The notes under the pieces: model-generated
What the model was told of the DNA's origin: nothing
Seen by the model: only the letters and a program-made list of their open reading frames with translations
Database searches by the model: none
From: Myxococcota bacterium
GTDB lineage: Bacteria > Myxococcota_A > UBA796 > CAJQPC01
Reading direction: 5' to 3'
Length of the DNA: 54,338 nt
Assembly: GCA_023150845.1 (NCBI GenBank)
Contig: JAKLKD010000025.1
Coordinates: 1-54,338 of the forward strand
In this document: positions 1-54,338 of the stretch, in pieces
Layout of the letters: the number at the start of each line of letters is the position of its first letter
How positions within the stretch are numbered: the first letter of the stretch is position 1
Made by a program: the position numbers and the translations under genes

Positions 1-885
1 GAGCGGCCGCAGGGCCTCCCGGGCGATTCCTTGGGACTCCTCGTCGGGCACGGCGTAGACGATGGGCCAGAGGTCGGCCTCGGTCGGGGCCGGGCGCCCG
101 GCGAGGGCCCCCGCCGCGGCGACGAGGCCCTGGAGCTTCACCACCCGGCGGTCGGAGAGGTGCACCCCGGCGGCCCGCAGCGCGCGCACGGCCTCCGCGA
201 TGGCGGGGCGCGCCGCGCTGAGGTCGGCCTGGGCGGCGGCGGCGGTGACGAGGTCAAGATCGGCGAGGCTCGCCAAGGGCGTGAGCCCCCCGGTCGTGGC
301 CCCCCAGCCCTCGCTGAGCAGCTCCTCCAGGCGGCTGTCCGAGATGGGCCGGGCGAAGACCCGCACCAAGAACCGATCGGCGAAGGCCGCCAGCTCCCCC
401 TGCTCCGGCAACGAGTTCGACGCCCCGGCGCAGACCCGCAAGGGCGACACCATCGTCGTGTGCCCCCGCTTAAACCGCCGCTCGTTCAGGAGCGTGAGCA
501 GGCTGTTGAGGATCGCCGTCGAGCCCGCGAAGACCTCGTCGAGGAAGGCGATGTCGGCCTCGGGCAACATGCCCTCGGTGCGCGTCTCCAAGGCCCCCTC
601 CCGCAGGCGGTTGAGGTCGATGGGCCCGAAGAGCTCCGGCGGCTCGGTGAAGCGGCCGAGCATGTACTCAAACAGGCGCCCGCCGAGCACCTGGGTCGCC
701 CGGCGGATGGCGAGGCTCTTGGCCGTGCCCGGCGGTCCGATGACGAGCAGGTGCTCCCGCGCGACGGCGCAGAGCACCAAGAGCTCGACGACGGCCTCAC
801 GCTCTACCAGGCCCGCGCTCGCCGCCTGAATCGCCGTCCGCAGCCGCAGCGCGGCCCCCTGCGCCGCCTCTAGGTCCACCACCAC
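1..885 (-). CDS. RavA/MoxR-family AAA+ ATPase, C-terminus cut by window edge
   Basis: The product is a MoxR-group AAA+ ATPase; family members act as chaperone-like ATPases, often with VWA-domain partners. The reading frame runs off the start of the window, so only about 295 N-terminal residues are present. Walker A is GPPGTAKS at residues 50-57 and Walker B is IAFLDE at 112-117. The stretch between them (FEYMLGRFTEPPELFGPID) and the following ILNSLLTLLNERRF strongly resemble E. coli RavA. Three GTG codons lie in tandem after GGGAGG (896-891). The first, at 885, sits 5 nt away and is used here; 882 is equally possible. A VWA partner such as ViaA would be expected beyond the window. The family call is secure; the exact substrate is unknown. 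Confidence 0.88.
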   Translation of the reverse strand, partial: MVVDLEAAQGAALRLRTAIQAASAGLVEREAVVELLVLCAVAREHLLVIGPPGTAKSLAIRRATQVLGGRLFEYMLGRFTEPPELFGPIDLNRLREGALETRTEGMLPEADIAFLDEVFAGSTAILNSLLTLLNERRFKRGHTTMVSPLRVCAGASNSLPEQGELAAFADRFLVRVFARPISDSRLEELLSEGWGATTGGLTPLASLADLDLVTAAAAQADLSAARPAIAEAVRALRAAGVHLSDRRVVKLQGLVAAAGALAGRPAPTEADLWPIVYAVPDEESQGIAREALRPL

Positions 886-956
886 GAGCACCTCCCGACA
901 CGCTCAACACGGCTGGGAGGGTATCACGGGCGACCGGGGGGGTCGCGTCGGGGGTG

Positions 957-1250
957 TCAGAACGCCGCGCCGCAGGCCGTGACGACGGTGCCGTTCTCGC
1001 CGGAGTTCGCGCCGAGCGGCGTCCAGCCGCCGGGGAGCTTGGTCGAGCGCATCCCGTCACCTTTGCTGTCGGCGGACACCCAGCTCTGGGTGCGGTCGTC
1101 GAAGCGGTGCTCCTTCACGACGAAGGCCGCGCAGTTGTAGGAGCGGCCGGAGAGGGTGCCCTCGGCCTTGGCCTCGGGGACGAGACGCTGGGCGCCGAGA
1201 CCAGCGGCGAAGGCCAAGACGAGACCGAAGAGGGCGGTGGAGAGTCGCAT
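957..1250 (-). CDS. Small exported hypothetical protein
   Basis: A 97-residue protein with an N-terminal hydrophobic segment (LFGLVLAFAAGLGAQ) that serves as signal peptide or membrane anchor, followed by a polar domain with two cysteines (SYNCAAF near the middle, ACGAAF at the end). The start at 1250 is chosen because AAGGAG lies 7 nt upstream; an in-frame ATG at 1265 would include this ribosome binding site in the coding region. No family is recognised. It follows the DedA gene on the same strand with a gap of about 60 nt, so the two may be co-transcribed. The two cysteines could form a disulfide in the periplasm (inference). Confidence 0.6.
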   Translation of the reverse strand: MRLSTALFGLVLAFAAGLGAQRLVPEAKAEGTLSGRSYNCAAFVVKEHRFDDRTQSWVSADSKGDGMRSTKLPGGWTPLGANSGENGTVVTACGAAF

Positions 1251-1310
1251 GGTGAGCTCCTTCATACACGGGGTGGTTGTTGTGAAGGAGCCGTCAAGCC
1301 TGGGTTTGGA

Positions 1311-1973
1311 TCACCCCGAGGCGCTGTTTTTCTCGGCTTGTTGTGCCCGGCGCGCCTTGATCACCTCGACCACCCCCGGCACCACGGACAAGAAGATGAT
1401 GGCGAAGATCACCAAGGTGAAGTTCTTCTTCACGATGGGCAGGTTGCCGAAGAAGTAGCCGCCGTAGATGAAGCTCGACGTCCACAACAGGCCGCCGACG
1501 ACGTTCGACATCAAGAAGTGGCGGTAGTCCATCTTGCCCGCCCCGGCGACGAAGGGGGCGAAGGTGCGCACGATGGGCACGAAGCGGGCGAAGATGATCG
1601 TCTTGCGCCCGTGCTTCTCGTAGAAGCGGTGGGTCATGTCGAGGTACTCGGTCTTGAGCACCCGGGCGTCGGGGGTGAAGACCTTCTCCCCGAAGAAGCT
1701 GCCCAAGGAGTAGTTCACGGTGTCGCCGACGACGGCGCAGACCGCGAGCAGCCCGAAGAGGATGTGGGGGTTCAGCTCGCCGATGGCCGCCAACGAGCCC
1801 GCCGCGAAGAGCAGCGAGTCCCCCGGCAGAAACGGCGTGACGACGAGGCCCGTCTCGCAGAACACGATCAAGGCGAGGATGCCGTACATCCAGACGCCGT
1901 AGGTCGCCGTGAGCTCCGCGAGGTGCTTGTCGAGGTGCAAGACGAGGTCGATGAGCTGCTTGATGAGTTCCAT
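1311..1973 (-). CDS. DedA-family inner-membrane protein
   Basis: A 220-residue polytopic membrane protein of the DedA/SNARE-associated superfamily, whose members contribute to membrane homeostasis, proton-dependent transport and lipid flipping. Hallmarks are visible: acidic residues Glu40 and Asp52 in the [19 protein letters not shown] segment, and the arginine motif [21 protein letters not shown] (residues 128-148) with Arg130 and Arg136. This arrangement matches the YqjA/YghB branch closely. The start has an AGGAAGGA ribosome binding site immediately upstream. The gene is divergent from the crotonase gene starting at 2067, and a GATAAT box in the shared intergenic space could be its -10 element. 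The length is typical for the family. Confidence 0.92.
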
Positions 1974-2066
1974 GGTTCCTTCCTGGGCCCGGGGCGATTA
2001 TCCCAGCCGTGGGTCTCGCGCTCGCAGGGGCTATACTCGCGGAGCATGACGCCCTCAGGAGCCCCA

Positions 2067-2816
2067 ATGAACGACCTGCGCACCCTCCGTTACGACGAGC
2101 ACGACGGCGTCGCCACCGTCACCCTCTCCCGGCCCGGCGGCAACCGCATCAACGTGCGGATGGTCAAGGAGCTGACCGCGGTGTGTGATCACCTGGAGGA
2201 CAGCTCCCAGGCCCAGGTCGTCGTCTTCCGCGGCGACGGCGGCGCCTTCTCCGAGGGCATGGACTTCACCGACTGGAACCCCAAGGAGGCCCTGGACATC
2301 CACGGCTTCAACCGCTGGGAGAAGTGCTGCACCCGCCTGGAGCGCCTGCCCAAGGCGACGATCGCCTTGGTGGACGGCCCGGCTGTGGGCGGCGGCTTCC
2401 AGATCGCCTTGGTCTGTGACCTGCGCGTCGGCACCTCCCGCGCTACCTTCCAGCTCCCCGAGGTGCAGCTCGGCTTCTTGCCCGGCATGGGCACCTTCCG
2501 CCTCGCGAAGTACGTCGGCTTGGGCCACGCCAAGCGCCTCGCGCTCACGAGCCCCGTCGTAGACGCCCAAGAGGCCGCGCGCCTGGGCATCCTCGACGCC
2601 GTGAACGACGACCTCGACGCCGCCCAGGCCCAGATGATCGCCGCCTTGGGCCCCAACCACAGCGTCGCCATCGAGCTCACCCGCCGCCTGCTCAACGAGA
2701 GCTTCTCGACGAGCTACGAGAACGCGCTGGGCCACTTCTTGGCCGCCCAGCACCGCGCGATCACCCAGACGGCCTTCTTGGACACCCTGCAGCGGGCGAA
2801 GAAGGCCGACGGTTAG
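2067..2816 (+). CDS. Crotonase-fold enoyl-CoA hydratase/isomerase family protein
   Basis: A 249-residue crotonase-superfamily protein acting on acyl-CoA thioesters. The oxyanion-hole segment PAVGGGFQIALVCDLRVG and the following FQLPEVQLGFLPGMG are clear. The Glu of LPEV matches one of the two catalytic glutamates of enoyl-CoA hydratase. The segment equivalent to the second glutamate reads AKRLALTS and lacks an acid, so an isomerase or another crotonase chemistry is more likely than a standard hydratase. The start is set by AGGAG at 2057-2061, 5 nt before ATG 2067; an in-frame ATG at 2046 would lie upstream of that site. A TATACT box at 2032-2037 could be the -10. The stop overlaps by 4 nt the stop of the convergent helicase gene. 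Confidence 0.88.
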   Translation: MNDLRTLRYDEHDGVATVTLSRPGGNRINVRMVKELTAVCDHLEDSSQAQVVVFRGDGGAFSEGMDFTDWNPKEALDIHGFNRWEKCCTRLERLPKATIALVDGPAVGGGFQIALVCDLRVGTSRATFQLPEVQLGFLPGMGTFRLAKYVGLGHAKRLALTSPVVDAQEAARLGILDAVNDDLDAAQAQMIAALGPNHSVAIELTRRLLNESFSTSYENALGHFLAAQHRAITQTAFLDTLQRAKKADG

Positions 2817-4915
2817 CTCGCCGCCGCGCCGGTCTCGGCGGTGTTGAGCAGCGGCGAGGGCGTGCCCACGGACGTGAGCCAGAGCTGGTGCACGGCGCGG
2901 GTGGCCCCGACGTGCAAGAGGCGCCGGGCGTGGGAGTCGTCGGGGTAACAGCGCGCCGACACCTCGACCAAGATGACGTAGTCGAACTCCAGGCCCTTGA
3001 CCTCGCTGACCTCGGTGACCTCAACCCCGGGCTTAAAGGCGAACTCCTGGTCGTGCACCAGGCGCACGCCGGGCACCTCAGCGAGCACGAGGCCGTCCGC
3101 GTAGAGCTTCGAGAGCTCCTCGTTGGCCGTGAGCACGGCGATCGACGCCAGGGGCTCGTTCGTGACCAGCTCACGGAGGGCCTCGCCCAGAAACGCCACG
3201 CAGCCGCCGTGGTCGGTGAAGCGGAAGAGCTCCACCGGGGCGCCGCCGCGGGTGGTAAGCGGCGGGACGTGGTCCTCGCGGAGCGGCCCGAGCACCTGCA
3301 AGGCGAAGCTCGTGATGGGCTCCGTGGAGCGGTAGCTCACCTTGAGGGTGTTGACCTCGGTGGTCTTGAGGGAGAGGTGGTCGAGCAGCTCACTCCAGGA
3401 CGAGAAGCCTGCCGTGGTCTGGATGTGCTGCTGGGTGTCGCCGGCCAAGGTCGCGCAGCGGGCGTCGTCGAGGGTGTCCAGGAGCACGGCCAGCTCCACG
3501 GGGGAGAGGTCCTGCACCTCATCGACGATCATGTGGGCGTAACGAAGCGGCCGCTTGGACCGGCTGCGCAGGGGCCCGACGCGGAGCTGCCAGAAGCGCA
3601 GCAGCAGCGCGTCGTCTTCAGCGTCGAGCTCTAAGGTCTCCTCGCGGTCCCCCTCCATCCAGGCCTGGAGCGCGTAACGCTGGCGGGAGAGCCAGGCCCA
3701 GGCCCGCTCCAGCTCGGCGTCGGAGAAGGCCCCCGGCGCGGTGACGGCGAGGTTGTCGCGGAGGTTCTCGTAGCGCATGAACAGCGAGAGCCAGTCGTCG
3801 AGCACGCCGTGCGCCGTCGGGGCCCCGGTGTTCTGCTCGACCACCCGGCGCATCAAGGGCAAGAGCCCCGGGTGCAGCTTGAGGCGGCTCACGACCTCGG
3901 GGGTGTCTTCGGCGGACTTGCGCGGCAGCATCGGGAAGTGCCGCCGCATGAGCTCTTGGGACCACTGGCCCCAGGTCACCGCGGTGACCCCCTCGACCCC
4001 CAGGGCCGGGAGCACCTTAGAGATGTAGTCCCGGAGCGCCTTGCCCCAGACCACGACGATCATACGCTCCGGGGCGAAGCGCTGGGGGTCCTGGAAGTTG
4101 AGCCAGGCCGCGCGGTGCAGGGCCACCGTCGTCTTGCCCGAGCCCGCGACGCCGCGCACGACGACGAGGCCGGAGTCGGGCCCAGAGATGAGCTCAAACT
4201 GCGCGGGGTCGATCAGAGCGGCGATGTCGGGGAGGTGTTTGTCTTCCCGGCGGCGCTCGGCCCGCATCCGCTCGCCGAGGCGGCGGTCGTAGCCCTGGGT
4301 GCGGTGGTGGGCGAGGAGCGCGCTGCCTTGGCCCCCGGCGAGCTTGGGGTCGTCCTGCACCCGGCGGGACCAGTCCCCGGCGTGGTCGCGTAAGAACACG
4401 CCTTGGGGGCTGTCGATGCGCTCCAGGCTGCCCCCGGCGATGGTCAGGGTGCGGCGCACGGTCAGCTCGCCCTCGACGACGCGGTCGGCGAGCTCCTCAG
4501 CGTACTCATCACCCTCGGAGTAGCGGTAAAAGAGCTGGGCGATCGGGGCGTTTCGCCAGTCGATGATGCGCAGGCCGTGGTCGGTGCGGCTCGCTTTGCC
4601 CAAGAAGATGTCGCGCTCGCGGCCCTCCTCACGCAGGCGGATGTGGGCGAAGTAGGGGCAGTCCGGGTCGAGCTCGTCGTGGTTGCGGCCGCGCCGGAGC
4701 TGGCCGAGCAGGGCCGAGAGCTGATCAAACTGCTGCAACATCGAGCCCTTGTCTTCTTCTTTGGCCTGGGCGATGTCGGTGCGGAGGCGATGCAGCTCCT
4801 CGACGATCTCGTGCTCGCTCGCCCCGGTGAGCACGGGGCGCTCGATGAGTCGGGTGCGCACGTCGCGCAAGAGCCGCTCTTCTTCCTGAATGATGGGGTG
4901 CACCTGGCTGTTCAC
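2813..4915 (-). CDS. HelD/UvrD-like superfamily 1 helicase
   Basis: A 700-residue SF1 ATPase of the DNA helicase IV/HelD type; characterised HelD proteins remove or recycle stalled RNA polymerase. The N-terminal 75 residues are helical and coiled-coil-like. They are followed by the HelD signature PYFAHIRLREEG...IFLGKASR...IIDWRNAPIAQLFY (about 87-130). Walker A is GVAGSGKTT at 255-263. Later motifs are MIVDEVQDLSP (Walker B), TLAGDTQQHI, VSYRSTEPI, SEVKGLEFDYVILVEV and LHVGATRAVHQLWL, so all helicase motifs are intact. The start is GTG 4915 with AGGAG 6 nt upstream. A plausible promoter lies at 4964-4992. Whether it works on RNA polymerase or on DNA is not decidable here. Confidence 0.92.
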   Translation of the reverse strand: MNSQVHPIIQEEERLLRDVRTRLIERPVLTGASEHEIVEELHRLRTDIAQAKEEDKGSMLQQFDQLSALLGQLRRGRNHDELDPDCPYFAHIRLREEGRERDIFLGKASRTDHGLRIIDWRNAPIAQLFYRYSEGDEYAEELADRVVEGELTVRRTLTIAGGSLERIDSPQGVFLRDHAGDWSRRVQDDPKLAGGQGSALLAHHRTQGYDRRLGERMRAERRREDKHLPDIAALIDPAQFELISGPDSGLVVVRGVAGSGKTTVALHRAAWLNFQDPQRFAPERMIVVVWGKALRDYISKVLPALGVEGVTAVTWGQWSQELMRRHFPMLPRKSAEDTPEVVSRLKLHPGLLPLMRRVVEQNTGAPTAHGVLDDWLSLFMRYENLRDNLAVTAPGAFSDAELERAWAWLSRQRYALQAWMEGDREETLELDAEDDALLLRFWQLRVGPLRSRSKRPLRYAHMIVDEVQDLSPVELAVLLDTLDDARCATLAGDTQQHIQTTAGFSSWSELLDHLSLKTTEVNTLKVSYRSTEPITSFALQVLGPLREDHVPPLTTRGGAPVELFRFTDHGGCVAFLGEALRELVTNEPLASIAVLTANEELSKLYADGLVLAEVPGVRLVHDQEFAFKPGVEVTEVSEVKGLEFDYVILVEVSARCYPDDSHARRLLHVGATRAVHQLWLTSVGTPSPLLNTAETGAAAS

Positions 4916-4963
4916 GAACCGCTCCTGGCCAGCATCGCGCGCTTCCCGCGCCCGCCAAAACTT

Positions 4964-4992
4964 TTATGACTATCCGCTTCGTGCCGGGGCAA
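4964..4992 (-). promoter_or_regulatory. Sigma-70-like promoter for the HelD-like gene
   Basis: On the minus strand, TTGCCC (4992-4987) and TCATAA (4969-4964) are separated by 17 bp. They lie about 50 nt upstream of the GTG start at 4915, in a locally AT-richer patch of an otherwise GC-rich region. The match to the -35/-10 consensus is moderate. Confidence 0.4.
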
Positions 4993-5057
4993 CACCCTTC
5001 CGGCGACGCTTCGCCTCGGGCAGAGCCCAGCCGTCCGCTTATCCTGAGCCCCGACCA

Positions 5058-5642
5058 TCAGGTGTCCGACGCCTCCCGCCCCCAGGGCAGCTCCCGCCAG
5101 AGGTACTGCCCGGCGGCGATGAGGCCCAGGCCGCAGGCGAGGATCGCCGAGAGGTCGGTCAAGGATCTCTGGTCGGCGAGGGCGGCGACGAGGCCCAAGG
5201 TCACGACGATCGTGGTCAGCTTCCCGACGGCGCTGGGCTGGCGTAGGGGCAGCTCGGCCCGGACATGACGCCGGGCGAAGAAGGGCACCATCACGGCCTG
5301 CACCAGCTCCCGGGCGAACCAGCCGAGCATGTGACGCCCCTCCACGAAGCCCCCGACGTTCATCGACCAGGCGAAGGCCACGAGGAAAAACTTGTCGAGC
5401 CAGCCATCGGCGAAGACCCCGGCCCGGGAGCTGAGGCCCCAGCGCCGGGCCAAGGGGCCGTCGAGCACGTCGGTGAGCACAAACACGGCGAGGCCGAGGG
5501 CCAAGGCGTCGCGGTCGTGCTTGTGCTCGGCGCAGAGCCACGCCAACGGCAGGCGCGACAGGGTGAGCGCGCCTGGGAGGTTGTAGAGGTCCGACCAGCG
5601 CATGCGCTGGGTGCGGTCCTCGGGCTCTGCGGGCTCCCCCAA
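5058..5642 (-). CDS. CDP-alcohol phosphatidyltransferase family protein
   Basis: A 194-residue integral membrane enzyme that transfers a phosphatidyl group from a CDP-linked lipid donor to an alcohol (phosphatidylglycerophosphate synthase-like). The full signature D-x2-DG-x2-AR-x8-G-x3-D-x3-D is present: Asp58, Asp61, Gly62, Ala65, Arg66, Gly75, Asp79, Asp83. Several hydrophobic helices follow. The start is TTG 5642, preceded by GGAGGAG at about 8 nt. The gene lies 18 nt downstream of a small exported-protein gene on the same strand and may be co-transcribed with it. The alcohol acceptor (glycerol phosphate, inositol, serine or other) cannot be told from sequence. Confidence 0.9.
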   Translation of the reverse strand: MGEPAEPEDRTQRMRWSDLYNLPGALTLSRLPLAWLCAEHKHDRDALALGLAVFVLTDVLDGPLARRWGLSSRAGVFADGWLDKFFLVAFAWSMNVGGFVEGRHMLGWFARELVQAVMVPFFARRHVRAELPLRQPSAVGKLTTIVVTLGLVAALADQRSLTDLSAILACGLGLIAAGQYLWRELPWGREASDT

Positions 5643-5660
5643 GTTGCGGACTCCTCCGGG

Positions 5661-6038
5661 TCAGCTCGCCTGGGCCAAGGCCGGAGGCGCCACGCCGCCC
5701 GCGCGCACGATGACCTCGGCCAAGGCGAGGTGCATCCCGGTCACGAAGGCGAGGCCACGCTCGGCGCGCACGCTGCCCGCGTGGGTGCGGAGCGCGGCGT
5801 GGGCGCCTTGGGCGAGCTCACGGGCGGTGGTGGTGTCGCCCTCGGCCAAGGCGAGGCGGGCCAAGGCGAGGTCGTGGGCGAGCCAAGACCAGGCCTCGAC
5901 CTCGACGTCGGCGGGGGTGGTGGTGACGGCGTGCAGCGAGGCGTCGATGGCGCAGCCCTCGACGGGGCAGGCGAGGAGCTCGGCGGCGAAGGTGCTGAGC
6001 GAGAAGACGGCGACGAGAGACAAGATGAGGGCGCGCAT
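5661..6038 (-). CDS. Small exported helical protein, function unknown
   Basis: A 125-residue protein with a clear signal peptide (MRALILSLVAVFSLSTFAAELLAC) and a mature region rich in Ala and Leu. The middle part (WLAHDLALARLALAEGDTTTARELAQGAHAAL) looks like a single helical hairpin similar to a TPR unit. Three cysteines sit near the mature N-terminus (LLACPVEGCAI). No family was recognised. No convincing ribosome binding site precedes ATG 6038. Confidence 0.6.
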   Translation of the reverse strand: MRALILSLVAVFSLSTFAAELLACPVEGCAIDASLHAVTTTPADVEVEAWSWLAHDLALARLALAEGDTTTARELAQGAHAALRTHAGSVRAERGLAFVTGMHLALAEVIVRAGGVAPPALAQAS

Positions 6039-6333
6039 GGGCGTAAGTTTCCGATTTAGACGAGCAGGCCGGTTGGGCAGCGCTGTCCATCGCCTCGGGG
6101 GCCACGCCGCGAAGTGGGGCGGGGCCGCGCAGAGCCGGCAGCTCTGGCCGAGGTGGGGAGCCGCTCAGGGGGCGACTCCAGGGCAAATGCTGAGAAGATC
6201 CCTCGCGTGTGGCGAGGTGACGACAACGTGACATCGCGCGTCCCCCCCGTCAAGAGCGACCTTGAGGTCCCGGTCAATCTTGGTCCGCGAAGGCGATCTT
6301 TTGATCCGCCCGGCCTTGTGCTAGGATCCGCCC
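6039..6333. other. Intergenic region between divergent genes
   Basis: About 295 bp between the exported-protein gene on the minus strand and the PAP2 gene on the plus strand. No credible coding region was seen. Near the right end, TTGATC (6301-6306) and TAGGAT (6322-6327) lie 15 bp apart, and TAGGAT ends only 6 nt before the PAP2 start codon. If this is a real promoter, the PAP2 transcript would be leaderless or nearly so. Confidence 0.35.
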
Positions 6334-7146
6334 ATGCTCACCTCTACGCGCCCCTTCGCCCTCCTCCTCGCCGCCTTCACCACCTTGGGTGGCGCCACCG
6401 CCGAGGCCGCCGAGCCCTCGACCTTTCACTACGACCCCGCCGTGAGCGTGCCGATCACCGTCGCCGCGGGCACGACCTTCGCCCTGATGAACTACGTCGT
6501 CAACGACGACGCCGTGCCCCTCGGCCTGGTCTCGAACCCGCCCTTCCTCGACGCCTGGGTGGAGCCCCGCTTCAACCAGACCGCCCACCACGCCTCGGAC
6601 GTGATCCTCTACGGCACCATCGGCCTTGGCCTCGCCGCGTCCGCCGCCGACGGGATCCACGACGGCGAGGGCCCCTGGGTGCGCACGGGGATCTACCTGG
6701 AGGCCTTCGCGATCAACGGCCTCATCACCGACGTGGTGAAGTCCGCCCAGGATCGCCCCCGGCCCTTCACGGCGCTGGATCCCGACACGCTCGACGCCGA
6801 GACCCGGGCGGAGTGGGAGGAGAAGCGCGCGGAGGCCGACTCCGAGCGCAGCTTCCCCTCGGGCCACGCCTCCAACACCGCCGCCTTGGCCTTCTGCGCC
6901 GCGCGCATGTATGACCTCTCCGGCGCCACCCCCGCCGGGCGCGCCGCGGCCTATGGCGCCGCCGGGGCGCTCACGGTCAGCGTCGGAAGCCTGCGCGTCG
7001 CCGCCGGGCGTCACCACCCCAGCGACGTGTTGGCCGGGGCGCTCATCGGCGCCAGCGTCGGCCTCGTCGTGCCCACCCTGCACCAACGAAAGGCCGTGCA
7101 GCTCAGCGCCTCAGCGCGCTCCGTCGGCTTCTCCGGCACCTTCTGA
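6334..7146 (+). CDS. PAP2-family phosphatase, exported or membrane-bound
   Basis: A 270-residue type-2 phosphatidic-acid-phosphatase-fold protein; relatives remove phosphate from lipid phosphates or undecaprenyl pyrophosphate. All three catalytic motifs are visible: KX6RP at Lys136-Pro144, PSGH at 175-178, and RX5HX3D with Arg221, His227 and Asp231. An N-terminal signal peptide ends near AEAA (about residue 26), and later hydrophobic stretches could cross the membrane. No ribosome binding site is evident, and a candidate -10 box lies just upstream of the ATG. The 3' end overlaps the convergent gene at 7111-7443 by 36 bp. Confidence 0.9.
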   Translation: MLTSTRPFALLLAAFTTLGGATAEAAEPSTFHYDPAVSVPITVAAGTTFALMNYVVNDDAVPLGLVSNPPFLDAWVEPRFNQTAHHASDVILYGTIGLGLAASAADGIHDGEGPWVRTGIYLEAFAINGLITDVVKSAQDRPRPFTALDPDTLDAETRAEWEEKRAEADSERSFPSGHASNTAALAFCAARMYDLSGATPAGRAAAYGAAGALTVSVGSLRVAAGRHHPSDVLAGALIGASVGLVVPTLHQRKAVQLSASARSVGFSGTF

Positions 7147-7443
7147 GGGCGGCGGGGCCTCAGGCGGGGCCGCAGGCGGGGCCTCGTCGTTCGGCACCAG
7201 AGGCCGCAGGGGCCGGACCTCGCCGTCGGGGAGCAGCTCCTCCAGGCGGCGCCCGTCGTCCAGGGGCTCGTAGCTCACCTCGACGGGGTCAGGCTTGTTG
7301 CCGAGGCCGAGCATCGAGAGCACCCACAGCACGCCCCAGACGAGCATCCCGATGAGCGCCGTCGTGGCGGCGGTGGCGACGGCCAAGGCGCCGAGGTTCA
7401 CCTTGGGGCGATCCTGGGGCTCCTGCTGGAGATGGTCGAACAT
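7111..7443 (-). CDS. Single-pass membrane protein with Pro-rich tail, unknown
   Basis: A 110-residue protein with a short N-terminal cytoplasmic segment (MFDHLQQEPQDRPKVN), one long transmembrane stretch at about residues 18-47 (ALAVATAATTALIGMLVWGVLWVL...), and a C-terminal region rich in Pro, Ala and acidic residues. No family is recognised. The gene overlaps the 3' end of PAP2 by 36 bp (convergent), and its start region is close to the divergent gene at 7510. The coding call rests on the well-formed membrane segment; the Pro-rich end may be poorly conserved. Confidence 0.55.
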   Translation of the reverse strand: MFDHLQQEPQDRPKVNLGALAVATAATTALIGMLVWGVLWVLSMLGLGNKPDPVEVSYEPLDDGRRLEELLPDGEVRPLRPLVPNDEAPPAAPPEAPPPSEGAGEADGAR

Positions 7444-7509
7444 GCGCGCGGTGTCCAGGTTAGAAGGAGACCTCTAACCCGCGACGGCGCGTCGCTCTTG
7501 GTCGAACCT

Positions 7510-8520
7510 ATGCCGCTGGCCTCACCGCTGCTCCGCCTGCTCCGCGAGGACGACAGCCACCTCCGCGCGCTCGTGAGCCTCCTCCTCGACGACCTGCTCT
7601 CTCGCCCGGCGAAGGAGCTCGTCGACTCTCGTTGGCTCGCCGACGCCATCCTCTCCGGGATGCGCGCCAGCGTCGAGGACGACCGCACCCGCCGCTGGAT
7701 CCTCGACCAGCTCCAGGTCAGCCGCCAGCTCGCCGTCTCCCAGCAGGGCACCCTCGCCCAGCGCGTCTCCCCCGAGGTGAGCCGGGCGGTGAAGGATCTC
7801 CTCCGCCGCCCCTACAGCCCCGACCCGATGCTCGTCCGCGCCATCGTCGATCACCGCGCGATCCGCGGCCTCATCCGCGACATGCTCCAGACCACGGTGA
7901 ACGACTACGCCCGGAAGGTCCAGGTGCCCAAAGGCGCCATGGACGCCTTCGCCGCGAGCCCGCTCTCCCGGGGGCGCCTCGGCCAGCTCGCCGCGGCGGC
8001 GACGGTGGCGGCGAAGGTGGTCGGCGGTGAGGTCGAGCGCCAGATGGAGGGCCGGGTGAAGGAGGTCGTGGACGACGCCATCGCCCGCAGCGTCGAGATC
8101 GCCGTGCGCCACTTCTGCGCCCCGGAGCACGCCCAAGACATCGCCGCCTGGCGCGCCGACGGCTTCGACGTGGCGATGCACTTCCCCCTGCGCGCCTGGG
8201 CCCACGAGCTCGACAAGCTCGACCCCGAGGGCCTCGTCACCGACATCGAGGCGCTCCTGCGCGCCTTGACCCGCAGCGAGGCCTTCGCCGGGCAGCTCCG
8301 CGGGGCCATCGACGCCGCGCTCACCCAAGGCGGCGACAAGAGCGCCCGGGACTTCTTGGAGGGCTCGGGGCTGGAGGAGGGCTGGCGCCCCCAGGCCGAG
8401 GAGCTCATGGTGCGCCGGGCCTTGGCCTTCTTGCAGACCGAGGGCTTTGAGGCCTGGATGGGCGGCCTCGTCGCCGCCGCCGAGGCCTCCAGCGGCGAGG
8501 GCTCAGGCGGAGAGGGCTGA
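7510..8520 (+). CDS. Hypothetical helical protein
   Basis: A 336-residue, largely alpha-helical cytosolic protein with many Leu/Ala/Arg heptad-like stretches and no signal peptide. No domain was recognised. The frame is open upstream to 7432, but the first ATG is at 7510 and the region before it overlaps the divergent gene. TTG 7498 is an alternative start. The AAGGAG at 7464-7469 is too far away to serve ATG 7510. The C-terminus ends in an acidic Gly/Ser-rich tail and overlaps the convergent TatD gene by 18 bp. Confidence 0.65.
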   Translation: MPLASPLLRLLREDDSHLRALVSLLLDDLLSRPAKELVDSRWLADAILSGMRASVEDDRTRRWILDQLQVSRQLAVSQQGTLAQRVSPEVSRAVKDLLRRPYSPDPMLVRAIVDHRAIRGLIRDMLQTTVNDYARKVQVPKGAMDAFAASPLSRGRLGQLAAAATVAAKVVGGEVERQMEGRVKEVVDDAIARSVEIAVRHFCAPEHAQDIAAWRADGFDVAMHFPLRAWAHELDKLDPEGLVTDIEALLRALTRSEAFAGQLRGAIDAALTQGGDKSARDFLEGSGLEEGWRPQAEELMVRRALAFLQTEGFEAWMGGLVAAAEASSGEGSGGEG

Positions 8521-9288
8521 GCCGAAGAGCGCCGCGGCGGGGTCCTCCCAGCCGCTCCCCCGAAGCTCCGCCATCACCCCGGCGAGCCGGGCCACATCGG
8601 CGGGCTCGCTGCGGGCGCTGACCCGGGGGAACGGCGGCTGATCCGGGCCGTCGCTCTCGACGAGCAGCCGCGCCGCCGGGGTCAAACGAACGGCCTTGTG
8701 GACCTTCGTGGCCTTGGGGTTCGTCACCTGGCCGCCGAAGGAGACGTAGAGGCCCAGCCGCACAAGCTCAGGCAGCAGCTCTGCCGGGCCGGAGTAGCTG
8801 TGCAGCGCGCCGGGCACGGGCACGCCCCGGGCCTTGAGCAAGCTCAACAAGGCGCCGTGGGCCCGGACGGCGTGGAGGATCACCGGCAGGCCGAAGGCCT
8901 GGGCGACGTCGAGCTGGGCGCTCAGCACCTTGGCCTGCTCCTCAAGGCTCGGCCCGCCCTCCCGGGCGATGCGCCCGTCGAGGCCACACTCCCCGACGGC
9001 CAAGGCGCCGTCGCCGAGCGCTCCGGGGAGAGCGTCGATGGCGCGGCTCCAGGCCGCGGCGTCGAGGCCACGCAGGGCCCAGGGGTGGAGCCCAAAGGCG
9101 AGGCGCACGAGGCCCGGGAAGCGGTCGCGGCAGCGCCGGGCGCGGTCCCAAGAGGCGGGATCCACCCCCGGAACGACGACGCGGCGGACCCCCGCGCGCT
9201 CGGCGCGAAGGACCACCGCGTCTCGATCCTCGTCGTAGGCGGGATCGTCGAGGTGACAGTGGGTGTCTACCCAGCCCGGCGTGTCCAC
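8503..9288 (-). CDS. TatD-family metal-dependent hydrolase
   Basis: A 261-residue amidohydrolase-fold protein of the TatD group; characterised relatives are Mg-dependent 3'-5' exonucleases. Metal-site residues are visible: HCHLD with His10 and His12, Glu100 in GECGLD, His139 in VILHA, His163 in LHSYSG, and Asp213 in VESDGPD. The start is GTG 9288, 19 nt downstream of the pal stop, so pal and this gene probably form one transcript. The order is unusual but not exceptional. The 3' end overlaps the convergent gene by 18 bp. The length is normal for TatD. Confidence 0.9.
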   Translation of the reverse strand: MDTPGWVDTHCHLDDPAYDEDRDAVVLRAERAGVRRVVVPGVDPASWDRARRCRDRFPGLVRLAFGLHPWALRGLDAAAWSRAIDALPGALGDGALAVGECGLDGRIAREGGPSLEEQAKVLSAQLDVAQAFGLPVILHAVRAHGALLSLLKARGVPVPGALHSYSGPAELLPELVRLGLYVSFGGQVTNPKATKVHKAVRLTPAARLLVESDGPDQPPFPRVSARSEPADVARLAGVMAELRGSGWEDPAAALFGSALSA

Positions 9289-9307
9289 CTCAGGCGACCC
9301 CCGAGGC

Positions 9308-9844
9308 TCACTTGCCGTCGGTGCTGCTGCCGACGACGGCGGTGTCGCCCCAGGTGATGATGAACTCGGCGCGGCGGTTCTGGGCCCAGGCGCGCTCGTT
9401 GCTGCCCGGGTCGAGGGGCTTCTCTTCGCCGTAGGAGACGACGGCGAGGCGAGAGGGCGCCACGCCCTGGTTGATCATGTGGTTCTTGATGGCGTCGGCC
9501 CGGCGCTGGCCGAGGGCGAGGTTGTAGTCCGTGGTGCCGCGCTCATCGGCGTGGCCCTGGATCTGCAGCTTCACGTCGTTGTGGGCCTGCATGATCTTCA
9601 CGTTGTCGTTCAGGGCGGTCTTGCTGCTGTCGACGAGGTCCGAGGAGTCGAAGTCGAAGAAGACGCGCTCGAAGTTCTCCTTCATCGCCTGAACGTGCTG
9701 GGGGACCTCCTTGGCGGGCTCCTCGACGGGCATCGGCATCGGCTCGCTGACCACGGGCTCAGTCACCTCCCCCTTCTTTTTGCAGCCGACGGCGGAGAAG
9801 GCGAAGAGAGAGAGGGCGAGGACAGGGAGAAGGGCGCTGCGCAT
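9308..9844 (-). CDS. pal: Peptidoglycan-associated OmpA-domain lipoprotein (Pal)
   Basis: A 178-residue outer-membrane lipoprotein that binds peptidoglycan. The signal peptide ends in the lipobox AVGC with Cys21, followed by KKK and a Pro/Glu-rich linker. The OmpA-like domain spans about residues 58-168, with the peptidoglycan-binding core GHADERGTTDYNLALGQRRA at 97-116 and a later AWAQNRRAEFI. The size and layout match Pal. The usual Tol neighbours are not next to it. The ribosome binding site is AAGGAG, and the promoter at 9905-9932 is good. Confidence 0.9.
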   Translation of the reverse strand: MRSALLPVLALSLFAFSAVGCKKKGEVTEPVVSEPMPMPVEEPAKEVPQHVQAMKENFERVFFDFDSSDLVDSSKTALNDNVKIMQAHNDVKLQIQGHADERGTTDYNLALGQRRADAIKNHMINQGVAPSRLAVVSYGEEKPLDPGSNERAWAQNRRAEFIITWGDTAVVGSSTDGK

Positions 9845-9904
9845 GACGGGCTCCTTGGATAGTCTGCCAGGGATGGCACGGTGGTCTGGGAAGTTAGTCC
9901 CTGT

Positions 9905-9932
9905 TCTATAGGACGTGTGAAGAATGCGTCAA
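9905..9932 (-). promoter_or_regulatory. Sigma-70-like promoter of the pal gene
   Basis: On the minus strand, TTGACG (9932-9927) and TATAGA (9910-9905) are 16 bp apart. Each differs from the consensus hexamer at one position. The predicted transcript would start near 9898 and carry a leader of about 50 nt with the AAGGAG site. It is the best promoter match noticed in the window. Confidence 0.65.
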
Positions 9933-9967
9933 GTCGAGATGACCAAAGGCGACATCTGGAGAGAATC

Positions 9968-10978
9968 GTGACTGGAACGGCCCCGACGTGGCCCTGGACG
10001 ACCTTACGAGCGCTCCCCCAGCGGCCCCTTGACGGGGGTCTCATCAACGAGACCCACCTCATCGGGGACCCTCCCCAGGCGGTCATTCAGCGGCTCAACA
10101 CGATCTTCTCCGCCGAGGTCCACCACGACATCGAGGCCGTCACGGCCCACGTCGCGGCGAAGGGCCTCACGACGCCGCGCCTCATCCGCACCGACGCCGG
10201 GGCGCTCTGGCACGAGGACGGCGAAGGCGGCGTCTGGCGGGCGCTGACCTACGTCGAGGGCGTAACCGTACACAAGCTGCGTGACCCGGCCTTGGCCGCC
10301 GCCGCCGGGGCCCTCGTCGCCCGCTGGCACGACGCCACCGCCGACCTCCAGCACAGCTTCCGCTCCCGCCGTCCCCTCGCCCACTGGACGCCACACCACA
10401 TGCAGGTCTTGGAGCAGGCGCTCCGCGACCACCCCGACCACCGGCTCTACGCCGAGGTCGAGCCCCTGGCCCAGTCCATCCTCAGCGCCTGGGCGGCCTG
10501 GTCCGGCTCCTTGGACAGCCCCGCCCGGGTCTCCCACGGCGACCTCAAGATCAGCAATCTGCGCTTTAGCGCCGCCGGGGAGGGCCTCTGCCTGCTCGAC
10601 CTCGACACCATGGGCGAGCTCCCCCTGGAGGTTGAGCTGGGCGACGCCTGGCGCTCCTGGTGTAATCCCGCCGCTGAGGACGTCACAGACGCCACCTTTG
10701 ACCTCTCGCTCTTTGAGGCGAGCGCCTCGGCGTACCTCCAGGCCCGGCCGCTGAGCGCCGAGGAGCGTGAGCGCCTGCCCCTGGGCATCACCCGCATCTG
10801 CCTGGAGCTGTCCGCCCGTTTCTGCGCTGACGCGCTGAACGAGCGTTATTTCGGCTGGAACCCGGCGGTGGCGCCTACCCGGGGGGACCACAACCTCCTC
10901 CGCGCCCGGGGCCAGCACGCCTTGGCCGCCTCAGCCACGGCCCAGCGTGGGGCGATCTCGCGGATCCTTGGCCTCTGA
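9968..10978 (+). CDS. Phosphotransferase (APH/choline-kinase fold)
   Basis: A 336-residue small-molecule kinase-like protein of the aminoglycoside phosphotransferase superfamily, related to sugar and aminoalcohol kinases such as N-acetylhexosamine kinase. The catalytic loop is HGDLKISNLRF (190-200) and the metal-binding motif is DLDTMG (211-216). ATP-site features include INETHLI and VIQRLN near residues 26-44. The start GTG 9968 is chosen because GGAGAG ends about 4 nt upstream; the frame extends back to 9881 without a good site. It is divergent from pal. The substrate is unknown; a sugar is plausible (inference). Confidence 0.82.
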   Translation: MTGTAPTWPWTTLRALPQRPLDGGLINETHLIGDPPQAVIQRLNTIFSAEVHHDIEAVTAHVAAKGLTTPRLIRTDAGALWHEDGEGGVWRALTYVEGVTVHKLRDPALAAAAGALVARWHDATADLQHSFRSRRPLAHWTPHHMQVLEQALRDHPDHRLYAEVEPLAQSILSAWAAWSGSLDSPARVSHGDLKISNLRFSAAGEGLCLLDLDTMGELPLEVELGDAWRSWCNPAAEDVTDATFDLSLFEASASAYLQARPLSAEERERLPLGITRICLELSARFCADALNERYFGWNPAVAPTRGDHNLLRARGQHALAASATAQRGAISRILGL

Positions 10979-11091
10979 TCCAAAGATCCGCCCGGCGACG
11001 GCCCCGCCGGACAGAGACCGGCTCGCGTCACGAACTCGTCGCGCAGACCCCGCCCTCACCGGGTTATCTCGGGCGTCTCTGAGGAGTCCTC

Positions 11092-14000
11092 ATGCGCCCG
11101 TCGATCGGTCTCTCCACCCCCCTGCTCATCGCTTTGGCCCTCGCGGGCTGCGACAACGACACCCAGATCAAGGTCGTTGACGACGCCCCCTCGGTCACGA
11201 TCGTTCGCCCGAGCTCCGGCACGGTGTTCGACCCCGATGACGCCGTCGAGCTCTGCCTGCAGCTCGCCGATGAGGACGAGCTCTCCGAGCTCAAGATCAC
11301 CGTCGAGAGCGACATCGACGGCGTGCTGTTCAACGGCGCCAACGACCTCACCGAGTGTGAAGGCGGCAACGCGGGCCTGAGCCTCACCCTGTCCGACGCC
11401 GAGCACACCCTCACCGTCACCGTCACCGACACGGCGAACCAGGCGAGCCAGGCGGACGTCGTCGTCACCGCCGAGGCCAACGAGCTCCCGCTCTGCGCGT
11501 GGATCTCCCCCGAGGACGGCCTCAGCTTCTTTGAGTCCGACCCCATCACCTTCGAAGCCCAGGTCTCCGACGCGGAGATGACCAACGCCCTGCTCGGCGT
11601 CGTCATCGAGAGCGACGTAGACGGCCTGCTCTTTGAGGGCAACCCCGACGGCGCCGGGCTCATCAACTTCACCCGCTCCTTGTCCGCGGGCGGCGAGAAC
11701 GCGGCCCTGCACAACATCACCCTCTCGGTCACCGACGACCGCGGCGCGTCGAGCACCTGCGTCGTGAGCGTGAACATCGACGCCTGCCTCGACGACGACG
11801 GCGACGGCGTGACCGTGTGTGATGGTGACTGTGACGACAACGACGACAGCACCTACCCCGACGCGGTCGAGGTCGCTGACGGCGCCGACAACGACTGCGA
11901 CGGCACCATCGACGAGTACACCGACCTTGAGGACGACGACCTCGACGGCTACTCCGACTTTGAGGGCGACTGTGACGACGCCGATCCCGCCATCAACCCC
12001 AGCGCCGTTGAGGTCTGGTACGACGGCGTCGATCAGGACTGCTCGGAGACGAGCGACTACGACCAAGACGCTGACGGCGTAGACTCCGACGCTTACGGCG
12101 GCCAAGACTGCGACGACCTCGACGGCGCGGTGAACCCCTTGGCGACGGAGACCTGGTACGACGGCGTAGACCAAGACTGTGACGGCGCCAACGACTACGA
12201 CTACGACGCCGACGGCTTCGAGAGCGACGCTTACGGCGGCAACGACTGCGACGACTACGACGCCGCGGTGAACGCCGGGGCGGCGGACGCCTGGTACGAC
12301 GGCGTTGACGCCAACTGTGACGGCGCGAACGACTACGACGCCGACAAGGACGGCTACGAGAGCAGCACCTACGGCGGCGACGACTGTGATGACAGCCGGT
12401 CTAGCACCAACCCCGGCGCGTCGGAGACCTGGTACGACGGCGTTGACGACGACTGTGATGGGTCTGACGACTACGATCAGGACGGCGACGGCTTCAAGTC
12501 CTCGTCGTACGGCGGCAGCGACTGCAACGACACCAACGCGGGCATCAACACCGCGGCGACGGAGACCTGGTACGACGGCATCGACGCCGACTGTGACGGC
12601 AAGAGCGACTACGACAAGGACGGCGACGGCGCCACGGCGCTGGCGTATGGCGGCAACGACTGCGACGACAACAACAGCGCGATCAAGGTCGGCGCCACGG
12701 AGATCTGGTACGACGGCGTCGATCAGGACTGCTCCGGCGGCAGCGACTACGACCAAGACGCTGACGGCGTCACCTCCAGCGCCTATGGCGGCACGGACTG
12801 CAACGACACCGACACCACGGTGAACCCCAGCGCCACGGAGACCTGGTACGACGGCGTCGATCAGAACTGTGACGGCAAGAACGACTACGATCAGGATAGC
12901 GACACCTACCTCGCGTCGAGCTACGGCGGCAACGACTGCGACGACACGAAGTCCACGATCAACCCCGGCGCCACCGAGGTCTGGTACGACGGCACCGACC
13001 AAGACTGCTCCGGCGGCAGCGACTTCGACCGCGACGGCGACGGCGTGCTCTCGTCGAGCTACGGCGGCAACGACTGCAACGACAACAACTCCGCCATCAA
13101 GCCCGGCGCGACGGAGATCTGGTACGACGGCACCGACCAGGACTGCTCCGGCGGCAGCGACTTCGACCAGGACGGCGACAGCTACACCTCCTCGGTCTAC
13201 GGCGGCACGGACTGCAACGACACGAGCTCCAGCATCAAGCCCGGCGCCACCGAGGTCTGGTACGACGGCACCGACCAGGACTGCTCCGGCGGCAGCGACT
13301 ACGATCAGGACGGCGACAGCTACGTCTCCTCCAGCCACGGCGGCAACGACTGCAACGACACGAGCGCCAGCATCAAGCCCGGGGCCTCGGAGAGCTGGTA
13401 CGACGGCGTCGATCAGGACTGCTCCGGCGGCAGCGACTACGATCAGGACGGCGACGGCCTCACCGCGACGGCTTACGGCGGCACGGACTGCAACGACACG
13501 AACTCGAGCATCAAGCCCGGCGCCACGGAGAGCTGGTACGACGGCGTTGATCAGGACTGCTCCGGCGGCAGCGACTACGATCAGGACGGCGACAGCTACA
13601 CCTCGTCCTCCTACGGCGGGTCGGACTGCAACGACACGAGCTCCAGCATCAAGCCCGGCGCCACCGAGGTCTGGTACGACGGCGTCGATCAGGACTGCTC
13701 CGGCGGCAGCGACTACGACAAGGACGGCGACACCTACACCTCCTCGACCTACGGCGGGTCGGACTGCAACGACAACAGCTCGTCGGTGAGCCCGGGGGCC
13801 ACGGAGATCTGGTACGACGGCGCCGACCAGAACTGTGACGGCAAGAACGACTACGATCAGGACGGCGACACCTACCCCGCCGTCGCGTATGGCGGCACGG
13901 ACTGCGACGACACCAAGTCCTCTGTGCGTGTCGGCGCCGCTGAGGTCTGGTACGACGGCGTCGATCAGAACTGCGACGGCAACAGCGACTACGACCAGGA

Positions 14001-14784
14001 CCTCGACGGCGAGGAGTCGGACAGCTTCGGCGGCGACGACTGTGACGACACCCGCAGCGACGTGAACACCTCGGCCACCGAGACCTGGTACGACGGCCGC
14101 GACACCGACTGCGACGGCTGGAGCGACTACGACAGCGACTACGACGGCGACGACGCCAAGGCCTACGGCGGCGGCGACTGCGACGACGACGAGCCCACGG
14201 TCTACACCGGCGCCACGGAGCTCCGCGACAGCCTCGACAACGACTGTGACCTCACCTGCGACGAGGGCCTCATCGCCGTCGGCGAGGTGATCATCACCGA
14301 GATCATGGTGAACCCCAGCGTCGCCTCGGACCCGAACGGCGAGTGGGTTGAGCTCTACAACACGACGACGACAGACATCGCCATCTGCGCGGGCTGGACC
14401 TTCGCCGACACCACGTCCGGGGACAAGACCCTCGACACGAGCTTCAACATCGTCATCCCGGCGAAGGGGTACGCCACCCTGGCCTACGAGTCGAACCCCG
14501 CGAGCAACGGCGGCCTGGTGATGGACGGCGAGTACCACTCCACCATCAACCTCAGCAACAGCTCTAGCGGCGACACCCTCACCCTGAAGTTCAACAGCAC
14601 CACCATCGACACCTTGAGCTTCACCTCGTCTTGGCTCTACGGCACGGGCGAGTCCGTACACCTCAAGGCGTCGAAGCACGACGCGACGAGCAACAACACC
14701 TCGTCGAACTGGTGCAAGTCGACGACGGCGGCGGGCAACGGCGAGAAGGGCACCCCGGGCGCGGCGGAGCCGGGCTGCCCCTGA
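11092..14784 (+). CDS. Giant lipoprotein with MopE-type repeats and lamin-tail-like domain
   Basis: A 1230-residue exported lipoprotein. The signal peptide ends at lipobox LAGC (Cys20). Residues about 30-230 form two Ig/cadherin-like beta domains (PSVTIVRPSSGTVF..., CAWISPEDGLSFF...). A calcium- or metal-binding MopE-type region follows, starting with a DGDGV...DCDDNDD unit. It is dominated by sixteen 46-residue WYDG units (residues 309-1044). The C-terminal part, about 1064-1225, looks like a lamin-tail domain (VGEVIITEIMVNP... GEWVELYN). MopE in Methylococcus binds copper; binding here is inferred only from the Asp/Cys pattern. It likely sits on the outer membrane surface. The ribosome binding site AGGAG is 5 nt before ATG. 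Confidence 0.85.
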   Translation: MRPSIGLSTPLLIALALAGCDNDTQIKVVDDAPSVTIVRPSSGTVFDPDDAVELCLQLADEDELSELKITVESDIDGVLFNGANDLTECEGGNAGLSLTLSDAEHTLTVTVTDTANQASQADVVVTAEANELPLCAWISPEDGLSFFESDPITFEAQVSDAEMTNALLGVVIESDVDGLLFEGNPDGAGLINFTRSLSAGGENAALHNITLSVTDDRGASSTCVVSVNIDACLDDDGDGVTVCDGDCDDNDDSTYPDAVEVADGADNDCDGTIDEYTDLEDDDLDGYSDFEGDCDDADPAINPSAVEVWYDGVDQDCSETSDYDQDADGVDSDAYGGQDCDDLDGAVNPLATETWYDGVDQDCDGANDYDYDADGFESDAYGGNDCDDYDAAVNAGAADAWYDGVDANCDGANDYDADKDGYESSTYGGDDCDDSRSSTNPGASETWYDGVDDDCDGSDDYDQDGDGFKSSSYGGSDCNDTNAGINTAATETWYDGIDADCDGKSDYDKDGDGATALAYGGNDCDDNNSAIKVGATEIWYDGVDQDCSGGSDYDQDADGVTSSAYGGTDCNDTDTTVNPSATETWYDGVDQNCDGKNDYDQDSDTYLASSYGGNDCDDTKSTINPGATEVWYDGTDQDCSGGSDFDRDGDGVLSSSYGGNDCNDNNSAIKPGATEIWYDGTDQDCSGGSDFDQDGDSYTSSVYGGTDCNDTSSSIKPGATEVWYDGTDQDCSGGSDYDQDGDSYVSSSHGGNDCNDTSASIKPGASESWYDGVDQDCSGGSDYDQDGDGLTATAYGGTDCNDTNSSIKPGATESWYDGVDQDCSGGSDYDQDGDSYTSSSYGGSDCNDTSSSIKPGATEVWYDGVDQDCSGGSDYDKDGDTYTSSTYGGSDCNDNSSSVSPGATEIWYDGADQNCDGKNDYDQDGDTYPAVAYGGTDCDDTKSSVRVGAAEVWYDGVDQNCDGNSDYDQDLDGEESDSFGGDDCDDTRSDVNTSATETWYDGRDTDCDGWSDYDSDYDGDDAKAYGGGDCDDDEPTVYTGATELRDSLDNDCDLTCDEGLIAVGEVIITEIMVNPSVASDPNGEWVELYNTTTTDIAICAGWTFADTTSGDKTLDTSFNIVIPAKGYATLAYESNPASNGGLVMDGEYHSTINLSNSSSGDTLTLKFNSTTIDTLSFTSSWLYGTGESVHLKASKHDATSNNTSSNWCKSTTAAGNGEKGTPGAAEPGCP
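12016..14223 (+). repeat. Sixteen tandem 138-bp coding repeats (46-residue WYDG unit)
   Basis: The first WYDG starts at 12016 and the last at 14086; the distance of 2070 bp is exactly 15 x 138, so the array has no net indel. The unit consensus is WYDGVDQDCSGGSDYDQDGD, then about five variable residues, then YGG-DC-D...PGATE. The inner units (about 9-14) are nearly identical and carry CSGG, while the outer units diverge and often carry CDG. This suggests expansion from the middle of the array. Confidence 0.95.
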
Positions 14785-14803
14785 GCACGCGGCGCCGAGG
14801 GCT

Positions 14804-17029
14804 TCACTCGACGACGATCACCGGGTCTAGGCCCTCGGCGACGGTCACGCCGTCGAGGGCGAGGGCCTGACCGTGCAGCAGCAAGGCCAAGGCGCCGTCT
14901 TCGCTCCAGAGGGCGAAGGCGGCGTCGGTCGTGACCTCACCCCCGTCGGGCAAGGCGATGGACTGGGGCGCGTCGGGGTCACGGGTCAGCGCCCAGTGGG
15001 TCTCCTCGGCGAGCTCGACCCGGGTCAGGGCCCAGCCCTCCCCTTGGGACACCACGGTCACCGAGAGCGGGCCGTCCACGTCCCCGGCGGCCGCGCCGAC
15101 CCGATACGGCGCGAGCACGGCCAAGAAGCCCGGGGCGACGGCGCTCACGACGCCGTCCATGACGCTGTGGTGCGCGACGTCACGGCTGAGGTTGAACTCG
15201 TGGACATACGGCGCCTCATACGCCACAAACTCGGGCAGCTCCGGGCTGAGCCCCGGGGCCGTCGAGGCCAAGGTGACCCGCACCCCGGCGAGGCTGCGCT
15301 CCCAGGTGGCGCCGTCGCTGTTTATGGTGAAGGAGCCGCCCACCTCCTCGGAGGCCCAGCCGCCGACACGCCAGCGGTGCTCCCGCGGGGTCGTGGCGTC
15401 GGGATCGAGGCGGTCCACGACGAGAAAATACCGGCCATCGACGCTGATCATGGCCCGGCGCAGGTCAGTCTCCTCAAACCGCATCCAGGCCTCGGCGAGC
15501 TCAACACGCTCGCCGTCGTGAAGCTGCTCAAACACCGCGTCGGTGTCGCCGAAGTCCGTGAGCAGGCCCTTCTCCGGGGCGCCGCGCCCGTCGATGAGCA
15601 GGACGTTGTGGGCGTAGGGCTCGCTCGTGACGGCGTTGTCCAGCTCGTTGGGCTTGTAGTAGCCGGGATCGACGAGCAGGTACTCCCCATAAGCCGCCAG
15701 AGAGAAGGAGGTGCCGTCGGCGTGGTCGTGGAGCGTCTTTCGGGCGGAGCCGGACTCGGCGATGAAGGACACAAACCGCGCGTCTGTGTCCCATCCTGAG
15801 CGGAACACGGCCTCCCCGGCGACGGGCATGAGCCGCGTGGTGAACGGCGGCTCAACAGGCGCCACATCCGACACATAGACGAGGTGGTGGGGGATGAGGT
15901 TCTGGCCGTGGCTCATCTCCATGGGCCGCTCGGTGACGCTCTCCCAGTCCCAGCGCAGGTGCCCCTCGCCGCCGAAGGCCGTCAGCAGGGCCCCGCCGTT
16001 TAAGGGGTTGAAGTAGCCGTCCTCTTTGGGCGCCCGCAGGCCCGAGGGCAGCCGCAGGGTGATCGACCAGTCCACAGTGGCGTGAAATTGGGGATCAAAC
16101 AGCGGGTTCTCAAAGGTGAAGAGCTCACCGTCGACGCAGCCGTGGCCGATCCAGGGGTCGATGTCTTGGCGGTTTCGGCAGTCGCGCTCAAAGCGCGCGT
16201 CGGGGTCCAGGCTGTTGTTCGCGGCGATAAAGAACGCCATCGCCGCGGAGAGGCCGAAGCCGTAATAAAACGGGCCCTCGGAGACGCCGCCGTCGGACTG
16301 TACATACTGGCCCGTGGGGCCCCAGAGGTAGCTCAGCTCGGACAAGGACCAGGCCAGCCACTCGTCCGCGTCGGGGGCGTCGGGGAAGGCCAAGGCCACC
16401 ACACCCACCGCTGAAGCCGTCCGGATGGGGTGGTTGTTCTGGGAGACGCCGAGGGTGATCTGGCGCATCACGTCCTCTTCGAGGTACTCGTCCCAGAACA
16501 TCGTCGTGACGTTGATGAGCTTCGTCTCCAGCGCCAGGGCCTCGTCCTCGGGGAGCCGCCCGGCGGCGAGGAGCAGGTCGTGGGCGCTCGAGTAGCCGAT
16601 GAGCGGGCCCGGCATCCGGATGTTCACGTCCCAGTCGGAGTTGTCCTCAAAGTTGTCGTCGAAGCGCTGCATCGCCGCCCGGCTGAGCTGGGCCGCCGCC
16701 TCGGCCTCGGCCTCGTCGTCGCTGAGGTAAGCGATGGTGGCCGCGCACTCGGCGACGGCGGCGTTCGCCCCGTGCGCGCCGCTGTCCCAGTCCCCGGGCT
16801 CCGGCTCACGCAGGGGCGCGGCGGCGCAGGCCTCTAGCTTCGCCCAGATCGTCGCCCAAGGCTCGGTGTCGAGGCGGGCGATGGTCGCCGCCCGGCGATC
16901 CTCGGTGAGCAGCAGGTGGGGGTGCACCAGGGGTCGGGCGCTGTCCTCAGGGCTCGGCTCGTCCTTCCCGGCGCAGGCGAGCAGGCTGAGGAGCGGGGCG
17001 AGGAGGTGAATCGTGCGAGATCGGCTCAT
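14804..17029 (-). CDS. Heparinase II/III-like polysaccharide lyase, lipoprotein
   Basis: A 741-residue lipoprotein with signal peptide MSRSRTIHLLAPLLSLLAC (Cys19). The N-terminal half is an alpha-helical toroid of the alginate-lyase/heparinase type, beginning HPHLLLTEDRRAATIARL. The C-terminal half is a heparinase II/III-like beta domain with the hallmark LHDHADGTSFSLAAYGEYL then VDPGYY, near residues 430-455. Such lyases cleave uronic-acid polysaccharides by beta-elimination. The start at 17029 overlaps the upstream GH105-like stop by ATGA, and the frame further upstream lies inside that gene. The two genes should act in sequence: lyase, then hydrolysis of unsaturated ends. The substrate (heparin-, alginate- or ulvan-like) is not known. 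Confidence 0.82.
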   Translation of the reverse strand: MSRSRTIHLLAPLLSLLACAGKDEPSPEDSARPLVHPHLLLTEDRRAATIARLDTEPWATIWAKLEACAAAPLREPEPGDWDSGAHGANAAVAECAATIAYLSDDEAEAEAAAQLSRAAMQRFDDNFEDNSDWDVNIRMPGPLIGYSSAHDLLLAAGRLPEDEALALETKLINVTTMFWDEYLEEDVMRQITLGVSQNNHPIRTASAVGVVALAFPDAPDADEWLAWSLSELSYLWGPTGQYVQSDGGVSEGPFYYGFGLSAAMAFFIAANNSLDPDARFERDCRNRQDIDPWIGHGCVDGELFTFENPLFDPQFHATVDWSITLRLPSGLRAPKEDGYFNPLNGGALLTAFGGEGHLRWDWESVTERPMEMSHGQNLIPHHLVYVSDVAPVEPPFTTRLMPVAGEAVFRSGWDTDARFVSFIAESGSARKTLHDHADGTSFSLAAYGEYLLVDPGYYKPNELDNAVTSEPYAHNVLLIDGRGAPEKGLLTDFGDTDAVFEQLHDGERVELAEAWMRFEETDLRRAMISVDGRYFLVVDRLDPDATTPREHRWRVGGWASEEVGGSFTINSDGATWERSLAGVRVTLASTAPGLSPELPEFVAYEAPYVHEFNLSRDVAHHSVMDGVVSAVAPGFLAVLAPYRVGAAAGDVDGPLSVTVVSQGEGWALTRVELAEETHWALTRDPDAPQSIALPDGGEVTTDAAFALWSEDGALALLLHGQALALDGVTVAEGLDPVIVVE

Positions 17030-18168
17030 GGGGTCTCCGCGCGGGGTCGGCCGTCGGCCTCGGCAAACGCCCAGGCCACGGCGCCGACGCCGAGGATGAT
17101 GTCGTCGAGCTGGGCGACGCTGACGTAATACTCGTAGTCGCCGGGGTTCGTGCCGAATGAGGTGCCCTCGACGACCCACGCGCCGTCGTCCTCCTCGGTC
17201 ACCCTGCCCCGCAGGCCATCGAGGGCGCGGTCAATCGCCGGGGTTGTCTGTGTCGAGTGAAGGAGTCCGAGGTCTTGGCCCCGCATCAAGGCCGTGACGA
17301 TCAGCGCCGCGGCGGAGGTCTCGGTGTAGTTGTCCGAGTCGGGCGACGCGGTGAGCACCGTCGGCCAGAGCCCGTCCTCGGCCTGGGTCGTGAGCACGGC
17401 CTCGGCGTGGGCCTGAAACGCCGCGCCGAGCCCCTCGGCGCCGGGGTGGCCCTGGGGCAGCCGGGCGTAGAGCTCAACCGCCATCAGGAGCGCCCAGGAG
17501 TTCCCCCGGGCCCAGTACACGGCCTCGGCGGGGATGTTCTCCCCGGTCGGCACGTCGTAGGCGTGGCGGTAGAGGTGGTCGTTGGGATCGACGAGCAGCT
17601 CCACGAAGGCGTCGTGCTGGGCCAAGGCCTCGTCGAGGTAGACGTCGTCGCCGGTCTGGTCGTAGCGGCGCAGGGCGGTCATGCCCACCATAAACATCGA
17701 GTCGACCCAGACCTGCTCAAGCTGCTCAAACACGCTGCCGTCGCCCCAGTGCTGGATCGCGCCGTTGTCGGCGTAACGCGCCGCGCTGAGGTAACGGTCG
17801 GCGGCGTCGAGGATGGGCGTGTAGCGCCCCGTCGGCGCCCGCGCCTCCAAGGCCGCGGCGATCATCGTCGGGGACATGGAGTCCGAGGAGTTGAACTCCT
17901 TGGGGGGCTCCTCGGTGAAGCGGGGGAGCTCGTCGTCGAGCCAGCTCTGGAGGTAAGCCTCCACGCCGATGTCCGGGGCGACCTCCTCGACGCCGAGGAG
18001 CCCCGTCGCCCAGACCGTCTGCATCCAGTCCAGGGGCAGGCTCTCGGCGGGCCAGCGCGCCATGCCCTGCTCGGCGAGGATCCGGGCGAGGGGCGCGGTG
18101 TCGTGGGTCTGGGGCGCCTCCGGGGGCGCGCAGGCGGTGAGCAGGGGGAGGAGCGCGACGAGGTGCAT
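17026..18168 (-). CDS. GH88/GH105-like unsaturated uronyl hydrolase, lipoprotein
   Basis: A 380-residue protein with signal peptide MHLVALLPLLTAC (lipobox LTAC) and an (alpha/alpha)6-barrel similar to YteR-type unsaturated rhamnogalacturonyl hydrolases. Typical segments are QVWVDSMFMVGMTALRRY with the Asp of the VD motif, then YWARGNSWALLMAVELYARLP, and later DNYTETSAAALIVTAL. These enzymes remove the 4,5-unsaturated uronate left by a lyase, which fits the heparinase-like gene directly downstream (ATGA overlap). The frame also has a GTG at 18183 that would add five residues. No strong ribosome binding site is visible for either start. Confidence 0.82.
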   Translation of the reverse strand: MHLVALLPLLTACAPPEAPQTHDTAPLARILAEQGMARWPAESLPLDWMQTVWATGLLGVEEVAPDIGVEAYLQSWLDDELPRFTEEPPKEFNSSDSMSPTMIAAALEARAPTGRYTPILDAADRYLSAARYADNGAIQHWGDGSVFEQLEQVWVDSMFMVGMTALRRYDQTGDDVYLDEALAQHDAFVELLVDPNDHLYRHAYDVPTGENIPAEAVYWARGNSWALLMAVELYARLPQGHPGAEGLGAAFQAHAEAVLTTQAEDGLWPTVLTASPDSDNYTETSAAALIVTALMRGQDLGLLHSTQTTPAIDRALDGLRGRVTEEDDGAWVVEGTSFGTNPGDYEYYVSVAQLDDIILGVGAVAWAFAEADGRPRAETP

Positions 18169-18231
18169 CCGGGGAGTGTACACCGCCTCTACGGGCCACG
18201 CCGGGCGCGCGGTTGCGCAGAGTCGGCGGGC

Positions 18232-19134
18232 TCAGCGGCTCAGCTCGACGACCCCAGCCTCGACGAGGCGCCGCATGAGCGCCTCCCGGGCCGGGGGGAG
18301 GTCCTTGAGCGTCGGCTCGGCCTGAAGCGCCCGCAGCAAAGGCGCCTGACGCCCGCCGAGCTCCACCCGCAGGTGCTTCACCTCGACGAGCGGCGAGAGC
18401 CCGCCCGCCCCGGCGCGCTCGTGGGACTGGCCGACGACCACCCCCCGGCAGATCACCGTGACGGGCTGCTCGTCGGCGCGGGCGACGGTGATGAGGCGGT
18501 CCCGGCTCACCTGCCCGGCCTCCAGCCTGGGGAACACGTCCTCGGGGCCCACCCCGCCCAAGGCGGCGCGGATGAGCTCCGTCGGCGCGGGCAGCTCGGC
18601 GACGAGCAGGTAAGGCGGCAGGCGCAGGTGTCCCCGCTTGAGCTGGGCGCTCGACGGCGGCGACGGTGGGCTCGGCGCCTCCCCTCGCCCGGCGGCGTCA
18701 CGCAGGGCGGCGGCGTTGTCCACCATGGCGCGCTCGACGCTGAGCACGGCGCGGATGAGGCCCCCGGCGGCCTCGGGGAGCTGGTCCTCCAAGGCGTCCA
18801 AGAGGCCGCTGAGGTGGTCCCCGAAGCGCGCGCTGCGCTCGGCGAGAGGTGCGAAGAGCGCCGGGCTCGCCAAGAAGCGCGACAGAGCCCGGGGGTCACC
18901 GGCGCCGATGGCCGCGGCGCTCAGGGGGTAGGGGCGGCAGAGCGCGGCCATGAGGTAACGGCGGCGCCCCTCAGCGTCGGCGGCGAGCCCCGAGAGGCTC
19001 ATCTGGCGGAAACGCGCCCGCTCCACCTCGGCGAGGCCGTGCTCATGCAACACAGACTCCCGGTCCCGGGCGAAGGCGGCCCGGAGGTCCTCGTCAAAGA
19101 GCAGGCGCTCGTAGAGGCGCCAGGACGGGCTCAC
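18232..19134 (-). CDS. Probable partner protein of the DUF692 (MNIO) enzyme
   Basis: A 300-residue protein translationally coupled to the DUF692 gene (ATGA overlap at 19131-19134). The first 45 residues form a helical unit (LLFDEDLRAAFARD, VLHEHGLAEVERARF) that recalls LigA-type or leader-peptide-like helical domains. The middle is helical (residues 60-150). A Pro/Ser linker (SPPSPPSS) precedes a C-terminal mixed domain. MNIO enzymes that modify peptides normally need a partner that binds the precursor (MbnC, TglI, BufC types), and gene order supports that role here. Similarity to a named partner family could not be established by eye. No precursor peptide was found nearby. Confidence 0.6.
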   Translation of the reverse strand: MSPSWRLYERLLFDEDLRAAFARDRESVLHEHGLAEVERARFRQMSLSGLAADAEGRRRYLMAALCRPYPLSAAAIGAGDPRALSRFLASPALFAPLAERSARFGDHLSGLLDALEDQLPEAAGGLIRAVLSVERAMVDNAAALRDAAGRGEAPSPPSPPSSAQLKRGHLRLPPYLLVAELPAPTELIRAALGGVGPEDVFPRLEAGQVSRDRLITVARADEQPVTVICRGVVVGQSHERAGAGGLSPLVEVKHLRVELGGRQAPLLRALQAEPTLKDLPPAREALMRRLVEAGVVELSR

Positions 19135-20042
19135 CGGGACTCCTGGGCCAGCTCGGCCTTGACCTTCTCCCGCAGGCTCACCGAGGCGGCGCCCAGCAGC
19201 ACCCGCTCCCGCGCGCGGCGGAGGAGGGGCAAGGCCGTGCTCGCCGCCGCGCCTTCACACTCCACACAGACCGCCTTGAGGTTCTCGCAGCGGGAGAGCA
19301 GGAGGCGGAACACCTGCCAGGTCTCGGGCAGGGGCGGCAGGTCGTGGGCGTCGAGGTAGATGGGCTGGCCGTCCCGGGTCTCGATGACCCCGCCCGCGAG
19401 GTGCAGCTCGATGACCCGAGAGAGGTCCAAGGCGTCGAGGCCCTCGCCCAGCCCGGCGCCCCGGGCGAGCTGGTGGGAGACGACGTGGCCGGCGTCGAGC
19501 AGGAGCCCGCTGTCTGTGCGCCGGGCGAGCTCCCCCAAGAAGGTGAAGACGTCGAGCTCGCCCAAGGTGAAGGTCACCGGCGCGGGCTCCAGGAGCAGGG
19601 GCGCGTTGACGGCCTCCCGCACCTCCATGACCCGCAGCACGGCCTCGTCCAAGGACTCCGGGGTCATGATCGGCGGCACGAAGTAGCCGAGCTGGATGGA
19701 GTAGCCCGGGGTGTCGCCGACAAAACAGACCGCGACGTCTTGGGCCAGCCAGGCCGAGCCCACGGCGCGGACGTGGGCGCCGACGGCGTCGAGCCAAGGC
19801 CGCGGGTTCGGGTAAGGGCCGCAGAGGTTGAGGCAGCTCGGGTGGTAGAGCACGGGCACGCCGAGGCGGCGCAGCTCGGCGAGGGGGCGCTCCATGAAGC
19901 TGTGCTGCACGGCGCCCGCGTACTCGATGAACGCGGGGCCACCCCGGGCGCGGGCCAGCGCGACGGGGTCGGGCTCGGCGCCGAAGCTCAGGCTGACGCC
20001 GACGCCGAGGGTGGGCAGAGAGTCGGGGGCGAAGGGGGTCAC
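19131..20042 (-). CDS. Divergent DUF692/MNIO-family TIM-barrel protein
   Basis: A protein of about 303 residues related to DUF692, the multinuclear non-heme iron oxidative enzymes (MbnB, TglH, BufB) that modify cysteines and other residues in peptides. Matching segments are RRTDSGLLLDAGHVVSHQ (normally RTGCGLLLDVNNVYV), VIELHLAGG, YLDAHDLPPLPETWQVF (normally IDTHD-PV--PVW) and a terminal VCVECEG. Some usual metal ligands look changed: the DVNN position reads DAGH, the ENPS position reads EPAP and the SEH position reads AQD. The start is uncertain. GTG 20042 precedes the conserved barrel; the frame is open to 20075. It overlaps its partner gene by 4 nt. Confidence 0.7.
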   Translation of the reverse strand: MTPFAPDSLPTLGVGVSLSFGAEPDPVALARARGGPAFIEYAGAVQHSFMERPLAELRRLGVPVLYHPSCLNLCGPYPNPRPWLDAVGAHVRAVGSAWLAQDVAVCFVGDTPGYSIQLGYFVPPIMTPESLDEAVLRVMEVREAVNAPLLLEPAPVTFTLGELDVFTFLGELARRTDSGLLLDAGHVVSHQLARGAGLGEGLDALDLSRVIELHLAGGVIETRDGQPIYLDAHDLPPLPETWQVFRLLLSRCENLKAVCVECEGAAASTALPLLRRARERVLLGAASVSLREKVKAELAQESR

Positions 20043-20126
20043 GGCGGCCAGTCTACACGGCGCGGCGGCCCACACGCCAGGCGCGCCTCCGCCGCGTTAT
20101 GGGCGAGGCGTCACCAAGGAGCGCCT

Positions 20127-20978
20127 GTGCCGCGTGTGATCGTCTTCGACTTCGACGGGACCATGACCGACGCCGAGCGAGAGGGCGCGCCCTTCCGCGG
20201 CGGCTACCTTGAGGATCTCGCCGCGCTCACCGGCCTGCCGTTGGCCCAGATCGAGGCCAGCGCGGCGCGTTTTGAGGCGGAGGTCGCCGCGAACCCCCAG
20301 CGCTTCGGCTGGATCTTCAACGGCCACATCGTCGCCCCGGCCATCGTCGATCCTTACCTGCGCATGATGCCCGTCGCGCGGCGTATCTTAGACGAAGCGG
20401 GCGCTTTTATGGTGGAGGCCGAGCGCACCCGCCTGCTCGACTCCATCCTCTACAAGTACAACTACACGAAGACCCACATCGCCTTCCGCGACGGCGCCCG
20501 GGCCCTGCTCACCAGCCTGCGGGGCCACGACGTTCACGTCGTCACGAACTCCCACACCGACGCCGTGCAGCACAAGCTCAAGGTCCTGGGCACAGGCAAC
20601 GACGGCGTTGACTCCTTGGACTGGCTCCAGGCGCGGGTGGTGGGCCGGGCGCGGAAGTACATCATCGACCCGAGCTTTGACGCCGTGCCCGAGGCGCTCA
20701 CCTTGCCCGGGCTCTCCCGCCCGGTGCTGCTGCGCCGCCGCCATTACCACGACGTGCTCGCGGGCCTGCTCGCGTCCGCCGGGGCGAGCTGGTCCGATCT
20801 TGTCGTCGTCGGCGACATCTTTGAGCTCGACCTCTGCCTCCCCGCGGCCCTGGGCGCCACCGTCGCCCTCATCACCAACCCCTTCACCCCGGACTACGAG
20901 CGGGCCTACCTCGCCTCGATCCCCAACGGGCGCCTCTTGTCGAGCCTCGATGAGGCCGCGGCCTTGGTGGGCGCATGA
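20127..20978 (+). CDS. HAD-superfamily hydrolase
   Basis: A 283-residue haloacid-dehalogenase-type phosphatase. Motif I is VIVFDFDGTMTD at the very N-terminus, motif II is VVTNSHT, and motif IV is VVVGDIFELDL followed by PAALGATVALITNP. The cap region lies between motif I and motif II. The start is GTG 20127 with AAGGAG 5 nt upstream. The downstream metallo-beta-lactamase-fold gene overlaps the stop by 4 nt (ATGA), so the two are co-translated. The substrate is unknown. Confidence 0.85.
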   Translation: MPRVIVFDFDGTMTDAEREGAPFRGGYLEDLAALTGLPLAQIEASAARFEAEVAANPQRFGWIFNGHIVAPAIVDPYLRMMPVARRILDEAGAFMVEAERTRLLDSILYKYNYTKTHIAFRDGARALLTSLRGHDVHVVTNSHTDAVQHKLKVLGTGNDGVDSLDWLQARVVGRARKYIIDPSFDAVPEALTLPGLSRPVLLRRRHYHDVLAGLLASAGASWSDLVVVGDIFELDLCLPAALGATVALITNPFTPDYERAYLASIPNGRLLSSLDEAAALVGA

Positions 20979-21670
20979 TCGCCGCCCTCTTCGCCGGGGG
21001 CCTCGCCTTGGCCGCGCCGCCGGAGGTGGTGGAGCTGGGCCGGGGCTACACCCACCTCTACGCGCTCGTCGGTGAGGGTGTGGTGATCGTCGATACAGGC
21101 TACCCCGGTGATGACGTCGCCGTGCTCAAGGGCCTCGCCGACGCCGGGATCCCTGAAGACAAGGTCACGGCCATCGTGATCACCCACGCCCACTCCGACC
21201 ACACCGGGGGCGCCGCGGCCCTCGCCGCCCGGCTCCAGGTGCCGGTGCTCATGGGCGCCGGGGACGTCCCGGACGCCGCCGCCGGGGTGAACGCCGAGGC
21301 CGCGCCGACCTCCGCCCGGGCGGCGTTCATGAGCCGCTTCTTTCCCGAGACCTACGGCGCCTTCGCCGCGACCGCCCTGAGCGCGCCCCTGTCCCTCGCC
21401 GAGTACGGCGTCGAGGCGATGGTCACCCCGGTCGGCGGGCACACCGAGGGCTCCTTGTTGGTGACCGCCGGGACCACCCTGCTCGTCGGCGACCTCATCC
21501 GCGGCGGCGTGGTCCGCCGCGCCGCGCCCCGCCTGCACTACTACCAGCTCGACACCGCCGCCGCCCACGCCGCCGTCGCCGCGGCCTTGAGCCCGGAGAT
21601 CACCGCCGTGCTCCCCGCCCACGGCGGCCCGCTGAGCCCGGACGCCGTGCGGCGCTTCTTAGGGGGCTGA
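20975..21670 (+). CDS. MBL-fold metallo-hydrolase, probably exported
   Basis: A 231-residue metallo-beta-lactamase-fold protein. The zinc motif HAHSDH is complete, with the downstream His in GGHTEGSL, Asp in GDLI and His in PAHGGP. A short hydrophobic N-terminus (MIAALFAGGLALAAPPE) looks like a signal peptide. Family members include beta-lactamases, glyoxalase II and lactonases; this one is too generic to assign. It is translationally coupled to the HAD gene and converges with the lipoprotein gene ending at 21702. Confidence 0.88.
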   Translation: MIAALFAGGLALAAPPEVVELGRGYTHLYALVGEGVVIVDTGYPGDDVAVLKGLADAGIPEDKVTAIVITHAHSDHTGGAAALAARLQVPVLMGAGDVPDAAAGVNAEAAPTSARAAFMSRFFPETYGAFAATALSAPLSLAEYGVEAMVTPVGGHTEGSLLVTAGTTLLVGDLIRGGVVRRAAPRLHYYQLDTAAAHAAVAAALSPEITAVLPAHGGPLSPDAVRRFLGG

Positions 21671-21701
21671 GCCAGGCGGTCCGCCCCTCGGGGTGAGGCC
21701 C

Positions 21702-22787
21702 TCAGCGAGCGTCCCGCCGACGCCCACCCTTCGGGCCCTGCATGTTTTTGCCTTCAGCGAGGCGCAGGGTCTCGGCGACGACGGGGTCCGTCGCGGCGGC
21801 AATGGCGGCCTGGACCTCTTCAGGCGGCGCGGTGAGGCCCCAGAGCTTCCAGGCCGTCAGCCGGACGGTGAGCCGGGGGTCGTCCCGATAGGCGGCGAAC
21901 ACGGCGGGCGGGGTCGTCTCCTGATAAAACAGCGCCTCGATGACGGCGACGGTGACGTCCTCTTCGACGTTGTCCCCGACGAGGCGCACCCCACCGCCGA
22001 AGGTCGCCGCGTGGCGACGGGCGCGCAGGGCCTCGGCGACGATGGGGCTCGTGTGACGGCCCACCTTCGGACCTGGCGGGAGCGCCGCGCCGGTCGGGGC
22101 CGGGGCCTCCCCACGCCAGACCCGCAGCGCGAGCTCGACGGCCTGCTCCGGCGGCGCCCCGCCGAGGCGCACCAGCTCCAGCGCGAAGGCCGTGCGGGCG
22201 TGGTGGGCGTGCTCCCCCTCCGCGCCCCGGGCGGCGGCGGGATCCGCGCTCCCCGAGCCGAGGTAGAGGTTGAACCAGGCGCGGCTGAGCAAGATGTCGA
22301 CGCCCTCGCCTTGCACCCCCGGCGCGGCGCCCGCGAGCCCCGTGGTGAACACGCCGAGCTGCTCGTCGAGGGCGGCCAAGGCGCGGCTTGGCTCAGCGGG
22401 GCTCAGGCCCGGCTCCGGGGGCAGGCCCCAGGCGGCGTGGGTGACGCAGTTCCGGGCGAAGTCCCCGGCCCGGGCGCAGAAGCGCAGGGCCCGGTCGGTG
22501 TGCCCCGCCTTGCCCAGCTCCTCCCCGGCGCGAAAGTGGCACTCCTCCCTCCACAAACCCTCGGGCACAAGGCCGCAGGCCTCCTCCGCCACCGCGACGT
22601 CCCCGGCCTTGCCCGCCTCGGCGGCGACGCCCACCCGGCAGGGGATCGCCAGCTCAGCGAAGGCCACCTCGGCGCAGGACGAGAGGCTCCCCCCGGCGCG
22701 GAGCGCGTCCCCGGCGGGGTCCACGGGGGCGGGCTCCCCGCAGCCCCAGAGCGACAGGAGCACAACGACGGGCAGGCCGACGCTCAC
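21702..22787 (-). CDS. Cys-rich lipoprotein with HEAT-like tail, unknown
   Basis: A 361-residue lipoprotein. The signal peptide VSVGLPVVVLLSLWGC ends in a plausible lipobox. The mature N-terminal third holds regularly spaced cysteines (SSCAEVA, IPCRVG, EEACGLV, EECHF, RFCARAG, RNCVTH) in short helical pairs, like small disulfide-braced repeats. The C-terminal part (DVTVAVIEALFYQETTPPAVFAAYRDDPRLTVRLTAWKLWGL) looks like HEAT repeats. The GTG start at 22787 is chosen because it overlaps the upstream stop (GTGA) and directly precedes the signal peptide. No family is recognised. Confidence 0.68.
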   Translation of the reverse strand: MSVGLPVVVLLSLWGCGEPAPVDPAGDALRAGGSLSSCAEVAFAELAIPCRVGVAAEAGKAGDVAVAEEACGLVPEGLWREECHFRAGEELGKAGHTDRALRFCARAGDFARNCVTHAAWGLPPEPGLSPAEPSRALAALDEQLGVFTTGLAGAAPGVQGEGVDILLSRAWFNLYLGSGSADPAAARGAEGEHAHHARTAFALELVRLGGAPPEQAVELALRVWRGEAPAPTGAALPPGPKVGRHTSPIVAEALRARRHAATFGGGVRLVGDNVEEDVTVAVIEALFYQETTPPAVFAAYRDDPRLTVRLTAWKLWGLTAPPEEVQAAIAAATDPVVAETLRLAEGKNMQGPKGGRRRDAR

Positions 22788-23125
22788 GGCTTGGGCTTCC
22801 GAGGCGCCCCGAGGTGGGGCCGCCCGAGCACCTGCTGGCACTTCTGCTGGCCCTCCGGGGTCGTCATCTCTTTACACAGCCGGGCGCCGCGCCGGGGGTC
22901 GGTGACGGCGAGGCGCGCGATGAGGGCGTCCCGCTCCAGCCCTTCGGGCACGAGCGCCAAGGCCGCGTCGAGGGCCTTGGGATCATCCAACAGCGGCGTT
23001 GTAAACTTGAGCTGGCAGTCCCCCCGTGCCACGGCGTCCTCCACCGCGGCGCAGTCCTCCAGGCGCGTCGGCGCGGGGTCGGCGGCGCAGGCGGCGAACA
23101 ACAAGGCGACGAGGGGCGCGCGCAC
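22784..23125 (-). CDS. Small Cys-containing lipoprotein, unknown
   Basis: A 113-residue protein with a very short signal peptide (MRAPLVALLFAAC, lipobox FAAC). The mature part carries Cys pairs (LEDCAAVEDAVARGDCQ, ARLCKEM, QQKCQQV) resembling the repeat units of the next gene, with a basic Pro/Lys tail. It starts 3 nt after the upstream crotonase stop and its stop overlaps the downstream lipoprotein start. The three genes look like one operon. A shared disulfide-repeat fold with the downstream protein is an inference. Confidence 0.65.
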   Translation of the reverse strand: MRAPLVALLFAACAADPAPTRLEDCAAVEDAVARGDCQLKFTTPLLDDPKALDAALALVPEGLERDALIARLAVTDPRRGARLCKEMTTPEGQQKCQQVLGRPHLGAPRKPKP

Positions 23126-23128
23126 GGC

Positions 23129-23959
23129 TCAGACCTCGTCCAAGAGCTCGCGGCGGAAGCCCCAAGGCGCGTCGCCGCCGTGGGTGATCGCGGCGAAGTT
23201 CTCTCGGCCGATGGCGGCCTCCCCGCTCTCTAAGCAGAGCTTGTAGGCCCGGGCCTCAAGGGCCTGGCGATCCTCGGCGGAGCGGCCGACGGCGCCGAGC
23301 ACCGCGGCCTTAAAGGCGGCGACGGCGGTGGGTGAGCGCCGGGCGACGAGCTTCGCCAAGGCCACGGCGCGCTCAACCCCCTCCTCTGGGGTCTCGACGA
23401 GCTCCTCGATGAGCCCGATGCGGCGGGCCTCCTCAGCGCGGATCACCTCGCCGGTCATGCCCAGACGAAGGGCCTGGTTCACGCCGACGACGCTCCAGAG
23501 CTCGGCGCTGCCGCCCGCGCCGGGGATGATGCCGAGCCCCGTCTCGGGCAGGCCGAAGGTCGCCGCCCGGGCGGCCACGCGGTAGTCGCAGGTCAACAGG
23601 AACTCCGTGCCCCAGCCCAAGGCCACGCCGTTCACCACGGCGACGTGGAAGAGCGGCAGGCGGCGTAAGGCGGCGAGCATCTCCCGCTGGCGCTGCACAT
23701 GGGCCGCGACCTGGGCGTTCGTCCAGCCCGAGCGCTCGGTGACGTTGGCCCCGGCGATGAAGATCGGCGTGCCCCGGCTGCTCACCCGGCGGGAGGTGGT
23801 CACCAAGGCCCGCAGCTCCGAGCCGCGCAGATCCTCGATGAGCGCCTCCCAGGCGGCGATCTGGGCGACGCCCATCTCGTTGGCTTTGCCATGATCCAGC
23901 TCTAAAACAGCGATGTTGTCTTCGTACTGGAGCTGAAAACGAAACGGCGACTCGTCCAC
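23129..23959 (-). CDS. Enoyl-CoA hydratase/isomerase (crotonase) family protein
   Basis: A 276-residue crotonase. Standard segments are FIAGANVTE (CoA site), NGVALGWGTEFLLTCDYRVAA (oxyanion hole) and FGLPETGLGIIPGAGG with the catalytic-type Glu, then MTGEVIRAEEARRIGLIEELV. The start is GTG 23959 because AGGAGG lies just upstream; a longer frame to 23989 would swallow that site. It heads a chain with two lipoprotein genes that have no evident link to acyl-CoA metabolism. The length is normal for the family. Confidence 0.9.
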   Translation of the reverse strand: MDESPFRFQLQYEDNIAVLELDHGKANEMGVAQIAAWEALIEDLRGSELRALVTTSRRVSSRGTPIFIAGANVTERSGWTNAQVAAHVQRQREMLAALRRLPLFHVAVVNGVALGWGTEFLLTCDYRVAARAATFGLPETGLGIIPGAGGSAELWSVVGVNQALRLGMTGEVIRAEEARRIGLIEELVETPEEGVERAVALAKLVARRSPTAVAAFKAAVLGAVGRSAEDRQALEARAYKLCLESGEAAIGRENFAAITHGGDAPWGFRRELLDEV

Positions 23960-24023
23960 GGTGACCTCCTGCGGAGCGCCATAACCCACGCGCGCCCCAG
24001 CCGTCGCCGGGGCGGCGGCCGGG

Positions 24024-25922
24024 TCAGTAGCTCACGAGGCTCGCGTCGCCCATGATCGTGCCGCCCAAGGCGTTGGGGCCCTCGTCCGCCGCCGAGGACT
24101 CGAAGCTCCAGTAGCCCTGGAGGTCGGTCTCGGTCCCGGTGAGCGCGCTGCACATCGTCGCCTGCACCTCGGCCTGGGTGCGCGCCGTCGTCCACAGCCG
24201 CACCTCGTCGAGCAGGCCCTGCCAGTCGTTCCAGGTCGAGCCGAGCTGCAGGTACGCCGGGGTGGTCACGTCCGCGGTCTGGAACTCCGTAGAGGTCGTG
24301 TAGCTGCCCGCGTCCTCGCCGTTGAAGTAGAACTGCACCGTGCCCGCGCTGCGGTCGCTCACGATGGCGATGTGAATCCACTCGCCGATGGCCATGCCCG
24401 CCGTGGAGGTGCCGGAGCCGCTGATGGGGCTCGTGCGCGCGGCGTTCCAGCCCGCCACCTCCATCTCCACCTTGCCCGTGCTCTCATAGATGTCGATGAC
24501 CCACCAGGGGTTCGAAGGGTAGCCGCCGTTGGAGTGGTTGAGCAGGCGGGCCTGCCCAGCGGCGTTGGGCCCGCTGAGGTGATCGGCGAGGGTCCAGAGC
24601 TCGAGGGTCCAGTCCCCGGTGCCCCAGGCCAAGGCGCTCGACGCCGCGACGTAGACGTAGTCATCGCTGCCGGGGAGATCCAGGGCCTTCACGCCCATGT
24701 CTCGCACCCCGTCGAGGTCGAGGTCCACGTCGATGATCTCGCCGTCGCAGTCGTTGTCTACGCTGTCACACAGCTCCACGGCGCCATCGTACACCGCGGC
24801 GTCGAGGTCGTCGCAGTCCGCGCCAGTGGCGGCGTCGCTGTCTTGGCCGTCGCCGTCTTGGTCATAGTCGCTGCCGCCGGAGCAGTCCTGGTCCACGCCG
24901 TCGTACCAGCTCTCCGCGGCGGCGGGGCTCACGCTGGCGTCGCCGTCGTCGCAGTCTCCGCCGACGATCGCCGTGCCCGAGGGCTGCACACAGGCGATCG
25001 AGACGTCGCCGTCATCCCCGTAGCCGTCGTTGTCATCATCGGCGGGGTAGGTCGTGGCGCTGCTGAGGTCGAGGCTGGGGTCGTCGTCGTCGATGAGGCT
25101 GTCGCAGTCGTTGTCGCGGCTGTCGCAGACCTCGCTGGCGTCGGGGTTCACCGAGGCGTCGCCGTCGTCGCAGTCCGTGGAGGAGGTGGCGTAGCCCGCG
25201 GTGAGGGCGCAGGCCTCGTCGGGGAAGTCCGGGTCGCCGTGACCGTCCGAGTCGCTGTCGCGGTAATAGGTCTTCGTCGCGCGCTCATCGACGGCGCCGT
25301 CGCAGTTGTTGTCGCGTTCGTCGCAGATCTCGATGCCGCTGGGGTTCACCGTCGCATCGCCGTCGTCGCAGTCCTCACAGGCCGCGAAGCTGTCCCCGTC
25401 GACGTCGGCGTAGCCCACGGAGCCGTCGCAGTTGTAGTCATTGGGATCAGCGCAGTCGGACTCTTCAGCGCCGGGGTTGTAGGCGGCGTCCCCGTCGTCG
25501 CAGTCCCCTGCGACTTCAGCGTAGCCCTCGGGGGTGGCGCAGGCGTCTTGGGTGTCGTCGTCGAGGCCGTAGCCGTCGCCGTCGCCGTCGCGGTGGTAGG
25601 TCGTCGTCACGCCCTCATCGATCGAGCCGTCGCAGTTGTTGTCGATCTCGTCGCAGGTCTCTACGGCGCCAGGGTAGGCGTTGGGATCGTTGTCGTCGCA
25701 GTCCTCATCTGCGCTCACGCCGTCGCCGTCGCTGTCAGTGGGCGCGCTGGAGTCCCCGCCGCCGGAGTCGTCGATGATCGAGTCCCCGCCGCCGGAGTCA
25801 TCGTCGCCGCCGCCGCTGTCCGCGCCGCTGTCTTGGCCCAAGAGCCCGGTCTCAGGGGTCTCAACGTCTTTTGTGCGACAGGCGATCAGCAGGAGGAGTA
25901 CGGGGAGGGTCTTGAGGCGCAT
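24024..25922 (-). CDS. Lipoprotein with MopE-type repeats and LamG-like domain
   Basis: A 632-residue lipoprotein with signal peptide ending LLLLIAC. A Gly/Asp/Ser-rich linker follows, then a series of MopE-type Asp/Cys units (DSDGDGVSADEDCDDND... CDEIDNNCDGSIDEG and six more), including one WYDGVDQDCSGGSDYDQDGDG unit like those in the 11.1-14.8 kb gene. The last 220 residues look like a concanavalin/LamG-type fold (DDYVYVAASSALAWGTGDWTLELW, IAIVSDRSAGTVQFYFNG, LLDEVRLWTTARTQAEV). Such domains bind carbohydrates or proteins. ATGATG follows GGAG; the second ATG has better spacing. It lies 48 nt after the DUF1501 gene and may belong to that transcript. Confidence 0.82.
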   Translation of the reverse strand: MRLKTLPVLLLLIACRTKDVETPETGLLGQDSGADSGGGDDDSGGGDSIIDDSGGGDSSAPTDSDGDGVSADEDCDDNDPNAYPGAVETCDEIDNNCDGSIDEGVTTTYHRDGDGDGYGLDDDTQDACATPEGYAEVAGDCDDGDAAYNPGAEESDCADPNDYNCDGSVGYADVDGDSFAACEDCDDGDATVNPSGIEICDERDNNCDGAVDERATKTYYRDSDSDGHGDPDFPDEACALTAGYATSSTDCDDGDASVNPDASEVCDSRDNDCDSLIDDDDPSLDLSSATTYPADDDNDGYGDDGDVSIACVQPSGTAIVGGDCDDGDASVSPAAAESWYDGVDQDCSGGSDYDQDGDGQDSDAATGADCDDLDAAVYDGAVELCDSVDNDCDGEIIDVDLDLDGVRDMGVKALDLPGSDDYVYVAASSALAWGTGDWTLELWTLADHLSGPNAAGQARLLNHSNGGYPSNPWWVIDIYESTGKVEMEVAGWNAARTSPISGSGTSTAGMAIGEWIHIAIVSDRSAGTVQFYFNGEDAGSYTTSTEFQTADVTTPAYLQLGSTWNDWQGLLDEVRLWTTARTQAEVQATMCSALTGTETDLQGYWSFESSAADEGPNALGGTIMGDASLVSY

Positions 25923-25970
25923 CATAGGCTCCGGAGCTCGCTTCTCAGCGGGCTTGAAGGGGTTGAAGGG

Positions 25971-27209
25971 TCAGCCGCGCCAGGCGGTGAAGGGTGTGAC
26001 ACCGGGGAAATAAGGCTCGGGATCGACGTCGAAGGCGCTGAGCACCCCGGCGAGCAGGTTCGGCGGGGCGAGGCGCTCGCCGCTGGCGCTGGCCTCCCCT
26101 GTGCCAAGATCGATGAGCGCCGGGCCGAGGGTCTCCGTCGTGGCGCCTAAGGTGCGACCGCCGGACACGCCGCCGCCGATCATCACGAGGGAGGTCGTCG
26201 GCCAGTGGTCCTTGCCGCCGGTCTGGTTCATCAGCGGGGTGCGGCCCATCTCCGACATCGCCAAGACGAGGGTGCTGTCCAAGAGCGTGCCGCCCTCGGC
26301 GTCCGGGGTGTCGTGCAGGGCCTGGACCAGCTCGTTGAGCGCGCCGAAGCCCCGCTCGAAGCAGTCGGTCTGGTTGAGGTCGTTGCCTTGGTGGGAGTCC
26401 CAGCGGCTGCGCTCGGGCAGGGGGGCCTCGATCATGAGCGCGCCGCAGAGGTCGAGCTGTAGCAAGGTGAGCCCCAAGGCCACCCGCTCGTCGTCCGTGG
26501 GCTGCTCGGGGAGGCTGAGCCGGTCGGCGTAGCTCTGGAGCGTGTCCAGGCGGGTGAGCGCGTCTCGGTGGCGCTGGAGCCGCGGGCGCTGGCCGTCGGG
26601 ATCGACCCGGTCGATCTCTTGTCGCAAATATTCCCGGATCAGCGCCTCACGGTCTGGGTCATAAGCGGCCTCCGCCGGGGCCTCACCGCGCAGGGTGCCC
26701 AAGGCCAAGGCGCCGACGTGGGTGAGGGTGCCGCCCAAGGCGCCCGGGAAACGTGGGCCGCTCAGGGCGACGTAAGGCAGCGGCCGCCCGAGGCTCGCCC
26801 CGGTGGCCAACATCGCGCCGAGGTCCGGGGCGTCGGCGCGGCGGCCGGTGAGGGTGAGCCTGGCGCAGGCGTCGTGGCTGATGCTGCCCACGGCGAGGCC
26901 GTTCACGACGACGGCGCGGTCGGCCCAGGCGTCAAAGAAGTCCCGCACCTTGGGGCGGTCCTCGGCCTCGGCCACGGTGAGGTCACCATAGGTCGCCGGG
27001 CCGCTGTCGGGGTCGCGGTCGATGAGGTCGGCCTCAAAGTGGGGGTCAAAGACGTAGCTCGTGTCCCAGCCGCCGCCGGACCACCAGATGACGAGGCGCC
27101 GTGGGCCCGCGGCGAGGGCGGGGCGGTGGCCCAAGGCGGCGCCGAGCAGGGTGAGGGCCCCGGCGCCTTGTAGCATCGACCGTCGTGTGACAAGGGGTCG
27201 GCGGCTCAT
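25971..27209 (-). CDS. DUF1501 protein with Tat signal
   Basis: A 412-residue protein with a twin-arginine signal (TRRSML, then GAGALTLLGAALGHRPALA). The DUF1501 pattern is clear: RLVIWWSGGGWDTSYVFDP near the N-terminus, LVLAMSEMGRTP, GKDHWPTTSLVMIGGGVSGG. DUF1501 proteins have a sulfatase/alkaline-phosphatase-like fold and usually pair with DUF1800 or DUF1549/1592-type proteins, often in planctomycetes. Here the partner genes lie directly upstream. The start at 27209 overlaps the previous stop by ATGA. Function in the family is not established. Confidence 0.88.
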   Translation of the reverse strand: MSRRPLVTRRSMLQGAGALTLLGAALGHRPALAAGPRRLVIWWSGGGWDTSYVFDPHFEADLIDRDPDSGPATYGDLTVAEAEDRPKVRDFFDAWADRAVVVNGLAVGSISHDACARLTLTGRRADAPDLGAMLATGASLGRPLPYVALSGPRFPGALGGTLTHVGALALGTLRGEAPAEAAYDPDREALIREYLRQEIDRVDPDGQRPRLQRHRDALTRLDTLQSYADRLSLPEQPTDDERVALGLTLLQLDLCGALMIEAPLPERSRWDSHQGNDLNQTDCFERGFGALNELVQALHDTPDAEGGTLLDSTLVLAMSEMGRTPLMNQTGGKDHWPTTSLVMIGGGVSGGRTLGATTETLGPALIDLGTGEASASGERLAPPNLLAGVLSAFDVDPEPYFPGVTPFTAWRG

Positions 27210-28198
27210 TGGATCATCACCTTGGCCCGCCACTTGAGGTCCACGGGGAGCTGAAAGTCGGCGCTGGTGAACAGCTCGGTGTTCCCGAGGTGGGTCATGT
27301 CCAGCTCCTCTCCCTCCACGGCGATGTCGCCAGAATAAACGCGACGGATGAGCTGGCCCTGGCCGCCGAGCTGCAGCTCCAGGGCGTCCCCCGCCGAGGA
27401 CCAGGCGAAGATAGCGTCCGGCGCCGCCTCCAGGCTGCGGGGGTCTACGTCCGTCGCCGGGCCCAGGCTCACGGACCACTCCTCCGAGGTGGCGCTGAGC
27501 CCTGTCGCATCCTCTGTGAGTCGCTCCACGGAGACAGACCAGTCGGTCTGCCCGGCCCGCCAGAGGCTCAGGGGCGGCTCAAAGGTGATGAGGCGCAGGG
27601 GCTGCCCGTCCTCGTCCCAGACCTCCCGAGACACCAAGGCCGCTTCAGTCGCATCTACGCGCCAGACCTCGGCGAAGGCGAGGCCTTCAGTCCAGCCCAG
27701 GCGCGCGGCCTCGATGACCACCTCGTCGGCGTTGTCCCCGGCGACGACGGCCTCCTCTTGATCCCAGCTCTCTTCAGGCGCGTCAGCGGGGCTCGTGGTC
27801 GGCCACACAAGCTCCGCCCCCGGCGCCCCGCAGCGCAGCCAGGTGAGCAGCCGTGCTCGGTCCTCCTCGGGAACGCCGCCCGCCGGGGGCATGTCCCCGG
27901 CCTCCACGCGCACGATCACCCGGTCGAGCTGGGCCCGCACCCCGTCGAGGCTCTCCAGGTCTACGCCGATGGGGGCCCCGGCGCGGTCCTCGGCGGCGAT
28001 GAGCGAGGAGTGACAGGAGGCGCACCAGGTCATCATCTGCGGCAGGCCGTCCTGGGCCCAAGACAGCTCCTCACAGCCCTCGGCGGGCGCGCTGTCGTCC
28101 ACCACGACGTCATCCGCCGGGCCCTTGTCCCGCCCGCAGGCGCTTGTGGCGCCCAGCGCGGCCCAGAGGAGGAGCGTTGTCGGGAGGGGCTGTCGCAT
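27206..28198 (-). CDS. Cytochrome c-like lipoprotein with one CxxCH motif
   Basis: A 330-residue lipoprotein with signal peptide ending ATSAC (Cys21). A single haem-binding motif CASCH lies at residues 59-63, preceded by WAQDGLPQMMTW. A likely distal ligand is Met103 in GDMPPAGGVP. The cytochrome part spans about residues 42-125 and resembles planctomycete-type cytochromes. The remaining 200 residues are beta-rich and unassigned. Its start overlaps the upstream stop (TAATG), and its stop overlaps the DUF1501 start. Confidence 0.8.
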   Translation of the reverse strand: MRQPLPTTLLLWAALGATSACGRDKGPADDVVVDDSAPAEGCEELSWAQDGLPQMMTWCASCHSSLIAAEDRAGAPIGVDLESLDGVRAQLDRVIVRVEAGDMPPAGGVPEEDRARLLTWLRCGAPGAELVWPTTSPADAPEESWDQEEAVVAGDNADEVVIEAARLGWTEGLAFAEVWRVDATEAALVSREVWDEDGQPLRLITFEPPLSLWRAGQTDWSVSVERLTEDATGLSATSEEWSVSLGPATDVDPRSLEAAPDAIFAWSSAGDALELQLGGQGQLIRRVYSGDIAVEGEELDMTHLGNTELFTSADFQLPVDLKWRAKVMIQ

Positions 28199-29787
28199 TA
28201 ATACAGCCTCCCCAGAGGGTGTCGCAGCAATAGCTCCAGGCAGGCCGTCCAGGCGGCCTCAGGGTCGGCGGCGCCGCCCGCGGCGGTCCAGAGCGCGAGG
28301 AGCTGCTCAACGCCGGGGTCGCTCTGGGAGAGGCGCTCGGAGAGCAGGCGCTCCCGCCAGCGCACGAGCACCTGCCGGGCCGCGACCTCGTCCGTGGTGT
28401 AGGGGGCCCCGGCGATCCAGAGGATCCGCTCCTCAGGCGCCCGGGCCGCGTCTTGGGTGAGGGCGAGGGTGGCCACGGAGCGCGCCAGCCAGGCGTCGCG
28501 CAGGGCGTGGCCGACGCCGGGCTCGTCTACGTCATCGGGGGCGGTGTGGTCGTCCCCTCCCCCGCCGAGGCGCCGGTGCTCCAAGGACCACACGAGCTGG
28601 GTGAAGACCTCGCCCTCCGGGCTGAGGCCGAGGGCGTGGGCCAAGGACCCGCTCAGGGCGTCGATGGGCAGGGCCCGCTCGTCGTCCCGGCGGTATCGTT
28701 CGGAGGTGACGACGGCCCGGGCGACGGCGAGTAGGCTCATGCCCCCGTCGAGCAGGGCCTCGTGGTAGGGGGCCAGCTCGTCGTCGGCCAGCGGCGCGCC
28801 GACCAGACCTTCAGCGAGGGTGCGCGCGGCGCAGCGCCCGAAGCGGGGGTCGGCCGCGATGGTCGCGCCGAGCTGGGTGAGGTCCCCCACGGGGCGGCCG
28901 AAGTAGGCTGGGGCGCGCCAGCCCACGGACCACTGGGCCCGCCAAGGGCTGTAGCGGGCGAGGCGTGAGAGCTCGGCCTGATCGCTGCGCTCGGCGAAGC
29001 CCCCGAACAACGCCGCCAAGGGGTCGAGCCCGGCGTGGCAGGTGAGGCAGGCGGGCTGGGTGCGCACGGCCTCCTCCATCGCCGCGAGCTCCTCGACGCT
29101 GAGGTCAAAGTCGAAGGCCGCCTCACGGTCCAAGAAGTCGAGGCAGAGGAACATCGACGAGACGGCGTTCGCCCGGCGGCGGTTGTGGTTCGTGGCGTCC
29201 CCGTCCACGACGAGCCACAGGCTCGTGCTCGTGAGCAGGCCCGCCGGGGGGCGCGCGTCCTCATGCGCGCTCATCACCCAGTCCGCGCCTTGGCCGGGGG
29301 CGCTGAGGCCGAAGGCGGCGGCGAGGTCGTCATTCAACGGGAGCGTTGCGCTCGTAACCAGGGCCGTGACCGGCTGATCCTCGGCGACGATCCACTCCAC
29401 CAGGGCCAAGGGCGCGTATCCCGCGGCCTCCTTCTGGGCGTCGTTGAGCTCCTGGTAACCACGAAGGGTCGTGCTCTTAAAGTTCAGCGCGGTGTGCAGG
29501 CGATCGTTCCAGCTCCAGGCCGCCCGCCGGGCGAAGCGCGCGTCATCGACGAAGCTGAGGATCAGCGCCTCGGCGGCGTCGGGGTCCGCGGCGACGGCGG
29601 CGAGCTCCGCCGAGGAGGGCCGCACGCCGCGCAGGTCCAAAGACGCCCGGGTGAGCCAAGCCGTCGCCGAGAGCTGACCTTCCCCCGGGGCCTTCGCCGC
29701 GGGCCGGGCGTCGGGCGCGGGGGCGCGCTCCGCGGGGGGCGCGCCGCAGGCGAAGAGAAACACGAGGGGGAGGAGCCGTCCTGGCAC
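28198..29787 (-). CDS. DUF1549/DUF1592/DUF1588-like lipoprotein with CxxCH
   Basis: A protein of about 529 residues with a lipoprotein signal (VPGRLLPLVFLFAC). RASLDLRGVRPSSAEL matches the DUF1549 start pattern, usually RASLDLTGLPPT. GLLTSTSLWLVVDGDATNHNRRRANAV followed by CLDFLDR, and CLTCHAGLDPLAALFGGF with a CxxCH motif, match the DUF1592/DUF1588 pattern. These multi-domain proteins are known from planctomycetes and myxobacteria, and many carry haem-type motifs. Their role is unproven. The frame also has TTG at 29805, adding six residues; neither start has a clear ribosome binding site. It is the first gene of a three-gene overlapped operon. Confidence 0.8.
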   Translation of the reverse strand: MPGRLLPLVFLFACGAPPAERAPAPDARPAAKAPGEGQLSATAWLTRASLDLRGVRPSSAELAAVAADPDAAEALILSFVDDARFARRAAWSWNDRLHTALNFKSTTLRGYQELNDAQKEAAGYAPLALVEWIVAEDQPVTALVTSATLPLNDDLAAAFGLSAPGQGADWVMSAHEDARPPAGLLTSTSLWLVVDGDATNHNRRRANAVSSMFLCLDFLDREAAFDFDLSVEELAAMEEAVRTQPACLTCHAGLDPLAALFGGFAERSDQAELSRLARYSPWRAQWSVGWRAPAYFGRPVGDLTQLGATIAADPRFGRCAARTLAEGLVGAPLADDELAPYHEALLDGGMSLLAVARAVVTSERYRRDDERALPIDALSGSLAHALGLSPEGEVFTQLVWSLEHRRLGGGGDDHTAPDDVDEPGVGHALRDAWLARSVATLALTQDAARAPEERILWIAGAPYTTDEVAARQVLVRWRERLLSERLSQSDPGVEQLLALWTAAGGAADPEAAWTACLELLLRHPLGRLY

Positions 29788-29832
29788 CCCCCTATCTTGC
29801 CACAAAGGCCTAGGGGGGCGTGGCCTTATGGC

Positions 29833-30864
29833 TCAGAGCGCCGACTCCCAGGTCACGGGGATGGCCGTCGAGAGGTAGCCCATGTAGCTCGCGTAGATGG
29901 TTCCGAAGCTGTATGCGTAGGAGTACTGGTAGCCGTAGCTCGCGCTGTACTGAAGGTTCCAGCTCGCCGTGGCCGCGTCGTAGCGGGTGATCTCGTAACG
30001 ATCCTTAAAGAAGCCGAGCTGGGCGACGGGGAGCTCCTCGACGGGGCACTTGCCGCGCCAGCGGATGCCGCCGTTGGCGACGGTGGTCGTCATCTCGAAG
30101 CGGAAGTCGCAGCCGTCGCAGTCGCCGCCGACATAGTCCAAGGAGCCATACCGCGCGCCATAGAAGGTGGGGTAGGCGTAGAAGTTGCCGGAGCAGGTGA
30201 AGGTGACCCCCGAGGCGTCCGTGGCGGCGCCGTAGAGCACCACCTGGCCGTAGGTCCTCCCCGTGGCGTCAACGCCGTAATAAGCGCGCAGCCCGTCGCC
30301 CCAGACAAGCGCCGCGGAGCTGAGGCTCACCTTGGCCTCCAAAGCGAAGATCGTCGGGCAGGCCTCCTCCCCTTGGCACTCGTCGTCGTCACAGTCGATG
30401 GCGCCGTCGGCGTCGTTGTCAACAGTATCGCTGCAATCTTCGACGCAGACGTCGACACACTCGGCGTCGGCGCAGTCGGTGAGGCCGTCTTGGTCGTTGT
30501 CGATGGAGTCGGCGCAGTCCTCGACGCAGGCCTTCGCGCAGTCCGAGTCCGCGCAGTCGATGTCGCTGTCGGCGTCGTCGTCGGTGAGGTTCCCGCAGTC
30601 CTCGACGCAGTAGGCCGTGCAGTCGGGGTCCTGGCAGTCGGCGAGGCCGTCGCCGTCCTCGTCTCCGGTGGTCAGGCACTCCTCCTTCTTGTCGTCGGAG
30701 TCCGCGTCACCGTCGGCGTCGGTGTCGCTGTCGGCGTCGGCGTCCGCGTCGGCGTCACCCTCCACCTGGCTGTCCGTGACCGGCTCGTCCTCACCCCCCT
30801 TCGTACAAGAGGTGAAGGTGAACATGAGCGAGAGCGAGAGGGCGGTGAAGGACAGGGCGCGCAT
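29833..30864 (-). CDS. Asp/Cys-repeat lipoprotein
   Basis: A 343-residue lipoprotein with signal peptide ending TFTSC and an unusual acidic linker of alternating Asp-Ala/Asp-Ser. Four units of the form C(V/A)EDC-D--DND-DGL-DC-D-EC follow, with evenly spaced Cys and Asp suggesting disulfide-braced, possibly calcium-binding repeats. The C-terminal 180 residues are Tyr-rich and beta-type (YGYQYSYAYSFGTIYASYMGYL) without a recognised family. The ribosome binding site GGAG is 7 nt before the ATG. It is divergent from the large TSP3-repeat gene, which also suggests a surface or envelope setting. Confidence 0.78.
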   Translation of the reverse strand: MRALSFTALSLSLMFTFTSCTKGGEDEPVTDSQVEGDADADADADSDTDADGDADSDDKKEECLTTGDEDGDGLADCQDPDCTAYCVEDCGNLTDDDADSDIDCADSDCAKACVEDCADSIDNDQDGLTDCADAECVDVCVEDCSDTVDNDADGAIDCDDDECQGEEACPTIFALEAKVSLSSAALVWGDGLRAYYGVDATGRTYGQVVLYGAATDASGVTFTCSGNFYAYPTFYGARYGSLDYVGGDCDGCDFRFEMTTTVANGGIRWRGKCPVEELPVAQLGFFKDRYEITRYDAATASWNLQYSASYGYQYSYAYSFGTIYASYMGYLSTAIPVTWESAL

Positions 30865-30936
30865 GGGCTGGCTCCAGAGGGCGGCCTGCAGGATATCCTA
30901 GGAGCGCGGGGCTTGGCGGCCCGGAGCTTTGGTTTT

Positions 30937-30958
30937 GTCCGCCCACCCGGCGGCGGAC
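30937..30958. promoter_or_regulatory. Inverted repeat in divergent intergenic region
   Basis: GTCCGCC (30937-30943) and GGCGGAC (30952-30958) are perfect 7-bp arms around an 8-nt loop. They lie between the divergent Asp/Cys lipoprotein gene and the TSP3-repeat gene. No T-tract follows on either strand, so a terminator is unlikely; an operator is possible. In such GC-rich DNA it could also be chance. Confidence 0.3.
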
Positions 30959-31064
30959 AGCCCGTCGATGTGAAGGCTTTCTCTGCTCTGATGACCCCGC
31001 TGACGGGCTCACGACCGCACAACAACGGTGGTAGAGTGGGGCACCCTATGCACATGGAGACGCC

Positions 31065-34000
31065 ATGAAGACCCGCACCGGACGTCGCGCGCTGCGCGCC
31101 GCCGCTTTGCCCGCGACCCCGCTCCTCGTCCTGCTGATGATGCCATCGGTCGTGAGCGCCGCGGGGGACGGCACGCTGACCGTCACCGCCTCAGGGACGG
31201 TCGTGAACGCCTACGCCGTCGTCGACCGCGACGTCAGCGCGGGCTCGACCTCGGTGCGGGTGAGCGACATCAACGACCTCGACTCCCCGGCCACGGGCAT
31301 CTTCGCGACGACGGACCTCGCCGCGGGGGACCTGGTCCTCATCGTGCAGATGCAGGGCGCGAGCTACACCTCGACGAACACGCTCAGCTTCGGCGAGGTC
31401 ACCGCGCTCAACGGCGCGGGCACCTATGAGCTCGCCGAGGTCGCGAGCATCTCCAGCCGCACGATCACCCTCTCCACCGCCCTGGTGAACGCTTACGACG
31501 CCGATGACCACGTTCAGCTCGTCCGGGTGCCCCGCTACGAGTCGGTGACGGTGAACTCCGGCGCCTCGATCACCGGCGAGCCCTGGGACGGCGACATCGG
31601 CGGCCTCGTCGTGATGAGCGTGAGCGGCGACCTCACCGTGAACGGCACCATCGACGCGAGCGGCATCGGCTTCCGCGGCGGCGTGGACGACAACTCCTCG
31701 GGCAGCACCTCCACCTCGACGGCCAACACCTACTACTACGACAACGCCGAGGCCGACGGCGGCGAGAAGGGGGAGAGCATCGGCGGCAGCGGCGACGACT
31801 ACGACGCCAACAACTGGCTCTATGGGCGCGGCGCCATCGCCAACGGCGGCGGCGGCGGCAACTCCCACAACGCCGGCGGCGGCGGCGGCGCCAACGGCGA
31901 CAACGGCCAGACCTGGACCGGCCAAGGCGTGATGAACACCGCCTCGGGCTGGAAGCTCGACCCCGGCTACATCGCCGCGGGCGGCCCCACGAACAGCTCC
32001 GGCGGCGGGCGCGGCGGCTACACCTACGGCGCCAACAACGCCGACGCCTTGACCGTCGGGCCGAGCAGCTCCTCCTGGGGCGGCGACGGCCGCGATGAGG
32101 TCGGCGGCCTCGGCGGTCGGCCTGTGGACCACGTCCCCCTCAACCGCCTCTTCCTCGGCGGCGGCGGCGGCGCGGGCGACGGCAACAACGGCTACGCGGG
32201 CGCCGGTGGCGCGGGCGGCGGCGCCGTGCTCCTGTTCGTGCAGGGTGACCTCACGGGCAGCGGCTCGGTGAACGTCGATGGTGAGGCCGGTGAAGACGCC
32301 GCGTCGAAGGGCCTCAACGGCCGCGACGGCCCCGGCGGCGGCGGCGCGGGCGGCAGCTTCATCCTCGTGGCCGACGGCGCCTCCGGGGTGAGCGTCTCGG
32401 CGGACGGCGGCGGCGGCGGCTACCAGTGGATCGCGAACAGCGAGTCCGAGGGCCCCGGCGGCGGCGGCGGCGGCGGCTACGTCGCGCTCCCCACGTCCGT
32501 CTCGCTCACGGTCACGGTCCTGGGCGGCGCGGGCGGCGTCACCGACAGCACCTCGGTCACCGAGTTCGTCGAGAACGGCGCCACCAACGGCGCCACGGGT
32601 GAGCAGGGCACGGCGCCGGACTACCTCGACTTCGGTCTGTGCATGTTCATCTCCTGCGACGCCGACGGCGACGGCCTCGACGACCTGGACGAGTCCGACC
32701 TCGGCACCGACCCCCTGGACGCCGACACAGACGGCGACGGGCTCAGCGACGGCGACGAGGTCAACACCATCGGCTCGGACCCCCTGGACACCGACACAGA
32801 CGCCGACGGCCTCGACGACGGCGAGGAGGTGAACACCGAGGGCACGGACCCCACCGACGCCGACACCGACGATGACGGCCTCGACGACGGCGAGGAGGTC
32901 AACACCTACGGAACCGACCCCCTGAACGAGGACACCGACGGCGAGGGCCTCAGCGACGGCGACGAGGTCAACACCTGGGGCACGAACCCCAACAAACGTG
33001 ACACAGACTCCGACGGCCTCTCGGACTACCGCGAGACGATCACTGAGGGCACCGACCCCAACGACACCGACACCGACGATGACGGCCTCGGCGACGCCGA
33101 CGAGGTCCGCACCTACGGCTCCGACCCCCTCGTCGTTGACACCGACGGCGACGGCTGCGGGGACGGCGACGAGGTCACCGCGGGCACCGACCCGACCGCC
33201 GCGGACACCGACGGCGACGGCCTCGGCGACTGTGAGGAGATCGCGGACGGCACGGACCCCACCGTGGGTGACAGCGACGGCGACGGCATCGACGACGGCG
33301 ATGAGATCGACCTCGGCACCGACCCCGCCGATCCCGACACAGACGGCGACGGCCTCGATGACGGCGACGAGATCGACCTCGGCACCGACCCCACGGACAC
33401 CGACAGCGACGGCGACGGCATCGACGACGGCGACGAGGTCAACAACACCGGCACCGACCCGGCCGACGCCGACACCGACGGCGACGGGCTGGACGACGGT
33501 GAGGAGCTCGACTCCGTCGGCACGGACCCGCTCAACCCCGACACCGACGGCGACGGCCTCGACGACGGTGATGAGCTCGACACCTGGGGCACGGACCCCA
33601 CCGACACCGACACCGACGATGACGGCCTGGAGGACGGCGACGAGGTCAACAACACCGGCACCGACCCCACGGACACCGACAGCGACGATGACGGCCTCGG
33701 CGACGGCGACGAGGTCAACACCATCGGCACCGACCCGGCGAACCCCGACACCGACGGCGACGGCCTCGACGACGGCGTCGAGGTCAACACCACCGGCACC
33801 GACCCGCTGGACACCGACTCCGACGATGATGGGCTGAGCGACGGCGACGAGGTGAACACCATCGGCACCGACCCGCTCGACGCCGACACCGACGATGACG
33901 GCCTCAACGACGGCGACGAGGTCAACGAGCACACGACCGACCCGCTCAACCCCGACAGCGACGATGACTTCTTGACCGACGGCCAAGAGGTCAACGAGAC

Positions 34001-34766
34001 GGGCACGGATCCCCTGGACGAGGACACCGACGACGGCGGGCGCAGCGACGGCGAAGAGGTCACCCGCGACGGCACCGACCCCTTCGATCCCTCGGACGAC
34101 GTGGCCGACAGCGACGACGACGGCCTCACCGACACGGAGGAGATCACCTTCGGCACGGACCCCGCCGACGCCGACAGCGACGATGACGGCCTGCTCGACG
34201 GCGAGGAGGTGTTTGAGGAGGAGACCGACCCGCTCAACCCCGACACCGACGGCGACGGCCTCGTGGACGGTGAGGAGGTGCTCACCGAGGGCACGGATCC
34301 GCTGGACACCGACAGCGACGACGACGGCCTCACCGACGGCGACGAGGTCCTGACCACGGGCACGGATCCCCTCAACCCCGACACCGACGGCGACGGCCTC
34401 ACCGACGGCGACGAGGTGAACACCATCGGCACCGACCCGCTGGACACCGACAGCGACGATGACGGCCTCACCGACGGCGACGAGGTGAACACCCACACCA
34501 CGGACCCCCTCGACGCCGACACCGATGATGGCGGCGTGCCCGACGGCCAAGAGGTGACGGACGGCACGAACCCGCTGGACCCCAGCGACGACGAGCCCGT
34601 CAGTGGTGACACCGGGGAGCCCGACGACACCGGGGACATCGTGGACGACGGCATCGGCCTGCCCAAGGGCGGCGGCGGCATCGCCTGCGCCACGAGCGAG
34701 GCGCCCACGGGCGGCCTGCTCGCGGGGCTCTTGGCCTTGGTCGGCCTCGCCCGGCGCCGTCGGTAG
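31065..34766 (+). CDS. Giant secreted TSP3-repeat protein with MYXO-CTERM-like tail
   Basis: A 1233-residue exported protein. The signal peptide ends near VVSAAG (about residue 32). The N-terminal 500 residues are beta-helix-like and very Gly-rich (GGGGGAGDG, GGGGAGGSF), as in large adhesins. Residues about 532-1175 are about 27 thrombospondin type-3 calcium-binding repeats of 23 residues (DTDGDGLDDGDEVNTIGTDP pattern). The C-terminus (IACATSEAPTGG, then LLAGLLALVGLA, then RRRR) fits a MYXO-CTERM-type sorting tail: Cys, transmembrane segment and Arg cluster. It should be exported and then anchored or released at the surface. GGAG lies 5-6 nt before the ATG. Confidence 0.88.
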   Translation: MKTRTGRRALRAAALPATPLLVLLMMPSVVSAAGDGTLTVTASGTVVNAYAVVDRDVSAGSTSVRVSDINDLDSPATGIFATTDLAAGDLVLIVQMQGASYTSTNTLSFGEVTALNGAGTYELAEVASISSRTITLSTALVNAYDADDHVQLVRVPRYESVTVNSGASITGEPWDGDIGGLVVMSVSGDLTVNGTIDASGIGFRGGVDDNSSGSTSTSTANTYYYDNAEADGGEKGESIGGSGDDYDANNWLYGRGAIANGGGGGNSHNAGGGGGANGDNGQTWTGQGVMNTASGWKLDPGYIAAGGPTNSSGGGRGGYTYGANNADALTVGPSSSSWGGDGRDEVGGLGGRPVDHVPLNRLFLGGGGGAGDGNNGYAGAGGAGGGAVLLFVQGDLTGSGSVNVDGEAGEDAASKGLNGRDGPGGGGAGGSFILVADGASGVSVSADGGGGGYQWIANSESEGPGGGGGGGYVALPTSVSLTVTVLGGAGGVTDSTSVTEFVENGATNGATGEQGTAPDYLDFGLCMFISCDADGDGLDDLDESDLGTDPLDADTDGDGLSDGDEVNTIGSDPLDTDTDADGLDDGEEVNTEGTDPTDADTDDDGLDDGEEVNTYGTDPLNEDTDGEGLSDGDEVNTWGTNPNKRDTDSDGLSDYRETITEGTDPNDTDTDDDGLGDADEVRTYGSDPLVVDTDGDGCGDGDEVTAGTDPTAADTDGDGLGDCEEIADGTDPTVGDSDGDGIDDGDEIDLGTDPADPDTDGDGLDDGDEIDLGTDPTDTDSDGDGIDDGDEVNNTGTDPADADTDGDGLDDGEELDSVGTDPLNPDTDGDGLDDGDELDTWGTDPTDTDTDDDGLEDGDEVNNTGTDPTDTDSDDDGLGDGDEVNTIGTDPANPDTDGDGLDDGVEVNTTGTDPLDTDSDDDGLSDGDEVNTIGTDPLDADTDDDGLNDGDEVNEHTTDPLNPDSDDDFLTDGQEVNETGTDPLDEDTDDGGRSDGEEVTRDGTDPFDPSDDVADSDDDGLTDTEEITFGTDPADADSDDDGLLDGEEVFEEETDPLNPDTDGDGLVDGEEVLTEGTDPLDTDSDDDGLTDGDEVLTTGTDPLNPDTDGDGLTDGDEVNTIGTDPLDTDSDDDGLTDGDEVNTHTTDPLDADTDDGGVPDGQEVTDGTNPLDPSDDEPVSGDTGEPDDTGDIVDDGIGLPKGGGGIACATSEAPTGGLLAGLLALVGLARRRR
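32658..34593 (+). repeat. About 27 tandem 69-bp coding repeats (TSP3 units)
   Basis: The repeat unit encodes about 23 residues with the core D-D-DGL-DGDEV-T-GTDPL. Several units are 22 residues and one near the end is longer (FDPSDDVADSDDDGL). Asp at fixed positions fits the calcium-binding loops of thrombospondin type-3 repeats. Unlike the 138-bp array, unit length is not constant and units are more diverged. Confidence 0.9.
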
Positions 34767-34778
34767 GCTCCCCGGCGC

Positions 34779-35558
34779 TCAGCGCCGCCGCTTGCCCTCC
34801 TCCGCTGGCGTCACCGCCGCCGGAGGGGGCGCTGGCGGCGGCGGGGCCTCGGCGGGCGGCATCTCCAGGGCGATGACCCGCTCCAGGCGCTGCCGTGGGG
34901 CGCCTTCAGGCAGGCTCTTGGCCTGGCGCTCGCCGTAGACCGCGAGCGCCGCGCGCTGGCTCACATCAAGGCGGGACTCCAAAGGCGCGTAGACCGCGGC
35001 GAGCTCAGCGATGGCCGCGAGCAGGCTCGCCTCGGGCAGCCCACGCTGGCTGGTGAGCAGGCCCAGGTGCGCGGCGAGGGCGTTCGCGGTGCCCGTGCGG
35101 GCGCGGGCGACGGCGGCGGCGCGGCTCGGCGAGTCCGGCGGCGCCCCCTTCATCATCGTGTCGATGCCCTCCCACAGCCAGCCCATCTGCCGTAAGGTCA
35201 AGGCGCTGAGCGCGAGCTGCTCCGCGCCGACGTTCACCCCGGCCGCGCTGGCCTCGGCGTACCGCGCGCTCAAGGCCCGGTTGTGCTCCATCAACAGGGT
35301 CAGCTCCCCGAGCAAGGCGGCGGGATCGGCGTTGTTTGGTCGGTTGTCCAACGATAGCCAGCGCTGGAGATGGGGGTGCTCCAGGCGCGGGAGCTGGTCC
35401 AGCGGCAGCTCCTCCAGCACGAGGCGGGCGCGCTCGTAGTCCACCGCCGTCCAGGGCTTGTTCGTCGCCGGGGCGCCGCGCTGGACGAGGGCCATCGGGT
35501 CCGGCGCCTGGGCGGCCATCGCCGGGGCCACAAGAATCCACAGAGCGAAGGCCAGCAC
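34779..35558 (-). CDS. Exported helical protein with Pro-rich tail, unknown
   Basis: A 259-residue protein with signal peptide MLAFALWILVAPAMAAQ. The mature part is alpha-helical and ends in a Pro/Ala-rich region and a basic KRRR tail. No family is recognised. The GTG start at 35558 has AGGAGG 4 nt upstream. The gene converges with the TSP3-repeat gene (12 nt apart), and GGCGCTCAGCGCC at 34774-34786 at the shared 3' boundary could fold into a short hairpin. Confidence 0.62.
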   Translation of the reverse strand: MLAFALWILVAPAMAAQAPDPMALVQRGAPATNKPWTAVDYERARLVLEELPLDQLPRLEHPHLQRWLSLDNRPNNADPAALLGELTLLMEHNRALSARYAEASAAGVNVGAEQLALSALTLRQMGWLWEGIDTMMKGAPPDSPSRAAAVARARTGTANALAAHLGLLTSQRGLPEASLLAAIAELAAVYAPLESRLDVSQRAALAVYGERQAKSLPEGAPRQRLERVIALEMPPAEAPPPPAPPPAAVTPAEEGKRRR

Positions 35559-35776
35559 TCAACCTCCTGCGACGTGCTTGATGCACCGTAGCACCCAGCA
35601 AGCGGTCGTCCTTCCGCCCTTGAAGAAGCGCCGGTTCAACTTGGGATCTTCGGCGTGGCGGTCGCGCCGTGAGCTTGCCCACCCCGGCGCGAGGCCAACG
35701 CAGCGCGGTTGTTGCCTCCGCCGCGGCCCCGCGCCCTGTACACTTGGGGCCGCACCTCCACCCCCGGCAGGACGCC

Positions 35777-37576
35777 TTGGCGCGGCAGCCCCTCCTCATC
35801 ACCCTCATCGTCGTGGTCGCCCTCGCGGCGCTGGTGCGGGGCTGGGCGGCCCTCTGGTTCTTGTGTGACGACGCCTTCATCACCTTCCGCTACGCGGCGA
35901 TGGCGCGGCTCGGCCACGGCTACGTCTGGAACCCGCCGCCGATGCCCCCGGTGGAGGGCTACACCAGCGCCGCCTGGCTGTGGCTCCTGCACGGGCTCTG
36001 GGCGCTCACCGGGCGGCCGCCACCCCAGACCGCGAACAACGTCTCGCTGATCTGCGCCGGGATCACCGTCGGGCTTACGGCCTGGGCGACCCTTCGCGCC
36101 CAGCTCTCCGAGGGCCTCGCGCCGTATCGCCTCGCCGTGCTCACCTTGACCTTAGGCGCGCTCGTGACCCACCGGGGCTTCTTGGTGTGGTCGTCGAGCG
36201 GCTTAGAGACGGCCCTGTTCGTGAGCCTCGTGACGGCCTGGGCCGTCGTGACCGCCCGGGAGGGCCGGGGCCCGGTGATCGGCGCCTTGGCCGCGGCGAT
36301 CGCCCTCACCCGCCCCGACGGCTACCTCTTCGTGGCCGCCACCGTCGCCCTGCTCGGCCTGCGCGCCCTGCGGGGAGAGGGCGCCCGGGCCCTCGCCTTG
36401 GGCCTCGCCCCCCTCGCCGCCGTGCTCGCCCATGTGTTGTGGCGGCGGCTGACCTATGGCGCCTGGCTGCCGAACACCTTCGCGGCGAAGGTCGGCGCAG
36501 CCTGGCCCGAGGCGGGGCTGCCTTACCTCGCCTGGTTCGTCCTGGAGTACGCCTTGTGGAGCTGGCCCCTGGCGCTGCTCGCGGCGCTGCGGCGCTGGCG
36601 GCCCGGCCCCGGCGCCCTCGCCGTGGGGCTCACGCTCTTGGGGCAGCTCGGGTACTACACCCTCAAGGTCGGCGGTGACCACTTCGAGTTCCGCGTCTTC
36701 ACCCACCTCGCGCCCCTCGTCGCGCTCACAACACCTTTGTTGTTAGACCGCGCCGGGCTACGACCGGCCTGGACCTTGGCCCTGAGCGCCTTGGCCTGGG
36801 CCTTGGCCCTGCCCTTGCCTTGGGCGGAGCACCAGCTCGCCCAGAGGCAGACGACGATGGTGGCCGTGCGGGCGGGGCCCAAGCTCGGCGAGGCCCTGCC
36901 CGGCCCGCTGCGCCCCCTCGGCCTGGCCTGGGACCACCTGCGGGACCAGCTCGCGCCCCAGCTCATCGGCCTGCGGCACCGGGAGCACCAGCTCTTCGCC
37001 GAGCTGCAGCTCCGGCTCACCCCGGGCCTCGACGCCTCCCGCCCGGCGACGATGGGCGGCGACGTGGTCGTGGTGCGGCGTGTAGACGGCGGCTTTCGCC
37101 TCGACCCCAGCGCCGACGCCCGGCCCCTCCTCGCCGCGCGCCCGGCGGTGGACGTGGGCACCGTCGGCGTCATCGGCTGGGCCCTGCCCTCCCTGCTCGT
37201 GCTCGACAGCCTGGGGCTCAACGACCCCGTCGTCGCGAGGCTCGGCGCCCACGTCACCCCCCGGCGTATGGCCCACGAGCGCCGCCCGCCGCCGGGCTAC
37301 ATCGAGTGCTTTCAGGCCAACGTCACCTTCGGCGTCGCCGTGGAGGACAGCACCACCGGGGCGCTTGTGGACGTGATGAGCCACCCCCAAGGTTACCGCG
37401 AGCGCCTGGACCTCAGCGCCCCGGGCCTGCCCCTGCCGCCGCGCTGGGCGGGGAAGCCGGGGCTCCGGGCGCGGGCCGTCGTCTTGCTGCTGGAGCGGGA
37501 GGCGCCGCTCACCGAGGCCGATCTCGCCCGCTGCGCGGCTTGGGGCGCCGAGGAGGGCTCAGGCCCAGCGCCGTGA
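35777..37576 (+). CDS. GT-C-fold glycosyltransferase, AftB-like membrane protein
   Basis: A polytopic membrane protein of about 600 residues. LCDDAFITFRYAAMARLGHGYVWNP followed by VEGYTSAAWLW is the characteristic N-terminal loop of AftB-type GT-C transferases, with the DD pair as the likely catalytic acids. WSSSGLETALF, TRPDGYLF and YGAWLPNTFAAKVG are also typical, as is the C-terminal DSLGLNDPVVARLG in the periplasmic domain. These enzymes use polyprenyl-phosphate sugars. TTG 35777 (AGGA 4 nt upstream) starts just before the first helix; the frame is open to GTG 35669. The 3' end overlaps the convergent esterase gene by 18 bp. Confidence 0.8.
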   Translation: MARQPLLITLIVVVALAALVRGWAALWFLCDDAFITFRYAAMARLGHGYVWNPPPMPPVEGYTSAAWLWLLHGLWALTGRPPPQTANNVSLICAGITVGLTAWATLRAQLSEGLAPYRLAVLTLTLGALVTHRGFLVWSSSGLETALFVSLVTAWAVVTAREGRGPVIGALAAAIALTRPDGYLFVAATVALLGLRALRGEGARALALGLAPLAAVLAHVLWRRLTYGAWLPNTFAAKVGAAWPEAGLPYLAWFVLEYALWSWPLALLAALRRWRPGPGALAVGLTLLGQLGYYTLKVGGDHFEFRVFTHLAPLVALTTPLLLDRAGLRPAWTLALSALAWALALPLPWAEHQLAQRQTTMVAVRAGPKLGEALPGPLRPLGLAWDHLRDQLAPQLIGLRHREHQLFAELQLRLTPGLDASRPATMGGDVVVVRRVDGGFRLDPSADARPLLAARPAVDVGTVGVIGWALPSLLVLDSLGLNDPVVARLGAHVTPRRMAHERRPPPGYIECFQANVTFGVAVEDSTTGALVDVMSHPQGYRERLDLSAPGLPLPPRWAGKPGLRARAVVLLLEREAPLTEADLARCAAWGAEEGSGPAP

Positions 37577-38308
37577 GAAGTGGTGGTTGATCTGGCGTTT
37601 CCACCAGCTCCAGTGGTGCGCCGAGTCATGGCCCCACACGTCACGCTCATGGGGGATGTGCTTCTGGGCGAGCAAAGACGCCATGGTGAGGGTCTCCTCG
37701 ACGCAGCCGCCCTCATGGGGGCCCAGGCCCACGACCAAGGTGAGGCTCGTGTTGCGCCGCACCCGGTCCAGGGCCTCGCCGCTCATGTTCGGCACATACG
37801 CAACGGGGTGGTTGTAATACACGTCGAGGTCGCTGTAGCCGCCCAAGAAGCGGTCCGTGCGGTAACGGCCCGAGAGGCAGAGCGCCCACTGGAAGATCTC
37901 GGGGTGCTTGAGCGCCATGTTCGCGGCGTAGAACGCGCCGAGGCTGCACCCCACGGCGCTCACGCGGATCTCGGGGCTCTGGCAGTCTTGGCGGATGTAG
38001 GGGACGAGCTCGTCGATGACGAAGCGCTCGTAGGCCTGGTGGCGGGCGACCCGCACGCGGGGGTCCTCGTCGCGGCGGCTCCAGCTCTCGGAGCAGTTCG
38101 TCTCCGGGCAGTAGAGCTTGATGCGCCCGGCCTCGATGAGGGGCCGCAGGGTGTCGATGGCGCTCGCGGCTTGCCACTCGTGGGCCATGCCGGACGCGCT
38201 GGGGAAGATGATGACGGGGTCGCCCCACCAGCCATACGTCCACATATGAACGCGGCGGTTGAGGGAGCGGCTGGGGAGCTGTTGGTAGCGGGCGTTGAGC
38301 ATCTGCAT
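37559..38308 (-). CDS. Alpha/beta-hydrolase esterase family protein
   Basis: A 249-residue cytosolic esterase-like protein. The nucleophile elbow is GCSLGAFYA, and WGDPVIIFPSASG near the N-terminus is the oxyanion-hole strand-loop. The C-terminal HDSAHHWSWWKRQI holds the likely catalytic His, and an Asp/Glu lies in GPHEGG. It resembles the putative esterase/EstD-like group of short proteins without a signal peptide. ATG 38308 and a second ATG at 38302 are both possible. The Nma111-like protease gene ends 40 nt upstream on the same strand. Confidence 0.82.
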   Translation of the reverse strand: MQMLNARYQQLPSRSLNRRVHMWTYGWWGDPVIIFPSASGMAHEWQAASAIDTLRPLIEAGRIKLYCPETNCSESWSRRDEDPRVRVARHQAYERFVIDELVPYIRQDCQSPEIRVSAVGCSLGAFYAANMALKHPEIFQWALCLSGRYRTDRFLGGYSDLDVYYNHPVAYVPNMSGEALDRVRRNTSLTLVVGLGPHEGGCVEETLTMASLLAQKHIPHERDVWGHDSAHHWSWWKRQINHHFSRRWA

Positions 38309-38348
38309 AGTTTACACCGACCCGCGACGCCCGGGAACAGCACGCCGG

Positions 38349-41216
38349 TCAGGGCGCGGCGCTCGGCGTCGGCGCGGGGGCGTCCTCCCGACGCCAGCCC
38401 TCCCCGTCCACAAACACGAAGCGCTGGGTAGGCCAATAGGCAAGATCGAGCTTCAAGGTCTTCACCTCGGTCTTGTCCTCTAGGTCTACGAGGGTCAGGC
38501 GCACGGCGTCGCGGTCCTGCTTGTTGTTCACCACGGCCAAGAACGAGGCGAGATCGGGGGTGGGCTGGCCGTCGACCTCGATGATCCGCCGCGTGGGGCG
38601 CAGGCCGTAGCGGTGCGCCGGGCTGCCGTACCAGAACCAGGTGACGTAGACCCCCTCGGGCTCGAAGCCGCGCTGGGAGGCGACCTCCAGGTGCGGGGCG
38701 TGCAACAACATGCCCGCCCACGACACTACCTCGGTGACCCCTTGGCCGCTGAGGCTCGTCGTCTCGACGACGAAGTTTTGCTCCATGCCGTCGCGGAACA
38801 CGGTCAAGGTGACCGAGCCGGCCTGGCAGAGCGCCTCGACCTCATCAAAACGGGTCACCACCTCTTGGTTCACGGCGAGGAGGAGATCCCCGCCCTTGAG
38901 CGCCGCCGCCGCCGGGGTGCCCGCGGTGAGGCGCCCGACGTAGAGCACCTGGCCGCCGGTCTGATCGTGGGCCTGGAGGCGGTCGAGCCAAGGCTCGGGC
39001 AGGCCGCGGTCCCGGGCGTCCGCCAGGGGCAGGCCGTAGAGCTCCACGCCCAAGGAGCGGTAGCTGACCTCCTCACCGGCCTGCAGAGGCTCCACGACGC
39101 TCTGGGCGACCTCGATGGGCAGGCCATAAAACGCCGAGCTGCGCCCGCCGCCCTCGCTCGACGCGAAGGACGCCCAGGTGGCGACCACCCGGCCGCGGCG
39201 GTCGGTGATCGCCCCGCCCACAGACGACAGGCCGTCGCTGAGCGTGAAGATCTCCTGGTTGGCCTCGCGGAAGCTCGGGGGGTCGGGCAAGGGCAGGTAG
39301 AGCGGCGTCACCCGGCCCACCCGGGCGCGCTGGGAGACGACCTGGTGGCTGCCGGTGAGGCCCACCTGGGTTAGCTTGTCGCCGGGCTTGATCTCTTTGT
39401 CGCGCAGCCGGGCGCTCTTGACCGGCGTGGCGCCGATGTCCGCCGGGTCGTACTTCACAACGGCGACGTTGTGCAGCGGGTGGATGCTGACGATCTCCCC
39501 GGGCACCCGTAAGGAGCCCCCGAAGGTCAGCTCCAGCTCACCCAGGCCCACGGGCACGGTGTCACGGTCCACCACGACGAGGCCCCGCTCGGCGTCGACG
39601 ATGATCCCGGCCCCGGTGAAGCGGGTGCTGCTCACGCCCTCGGTGCGGTAAGGCACACGGTACTCGACCATCACCAGAGACCGGCTCAGCCGCCGCTGGG
39701 CGCGGCCGCCGCTGCGCACGAAGCTCGCCTCCCCGGCGGCCTCGGCGAGGGGTTTGGTCGGCGCGGGGCTCGGGGTGCAGGGCCAGCCGCCGGTCAGGTC
39801 GTCGCGCACGCAGCGCTGCATCGGGAACCACAGGCGGTCCACCTGAATCACGGCGACCTGGTCCTGGCGGGGGTCTTGAATGGGGAAGTACCGCACGGGC
39901 ACCCGGGCGCCGTGGGGGTGGGCGGCCAAGGCGGCCTCGACCTCCTCCAAGGTGGACACGGGCAGGCCGTCAATCGCCGTGAGGATCGCCCCCTCGGGGA
40001 TGCCGCCCTCGGTGAGCGCGTAGCCCGTCGCCGCCACATAGACGCCCTTCACCGGGACGCTGTGGTTGCGGGCCTGGTGGTAGCTCAGCTCATTGAGGAT
40101 GCCGCCGCCGAACTCCAGGTAAGCGTCGGGGCTGATGCTGTGCAGGTCGCCGACGCTCAGCGGCACGGTCAAGGTCTGCCCGCCGCGCTCGACGGTGAGG
40201 GTGACCTCGGCGCCTACCCGCTCATCGAGGCGGGCCTCCAGGGGCACGAAGGCGTTGAGGGGGACCCCATCGACGGCGAGGAGCACGTCGCCGGGGCGCA
40301 GCTTGCCGTCCGCCGGGCCGCCGGGCACCACCTCCGACACCACGAGGAGCCCCGTGCCGTCGGGGAAGCCCGCGCGCACCTCCGTCTCGCTCTTCTCCGA
40401 GAGGCCCAGGCGGCGCAGCTCGTCATAGGGCGCGTGGAGGAACACCGTCTGTAGGGTGCCGCGGGTGACGGGCTGCCCGGCCTGGATGAGCGCCAGGGCG
40501 CGCACGACGCGGTCGAGCGGCAGGTAATAGCTCGACGCGGCGTTGCGGCGGCCGCCCGCGTTCAGCGCGACGACCTTGCCCGAGAGGTCGAGCACCGGGG
40601 AGCCCGAGGAGCCCCCGGAGGTGCCCGAGGCGGCCTGGATGTAGAAGGTGTTGAAGTCGTTGTAGGTGTTGTCGCCATAGACCGGCGCCTCGCGGTCCAG
40701 CCGAGCCAAGGTGCCGTCGAGGATGCTGATCTTCTCTCCGGCGTCGTTGCCCACCACCCGCACGTTGACGCCCACCTTGGCCCCGGCCGGGTCCAGCGTG
40801 AGGGGCTTGACCTCCATAAACCGCACCGCGGAGGGGTCGAAGCGGTAGAACCCGAAGTCGTGCACCGGGTCGCGGTAGACGGCCTGGAGCGGGATCTCCT
40901 CGTGGTTGTACAGCACGGCCTCAGCGACGACGGGCCCGGCGTGCACCATGTGCCGGTTGGTGAGGATGAGCCCCCGCTCGGCGTCGACGATGAACCCCGT
41001 GCCCACCGACGACGAGGCCGCCTCGGTGTCGAAGCTGCGGGTGCCCACCACCCGGATGGCCACCACGGAGGGCACGGCCGCCTCTAAGGTGGCCTTCCAC
41101 AGATCCGCCTCAGGCGGCGGCGGCGCCGGGGCCTCGGCGGGCGGCCGACCCTTGGACTGCGCGAAGGCGAGAGAGGGAGCGGCGAGGAGGGCGAAGAGGA
41201 CGATCAGAGCGCGCAT
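38349..41216 (-). CDS. Nma111/DEG7-type double serine protease with PDZ domains
   Basis: A 955-residue exported protein with signal peptide MRALIVLFALLAAPSLAFAQ. The first trypsin-like domain has an intact triad: His89 (LTNRHM), Asp120 (VHDFGF), Ser204 (GGSSGSPV). PDZ-like regions follow at about 270-355 and 365-440. The second protease domain (about 505-700) is degenerate: the three positions read Asp552 (VDRDTV), Asn583 (LHNVAV) and Val666 (SSVGGA). Two more PDZ-like regions end the protein. Order and many exact motifs (VRVVGNDAGEKISIL, TYNDFNTFYIQAA) match yeast Nma111 and plant DEG7 as I remember them. It probably acts in the periplasm. AGGGGG lies 4 nt before the ATG. Confidence 0.88.
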   Translation of the reverse strand: MRALIVLFALLAAPSLAFAQSKGRPPAEAPAPPPPEADLWKATLEAAVPSVVAIRVVGTRSFDTEAASSSVGTGFIVDAERGLILTNRHMVHAGPVVAEAVLYNHEEIPLQAVYRDPVHDFGFYRFDPSAVRFMEVKPLTLDPAGAKVGVNVRVVGNDAGEKISILDGTLARLDREAPVYGDNTYNDFNTFYIQAASGTSGGSSGSPVLDLSGKVVALNAGGRRNAASSYYLPLDRVVRALALIQAGQPVTRGTLQTVFLHAPYDELRRLGLSEKSETEVRAGFPDGTGLLVVSEVVPGGPADGKLRPGDVLLAVDGVPLNAFVPLEARLDERVGAEVTLTVERGGQTLTVPLSVGDLHSISPDAYLEFGGGILNELSYHQARNHSVPVKGVYVAATGYALTEGGIPEGAILTAIDGLPVSTLEEVEAALAAHPHGARVPVRYFPIQDPRQDQVAVIQVDRLWFPMQRCVRDDLTGGWPCTPSPAPTKPLAEAAGEASFVRSGGRAQRRLSRSLVMVEYRVPYRTEGVSSTRFTGAGIIVDAERGLVVVDRDTVPVGLGELELTFGGSLRVPGEIVSIHPLHNVAVVKYDPADIGATPVKSARLRDKEIKPGDKLTQVGLTGSHQVVSQRARVGRVTPLYLPLPDPPSFREANQEIFTLSDGLSSVGGAITDRRGRVVATWASFASSEGGGRSSAFYGLPIEVAQSVVEPLQAGEEVSYRSLGVELYGLPLADARDRGLPEPWLDRLQAHDQTGGQVLYVGRLTAGTPAAAALKGGDLLLAVNQEVVTRFDEVEALCQAGSVTLTVFRDGMEQNFVVETTSLSGQGVTEVVSWAGMLLHAPHLEVASQRGFEPEGVYVTWFWYGSPAHRYGLRPTRRIIEVDGQPTPDLASFLAVVNNKQDRDAVRLTLVDLEDKTEVKTLKLDLAYWPTQRFVFVDGEGWRREDAPAPTPSAAP

Positions 41217-41310
41217 ACCACCCCCTTAGCCGCAACGGGGCGAGGTCGCCACGGGGGGTTTTGGCCTCTTGTGCGGGAGCTGTCCGAGGGGCGCGAAGGC
41301 GCGGCGGCGC

Positions 41311-41991
41311 TCAGCGTTGAGGCCCCTGCGGCGGGCTCACCGGGGTGAACTGAAGGTCGAACCAGAAGGAGCGAGGGTCGTCGTCGCAGGCGTCCTCGGC
41401 GGGCATGACCCGCTCGTCGGGGCCGCCGACGATGTGGAAGATCTGCGCCTCGTAGTCTTCGTTGTCGGGGGTGGGCAGGGGGAAGTCGCCGATGAGGCTC
41501 ATTGTCCAGTTGAGGTCGGGGGCTTGGAGCTGGTCGGGGAGCAAGAAGAGCACGTCTTCATCCCGACCTCTCCAGGTAATTCGCTCCAGCTTGACGTAGT
41601 CGGGGATTACCTCTGGCTCAATCGTGAGGCCAAAGTATAGTCCACAGTCATAGCCTCGACGCCGAAGGCCACCGGCAGGGTAAAGCGCGCGCTCTGCTGA
41701 TGTCCTGTAGTGAAATCTTTCGTAAGTATTTACATAAAGCTCCCGAAATTCACCCGCGGAATCAAAAATTCGTGAGTCATTTGAATCCCAATCGTATAAC
41801 CACGAGTCTGGTCGAACAAACAGCGCCCCGTCTTGGCCGTCGCTCAGTTCATAGGGCAGCGTGGAGCACTTGCTGGGGCAAGGAGTCTGTAGCTCAATCA
41901 CGTCCACTTGGTAATACAGGTTGGGAAGATACACTGGGCAGTCACAACACCCCGCCAAACCAAGGGCGGGCAGCAGGGCGAGGGCGCGCAT
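41311..41991 (-). CDS. Tandem lipoprotein paralogue 4 of 4
   Basis: A 226-residue lipoprotein, the last gene of a four-member tandem family. The signal peptide is MRALALLPALGLAGC. The shared core is VIELQTPCPSKC near the mature N-terminus, then a divergent centre, then SLIGDFPLPTP, FHIVGGPDE and a terminal FWFDLQFTPVSP. The start at 41991 follows GGAG by 6 nt; an in-frame ATG at 42021 overlaps the previous stop but would place that site inside the coding region. Its centre (41570-41860) is much less GC-rich than the flanks. Function is unknown; the paired Cys (CPSKC) suggest a disulfide. Confidence 0.72.
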   Translation of the reverse strand: MRALALLPALGLAGCCDCPVYLPNLYYQVDVIELQTPCPSKCSTLPYELSDGQDGALFVRPDSWLYDWDSNDSRIFDSAGEFRELYVNTYERFHYRTSAERALYPAGGLRRRGYDCGLYFGLTIEPEVIPDYVKLERITWRGRDEDVLFLLPDQLQAPDLNWTMSLIGDFPLPTPDNEDYEAQIFHIVGGPDERVMPAEDACDDDPRSFWFDLQFTPVSPPQGPQR

Positions 41992-42017
41992 CGTAGGCTC
42001 CGGTGAGGGGATGAGGG

Positions 42018-42641
42018 TCATAGAGCACCGTAGGGTTTGAGCGGGGTGTACTGGAGGTCAAACCAGAACGCCCGTGGGTCATCGGTGCAGGTCCAGCGAT
42101 CTACCTCGATCGGGTCGTTGGGGCGGCCCACGATACGGAAGGTGGCCTCCTCGTAAGCTGGATCGTACTCAGCCTTGGGGAGCGGAAACTCTCCTATCAA
42201 CTCTAGGGTCCAGGAGTCTGCGAGCTCGGGTTGGGCTTGCCAATCCAGCCTCATGAAAGACTCCCATCCGCTGAAACGTCCTGATTTGCTCAGGTCCACC
42301 CAAGACGGTGAGCTATCGGGAAAAACCTGCATCCCGAACCGCAGACGACAGAGATCAGAGCCGACACCCAAATCCGAACTCGGAACGACAATCGCCAACT
42401 CACGGGCGGATAAGTCGGAGTCCTGAAGTCCAGACTCATATGGCGAAAAGAACAACTCCAGGCCAGGCCACAGAATTGGCTCACCGCACCGCCGCGAACA
42501 AGGCGATTGAAACTCCAACACTCTAACTTCGTACAACAGCGTGTTGGGCCCCATAGGAGCCGTCTGAAACTCCGAGATACAAGAAGGGGCGAGCGGCAGA
42601 CCACAGGCGATGAGCACGGCAAGGAGCGTTGGGGCTCGCAT
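42018..42641 (-). CDS. Tandem lipoprotein paralogue 3 of 4
   Basis: A 207-residue lipoprotein, signal peptide ending LPLAPSC. It has the same family motifs: VLEFQSPCSRRC, LRFGMQVFPD, WTLELIGEFPLP, FRIVGRPNDP and FWFDLQYTPLKPYG. Both ends are almost identical in DNA to the neighbouring paralogue at 42668-43291 (a constant offset of 650 bp), whereas the middle differs strongly. The start is the ATG 6 nt after GGAG; an upstream ATG at 42671 overlaps the previous stop. No homologous family was recognised. Confidence 0.72.
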   Translation of the reverse strand: MRAPTLLAVLIACGLPLAPSCISEFQTAPMGPNTLLYEVRVLEFQSPCSRRCGEPILWPGLELFFSPYESGLQDSDLSARELAIVVPSSDLGVGSDLCRLRFGMQVFPDSSPSWVDLSKSGRFSGWESFMRLDWQAQPELADSWTLELIGEFPLPKAEYDPAYEEATFRIVGRPNDPIEVDRWTCTDDPRAFWFDLQYTPLKPYGAL

Positions 42642-42667
42642 CGTCGGCTCCGGTGAGTGGGTGGGGG

Positions 42668-43291
42668 TCATGGAGCACCGTAGGGTTTGAGCGGGGTGTA
42701 CTCGAGGTCAAACCAGAACGCCCGTGGATCATCGGTGCAGGTCCAGCGGTCCACCTCGATGGGGTCGTTGGGGCGGCCCACGATACGGAAGGTGGCCTCC
42801 TCGTAAGCTGGATCGTACTCAGCCTTGGGGAGCGGAAACTCTCCTATCAACTCTAGGGTCCAGGAGTCTGTGAGCTCGGGTTGGGCTTGCCAATCTATTG
42901 CCACGAACGATTCCCACTCGTCGAACCGCCCCGGCCTACTGAGGTCCACCCACAGCGGTGCCTCATCGGGAAGGATCTGCATCCCGAACCTCAAGCGACA
43001 GGAGTCGGAGTTTGTGCCCAACCCAGAGCTTGGTACGCCGATTTTCAGATCGGGTTCTGAGATGTCTGAATCGTGCAACCCAGAATCGTCCGGCAACACT
43101 GACAATACCAGACTGTACCACAAATAAGGCTCGGCACATTTGCGGGGACATGGCGACTGAAACGCAAGAACGTCAATACTATAGCGTAAGGTTTCAACTC
43201 CATTTGGAGGCGCTACTGGCTCCGAGATACAAGAAGGGGCGAGCGGCAGACCACAGACGATGAGCACGGCGAGGAACTTTGGGGCTCGCAT
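42668..43291 (-). CDS. Tandem lipoprotein paralogue 2 of 4
   Basis: A 207-residue lipoprotein of exactly the same length as the gene at 42018-42641. The signal peptide ends LPLAPSC. Motifs are VLAFQSPCPRKC, LRFGMQILPD, WTLELIGEFPLP and FWFDLEYTPLKPYG. The middle third is AT-richer and diverged from its neighbour, while flanking DNA is nearly identical. An upstream in-frame ATG at 43321 overlaps the previous stop. The GGAG ribosome binding site, 6 nt upstream, favours 43291. Confidence 0.72.
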   Translation of the reverse strand: MRAPKFLAVLIVCGLPLAPSCISEPVAPPNGVETLRYSIDVLAFQSPCPRKCAEPYLWYSLVLSVLPDDSGLHDSDISEPDLKIGVPSSGLGTNSDSCRLRFGMQILPDEAPLWVDLSRPGRFDEWESFVAIDWQAQPELTDSWTLELIGEFPLPKAEYDPAYEEATFRIVGRPNDPIEVDRWTCTDDPRAFWFDLEYTPLKPYGAP

Positions 43292-43317
43292 CGTCGGCTC
43301 CGGTGAGAAGGAGGTGA

Positions 43318-44052
43318 TCATCCGCCGTAGGGATTGAGCGGGATGAAGCGAAAGTCGAAGCTGAGCGAGCTCAGGTCGCCTGTGCAGGAGTCGGGGTCGG
43401 GCTCGACGTACTCGTCGGGAGTGCCGATGATGTGGAAGTCTTGTTGGAGGTACTCCGTGAGGTCTTCGCCTCGGGCGGGTATGATGGGCACGTCGCCGAC
43501 AAGCTCGATGCTCCAGCCTGGGGTCTCAGGGCGTCCGCCAGCGTCAGTCTGCATGTTGATCACGGAATCCCACCTGCGCCAGCTAACTCGTTGACTTAGA
43601 GCCAAGAAGTCCACCATGTTGTCCGGTTGCAGCGTGGCACCAAACTGCAGCAGACAGTCAACATGGCGCCCAGGATTGTAATAATCCGATGTGTAATAGT
43701 CCGATGTGTAGTAGATTGCTTTCGGATATTCATCGAGTCCAGTTTCTGGATTCGCAGTATCGTAGGCTTCCGTGGTCGCAAACAACATAAATTGCTCATC
43801 GGAGTTGTGTTCAGGTAGGGTCGTGCAGGCTTCTGGACACGGCGAACGAAACTCCACCACCTCGACTCGAAAGGGCGGACCTAAGACGGGCGTAGACTCA
43901 CACGAGCTGCTCAGAAGAGCAAGAATCGCCAGCGCCACGACCCGGGCGAGACGACCGCGCCGCCGCTTGCCGAGCCCCGCCCCGCCCAGCCCAGACAAAG
44001 GCAAGCGCCGCAGACGCTGCGAGGTTGGGGCAATCAGCGCTCGTGTTGGCAT
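43318..44052 (-). CDS. Tandem lipoprotein paralogue 1 of 4 (promoter-proximal)
   Basis: A 244-residue lipoprotein heading the tandem set. It has a long basic N-region (RLRRLPLSG, KRRRGRLARVV) before the hydrophobic ALAILALLSSSC lipobox. It shares VVEFRSPCPEAC, SIELVGDVPIIP, FHIIGTPDEY and a terminal FDFRFIPLNPYG with the others. A short local repeat, YYTSDYYTSDYYN, is encoded in the AT-richer centre. AGGAG lies 6 nt before ATG 44052, so the long start is real for this copy. The next gene's upstream ATG overlaps its stop by 4 nt. Confidence 0.74.
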   Translation of the reverse strand: MPTRALIAPTSQRLRRLPLSGLGGAGLGKRRRGRLARVVALAILALLSSSCESTPVLGPPFRVEVVEFRSPCPEACTTLPEHNSDEQFMLFATTEAYDTANPETGLDEYPKAIYYTSDYYTSDYYNPGRHVDCLLQFGATLQPDNMVDFLALSQRVSWRRWDSVINMQTDAGGRPETPGWSIELVGDVPIIPARGEDLTEYLQQDFHIIGTPDEYVEPDPDSCTGDLSSLSFDFRFIPLNPYGG

Positions 44053-44139
44053 CGGGCTCTCCTAAGGGGTCCACTCAGGCTTGCACAGCTTTTGAGCACT
44101 GTCAACCAAACCCGAAGAGCCCGCCACCTCCGCCCTCCC

Positions 44140-44508
44140 CTACCCCCAATCCGTCCGCGCCCAAGTCATCACGTCGCCCTCGGGCGGGCACTCGATCTTC
44201 AGCGTCGGCGTGCCGTTGTCGTCATACGTCGTCGCCGCGCCCTCGTTCGGCTGGAAACACTCAATCAGGCCCTCAGCGGGGTCGCCGTAACACCAGAACA
44301 CGCCCTTGAGGGTCTGTCCGGGGTAAATCGGCGTGTTCAGGGCGCTGCCCGGCGCGCAGGCCGCCATGTGGGACTCTCGGGCCTGGCCGTCGGGGATGGG
44401 GTCGGGCAAGGAGGTGTCGACGCAGGCGGGCTCATCACAGGAGGCGAAGGGCAGGACGAGGAGGGGCAGGAGTTGTTGTCGTCCGCGGGGGCGGTGCGGG
44501 CCTCCCAC
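44140..44508 (-). CDS. Small lipoprotein overlapping the GT87-like gene
   Basis: A protein of about 122 residues with a basic N-region and lipobox LLPLLVLPFASC. The mature part has evenly placed cysteines (DEPACVD, MAACAPG, VFWCYGD, LIECFQP, LKIECPP), typical of a small disulfide-bonded envelope protein. It looks like a real gene, yet its first 172 nt overlap the end of the membrane-protein frame on the same strand. GTG 44508 is the likely start. The frame is open to ATG 44547, and neither has a good ribosome binding site. Confidence 0.55.
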   Translation of the reverse strand: MGGPHRPRGRQQLLPLLVLPFASCDEPACVDTSLPDPIPDGQARESHMAACAPGSALNTPIYPGQTLKGVFWCYGDPAEGLIECFQPNEGAATTYDDNGTPTLKIECPPEGDVMTWARTDWG

Positions 44509-46253
44509 AGAAACCAGGCGATCATCAGGAGGCTGTACATCGCGCACAGTCGGCCCAGCCAGCCCATGTGGATCACACGGAACTCGCTGGTCTCATCGTT
44601 CTGCTGCAGGGCGTTGAGGGCCACCTCGATGCCGAACAGGAAGATGAGGCCAACGGCGTTGCGCAGACGGCTGAGGTCGCCCGCGTGGGTGACGATCATG
44701 GTGCTGCGCACGATGTAGTAGTAGTAGCTCGCCGTGGTCAACAAGAAGAAGGGGATGAAGCCCATGGACAGGGCCTCGTGGTCTTTGGCCCGGCGCAGGC
44801 CCCAGCCGAGCAGGAGCACCAGGGCGAAGGCCAGGGGGTTTCGCCACACCTTCTGGTTCTTGACGCGCATCCGGCGCACGTCGTCCATTCGTTTGACGTC
44901 GGTCTCACCCTGGTAGGCCACGGCGATGGCGAAGCCTTGGCGCATCGACGAGAGGTTCTTCTCGGTGGTGTGGGTGAGCAGCTTCTCGACGTGCCAGATC
45001 GCCCGGCCTGGGCCGTACTTCACCGCCACGGCGCCGTAGAGCAGGGCGAGGCAGGCCACGAAGCCGAGCGCGATTTGGAGCAGGCCCCGGTTGATCCGCC
45101 GCAGAGAGAGAAGCTCCCACAGGCCCTTCATGCCCGGGCCGTAGAGCCACACCGCCGGGAACAGCCGGAAGGCCGCGCCTACGCCCACGGCCGCGCCCGC
45201 CCAGCCGGGCAGGCCCCGCTTGAGCAGGCCCACGGACATGATCAGCACGGCCACATAGTCGTCGCGGCCAAAGGCCCAGGTGTAGGTGGGCCAGCGGGCG
45301 CTGTAGGTGGTGAACAGGAAGATGACCAGAAACAGGGCCGTGGGGCCGCCAAAGGCCCACCAGGTCACGGCGACGGCGAGGCTCAGCCAGATAAGGTCGA
45401 TGTAGCCGAGGAGCTTCACGGACTCGACGGGCACGGCGTTCGCCAGGGGCTCGGCGAAGACCACCCAGGCCGGGGAGCCGTTGAAGCCGTGGTCCCACAA
45501 CATCTGAATCCAGAGGTCGTTGGTGAACCCGACCATCTCGCGCTGCAAGTAGATGAAGTCGTGTTTGAACGCCGCCCAGCGCTCGGGGCCAAACTTGGCG
45601 CGGATGCGGTCGTGCCACTCCTTGTCCCGGGCGAAGGCCTGGGTGTCGACCATGTAGTAGTCTTCTTCGTTCTGGGTCTGGAAGGTGGGCGGCTGGCGGC
45701 GGTAGTGGCGGCCCTCCTCCAGATCTGCGAGCACGATGGCGGGGTAGAGGTCGAAGTAGCCCAGCTCTTTGTAGTACTTGGAGTTCAGGTAGTAGTGGCT
45801 GAGGTCGTAGGTGTCGACGCGCTCCACCCAGACATAGGTGCTGTCCAGGCGTGAGTAGTTGAGGAAGCTCAAGGTGGCGATTAGGCCGAGGCCCAGGGTG
45901 ATGGCGCCTCGGGCCCGGGCGGCGAGGGCGTTGGCCTTGGGCTCCAGGTGCCGGTGCCAGAGATAGGTCAGGGCGGCGAGGAGCGCGGCGCCCCCGGCGA
46001 GCCAGATCTTGTTGACCTCGGTGTCGTCGCGGTGCAGGGGCTTCGCGCCGCCGCGGGCGAGGTCCACGACGATGAGCAGGGCGGCGAGGCCCGCCAAGGT
46101 GGCGAAGGTGCCCAGCACCCGGGCGGCCAGGGGCTGCTGCTTGCGGTCGAGGCCGAGGCCCGCCGCGCCGAGGGTGAGGGCGATGAAGAGGGCGATGAGG
46201 GCGTGGTGCCACGCGGCCTCAAGGGCCGGACCAGGAGCGAGGGGGAAGAGCAT
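44337..46253 (-). CDS. GT87-like (DUF2029) membrane glycosyltransferase
   Basis: A polytopic membrane protein of up to 638 residues. TYTWAFGRDDYVAVLIMSVG and then GAAVGVGAAFRLFPAVWLYGP, followed by WHVEKLLTHTTEKNLSSMRQG, fit the mannosyltransferase-type GT87/DUF2029 family, which uses polyprenyl-phosphate mannose. An acidic pair in a periplasmic loop is usual for GT-C enzymes. The last hydrophobic helix ends near SLLMIAWFLWEARTAP. The remaining 45 residues are Pro/Ser-rich and coincide with the overlapping small lipoprotein gene, so they may be a run-on rather than real protein. It is divergent from the 820-residue lipoprotein gene. Confidence 0.75.
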   Translation of the reverse strand: MLFPLAPGPALEAAWHHALIALFIALTLGAAGLGLDRKQQPLAARVLGTFATLAGLAALLIVVDLARGGAKPLHRDDTEVNKIWLAGGAALLAALTYLWHRHLEPKANALAARARGAITLGLGLIATLSFLNYSRLDSTYVWVERVDTYDLSHYYLNSKYYKELGYFDLYPAIVLADLEEGRHYRRQPPTFQTQNEEDYYMVDTQAFARDKEWHDRIRAKFGPERWAAFKHDFIYLQREMVGFTNDLWIQMLWDHGFNGSPAWVVFAEPLANAVPVESVKLLGYIDLIWLSLAVAVTWWAFGGPTALFLVIFLFTTYSARWPTYTWAFGRDDYVAVLIMSVGLLKRGLPGWAGAAVGVGAAFRLFPAVWLYGPGMKGLWELLSLRRINRGLLQIALGFVACLALLYGAVAVKYGPGRAIWHVEKLLTHTTEKNLSSMRQGFAIAVAYQGETDVKRMDDVRRMRVKNQKVWRNPLAFALVLLLGWGLRRAKDHEALSMGFIPFFLLTTASYYYYIVRSTMIVTHAGDLSRLRNAVGLIFLFGIEVALNALQQNDETSEFRVIHMGWLGRLCAMYSLLMIAWFLWEARTAPADDNNSCPSSSCPSPPVMSPPASTPPCPTPSPTARPESPTWRPARRAAP

Positions 46254-46343
46254 AACGGCGAAGGATAACCCACCTTCCGGGCTTTGACGCTTGCCCCGGC
46301 GCGCTCGGCGGGTGAGGTGCAGGGGTCAACCGCTGGAGACCGC

Positions 46344-48806
46344 ATGCGCTCACTCCTCGTCCTGCTCGCCCTCGCCCTCGGCTCCTGCGCCCCCGCGGCC
46401 AACGCCCCCCAGGCGCGCATCGTCGCCTACGGCCCGACGCCCCAGGCCCGGCACGAGAACGCCCTCGCCCAGGCCGGGGGCGCGGTGATGAGCGAGCGCA
46501 TGATGCTCGACCTGGAGAAGCAGACCGGCAAGATCGCCACGGAGCTGCCCGAGCGGGTGAAGGGGCTCCCCGAGGCCCTCAAGGCCGTGCCGCTGTGGGA
46601 CAACGCTGAGTCCGCCGCGCTCTGGTGGGGCCGGGACGAGGCCGCCCTCGCCCAGCGCCTCTTGGACCAGGGCGTGCAGTACGTCCTCCTGCGCCGGGAC
46701 GTGGCGCCCAGCGTCGATCGGGGCGGCGCGGTGATCTCCCGGCTGTACCACGACGACGACCGCGCCCGGTTCATGCTCGTCGCCGCCGACGCCGAGTACC
46801 TGCTCTACGCCGTCGCCGACAAGACCGCGGGCCTCGCCCCCCAGGCCGCCACCTTCATCACCTCCAGCCTGCGCACGATGCTCAAGGGTGAGAAGCCCCG
46901 GGGCTTCCCCAGCATCAAGGCGCCTCGGGGCAACAAGTGGCACCTCATGGCCACCCTGCGCATGCCCGGCGGCCGTGAGCTGGCCTACGGCCTGTGTGTG
47001 CGGGAGGAGCTCGGCGAGTGTGTGGTGGAGCTCGCGAACGACCTGGAGCGGGAGCACCGCCGCTACGCCGAGTGGTACGGCCTGCCCAAGCTCGCGTCGT
47101 CCATCGACCACATGCTCCTGGAGCTGCACCTCATCACCGACCGGGCGAAGATCTACGCCACGAGCGAGGACGACCTCAACGAGTTCTGGGAGATGGGCAT
47201 CGACGGCGGGCTCATCCTCAACCGCGAGACGGGGGAGGTGGCGATGATCCCCGGCTCGGTGAGCTACACCCGGGCCTATCGGGACGCCGACAAGCTCCTG
47301 CGCACGGCGGCGCGGGAGGGCCACATGGACAGCCTGCGCCCCTGGCGTGACCCCGGCTACGACCTGGAGAAGATCCGCACCCAGCACTACCTCGACTGGC
47401 CGGGCCGGGGCGTCATCCCGCTCTACCGCGGCGTGCCCCCGGTGCCGATGGAGGTGGTGGACATCCCCTCCATCGAGCGCAGCATCCTGCTCTCCGGCGA
47501 GTGGTACCTGCGCAACCTGCACCCCAACGACCAGCCCCTGCCCTTCTACAAGCCGGGCCAGGTCACCTACAAGATGTGGCCCGCCGAGAACCGCTACTCG
47601 GATGAGTACAACATCGTGCGCCACGCGCTCACGACCTGGAACCTCGTGCAGGCCTACCAGATCGACCCCCGGCCCGAGTTTATTGAGGGCGCGCGGCGGG
47701 CCTTGGACTTCACGCTCTCCTTCCGCAAAGACGAGGAGAACCGCTCGTACATCCTCCACGAGAACAACGTGAAGCTCGGCACCGTGGTCATCGCGATGAT
47801 GGGCATGATCGACCTCGCCCGGGCCACGGGCACGAAGGAGTATGACGAGCTCCTCAACCGCTTCGGCGAGTTCACCGTGTTCATGCAGGAGCCCTCGGGC
47901 CGCTTTGATCCGTACTACGTCGAGGCCGACCACCCCTACGCCGATGAGGTCAACGACATCGTCCCCGGCGAGGCCGCCTTGGCCTTGGTGATGCTGTACG
48001 AGTACACCGGCGACAAGAGGTGGCTCGCCCCCATGCCCAAGTTCTTTGAGTACTACAAGCCCTGGTGGAAGGAGCGCGTGGCGAAGATCCGCCCCGAGGC
48101 GCCCTCGCCCCATGAGACATACGACACGAACGACCGCCTGGAGCTCGTGCAGTTCGGGCCCTGGTCGGTGATGGCGGCGAACGCTTACCACCGCGTCACC
48201 GGGGACGAGGAGGTGGCCAAGTTTGGCCTCGAGGTCGCCCGGTGGATGGTCGAGACCTACGAGTACACCAGCGAGGACTCCCCCTGGCCGGACTACGTCG
48301 GCGGCTACTACAAGCTCCCCGGCGAGCTGCCCGCGATGCAGGCCTTCTGTTACGGCGAAGGCACCGCCGCCGCCTACGCCTTGGCCTTACGCGCCGACCC
48401 GTCCCAGGCGCCCTTCTTCGAGAAGGCCACCCGAGAGACCGTGCGGTTTGGCCTGATGATGCAGTTTGATGACCTGCAGATCTACCCCTTCACCCGGGGC
48501 GACGAGGTCCGCGGCGGCACCCGCTACACGATGAACGAGACGAAGGTGCGCATCGACTACGTCTACCACGCGCAGTCCACCCTGGTGCAGTACCGCGACG
48601 CCGCGCTCACCGACCCGAACCTGCCCCCGGAGGTGAAGCGCTCGCCGCTGCGGGATGAGATCGAGGCCGCCCAGAAGAAGGCCGCCGAGGCTGCTGCCGC
48701 TGCTGTTCCTGCCGCTGGCACGAGCCCGCCGACGAGCCCACCGACGCCGACCGTACCGACCCCTCCGGTGAGCCTCGGGACCGGTCGCGCGCCGAAGCCG
48801 CTATAA
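46344..48806 (+). CDS. Large lipoprotein with helical-toroid-like domain, unknown
   Basis: An 820-residue lipoprotein with signal peptide MRSLLVLLALALGSC (Cys15). Residues about 20-400 are mixed alpha/beta. The second half (about 430-750) shows repeated helix pairs with aromatic residues (YNIVRHALTTWNLVQAY, LGTVVIAMMGMIDLARATG, WSVMAANAYHRVTGD, GYYKLPGELPAMQAFCYGEGTAAAYALAL). This is the style of (alpha/alpha)6-barrel sugar epimerases and glycosidases such as glucuronyl C5-epimerase. The tail is Ala/Pro-rich. GGAG lies 5 nt before the ATG. It is divergent from the GT87-like gene, so a joint role in surface glycan assembly is plausible but unproven. Confidence 0.68.
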   Translation: MRSLLVLLALALGSCAPAANAPQARIVAYGPTPQARHENALAQAGGAVMSERMMLDLEKQTGKIATELPERVKGLPEALKAVPLWDNAESAALWWGRDEAALAQRLLDQGVQYVLLRRDVAPSVDRGGAVISRLYHDDDRARFMLVAADAEYLLYAVADKTAGLAPQAATFITSSLRTMLKGEKPRGFPSIKAPRGNKWHLMATLRMPGGRELAYGLCVREELGECVVELANDLEREHRRYAEWYGLPKLASSIDHMLLELHLITDRAKIYATSEDDLNEFWEMGIDGGLILNRETGEVAMIPGSVSYTRAYRDADKLLRTAAREGHMDSLRPWRDPGYDLEKIRTQHYLDWPGRGVIPLYRGVPPVPMEVVDIPSIERSILLSGEWYLRNLHPNDQPLPFYKPGQVTYKMWPAENRYSDEYNIVRHALTTWNLVQAYQIDPRPEFIEGARRALDFTLSFRKDEENRSYILHENNVKLGTVVIAMMGMIDLARATGTKEYDELLNRFGEFTVFMQEPSGRFDPYYVEADHPYADEVNDIVPGEAALALVMLYEYTGDKRWLAPMPKFFEYYKPWWKERVAKIRPEAPSPHETYDTNDRLELVQFGPWSVMAANAYHRVTGDEEVAKFGLEVARWMVETYEYTSEDSPWPDYVGGYYKLPGELPAMQAFCYGEGTAAAYALALRADPSQAPFFEKATRETVRFGLMMQFDDLQIYPFTRGDEVRGGTRYTMNETKVRIDYVYHAQSTLVQYRDAALTDPNLPPEVKRSPLRDEIEAAQKKAAEAAAAAVPAAGTSPPTSPPTPTVPTPPVSLGTGRAPKPL

Positions 48807-48866
48807 AGCGGCGCCGCGCGCTAGGTTCTGCGGTGGTATCGTAACGCACGGAGGCCACCCCCCCCC

Positions 48867-50159
48867 GTGCTCACCCCGCTCCTGCTGCTCTCCTTCGGGC
48901 TCAACGACGCGACCGCGGCGACGACGGTGCGCCTCGTGCTCGATCGCCCCCTCGACACGATCCCCGCCGGGTCGAGCGCCGTGGCCTTGCCCGACGGCCC
49001 CTTGCCCAGCGGCGAGGAGTTCATCCTCACCGTGGACCTGCCGACCGGGGTGGCCGCCACCGCCGCGCTCAGCGTGTGGCCCGCCCAAGGCCAGCCCTGC
49101 GCCGCCGCCCCGCCCGCCGAGGGCCCCCAGCGGCACACGATCGGCATGGCCCCGGACGGGGACGTGCTCAGCGGCCGGGTGCCCGCGCTCCAGGTGGGTC
49201 AGACCTACTGCCTGAGCCTCGCGCCGCGCCTGATCTTGGGGGAGGAGGCCATGACCCGCCTCGCCGAGCAGGCCGCCGCCGAGCTGACCCTGCGCCTGCC
49301 CGACGCCCGCTCCTGCGATCTCGACTCCGGCTGGACCCACTTCGCCAAGGCGCTCTCCGGGGCGCTGGGCGCCGTGGGCCTCGGCGCCGCCGACGCCTCC
49401 ACCCTCGAGGCCGCCGCCCGGGAGGCCCAGAGCCGCTACCGCCGGGGGCCCGGCCCTGAGGCCTGCGCCGCCGTCGTGACCTCCCAAGGCGAGGCCCAGG
49501 CGCTGCAGAGCATCCTCGACGCCGAGGGCGCGCGCCTCTCCGCCGCCGACCGCGCGAGCATGACCCAAGACGTGCTCTCGGCGCTGCAGACCGCCCAGAC
49601 CCAGTCCTCCGCGCTCAGCGACGCGCTCACCGACGCCCTGGACGCCGCGTCTGTGCGCCAGCGCATCGTCGTCGCCACCGGGCCGGTGACCTTAGGCGCC
49701 CAGACGGCGACCGCCGCCACCCGGGACGCGGTGAACTTCGCCGTGCCCGCGGCCGGGGTGTCGTTCGCGCTCTGGCCCGACCAGTCCCCGGCGATGGTCG
49801 GCTGGGGCGGGGTGTCGTTCTACTCCACCGCCGTAGACCGCGACGTGCCGCTGAACGAGCTCGCGGGGGCCCCAGGGGACGTGCTGCGCCAGCGGCTCTC
49901 CTTGACCCTCGGCGTGGCCCGGGCGACGCCCGCCTTGCCCGGCTACACGACCACCCCGGCCTTGGGCGGCCTGAGCCCCCTCGTCGCCGGGGGCCTGCGC
50001 CTCACCCACTACGCCCAGCTCACCGCCGGGGCGGTGTTTGTGCGTGTGGAGGACCCCAACCCCGCCTCGGCGGCGAGCGACCTCCACGCCGCGCCGCTCG
50101 TGGGCCTCTCCGTCGATCTCGCCCTCGTCTCGCTGTTCCAGACCCTCCAGACCCCCTGA
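48867..50159 (+). CDS. Exported hypothetical protein
   Basis: A 430-residue protein with a short signal peptide (MLTPLLLLSFGLNDATA). Residues about 20-120 are beta-rich, 120-260 helical (DVLSALQTAQTQSSALSDALTDAL), and the C-terminal 140 residues contain alternating hydrophobic strands (GGLRLTHYAQLTAGAVFVRVEDP). That end recalls outer-membrane beta-strands of a porin-like or anchor domain, though not decisively. The GTG start lies after a run of nine cytosines. It heads a three-gene chain with the genes at 50174 and 50479. Confidence 0.62.
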   Translation: MLTPLLLLSFGLNDATAATTVRLVLDRPLDTIPAGSSAVALPDGPLPSGEEFILTVDLPTGVAATAALSVWPAQGQPCAAAPPAEGPQRHTIGMAPDGDVLSGRVPALQVGQTYCLSLAPRLILGEEAMTRLAEQAAAELTLRLPDARSCDLDSGWTHFAKALSGALGAVGLGAADASTLEAAAREAQSRYRRGPGPEACAAVVTSQGEAQALQSILDAEGARLSAADRASMTQDVLSALQTAQTQSSALSDALTDALDAASVRQRIVVATGPVTLGAQTATAATRDAVNFAVPAAGVSFALWPDQSPAMVGWGGVSFYSTAVDRDVPLNELAGAPGDVLRQRLSLTLGVARATPALPGYTTTPALGGLSPLVAGGLRLTHYAQLTAGAVFVRVEDPNPASAASDLHAAPLVGLSVDLALVSLFQTLQTP

Positions 50160-50173
50160 GCAGGAGCTTCGCC

Positions 50174-50482
50174 GTGGCCTTGCGCCTGATGATCCCCGAC
50201 GCCGCCCTGGTGGGCCGCCCCGTCATCCTCGCGCTGCGCGTGACGGGCGCGACGCCCAACGCCCGCGTGACGCTCATCGTGGAGCTGGACCGCGGCCAAG
50301 GCCAGCGCGCGCCGCTCTCCCAGTCCGAGGTGCTCGCCCAAGACGACGGCGGGGCGGACGCCACGGTGAGCGTCACCCCACCCTTCACCGACGACGCCGA
50401 GGGCCTCATCGTGGCCACGGCCCGGGCGGAAGACGGCGCCTTCTTGGGCGTGGCCACCGGGCTCCTGCGGGTGATCGGATGA
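50174..50482 (+). CDS. Small beta-rich hypothetical protein
   Basis: A 102-residue protein with no signal peptide, rich in short beta-strand patterns (RPVILALRVTGATPNARVTLIVEL, ATVSVTPPF, LIVATARAEDG). The alternation resembles an Ig-like domain. The start is GTG 50174 with AGGAG 7 nt upstream, 14 nt after the previous stop. Its stop overlaps the next start by ATGA. It is probably translated together with the flanking genes. Confidence 0.6.
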   Translation: MALRLMIPDAALVGRPVILALRVTGATPNARVTLIVELDRGQGQRAPLSQSEVLAQDDGGADATVSVTPPFTDDAEGLIVATARAEDGAFLGVATGLLRVIG

Positions 50483-51186
50483 CGCTCCTCGCGCTGCTCA
50501 CGCTCTTGGCCTGCGCCTTGCCGCCCCAGCCTGACGAGTCCGAGGTGTTGACCCTCACCTTCTGCCCCGAGGGCCACCCCTGCGCCTTGGTCGCCGATGG
50601 ACAGAGCCTCATCACCGTCGAGGCCTGCGTGCCCGAGGCCGTCACGCCCCTGGCCGAGGACCTCACCCTGAGCCTCGTCACCTCCGGCGGCGCGTGGATC
50701 GACGGCGCACAGTCGAGCCTCACCCTGCCCCTGGGGCCCGACCGCTGCGCCCGCCCCGCCCTGACCGCCCCCACCCACGGCCCCGACCTCATCGTCGAGG
50801 GCCGCCTGGCCGAGGTGGGCGTCGAGGCCGCCGCCCTGCTCACCCCAGCGAGCTTCGGGGGCCTCGCCCTCACCCCCAGCCCGGCCATCCTCAACACACA
50901 GTCGCCGAACCTCCTCACCCTGACCGTGAGCGCCTGGGCCGAGGACGGCGCCCTCGTGAGCGACGGCAGCCTGGCCACGGTGACCGTGCTCGACGCCGAG
51001 GGCTCCGACGCCGTCGTCACCCCCAGCGAGCGCCTGCTCGACGCCGACGGCGAGGCCAGCTTCACCGTCACCAGCGCCGGGGGCCTCACCGAGCTCACCC
51101 TGCGCGTGGCGCTCACCGCCCCGGCCTGGGACGGCGTGAGCCGACCGACCTCGCTGAGCGAGGACCTCACGCTGGGCGGGGGGTGA
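50479..51186 (+). CDS. Beta-domain lipoprotein; 3' end duplicated downstream
   Basis: A 235-residue lipoprotein with signal peptide MTLLALLTLLAC. The mature protein is beta-rich, with two Ig-like or invasin-type (Big_1-like) domains at about 22-125 and 130-235 (LLTLTVSAWAEDGALVSDGSLATVTVLD... GEASFTVTSAGG). It ends SLSEDLTLGGG. The start overlaps the upstream stop (ATGA). Segments of its 3' end (51074-51143 and 51152-51186) recur near 53.5 and 54.2 kb, flanking the ATPase cassette; see the repeat features. Confidence 0.7.
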   Translation: MTLLALLTLLACALPPQPDESEVLTLTFCPEGHPCALVADGQSLITVEACVPEAVTPLAEDLTLSLVTSGGAWIDGAQSSLTLPLGPDRCARPALTAPTHGPDLIVEGRLAEVGVEAAALLTPASFGGLALTPSPAILNTQSPNLLTLTVSAWAEDGALVSDGSLATVTVLDAEGSDAVVTPSERLLDADGEASFTVTSAGGLTELTLRVALTAPAWDGVSRPTSLSEDLTLGGG

Positions 51187-51317
51187 GGGTTGGGGGAGCG
51201 GGTCTCGACGAGGAGCGACATGCCCCATTCGCCGACCTCTACCCTCGCGCCCTCAACAGGCGCCTCGCTTGTGTCCACCTCCCCCCTGGGTTACGGCTCT
51301 GCTCAGAGAGGTGACGT

Positions 51318-52451
51318 GTGACCCCAAACTGGAGCCTGCTCGCGCCGCACCGGCCCGTCGATTCCGGCGGGGATCAGTATGTGCCGCCCCCCTCAAACAT
51401 CGGCGAAGCCGTGGCGCGTTGGGTGCTCGCCTCAGGGGCGCCGGTCCTCCTCGGGGGCCCCACAGGCGTCGGCAAGAGCACGGAGCTAGCCCAGGTCGCC
51501 GCCCTGCTTAGGCGGGACCGCGCGGTCTGCCTGATTCAGCTCGACCGGTTTGAGAACATGCGGCGGCTGGATCCTGAGCGGATGCTCAGCAGGGTGGCGC
51601 AGTTCGTCGGACAGCCGCGTGTTGGCGCTGGCCAAGGAGTGAGTGTATCTGATGTCGCAAAGGGGGTCGCGGCGCTCGGCAGCGCTCTCACCCTAGTGTC
51701 GGGTCTAGGCTCGGTAGCGGCTACCTTGGCCAGTTTGGACACCGAACTCCCTCCCGCCGACGCCGCCCTCTCCTCCATCCGCACCCTTGCCCGGCTCTCC
51801 GAGCGCCGCGTCACCTTGCTCATCGACGGCTTAGAGAAAGTGCCCGAGGCCGCCCAAACGCGCGCGCTGTTTGACGCGCTGAGCCCCCTGGCTGAAGAAG
51901 CAGATGTCGTCGTCGTCGCCCCTTGGAACCTCGCCTTCGGAGCCGCTGCGAACGAGCCCCTGTTGCGGCAAGGCGAACGTTTCTTCTTTGTGCGCGCGCC
52001 TGAGATGGAGCCCTTTGAGACCGCGCCAGGCGTGCCCTTCCTCCTCCGGCTCATGCAGCGGCGCCTCACGATCGCTGATATGAACGAGACCCCCCAAGAC
52101 TTCTATAAGGTCTCGCGAGACGCCGCGTACTGGAGCGGCGGACTCCCCCGCGTGTTCTTACAGCTCCTCGCCGACGCCGCGACCTACGCCCTGATGAACA
52201 ACGGCGGCGAGTGGCCCGAAAAATCCAATCTCAATGACGCCATCACCGATCATCAAGAGGGGATGCGGCGCGGCCTCCTGCCAGGAGACCTCTCGCTCAT
52301 CCGCGCGGCCGACGGCACCCAAGGCTTCGAACTGCCCATCGACGCCAAGGTGCGGCTCTTGGCACATGGCCTCTTGCTGGAGCGCCAGACACCTCGCGGT
52401 GTGGTGCTCCAGCCTCACCCGCTGCTGCGCCCCCTCTTGAGCGAGGGCTGA
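51318..52451 (+). CDS. P-loop ATPase (AAA/STAND-like), first gene of cassette
   Basis: A 377-residue cytosolic ATPase. Walker A is GGPTGVGKST (46-55) and Walker B is VTLLIDGLEK (165-174). The sequence around them, then VVVVAPWNLAFG, SGGLPRVFLQLLADAATYALMNNG and a C-terminal winged-helix-like part (IDAKVRLLAHGLLLERQ, VVLQPHPLLRPLL), matches the Orc1/archaeal-ATPase or STAND style. A Gly/Ser/Ala-rich hydrophobic insert lies at 104-140. The start is GTG with GAGAGG upstream. The next gene follows after 3 nt. Codon use is a little less GC-rich than in neighbours. Such ATPases often belong to defence or conflict systems (inference). Confidence 0.72.
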   Translation: MTPNWSLLAPHRPVDSGGDQYVPPPSNIGEAVARWVLASGAPVLLGGPTGVGKSTELAQVAALLRRDRAVCLIQLDRFENMRRLDPERMLSRVAQFVGQPRVGAGQGVSVSDVAKGVAALGSALTLVSGLGSVAATLASLDTELPPADAALSSIRTLARLSERRVTLLIDGLEKVPEAAQTRALFDALSPLAEEADVVVVAPWNLAFGAAANEPLLRQGERFFFVRAPEMEPFETAPGVPFLLRLMQRRLTIADMNETPQDFYKVSRDAAYWSGGLPRVFLQLLADAATYALMNNGGEWPEKSNLNDAITDHQEGMRRGLLPGDLSLIRAADGTQGFELPIDAKVRLLAHGLLLERQTPRGVVLQPHPLLRPLLSEG

Positions 52452-52454
52452 GTC

Positions 52455-52997
52455 ATGCGGGACAGCGTGAACAACATCTGGAGCGCGCTCCAACAGCCCC
52501 CGCTGATGGTCGTGCTCTACGATGACTATGGGCTCTTGGAGAGCGTGCAGGAGGAGGTGGCGTCCATCGCCAACCCGAGCTGGCCCGTGCGCCGGGTCTC
52601 GACCGTTGACGAGGCCCTGAGCACCCCCGCGGACACCCTGGCGCTCTTGGCCCCCGCGGACGAGGGTGCCACCATTGAAGAGCTCGACGGCGGGCGCGAC
52701 CGATTTGTAGACCGCACCGTGCCTGTGGTCGTGTTTTTGCTGCGTGGGGGCTCGGGCGAGCGCGCGTTGGCCAAGGCGCCGAGCCTGCTGAGCTGGGTTC
52801 GCAGCAACCTGATCGATCCCAGCGAGCAGGACCAATTCGACCCCGACGCCGCCCGCGAAGAGTTCATCCGCTACGCAGGCAAGACGCCCGAGGAGTGGCT
52901 GGCGATGCGGCGCCGAGGCGAGATCGACGGTTCTCCAGAGTCTCTGGGGCTCACCTACCGTGCGTTGTTGTTGGAAGGGTCTGATGATCTGGCATGA
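52455..52997 (+). CDS. Hypothetical cassette protein 2
   Basis: A 180-residue protein without signal peptide or membrane segment. The first 110 residues alternate strands and helices (PLMVVLYDDYGLLESVQEEVASI, ADTLALLAPADE, VPVVVFLLRGG), giving a small Rossmann-like or receiver-like alpha/beta domain. DEEP-type phosphoacceptor residues are not clearly conserved. The remainder is helical and acidic (DPSEQDQFDPDAAREEFIRYAGKTPEEW). It starts 3 nt after the ATPase stop and overlaps the third gene. No family is recognised; a sensor or switch role is only a guess. Confidence 0.6.
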   Translation: MRDSVNNIWSALQQPPLMVVLYDDYGLLESVQEEVASIANPSWPVRRVSTVDEALSTPADTLALLAPADEGATIEELDGGRDRFVDRTVPVVVFLLRGGSGERALAKAPSLLSWVRSNLIDPSEQDQFDPDAAREEFIRYAGKTPEEWLAMRRRGEIDGSPESLGLTYRALLLEGSDDLA

Positions 52998-53553
52998 CCT
53001 TGTCGATCAGCACGACGCGCTGCGGGAGCGCGGCTATTCCGAGGTCGCGAAGGAGCTGCGCAAACGAATCGGAACGCTCGCGGCGCGTCAGCACTGCGCT
53101 CCAATGTTCCAAGGGCGGCTCAGCGACAAGACTGAAGACAAACGCTCAAGACGAACGGAGGTCTTGATCAAAGGCAGCCAATCCCCTATCGGCGACCCGA
53201 TCCCGCTCCAAAACCTGCCCAGCGTCGAGCACCCGAAGCTCTGGATCTACGCCCTCCTCGACGACCGCGAGAAGCGCCTGCTCAAGTACACGGTTCGCCT
53301 CGACGGACGCTGGGCGGCTGATCAAGCCCCTTTCACCATCTCCGTTGAGCTCGACGACCGACTCATGGGCAGCGGGGCCTGCGGGCACCCGATCTTGCAC
53401 TGCCATATGGGCGTCGACCACGACCGTCGCCCGCAGTTTCGCCTGCCGCTGCCCGCGCTGACGCCGTGGGAGGCGCTCGATTGGTTGATCACGCAGCTTG
53501 ATGAGCGCCATGAGCCCGCTCCCTGGCCCGCGCCGGGGGCCTCACCGAGCTGA
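52984..53553 (+). CDS. Hypothetical cassette protein 3, C-terminus altered at repeat junction
   Basis: A 189-residue protein. The N-terminal 45 residues are helical and basic (HDLVDQHDALRERGYSEVAKELRKRIGTLAARQ). A beta-rich domain follows (KLWIYALLDDREKRLLKYTVRLDGRW, FTISVELDD) with a Cys/His cluster, GACGHPILHCHMGVDHD, that could bind metal. The last residues (PAPGASPS) are encoded by DNA derived from the duplicated 3' end of the 50479-51186 gene, starting near 53530. The natural C-terminus may therefore have been replaced. ATG 52984 has GGAAGG 5-6 nt upstream and lies inside the previous gene. No family is recognised. Confidence 0.6.
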   Translation: MIWHDLVDQHDALRERGYSEVAKELRKRIGTLAARQHCAPMFQGRLSDKTEDKRSRRTEVLIKGSQSPIGDPIPLQNLPSVEHPKLWIYALLDDREKRLLKYTVRLDGRWAADQAPFTISVELDDRLMGSGACGHPILHCHMGVDHDRRPQFRLPLPALTPWEALDWLITQLDERHEPAPWPAPGASPS

Positions 53554-53599
53554 CCCTGCGCGTGGCGCTCACCGCCCCGGCCTGGGACGGCGTCAGCCG
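53530..53599 (+). repeat. 70-bp direct repeat of the lipoprotein gene 3' end
   Basis: This matches 51074-51143 with 2 mismatches in 70 bp, in the same orientation. It places a copy of the codons for AGGLTELTLRVALTAPAWDGVSR directly at the end of the third cassette gene. With its source copy it brackets a 2.4-kb interval holding the three cassette genes. Confidence 0.93.
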
Positions 53600-53717
53600 C
53601 CGTCGTCTGCGAAACCTGGGCTGTAGGGTCATCGACCAGCTCGTGAGCGATGCCGAGCAAACTTGGCAAGGGATCGCACACGATCTATGCCAGTCTCGGG
53701 CGAGGGGCTGCGGCTAG
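53532..53717 (+). pseudogene. Gene remnant joining a duplicated 3' piece to foreign sequence
   Basis: In the frame of the duplicated lipoprotein tail, the codons continue past DGVSR into RRLRNLGCRVIDQL and VSDAEQTWQGIAHDLCQS and end at TAG 53715-53717. The second half reads like a real protein end, not random sequence, but does not match the corresponding part of the 50479-51186 gene. No start codon or ribosome binding site precedes it. It is best read as a fragment of a destroyed gene. Confidence 0.5.
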
Positions 53718-53794
53718 GCCGCGTAAGAATGACCTCAACCCCGACGATCGCCGCTGTACTGCAGCTCCAGCCCCGCCAAACTCAGTCGTCCACC

Positions 53795-54112
53795 TCAAAG
53801 TCTGGGCTCACGCCGCCCCCCCAACAGCACCTCTGCCACCCACGCCGCCGGGTCAGGCACCGCCGCGGGGATCGCCCGAGGCTCCGTGGCGACGACCTGA
53901 GGCCCCGCGCCGATCGGCAGCGCCTCGAAGGCTGGCTCCGCCTCCAGGCCCACGAGCGCCCGCTCCACGGCGCCGCGCGCGGCCAAGGGCACCGCCGGGG
54001 CTGGAGCGCGCAGGACTCGGGCGCGGGCGCCCTCCCGCACCTGGGCCGCCACGACCTCGCGGGCGCCGGTGTAGGGGTCGAGGATGTAGTAGACGAGTCG
54101 GACGGCGTTCAT
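53795..54112 (-). CDS. Small hypothetical protein in the disrupted region
   Basis: A 105-residue protein beginning MNAVRLVYYILDPYTGAREVVAAQVRE, a strand-like start, followed by Ala/Pro/Val-rich sequence. Its start overlaps (ATGA) the stop of an upstream minus-strand fragment that is cut at about 54163. This suggests it was the second gene of an operon of which only this piece remains. No family is recognised. Confidence 0.45.
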   Translation of the reverse strand: MNAVRLVYYILDPYTGAREVVAAQVREGARARVLRAPAPAVPLAARGAVERALVGLEAEPAFEALPIGAGPQVVATEPRAIPAAVPDPAAWVAEVLLGGRREPRL

Positions 54113-54163
54113 CGGCGCTGCTCCACGAGGTCAAGGGTGCGGCGAGTGAGGTCTACGGCAACG
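54109..54163 (-). pseudogene. C-terminal fragment of a truncated gene
   Basis: On the minus strand the codons AVDLTRRTLDLVEQRR then TGA (54111-54109) lie directly before, and overlap by ATGA, the small gene at 53795-54112. The frame is interrupted at about 54164, where the duplicated lipoprotein 3' piece begins. Only the last 17 or so codons of this gene survive. Confidence 0.45.
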
Positions 54164-54164
54164 G

Positions 54165-54199
54165 CGCTGAGCGAGGACCTCACGCTCGGCGGGGGGTGA
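54165..54199 (+). repeat. 35-bp direct repeat of the lipoprotein gene end
   Basis: This matches 51152-51186 with one mismatch, encoding LSEDLTLGGG and a TGA stop. Together with 53530-53599 it represents a second copy of the same gene end, split by about 565 bp. In the intact copy only 8 bp separate the two pieces. Confidence 0.9.
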
Positions 54200-54246
54200 A
54201 GGAGGCTTGGGGGAGGCCCTCACCTCGTGTGGAGGGCCTTCAGGGT

Positions 54247-54338
54247 GAGGTGGACACCTCCTCCACCTCACCTCGCAGACCCTCTGGACGAGGTGGACAC
54301 CTCCTCCACCTCACCTCGCAGACCCTCTGGACGAGGTG
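54247..54338. repeat. 43-bp tandem repeat running off the window end
   Basis: Two identical contiguous 43-bp units occupy 54247-54289 and 54290-54332, and a third begins at 54333. Each unit starts with GAGGTGGACACCTC, a perfect 6-bp inverted repeat with a 2-bp centre, followed by further CACCTC blocks. No spacers are present, so it is not a CRISPR array. The repeat number is unknown because the window ends inside it. Confidence 0.9.

Follow-up and report, generated by a model that had tools for sequence, protein, structure and literature searches.

The window, a 54,338-nucleotide stretch of myxococcotal DNA, contains a large protease gene that an earlier note had described as encoding a full-length protein of the type known as Nma111 in yeast and DEG7 in plants, which raises the questions of whether a bacterium indeed carries this complete design, where the family came from, and whether its inactive second protease domain is ancestral. 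The published architecture of DEG7 is PD-PDZ-PDZ-PDia-PDZ-PDZ (PMC3473262), and the PDZ_1 domain is found in fungi (PMC6411480) and marks the fungal Nma111 branch, not the mammalian Omi branch (PMC5982838). Already in 2018, Klim et al. noted bacterial proteins for which yeast Omi/Nma111 is a closer relative than human HtrA2 (PMC5982838). In the literature that we searched, with subscription papers mostly outside it, we found neither a description of the full tandem architecture in bacteria nor the motifs of the tandem protease in print.

The coordinates given in the earlier note indeed enclose a minus-strand open reading frame of 955 aa, in which a putative signal peptide is followed by domains in the order protease-PDZ-PDZ-dead protease-PDZ-PDZ (Table 1). 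The active trypsin-like domain, PDZ region, second protease domain, and further PDZ regions that had been proposed were all recovered by Pfam, AlphaFold2, and fold matches, and every motif quoted at the time is present (GNDAGEKISIL, TYNDFNTFYIQAA, GGSSGSPV, LHNVAVVKYDP, and SPAHRYG). Pfam detects two Trypsin_2 domains, two stretches of PF12812 (PDZ_1), and several PDZ models; PF12812 scores 80 bits over the whole protein against a cut-off of 28, while the second PDZ_1 match taken alone reaches 26.6 bits in the genome scan, slightly below that cut-off. An AlphaFold2 model of the full protein built with 48 related sequences has a pLDDT of 88.7 and a pTM of 0.86, and its N-terminal half (protease and PDZ1) matches DegP (8f0a; Z 25.0, rmsd 5.2, 293 residues aligned) as well as other HtrA structures. 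The C-terminal half modeled alone (pLDDT 92.3, pTM 0.90) matches HtrA 8kic (Z 22.8, rmsd 5.0, 286 residues aligned). Both halves of the protein are, as confidently modeled, HtrA folds.

Table 1. Features of the tandem protease gene, with positions in the window and the basis of each assignment.
Feature	Position	Strand	Basis
Nma111/DEG7-type tandem HtrA protease, 955 aa	38349..41216	-	ORF with ATG start; Pfam; AlphaFold2
Putative Sec signal peptide, residues 1-20 (MRALIVLFALLAAPSLAFAQ)	41157..41216	-	Read from sequence
Active trypsin-like domain, residues 40-245	40482..41099	-	PF13365; fold match DegP 8f0a
Catalytic His89 codon	40950..40952	-	His in 113/113
Catalytic Asp120 codon	40857..40859	-	Asp in 113/113
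Catalytic Ser204 codon (GGS-S-GSPV)	40605..40607	-	Ser in 113/113; aligns with DegP GN-S-GG
PDZ domain 1, residues ~265-357	40146..40424	-	PF17820/PF00595; AlphaFold2 model
PDZ domain 2, PDZ_1 type, residues ~360-445	39882..40139	-	PF12812, 63 bits, above cut-off
Degenerate (pseudo-)protease domain, residues ~505-715	39072..39704	-	C-half AlphaFold2 model; HtrA fold match
Asp552 at His position, second domain	39561..39563	-	Never His in 113 members
Asn583 at Asp position, second domain	39468..39470	-	Asn in 105/113
Val666 at Ser position, second domain	39219..39221	-	Ser in only 3/113
PDZ domain 3, residues ~725-822	38751..39044	-	Pfam PDZ stretches; C-half model
PDZ domain 4, PDZ_1 type, residues ~829-935	38412..38732	-	PF12812 second stretch; C-half model

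Alignment of the halves with DegP/DegQ gives H89/D120/S204 as the triad of the first domain, which is invariant in all 113 non-redundant bacterial members, and its spacing of 31 and 83-84 residues (89/120/203-204) matches the 31 and 83 of the Neurospora crassa orthologue (His120/Asp151/Ser234; PMC3434108). We note that the GGSSGSP motif (window 40605-40610) holds two neighboring serines, both invariant, and that the choice of the catalytic one depends on the comparison: alignment with DegP points to the second (S204), but the published spacing in N. crassa (151 to 234) would make it the first. For the second domain, the alignment agrees exactly with the replacements by Asp552, Asn583, and Val666 that had been claimed for the three catalytic positions. 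Across the family, the His position is occupied by Asn (49), Asp (45), Glu (15), Gly (2), or Ala (2) and never by His, the Asp position is mostly Asn (105 of 113, with seven Asp and one Gly), and the Ser position has lost its serine in 110 members and kept it in three. With these positions replaced, a functional triad in the second domain is out of the question for every member sampled, and the second half is, as read from the alignments, catalytically dead throughout the bacterial family.

The dead domain has nonetheless been maintained, since random pairs of members still share a mean of 47% identity over it, about as much as over the PDZ domains and compared to 68% over the active domain, and since its DRxTVP and HN motifs are near-invariant. 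We propose that the bacterial protein is exported to the periplasm, where its N-terminal half would cut misfolded proteins and its four PDZ domains would grip clients or regulate the active site. By analogy to Arabidopsis DEG7 (AtDEG7), the pseudo-protease half might then be an assembly or chaperone platform, so that one polypeptide would unite the cutting and scaffolding modules, both of which DegP obtains from oligomers of identical subunits. The main rival to this assembly role is a peptide-sensing one, in which the second half binds clients or peptides and activates the first half as the PDZ domain does in DegS. Such a sensor would fit the conservation of the pseudo-domain and its PDZ domains as well as the substrate-cleft region, which in the alignment with DegP/DegQ appears rewritten rather than deleted, but the sole experimental precedent cited is AtDEG7, whose inactive domain is reported to drive trimerization (cited in PMC3473262). 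We therefore regard a sensor as unlikely, albeit worth keeping in mind, and retain the assembly platform as the preferred role of the dead half.

The tandem protease is by no means confined to the window. Most sampled genomes of the same order carry a full-length collinear homologue, mostly one per genome and with 40-59% identity (96% within the genus), which places the open reading frame far beyond chance. Across the phylum, the PDZ_1 cut-off is passed in 115 of 379 sampled genomes, usually in open reading frames of ca. 950 aa, and in none of 14 well-known control genomes. The genome of the window encodes the family gene once together with four other Trypsin_2 proteins above the cut-off, and single HtrA proteins are present in the same genomes as the tandem protease. 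A scan of named genomes detected relatives at no fewer than 386 candidate loci, and the 80 kept relatives belong to Myxococcota or "Deltaproteobacteria" and to Gammaproteobacteria (Woeseiaceae, Steroidobacteraceae, and Chromatiales, among others), with some titled only as proteobacteria. No full-length relative was found on viral contigs or among PDB chains, nor on plasmids, which gave only DegQ-like half matches. The tandem protease is therefore real here, but it is not peculiar to a single bacterium and is common in these groups of Myxococcota and Gammaproteobacteria. This spread also implies that the design, including its dead half, is older than the groups that carry it.

Gene neighbors, both in the window and at the other loci examined, gave no functional clue and no pointer to protein quality control. 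Next to the protease gene in the window lie a PF00756 esterase and, on the opposite side, small lipoprotein-like open reading frames. Four tandem paralogous open reading frames of ca. 217-244 aa with lipoprotein-like N-termini lie at 41311-44052 on the minus strand; they have almost no Pfam match, and a 300-nt stretch shared by the middle two shows 91% identity at a spacing of 650 nt. A separate open reading frame at 31065-34766 on the plus strand encodes 1233 aa with around 20 bacterial TSP3 repeats (PF18884) and probably specifies a surface protein. At about 40 loci, the upstream open reading frames resemble glycine-cleavage genes, with the family identified in one locus; in a gammaproteobacterial case (L078, 1-10079), the protease gene lies between gcvT-gcvH-gcvPA-gcvPB with a PfkB-type kinase gene and an Xaa-Pro dipeptidase gene.

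How this bacterial family relates to its eukaryotic counterparts can be judged from shared architecture and from trees of the separate halves. AtDEG7 (At3g03380, 1097 aa) has the same domain order with four PDZ domains (PMC3473262), though it resides in the chloroplast stroma whereas the bacterial protein has a putative signal peptide. The Nma111 of fungi (yeast YNL123W and the N. crassa orthologue) differs in being nuclear and has been studied for cell-death roles. HtrA2/Omi combines trypsin-like and PDZ domains as well, but has only one of each and forms a branch apart from yeast Nma111 (PMC5982838).

The yeast Nma111 and AtDEG7 sequences used for alignment and tree building are provisional, unverified versions and not database records, though this AtDEG7 has 1097 residues, as published. 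Both provisional sequences align with the 955-aa protein over their full length (yeast ca. 37% identity; Arabidopsis halves 51% and 35%), and their best match to an ordinary HtrA reaches only ca. 60-70 bits compared to ca. 540-750 for family members. Since at least 73 other family members match each of them better than the window protein does, they are not copies of it. PF12812 scores 192 bits in the provisional yeast Nma111, which like the bacterial protein has two PDZ_1 domains, 80 in the window protein, and none in DegP. Differences include a longer linker between the halves in the provisional AtDEG7 and an Arg in the second domain of the provisional Nma111 where bacterial members mostly have Asp, Asn, or Glu. 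The dead domains of these provisional sequences also align with Asn at the Asp position, AtDEG7 showing HN instead of HD just as the bacterial protein does, and if these sequences are right, the loss of Asp to Asn predates the split between the bacterial and eukaryotic forms.

In an IQ-TREE analysis under LG+C20+F+G4 that combined both sets of halves with bacterial HtrA, DegP, and DegQ, the N-halves form one clade (99/97), the C-halves another (100/100), and the HtrA/DegP/DegQ proteins a third, separate one (100/99), with the halves of the provisional yeast and Arabidopsis sequences falling into the N and C clades. FastTree agrees on this grouping, but because the outgroup joins the tree at the long branch of the C-halves, little weight should be placed on how the three groups branch relative to one another. 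The colinearity with Nma111/DEG7 that had been claimed is thus well supported by the published DEG7 architecture, PF12812, and the separate half-clades. The specific affinity to the eukaryotic proteins, for which profile and tree comparisons had been suggested as a check, is indicated strongly but provisionally, in that the unverified sequences match over their full length and fall into both half-clades, while their branch point among the bacteria is not fixed. Based on the shared architecture, PF12812, and, provisionally, the unverified eukaryotic sequences, we consider it likely that the protein belongs with the Nma111/DEG7 tandem HtrA proteases as their bacterial orthologue. It would be exported, cut with its N-terminal half, and use its dead half as an assembly platform.

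A hydrophobic N-terminus is the rule in this family. The N-terminus of the window protein (MRALIVLFALLAAPSLAFAQS) resembles a Sec signal peptide, in line with the signal peptide proposed earlier, and a simple hydropathy count finds a clear hydrophobic N-terminus in 93 of 109 members. One myxobacterial family (f32) carries the gene in 11 of 29 genomes, most positive genomes being 8-13 Mb in size, and the N-termini that we read are polar (e.g., MNDVSPPTSAPTSAAEAWRRC), so that its members are probably cytoplasmic and the lack of a signal peptide is no eukaryotic specialty. We note that loci L041, L046, and L148-L157 (genomes G237, G365, G382, G383, and G386-G392) encode an Nma111-type protease apparently without signal peptide and that these myxobacterial loci are sister to the gammaproteobacterial clade. 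A single clade of eukaryotes and the signal-less myxobacterial family was rejected (p-AU 0.019, using the provisional eukaryotic sequences).

The eukaryotic forms would then be relatives of the bacterial family that work without export. We tentatively suggest that the ancestor of nuclear and chloroplast Nma111/DEG7 may have been a tandem protease of the bacterial periplasm, of the Myxococcota/Gammaproteobacteria type and with a second half that had already lost its activity, and that signal-less forms may have emerged on more than one occasion, among eukaryotes as well as within one myxobacterial family. The reverse direction, with shared ancestry but a transfer from eukaryotes to bacteria that then added a signal peptide, draws on trees that leave the family root unplaced and the provisional eukaryotic sequences without a well-placed branch; it appears improbable given the broad bacterial diversity, with many families of Myxococcota and a separate, supported gammaproteobacterial clade, and given that the nearest outgroup found is bacterial HtrA.

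Each half of the protein shares its protease-PDZ-PDZ fold with DegP/DegQ, which however have a single domain set, lack PDZ_1, and reach only ca. 24% identity over one half. That an ordinary DegP/DegQ-type protease was recently doubled in this lineage and resembles Nma111/DEG7 by convergence, the outcome that the earlier note had named as speaking against its proposal, is highly improbable despite the HtrA fold of both halves and the single HtrA proteins in the same genomes, because the halves group by half across phyla instead of pairing within a genome as after a recent duplication, full-length relatives occur in both Myxococcota and Gammaproteobacteria, the protein scores only 163.4 bits against the cut-off of 416.2 for the Do family of DegP/DegQ (TIGR02037), and PF12812 is absent from DegP. 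The second half instead goes back to one ancient internal duplication.

Compared to the observations of 2018, our analysis adds the breadth of the family, the ancestral state of its dead domain, and the signal-less myxobacterial family. The complete Nma111/DEG7 design with its dead domain spans two bacterial phyla, which marks the dead half as an ancient, useful part of the enzyme and no eukaryotic oddity. These proteins offer tractable bacterial systems for the role of a pseudo-protease half in an HtrA enzyme and constitute a concrete, testable bacterial relative of a protease that has long figured in debates on where the cell-death proteins of eukaryotes came from.

Follow-up and report, generated by a model that had tools for sequence, protein, structure and literature searches.

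Lipoproteins of the Tli family provide envelope immunity against lipases delivered by type VI secretion and are found in tandem copies. Three reports describe TipC lipoproteins as conserved at start and end, variable in the centre and recombining among tandem paralogues (PMC9484751), TilA as an immunity lipoprotein of a copy-variable tandem family that was first described as antigens (PMC10730906), and the tandem csa1 surface lipoproteins of S. aureus as varying in copy number by recombination (PMC7360770). The array of lipoprotein-like genes described here, from a Myxococcota genome, appears to be a new, genus-restricted case of this known kind of evolving gene cluster, and its protein family appears itself to be new. 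Our literature search found no description of the family, although this does not show that it is unpublished.

Organization of the array and its genomic context

The window, i.e., the whole 54,338 nt stretch of DNA that was analysed, belongs to a draft genome of 7.13 Mb (444 contigs, 95.7% complete). The ORF listing identifies at positions 41311-44052 four intact lipoprotein-like genes, named A to D, arranged head to tail on the minus strand (Table 1). This agrees with the initial annotation, which had also given the two middle genes an equal length and a 650 nt offset; as ORFs, each of the two comprises 217 codons. Adjacent ORFs of the array overlap by 4 nt (ATGA). A better start is found for B, C and D ten codons inward (207 codons for B and C), after a GGAG sequence and within a 20-nt junction motif. 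The same locus, with the same flanks, is present in the sister species MAG.430 (JAKLKE010000012.1; G001), a fragmented draft of ~840 contigs, where it carries three genes (a, b and c). By pattern matching, the junction motif occurs at the three junctions of the window and at the two of MAG.430 and is absent elsewhere in either stretch. A scan for promoters and terminators was uninformative (one promoter-like site for 0.6 expected and four terminator-like sites for 2.6).

Table 1. Position of the array genes, their segments and the immediate neighbours in the window.
Feature	Position	Strand	Basis and remarks
Gene A	43318..44052	-	First of array; 244-codon ORF; putative signal peptide, lipobox LSSSC; family profile match
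Gene B	42668..43321	-	Likely start 43291 (MRAPKFL..); RBS-like GGAG within junction motif
Gene C	42018..42671	-	Likely start 42641; length as B, offset 650 nt
Gene D	41311..42021	-	Last of array; likely start 41991; lipobox GLAGC
Junction motif TCACCGGAGC[CT][GT]ACGATGCG before B	43287..43306	-	Pattern match
Junction motif before C	42637..42656	-	Pattern match
Junction motif before D	41987..42006	-	Pattern match
Diverged centre of B	42894..43219	-	Two-breakpoint scan vs C (41%); GC3 0.59
Diverged centre of C	42244..42569	-	Two-breakpoint scan; GC3 0.61
Diverged centre of D vs MAG.430 gene c (40%)	41516..41946	-	Two-breakpoint scan; GC3 0.56
Constant 3′ block of B (97% identical to C)	42668..42893	-	Alignment and breakpoint scan
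Constant 3′ block of C	42018..42243	-	Alignment and breakpoint scan
3′ end of D and downstream sequence, 96-99% identical to MAG.430	41311..41515	-	Alignment and breakpoint scan
Downstream neighbour, PDZ-containing trypsin-like protease (955 aa)	38349..41216	-	Pfam Trypsin_2, PDZ; 96% aa vs MAG.430
Upstream neighbour, membrane protein, no Pfam family	44337..46253	-	98% aa vs MAG.430 over 578 residues

The genes neighbouring the array are 92-96% identical between the window and MAG.430. Other neighbours are an esterase-like protein (37559-38308; 97% aa identity to MAG.430) and a GH127-like protein with a sub-cut-off score. No toxin gene was recognised among the neighbours, and a search of the own genome gave no homologue of the family outside the array, leaving no further one to pair with a toxin. 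A small ORF upstream of A (44140-44547; L011 8754-9104) has a lipobox-like FASC sequence and is conserved in MAG.430, and the end of the upstream membrane protein gene differs by ~90 nt between the two species. Part of 24870-25755 has dozens of matches in the MAG.430 genome (65-78% DNA identity) and represents a domain or gene family repeated widely there, and 31065-34766 codes a 1233-aa protein with many Asp-rich D-D-G-L-D-G-E repeats that is conserved in MAG.430.

Over the syntenic segment (13.6-51.4 kb), 32 of 252 chunks of 300 nt have less than 60% identical bases. They form two main clusters, the array and 35.65-37.0 kb, the others being single chunks or the synteny end. A 635-aa membrane-protein ORF is found at 35669-37576; its MAG.430 counterpart (L011 15042-15572) has lost a large internal part, which leaves an ORF of 176 aa. 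A DDE_Tnp_1 transposase gene (MAG.430 L011 675-1817) lies at the end of synteny near 51.2 kb.

The array is known from two genomes, one per species, so that the comparison is between species. Copy number, four in the window and three in MAG.430 (two fragmented drafts of one genus), differs between relatives as had been anticipated; the picture of a fixed copy number with uniform divergence along the genes, which the initial annotation had set against its own proposal, does not describe the locus, where divergence is non-uniform. A search with gene B of 93 genomes (the own one and relatives) returned matches only in the own genome (G000) and MAG.430. Profile searches found the family in 2 of the 63 genomes of the order and, among the matches listed (best 8 candidates per genome), in 2 of the 377 genomes of the phylum. 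The GTDB 220 genomes, searched by pattern and possibly without the own records, gave one locus, that of MAG.430. There were no family matches in viral contigs, nor in plasmids searched with gene D only. In G002 and G003, which belong to the same taxonomic family but not to this genus, the protease gene is present with no array beside it. The family is genus-restricted in the genomes searched.

Constant ends and diverged centres

A strongly diverged centre between almost identical ends had been proposed for B and C, and a two-breakpoint scan bears this out: ORF nucleotides 103-428 (326 bp) have 41.4% differences, against 4.9% outside, with a maximum χ2 of 122.9 that none of 300 shuffles reached (largest, 22.5). 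The pair D/c is organized likewise, 40% of the centre sites differing versus 3% elsewhere (0/300 shuffles). D and c occupy the same place and agree at both ends (98% and 97% DNA identity), which makes them one gene; their centres are 61% identical, a value that barely exceeds those of D/b (60%) or b/c (57%). Centre DNA identity is 57-61% for D/c, D/b, b/c and B/C while their 3′ blocks are 79-97% identical; since the centres are alike to this degree whatever the 3′ block identity, their divergence is decoupled from that of the ends. Near-identical ends are found for B/C within the window and for D and c across species. A common C-terminus had been noted for all four genes; near-identity there is limited to B/C (and to D against c), the 3′ blocks of the other window pairs being 35-43% identical in amino acids. 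Gene A and its counterpart a have the first ~30 codons in common, at 71% DNA identity.

Such a pattern might be produced by short-read metagenome assembly mis-joining near-identical repeats or mixing strains: both drafts are fragmented, the MAG.430 title reads “..._cov_5.024819” and B and C have an exact run of 109 nt in common. We hold an artefact of this kind to be very improbable, as two separate assemblies agree on architecture, intact frames, junctions and flanks, and the diverged centres are unique sequence that anchors the copies.

The centres are AT-richer, as had been noted, and this is mainly found at third codon positions. GC3 is 0.54-0.66 for the centres overall (0.55-0.61 for those of B-D) versus 0.92-0.94 for the flanking genes, with whole-gene values of 0.66-0.69 for A-D. 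Most other listed ORFs of the window have a GC3 of 0.8-0.97; the few with lower values (0.74-0.79) partly have a doubtful frame with high position-1 GC and partly lie near the contig end. GC at codon positions 1 and 2 is ordinary (0.54-0.55 in the array vs 0.54-0.60), and the depression is thus mostly synonymous. Third positions of the array are GC-poor in both species, which would fit repeated import or long residence outside the host codon habits.

The ends of B/C have a dS of 0.05-0.08, whereas the pS of their centre is 0.80; for B/C and D/c together, dS is 0.05-0.09 in the ends and 1.1-1.4 or saturated in the centres. The four flanking genes analysed have a dS of 0.15-0.36 and a dN/dS of 0.06-0.12. 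Low-dS ends beside a centre with saturated dS point to separate histories of ends and centre, by conversion, exchange or import. This contrast does not arise from protein-level selection acting on one history. The low end dS and the sharp breakpoints support the earlier proposal that gene conversion or recombination holds the ends alike, and import to the centre, also put forward there, agrees with the low centre GC3 and with the saturation of dS there.

The segment-wise dN/dS of the centre is 0.31-0.41 for D/c, D/b and b/c and is not computable for B/C and A/a, in which dS is saturated. Positive selection in the centre, the other force invoked initially, was rejected: no centre segment with computable dS reached a ratio above 1. 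The ratio of 1.19 at the short 5′ end of B/C is based on a single synonymous change and three others, which are too few to rely on; at the 5′ end of A/a it is 0.99. Because the divergence is synonymous too, exchange of old alleles explains it better than positive selection, which a variable centre need not imply. The centres resemble alleles, old or imported, that were swapped between common ends, rather than the outcome of fast point mutation.

The genome does carry a reverse transcriptase gene, on another contig, and a diversity-generating retroelement that targets the centres was considered. It was rejected on its mismatch spectrum, and we give this source almost no credence: the 135 mismatches of the B/C centre comprise 67 at third positions and 78 A/G or C/T transitions, A is involved in 67 of 135 and not in nearly all, and the window contig has no reverse transcriptase match.

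Relaxed constraint would offer another account, in which a dispensable tandem family drifts in its centre, with occasional conversion of the ends and no selection for variety. The centre dN/dS of 0.3-0.4, higher than in the four flanking genes, and the low GC3 are in its favour, and recombination could equally act in a neutrally drifting family. We regard it as unlikely, for all seven copies are open and conserve four Cys besides the lipobox Cys, and relaxed protein constraint alone does not yield centres saturated at synonymous sites next to flanking genes of such limited dS.

Synonymous divergence in the flanks drops toward both edges of the array island (Spearman 0.637 across 49 bins, a value that none of 97 rotations equalled or exceeded), and the lowest two of these bins adjoin or nearly adjoin it. 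This test was run without the array bins and without four low bins (18000-19800) whose ORFs look wrong-frame; when the four are restored, the correlation is 0.391, a value reached by 9 of 105 rotations. The dip, a hint of homogenization, is suggestive only, because it hinges on dropping doubtful bins.

The array very probably evolves by recombination between common blocks. The blocks would be the 3′ ends of the genes, their junctions and the signal-peptide start that follows each junction; they would allow copy gain, loss and conversion, and the central coding segment of ~110-140 codons would be exchanged as a cassette. Similar ends around divergent middles are also known from gene families in which recombination exchanges binding domains.

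Predicted proteins and the question of surface variation

All seven copies have a Cys at the place expected for the end of a putative signal peptide. LAPSC, the lipobox of B and C, is an unusual form, presumably further from the canonical motif than the lipoboxes of A and D. The seven copies have five invariant Cys, the lipobox Cys and four more. The Cys-pair motif first described as SPCP--C in all four genes keeps its Cys but not its letters: it is [ST]PC[PS]xxC, with SPCSRRC in C and TPCPSKC in D. The array proteins are probably small, disulfide-bonded lipoproteins and would be lipid-anchored in the envelope. Pfam, NCBIfam and PADLOC give no family above its cut-off; a Pfam scan of the seven copies at E up to 1 returned just two families, each in a single copy: DUF6225, below cut-off, and Toxin_35, at E 0.092. 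The best PDB sequence match by profile is a kinase (E 0.17).

The model of mature B, built from 7 sequences, is a mostly beta domain (pLDDT 76, pTM 0.77); that of gene c was poor (pLDDT 64) and was left out. The DNA-variable part corresponds to residues 5-113 of the B model, several strands included, and length changes are mainly found in a low-confidence region (~residues 33-76). Foldseek searches against the PDB and viral models had no match at E 0.001 or better; TipC is not among the matches listed, which is evidence neither way. In a structural second look the B model is best matched by small beta lipoproteins of the LpqH type (PDB 4zjm), with Z 6.0 and an rmsd of 3.5 over 99 residues, at 4% identity and with a Z below 8 that possibly reflects just a common arrangement; lipocalin-like barrels rank below. 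The central half of this single beta-rich domain may set binding specificity.

Variable surface lipoproteins, with a centre exposed on the outer membrane and diversified in response to phages or predators or for kin recognition, would match the same mosaic and copy-number evidence, end recombination supplying the variants. The predicted lipoproteins with invariant Cys, and a precedent in csa1, whose surface lipoproteins change in copy number by recombination (PMC7360770), also agree with this reading. It nevertheless seems to us rather doubtful. The centre dN/dS is below 1 and the divergence extends to predicted core strands: the B/C centre differs at 21 of 54 strand/helix residues and at 26 of 55 loop residues, contrary to the expectation that it be limited to exposed loops. 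Switching of the kind known from variable antigens, to which the array had been likened, was not borne out either, since every copy is open, the own genome (at the completeness given above) has no silent cassettes elsewhere and 41200-44150 has no inverted repeats; silent cassettes and inversion were rejected as candidates. In M. xanthus, sorting is reported to follow +2 Lys (inner membrane) and +7 Ala (extracellular matrix) (PMC3222651). The first residue is found in none of the seven copies and the second in one (B), and that rule places the array proteins nowhere in particular.

Immunity and comparison with known systems

A type VI secretion sheath gene is present in 2 of the 63 genomes of the order, the two that bear the array. 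VipA, VipB, TssF and VgrG-like genes are present in the own genome, as are a PAAR-like toxin domain and TsiV, an immunity gene with a GC3 of 0.61. The type VI genes are located on other contigs than the array; the cluster with the PAAR-like toxin domain and the TsiV gene is at L037 404-10272. As both genomes are of one genus, this co-occurrence counts as one evolutionary event and is a lead, not a test.

The best explanation overall, to which we give a probability of roughly 0.4, is that the recombining array codes immunity lipoproteins against toxins delivered to the periplasm by rivals; its copies would bind and neutralise the varied toxins of competing strains. The recombination mechanism joined to a TipC-like immunity repertoire may be credited with 0.35 to 0.4. 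No linked toxin is recognised, and Pfam, NCBIfam and PADLOC give no function, both of which weigh against immunity. A repertoire of immunity-type envelope binding lipoproteins is favoured over phase-variable antigens with moderate confidence. Immunity is the likeliest of several functions, and the evolutionary mechanism is well supported. The fuller proposal, that this is a new Myxococcota family of envelope immunity lipoproteins whose central half-domain is traded between lineages via the ends, changing the shield against type VI effectors of rivals, is conceivable though unlikely. If our best explanation holds, an uncultured Gram-negative lineage shares a mode of evolution that has been documented for immunity and surface lipoproteins of Gram-positive bacteria, in an unnamed protein family with clear recombination blocks that could be followed by population sequencing.

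The array differs from the Tli systems in that no Tle-type lipase is recognised beside it. TipC of Streptococcus (type VII secretion; PMC9484751), the nearest known parallel, resembles it by tandem non-identical paralogues, a lipoprotein signal, conserved end blocks, a variable centre, predicted recombination and variable copy number. TipC, however, comes from Gram-positive bacteria and its genes sit at the TelC toxin locus, while the array has no recognised adjacent toxin, and no sequence relation is seen between the two. The lpl/csa1/TilA lipoproteins of S. aureus (DUF576, to which none of the seven copies has a Pfam match) are also tandem lipoproteins that change in copy number by recombination, with a unit spanning two adjacent genes and one member acting in immunity (PMC10730906). 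Their common block of ~130 nt lies in the gene centre (PMC9484751), whereas the blocks of the array are at the gene ends. Tandem non-identical copies, blocks combined with a variable region, and copy-number variation, which characterize recombining tandem paralogue clusters of the TipC/EsaG/lpl type, are all found in the array.
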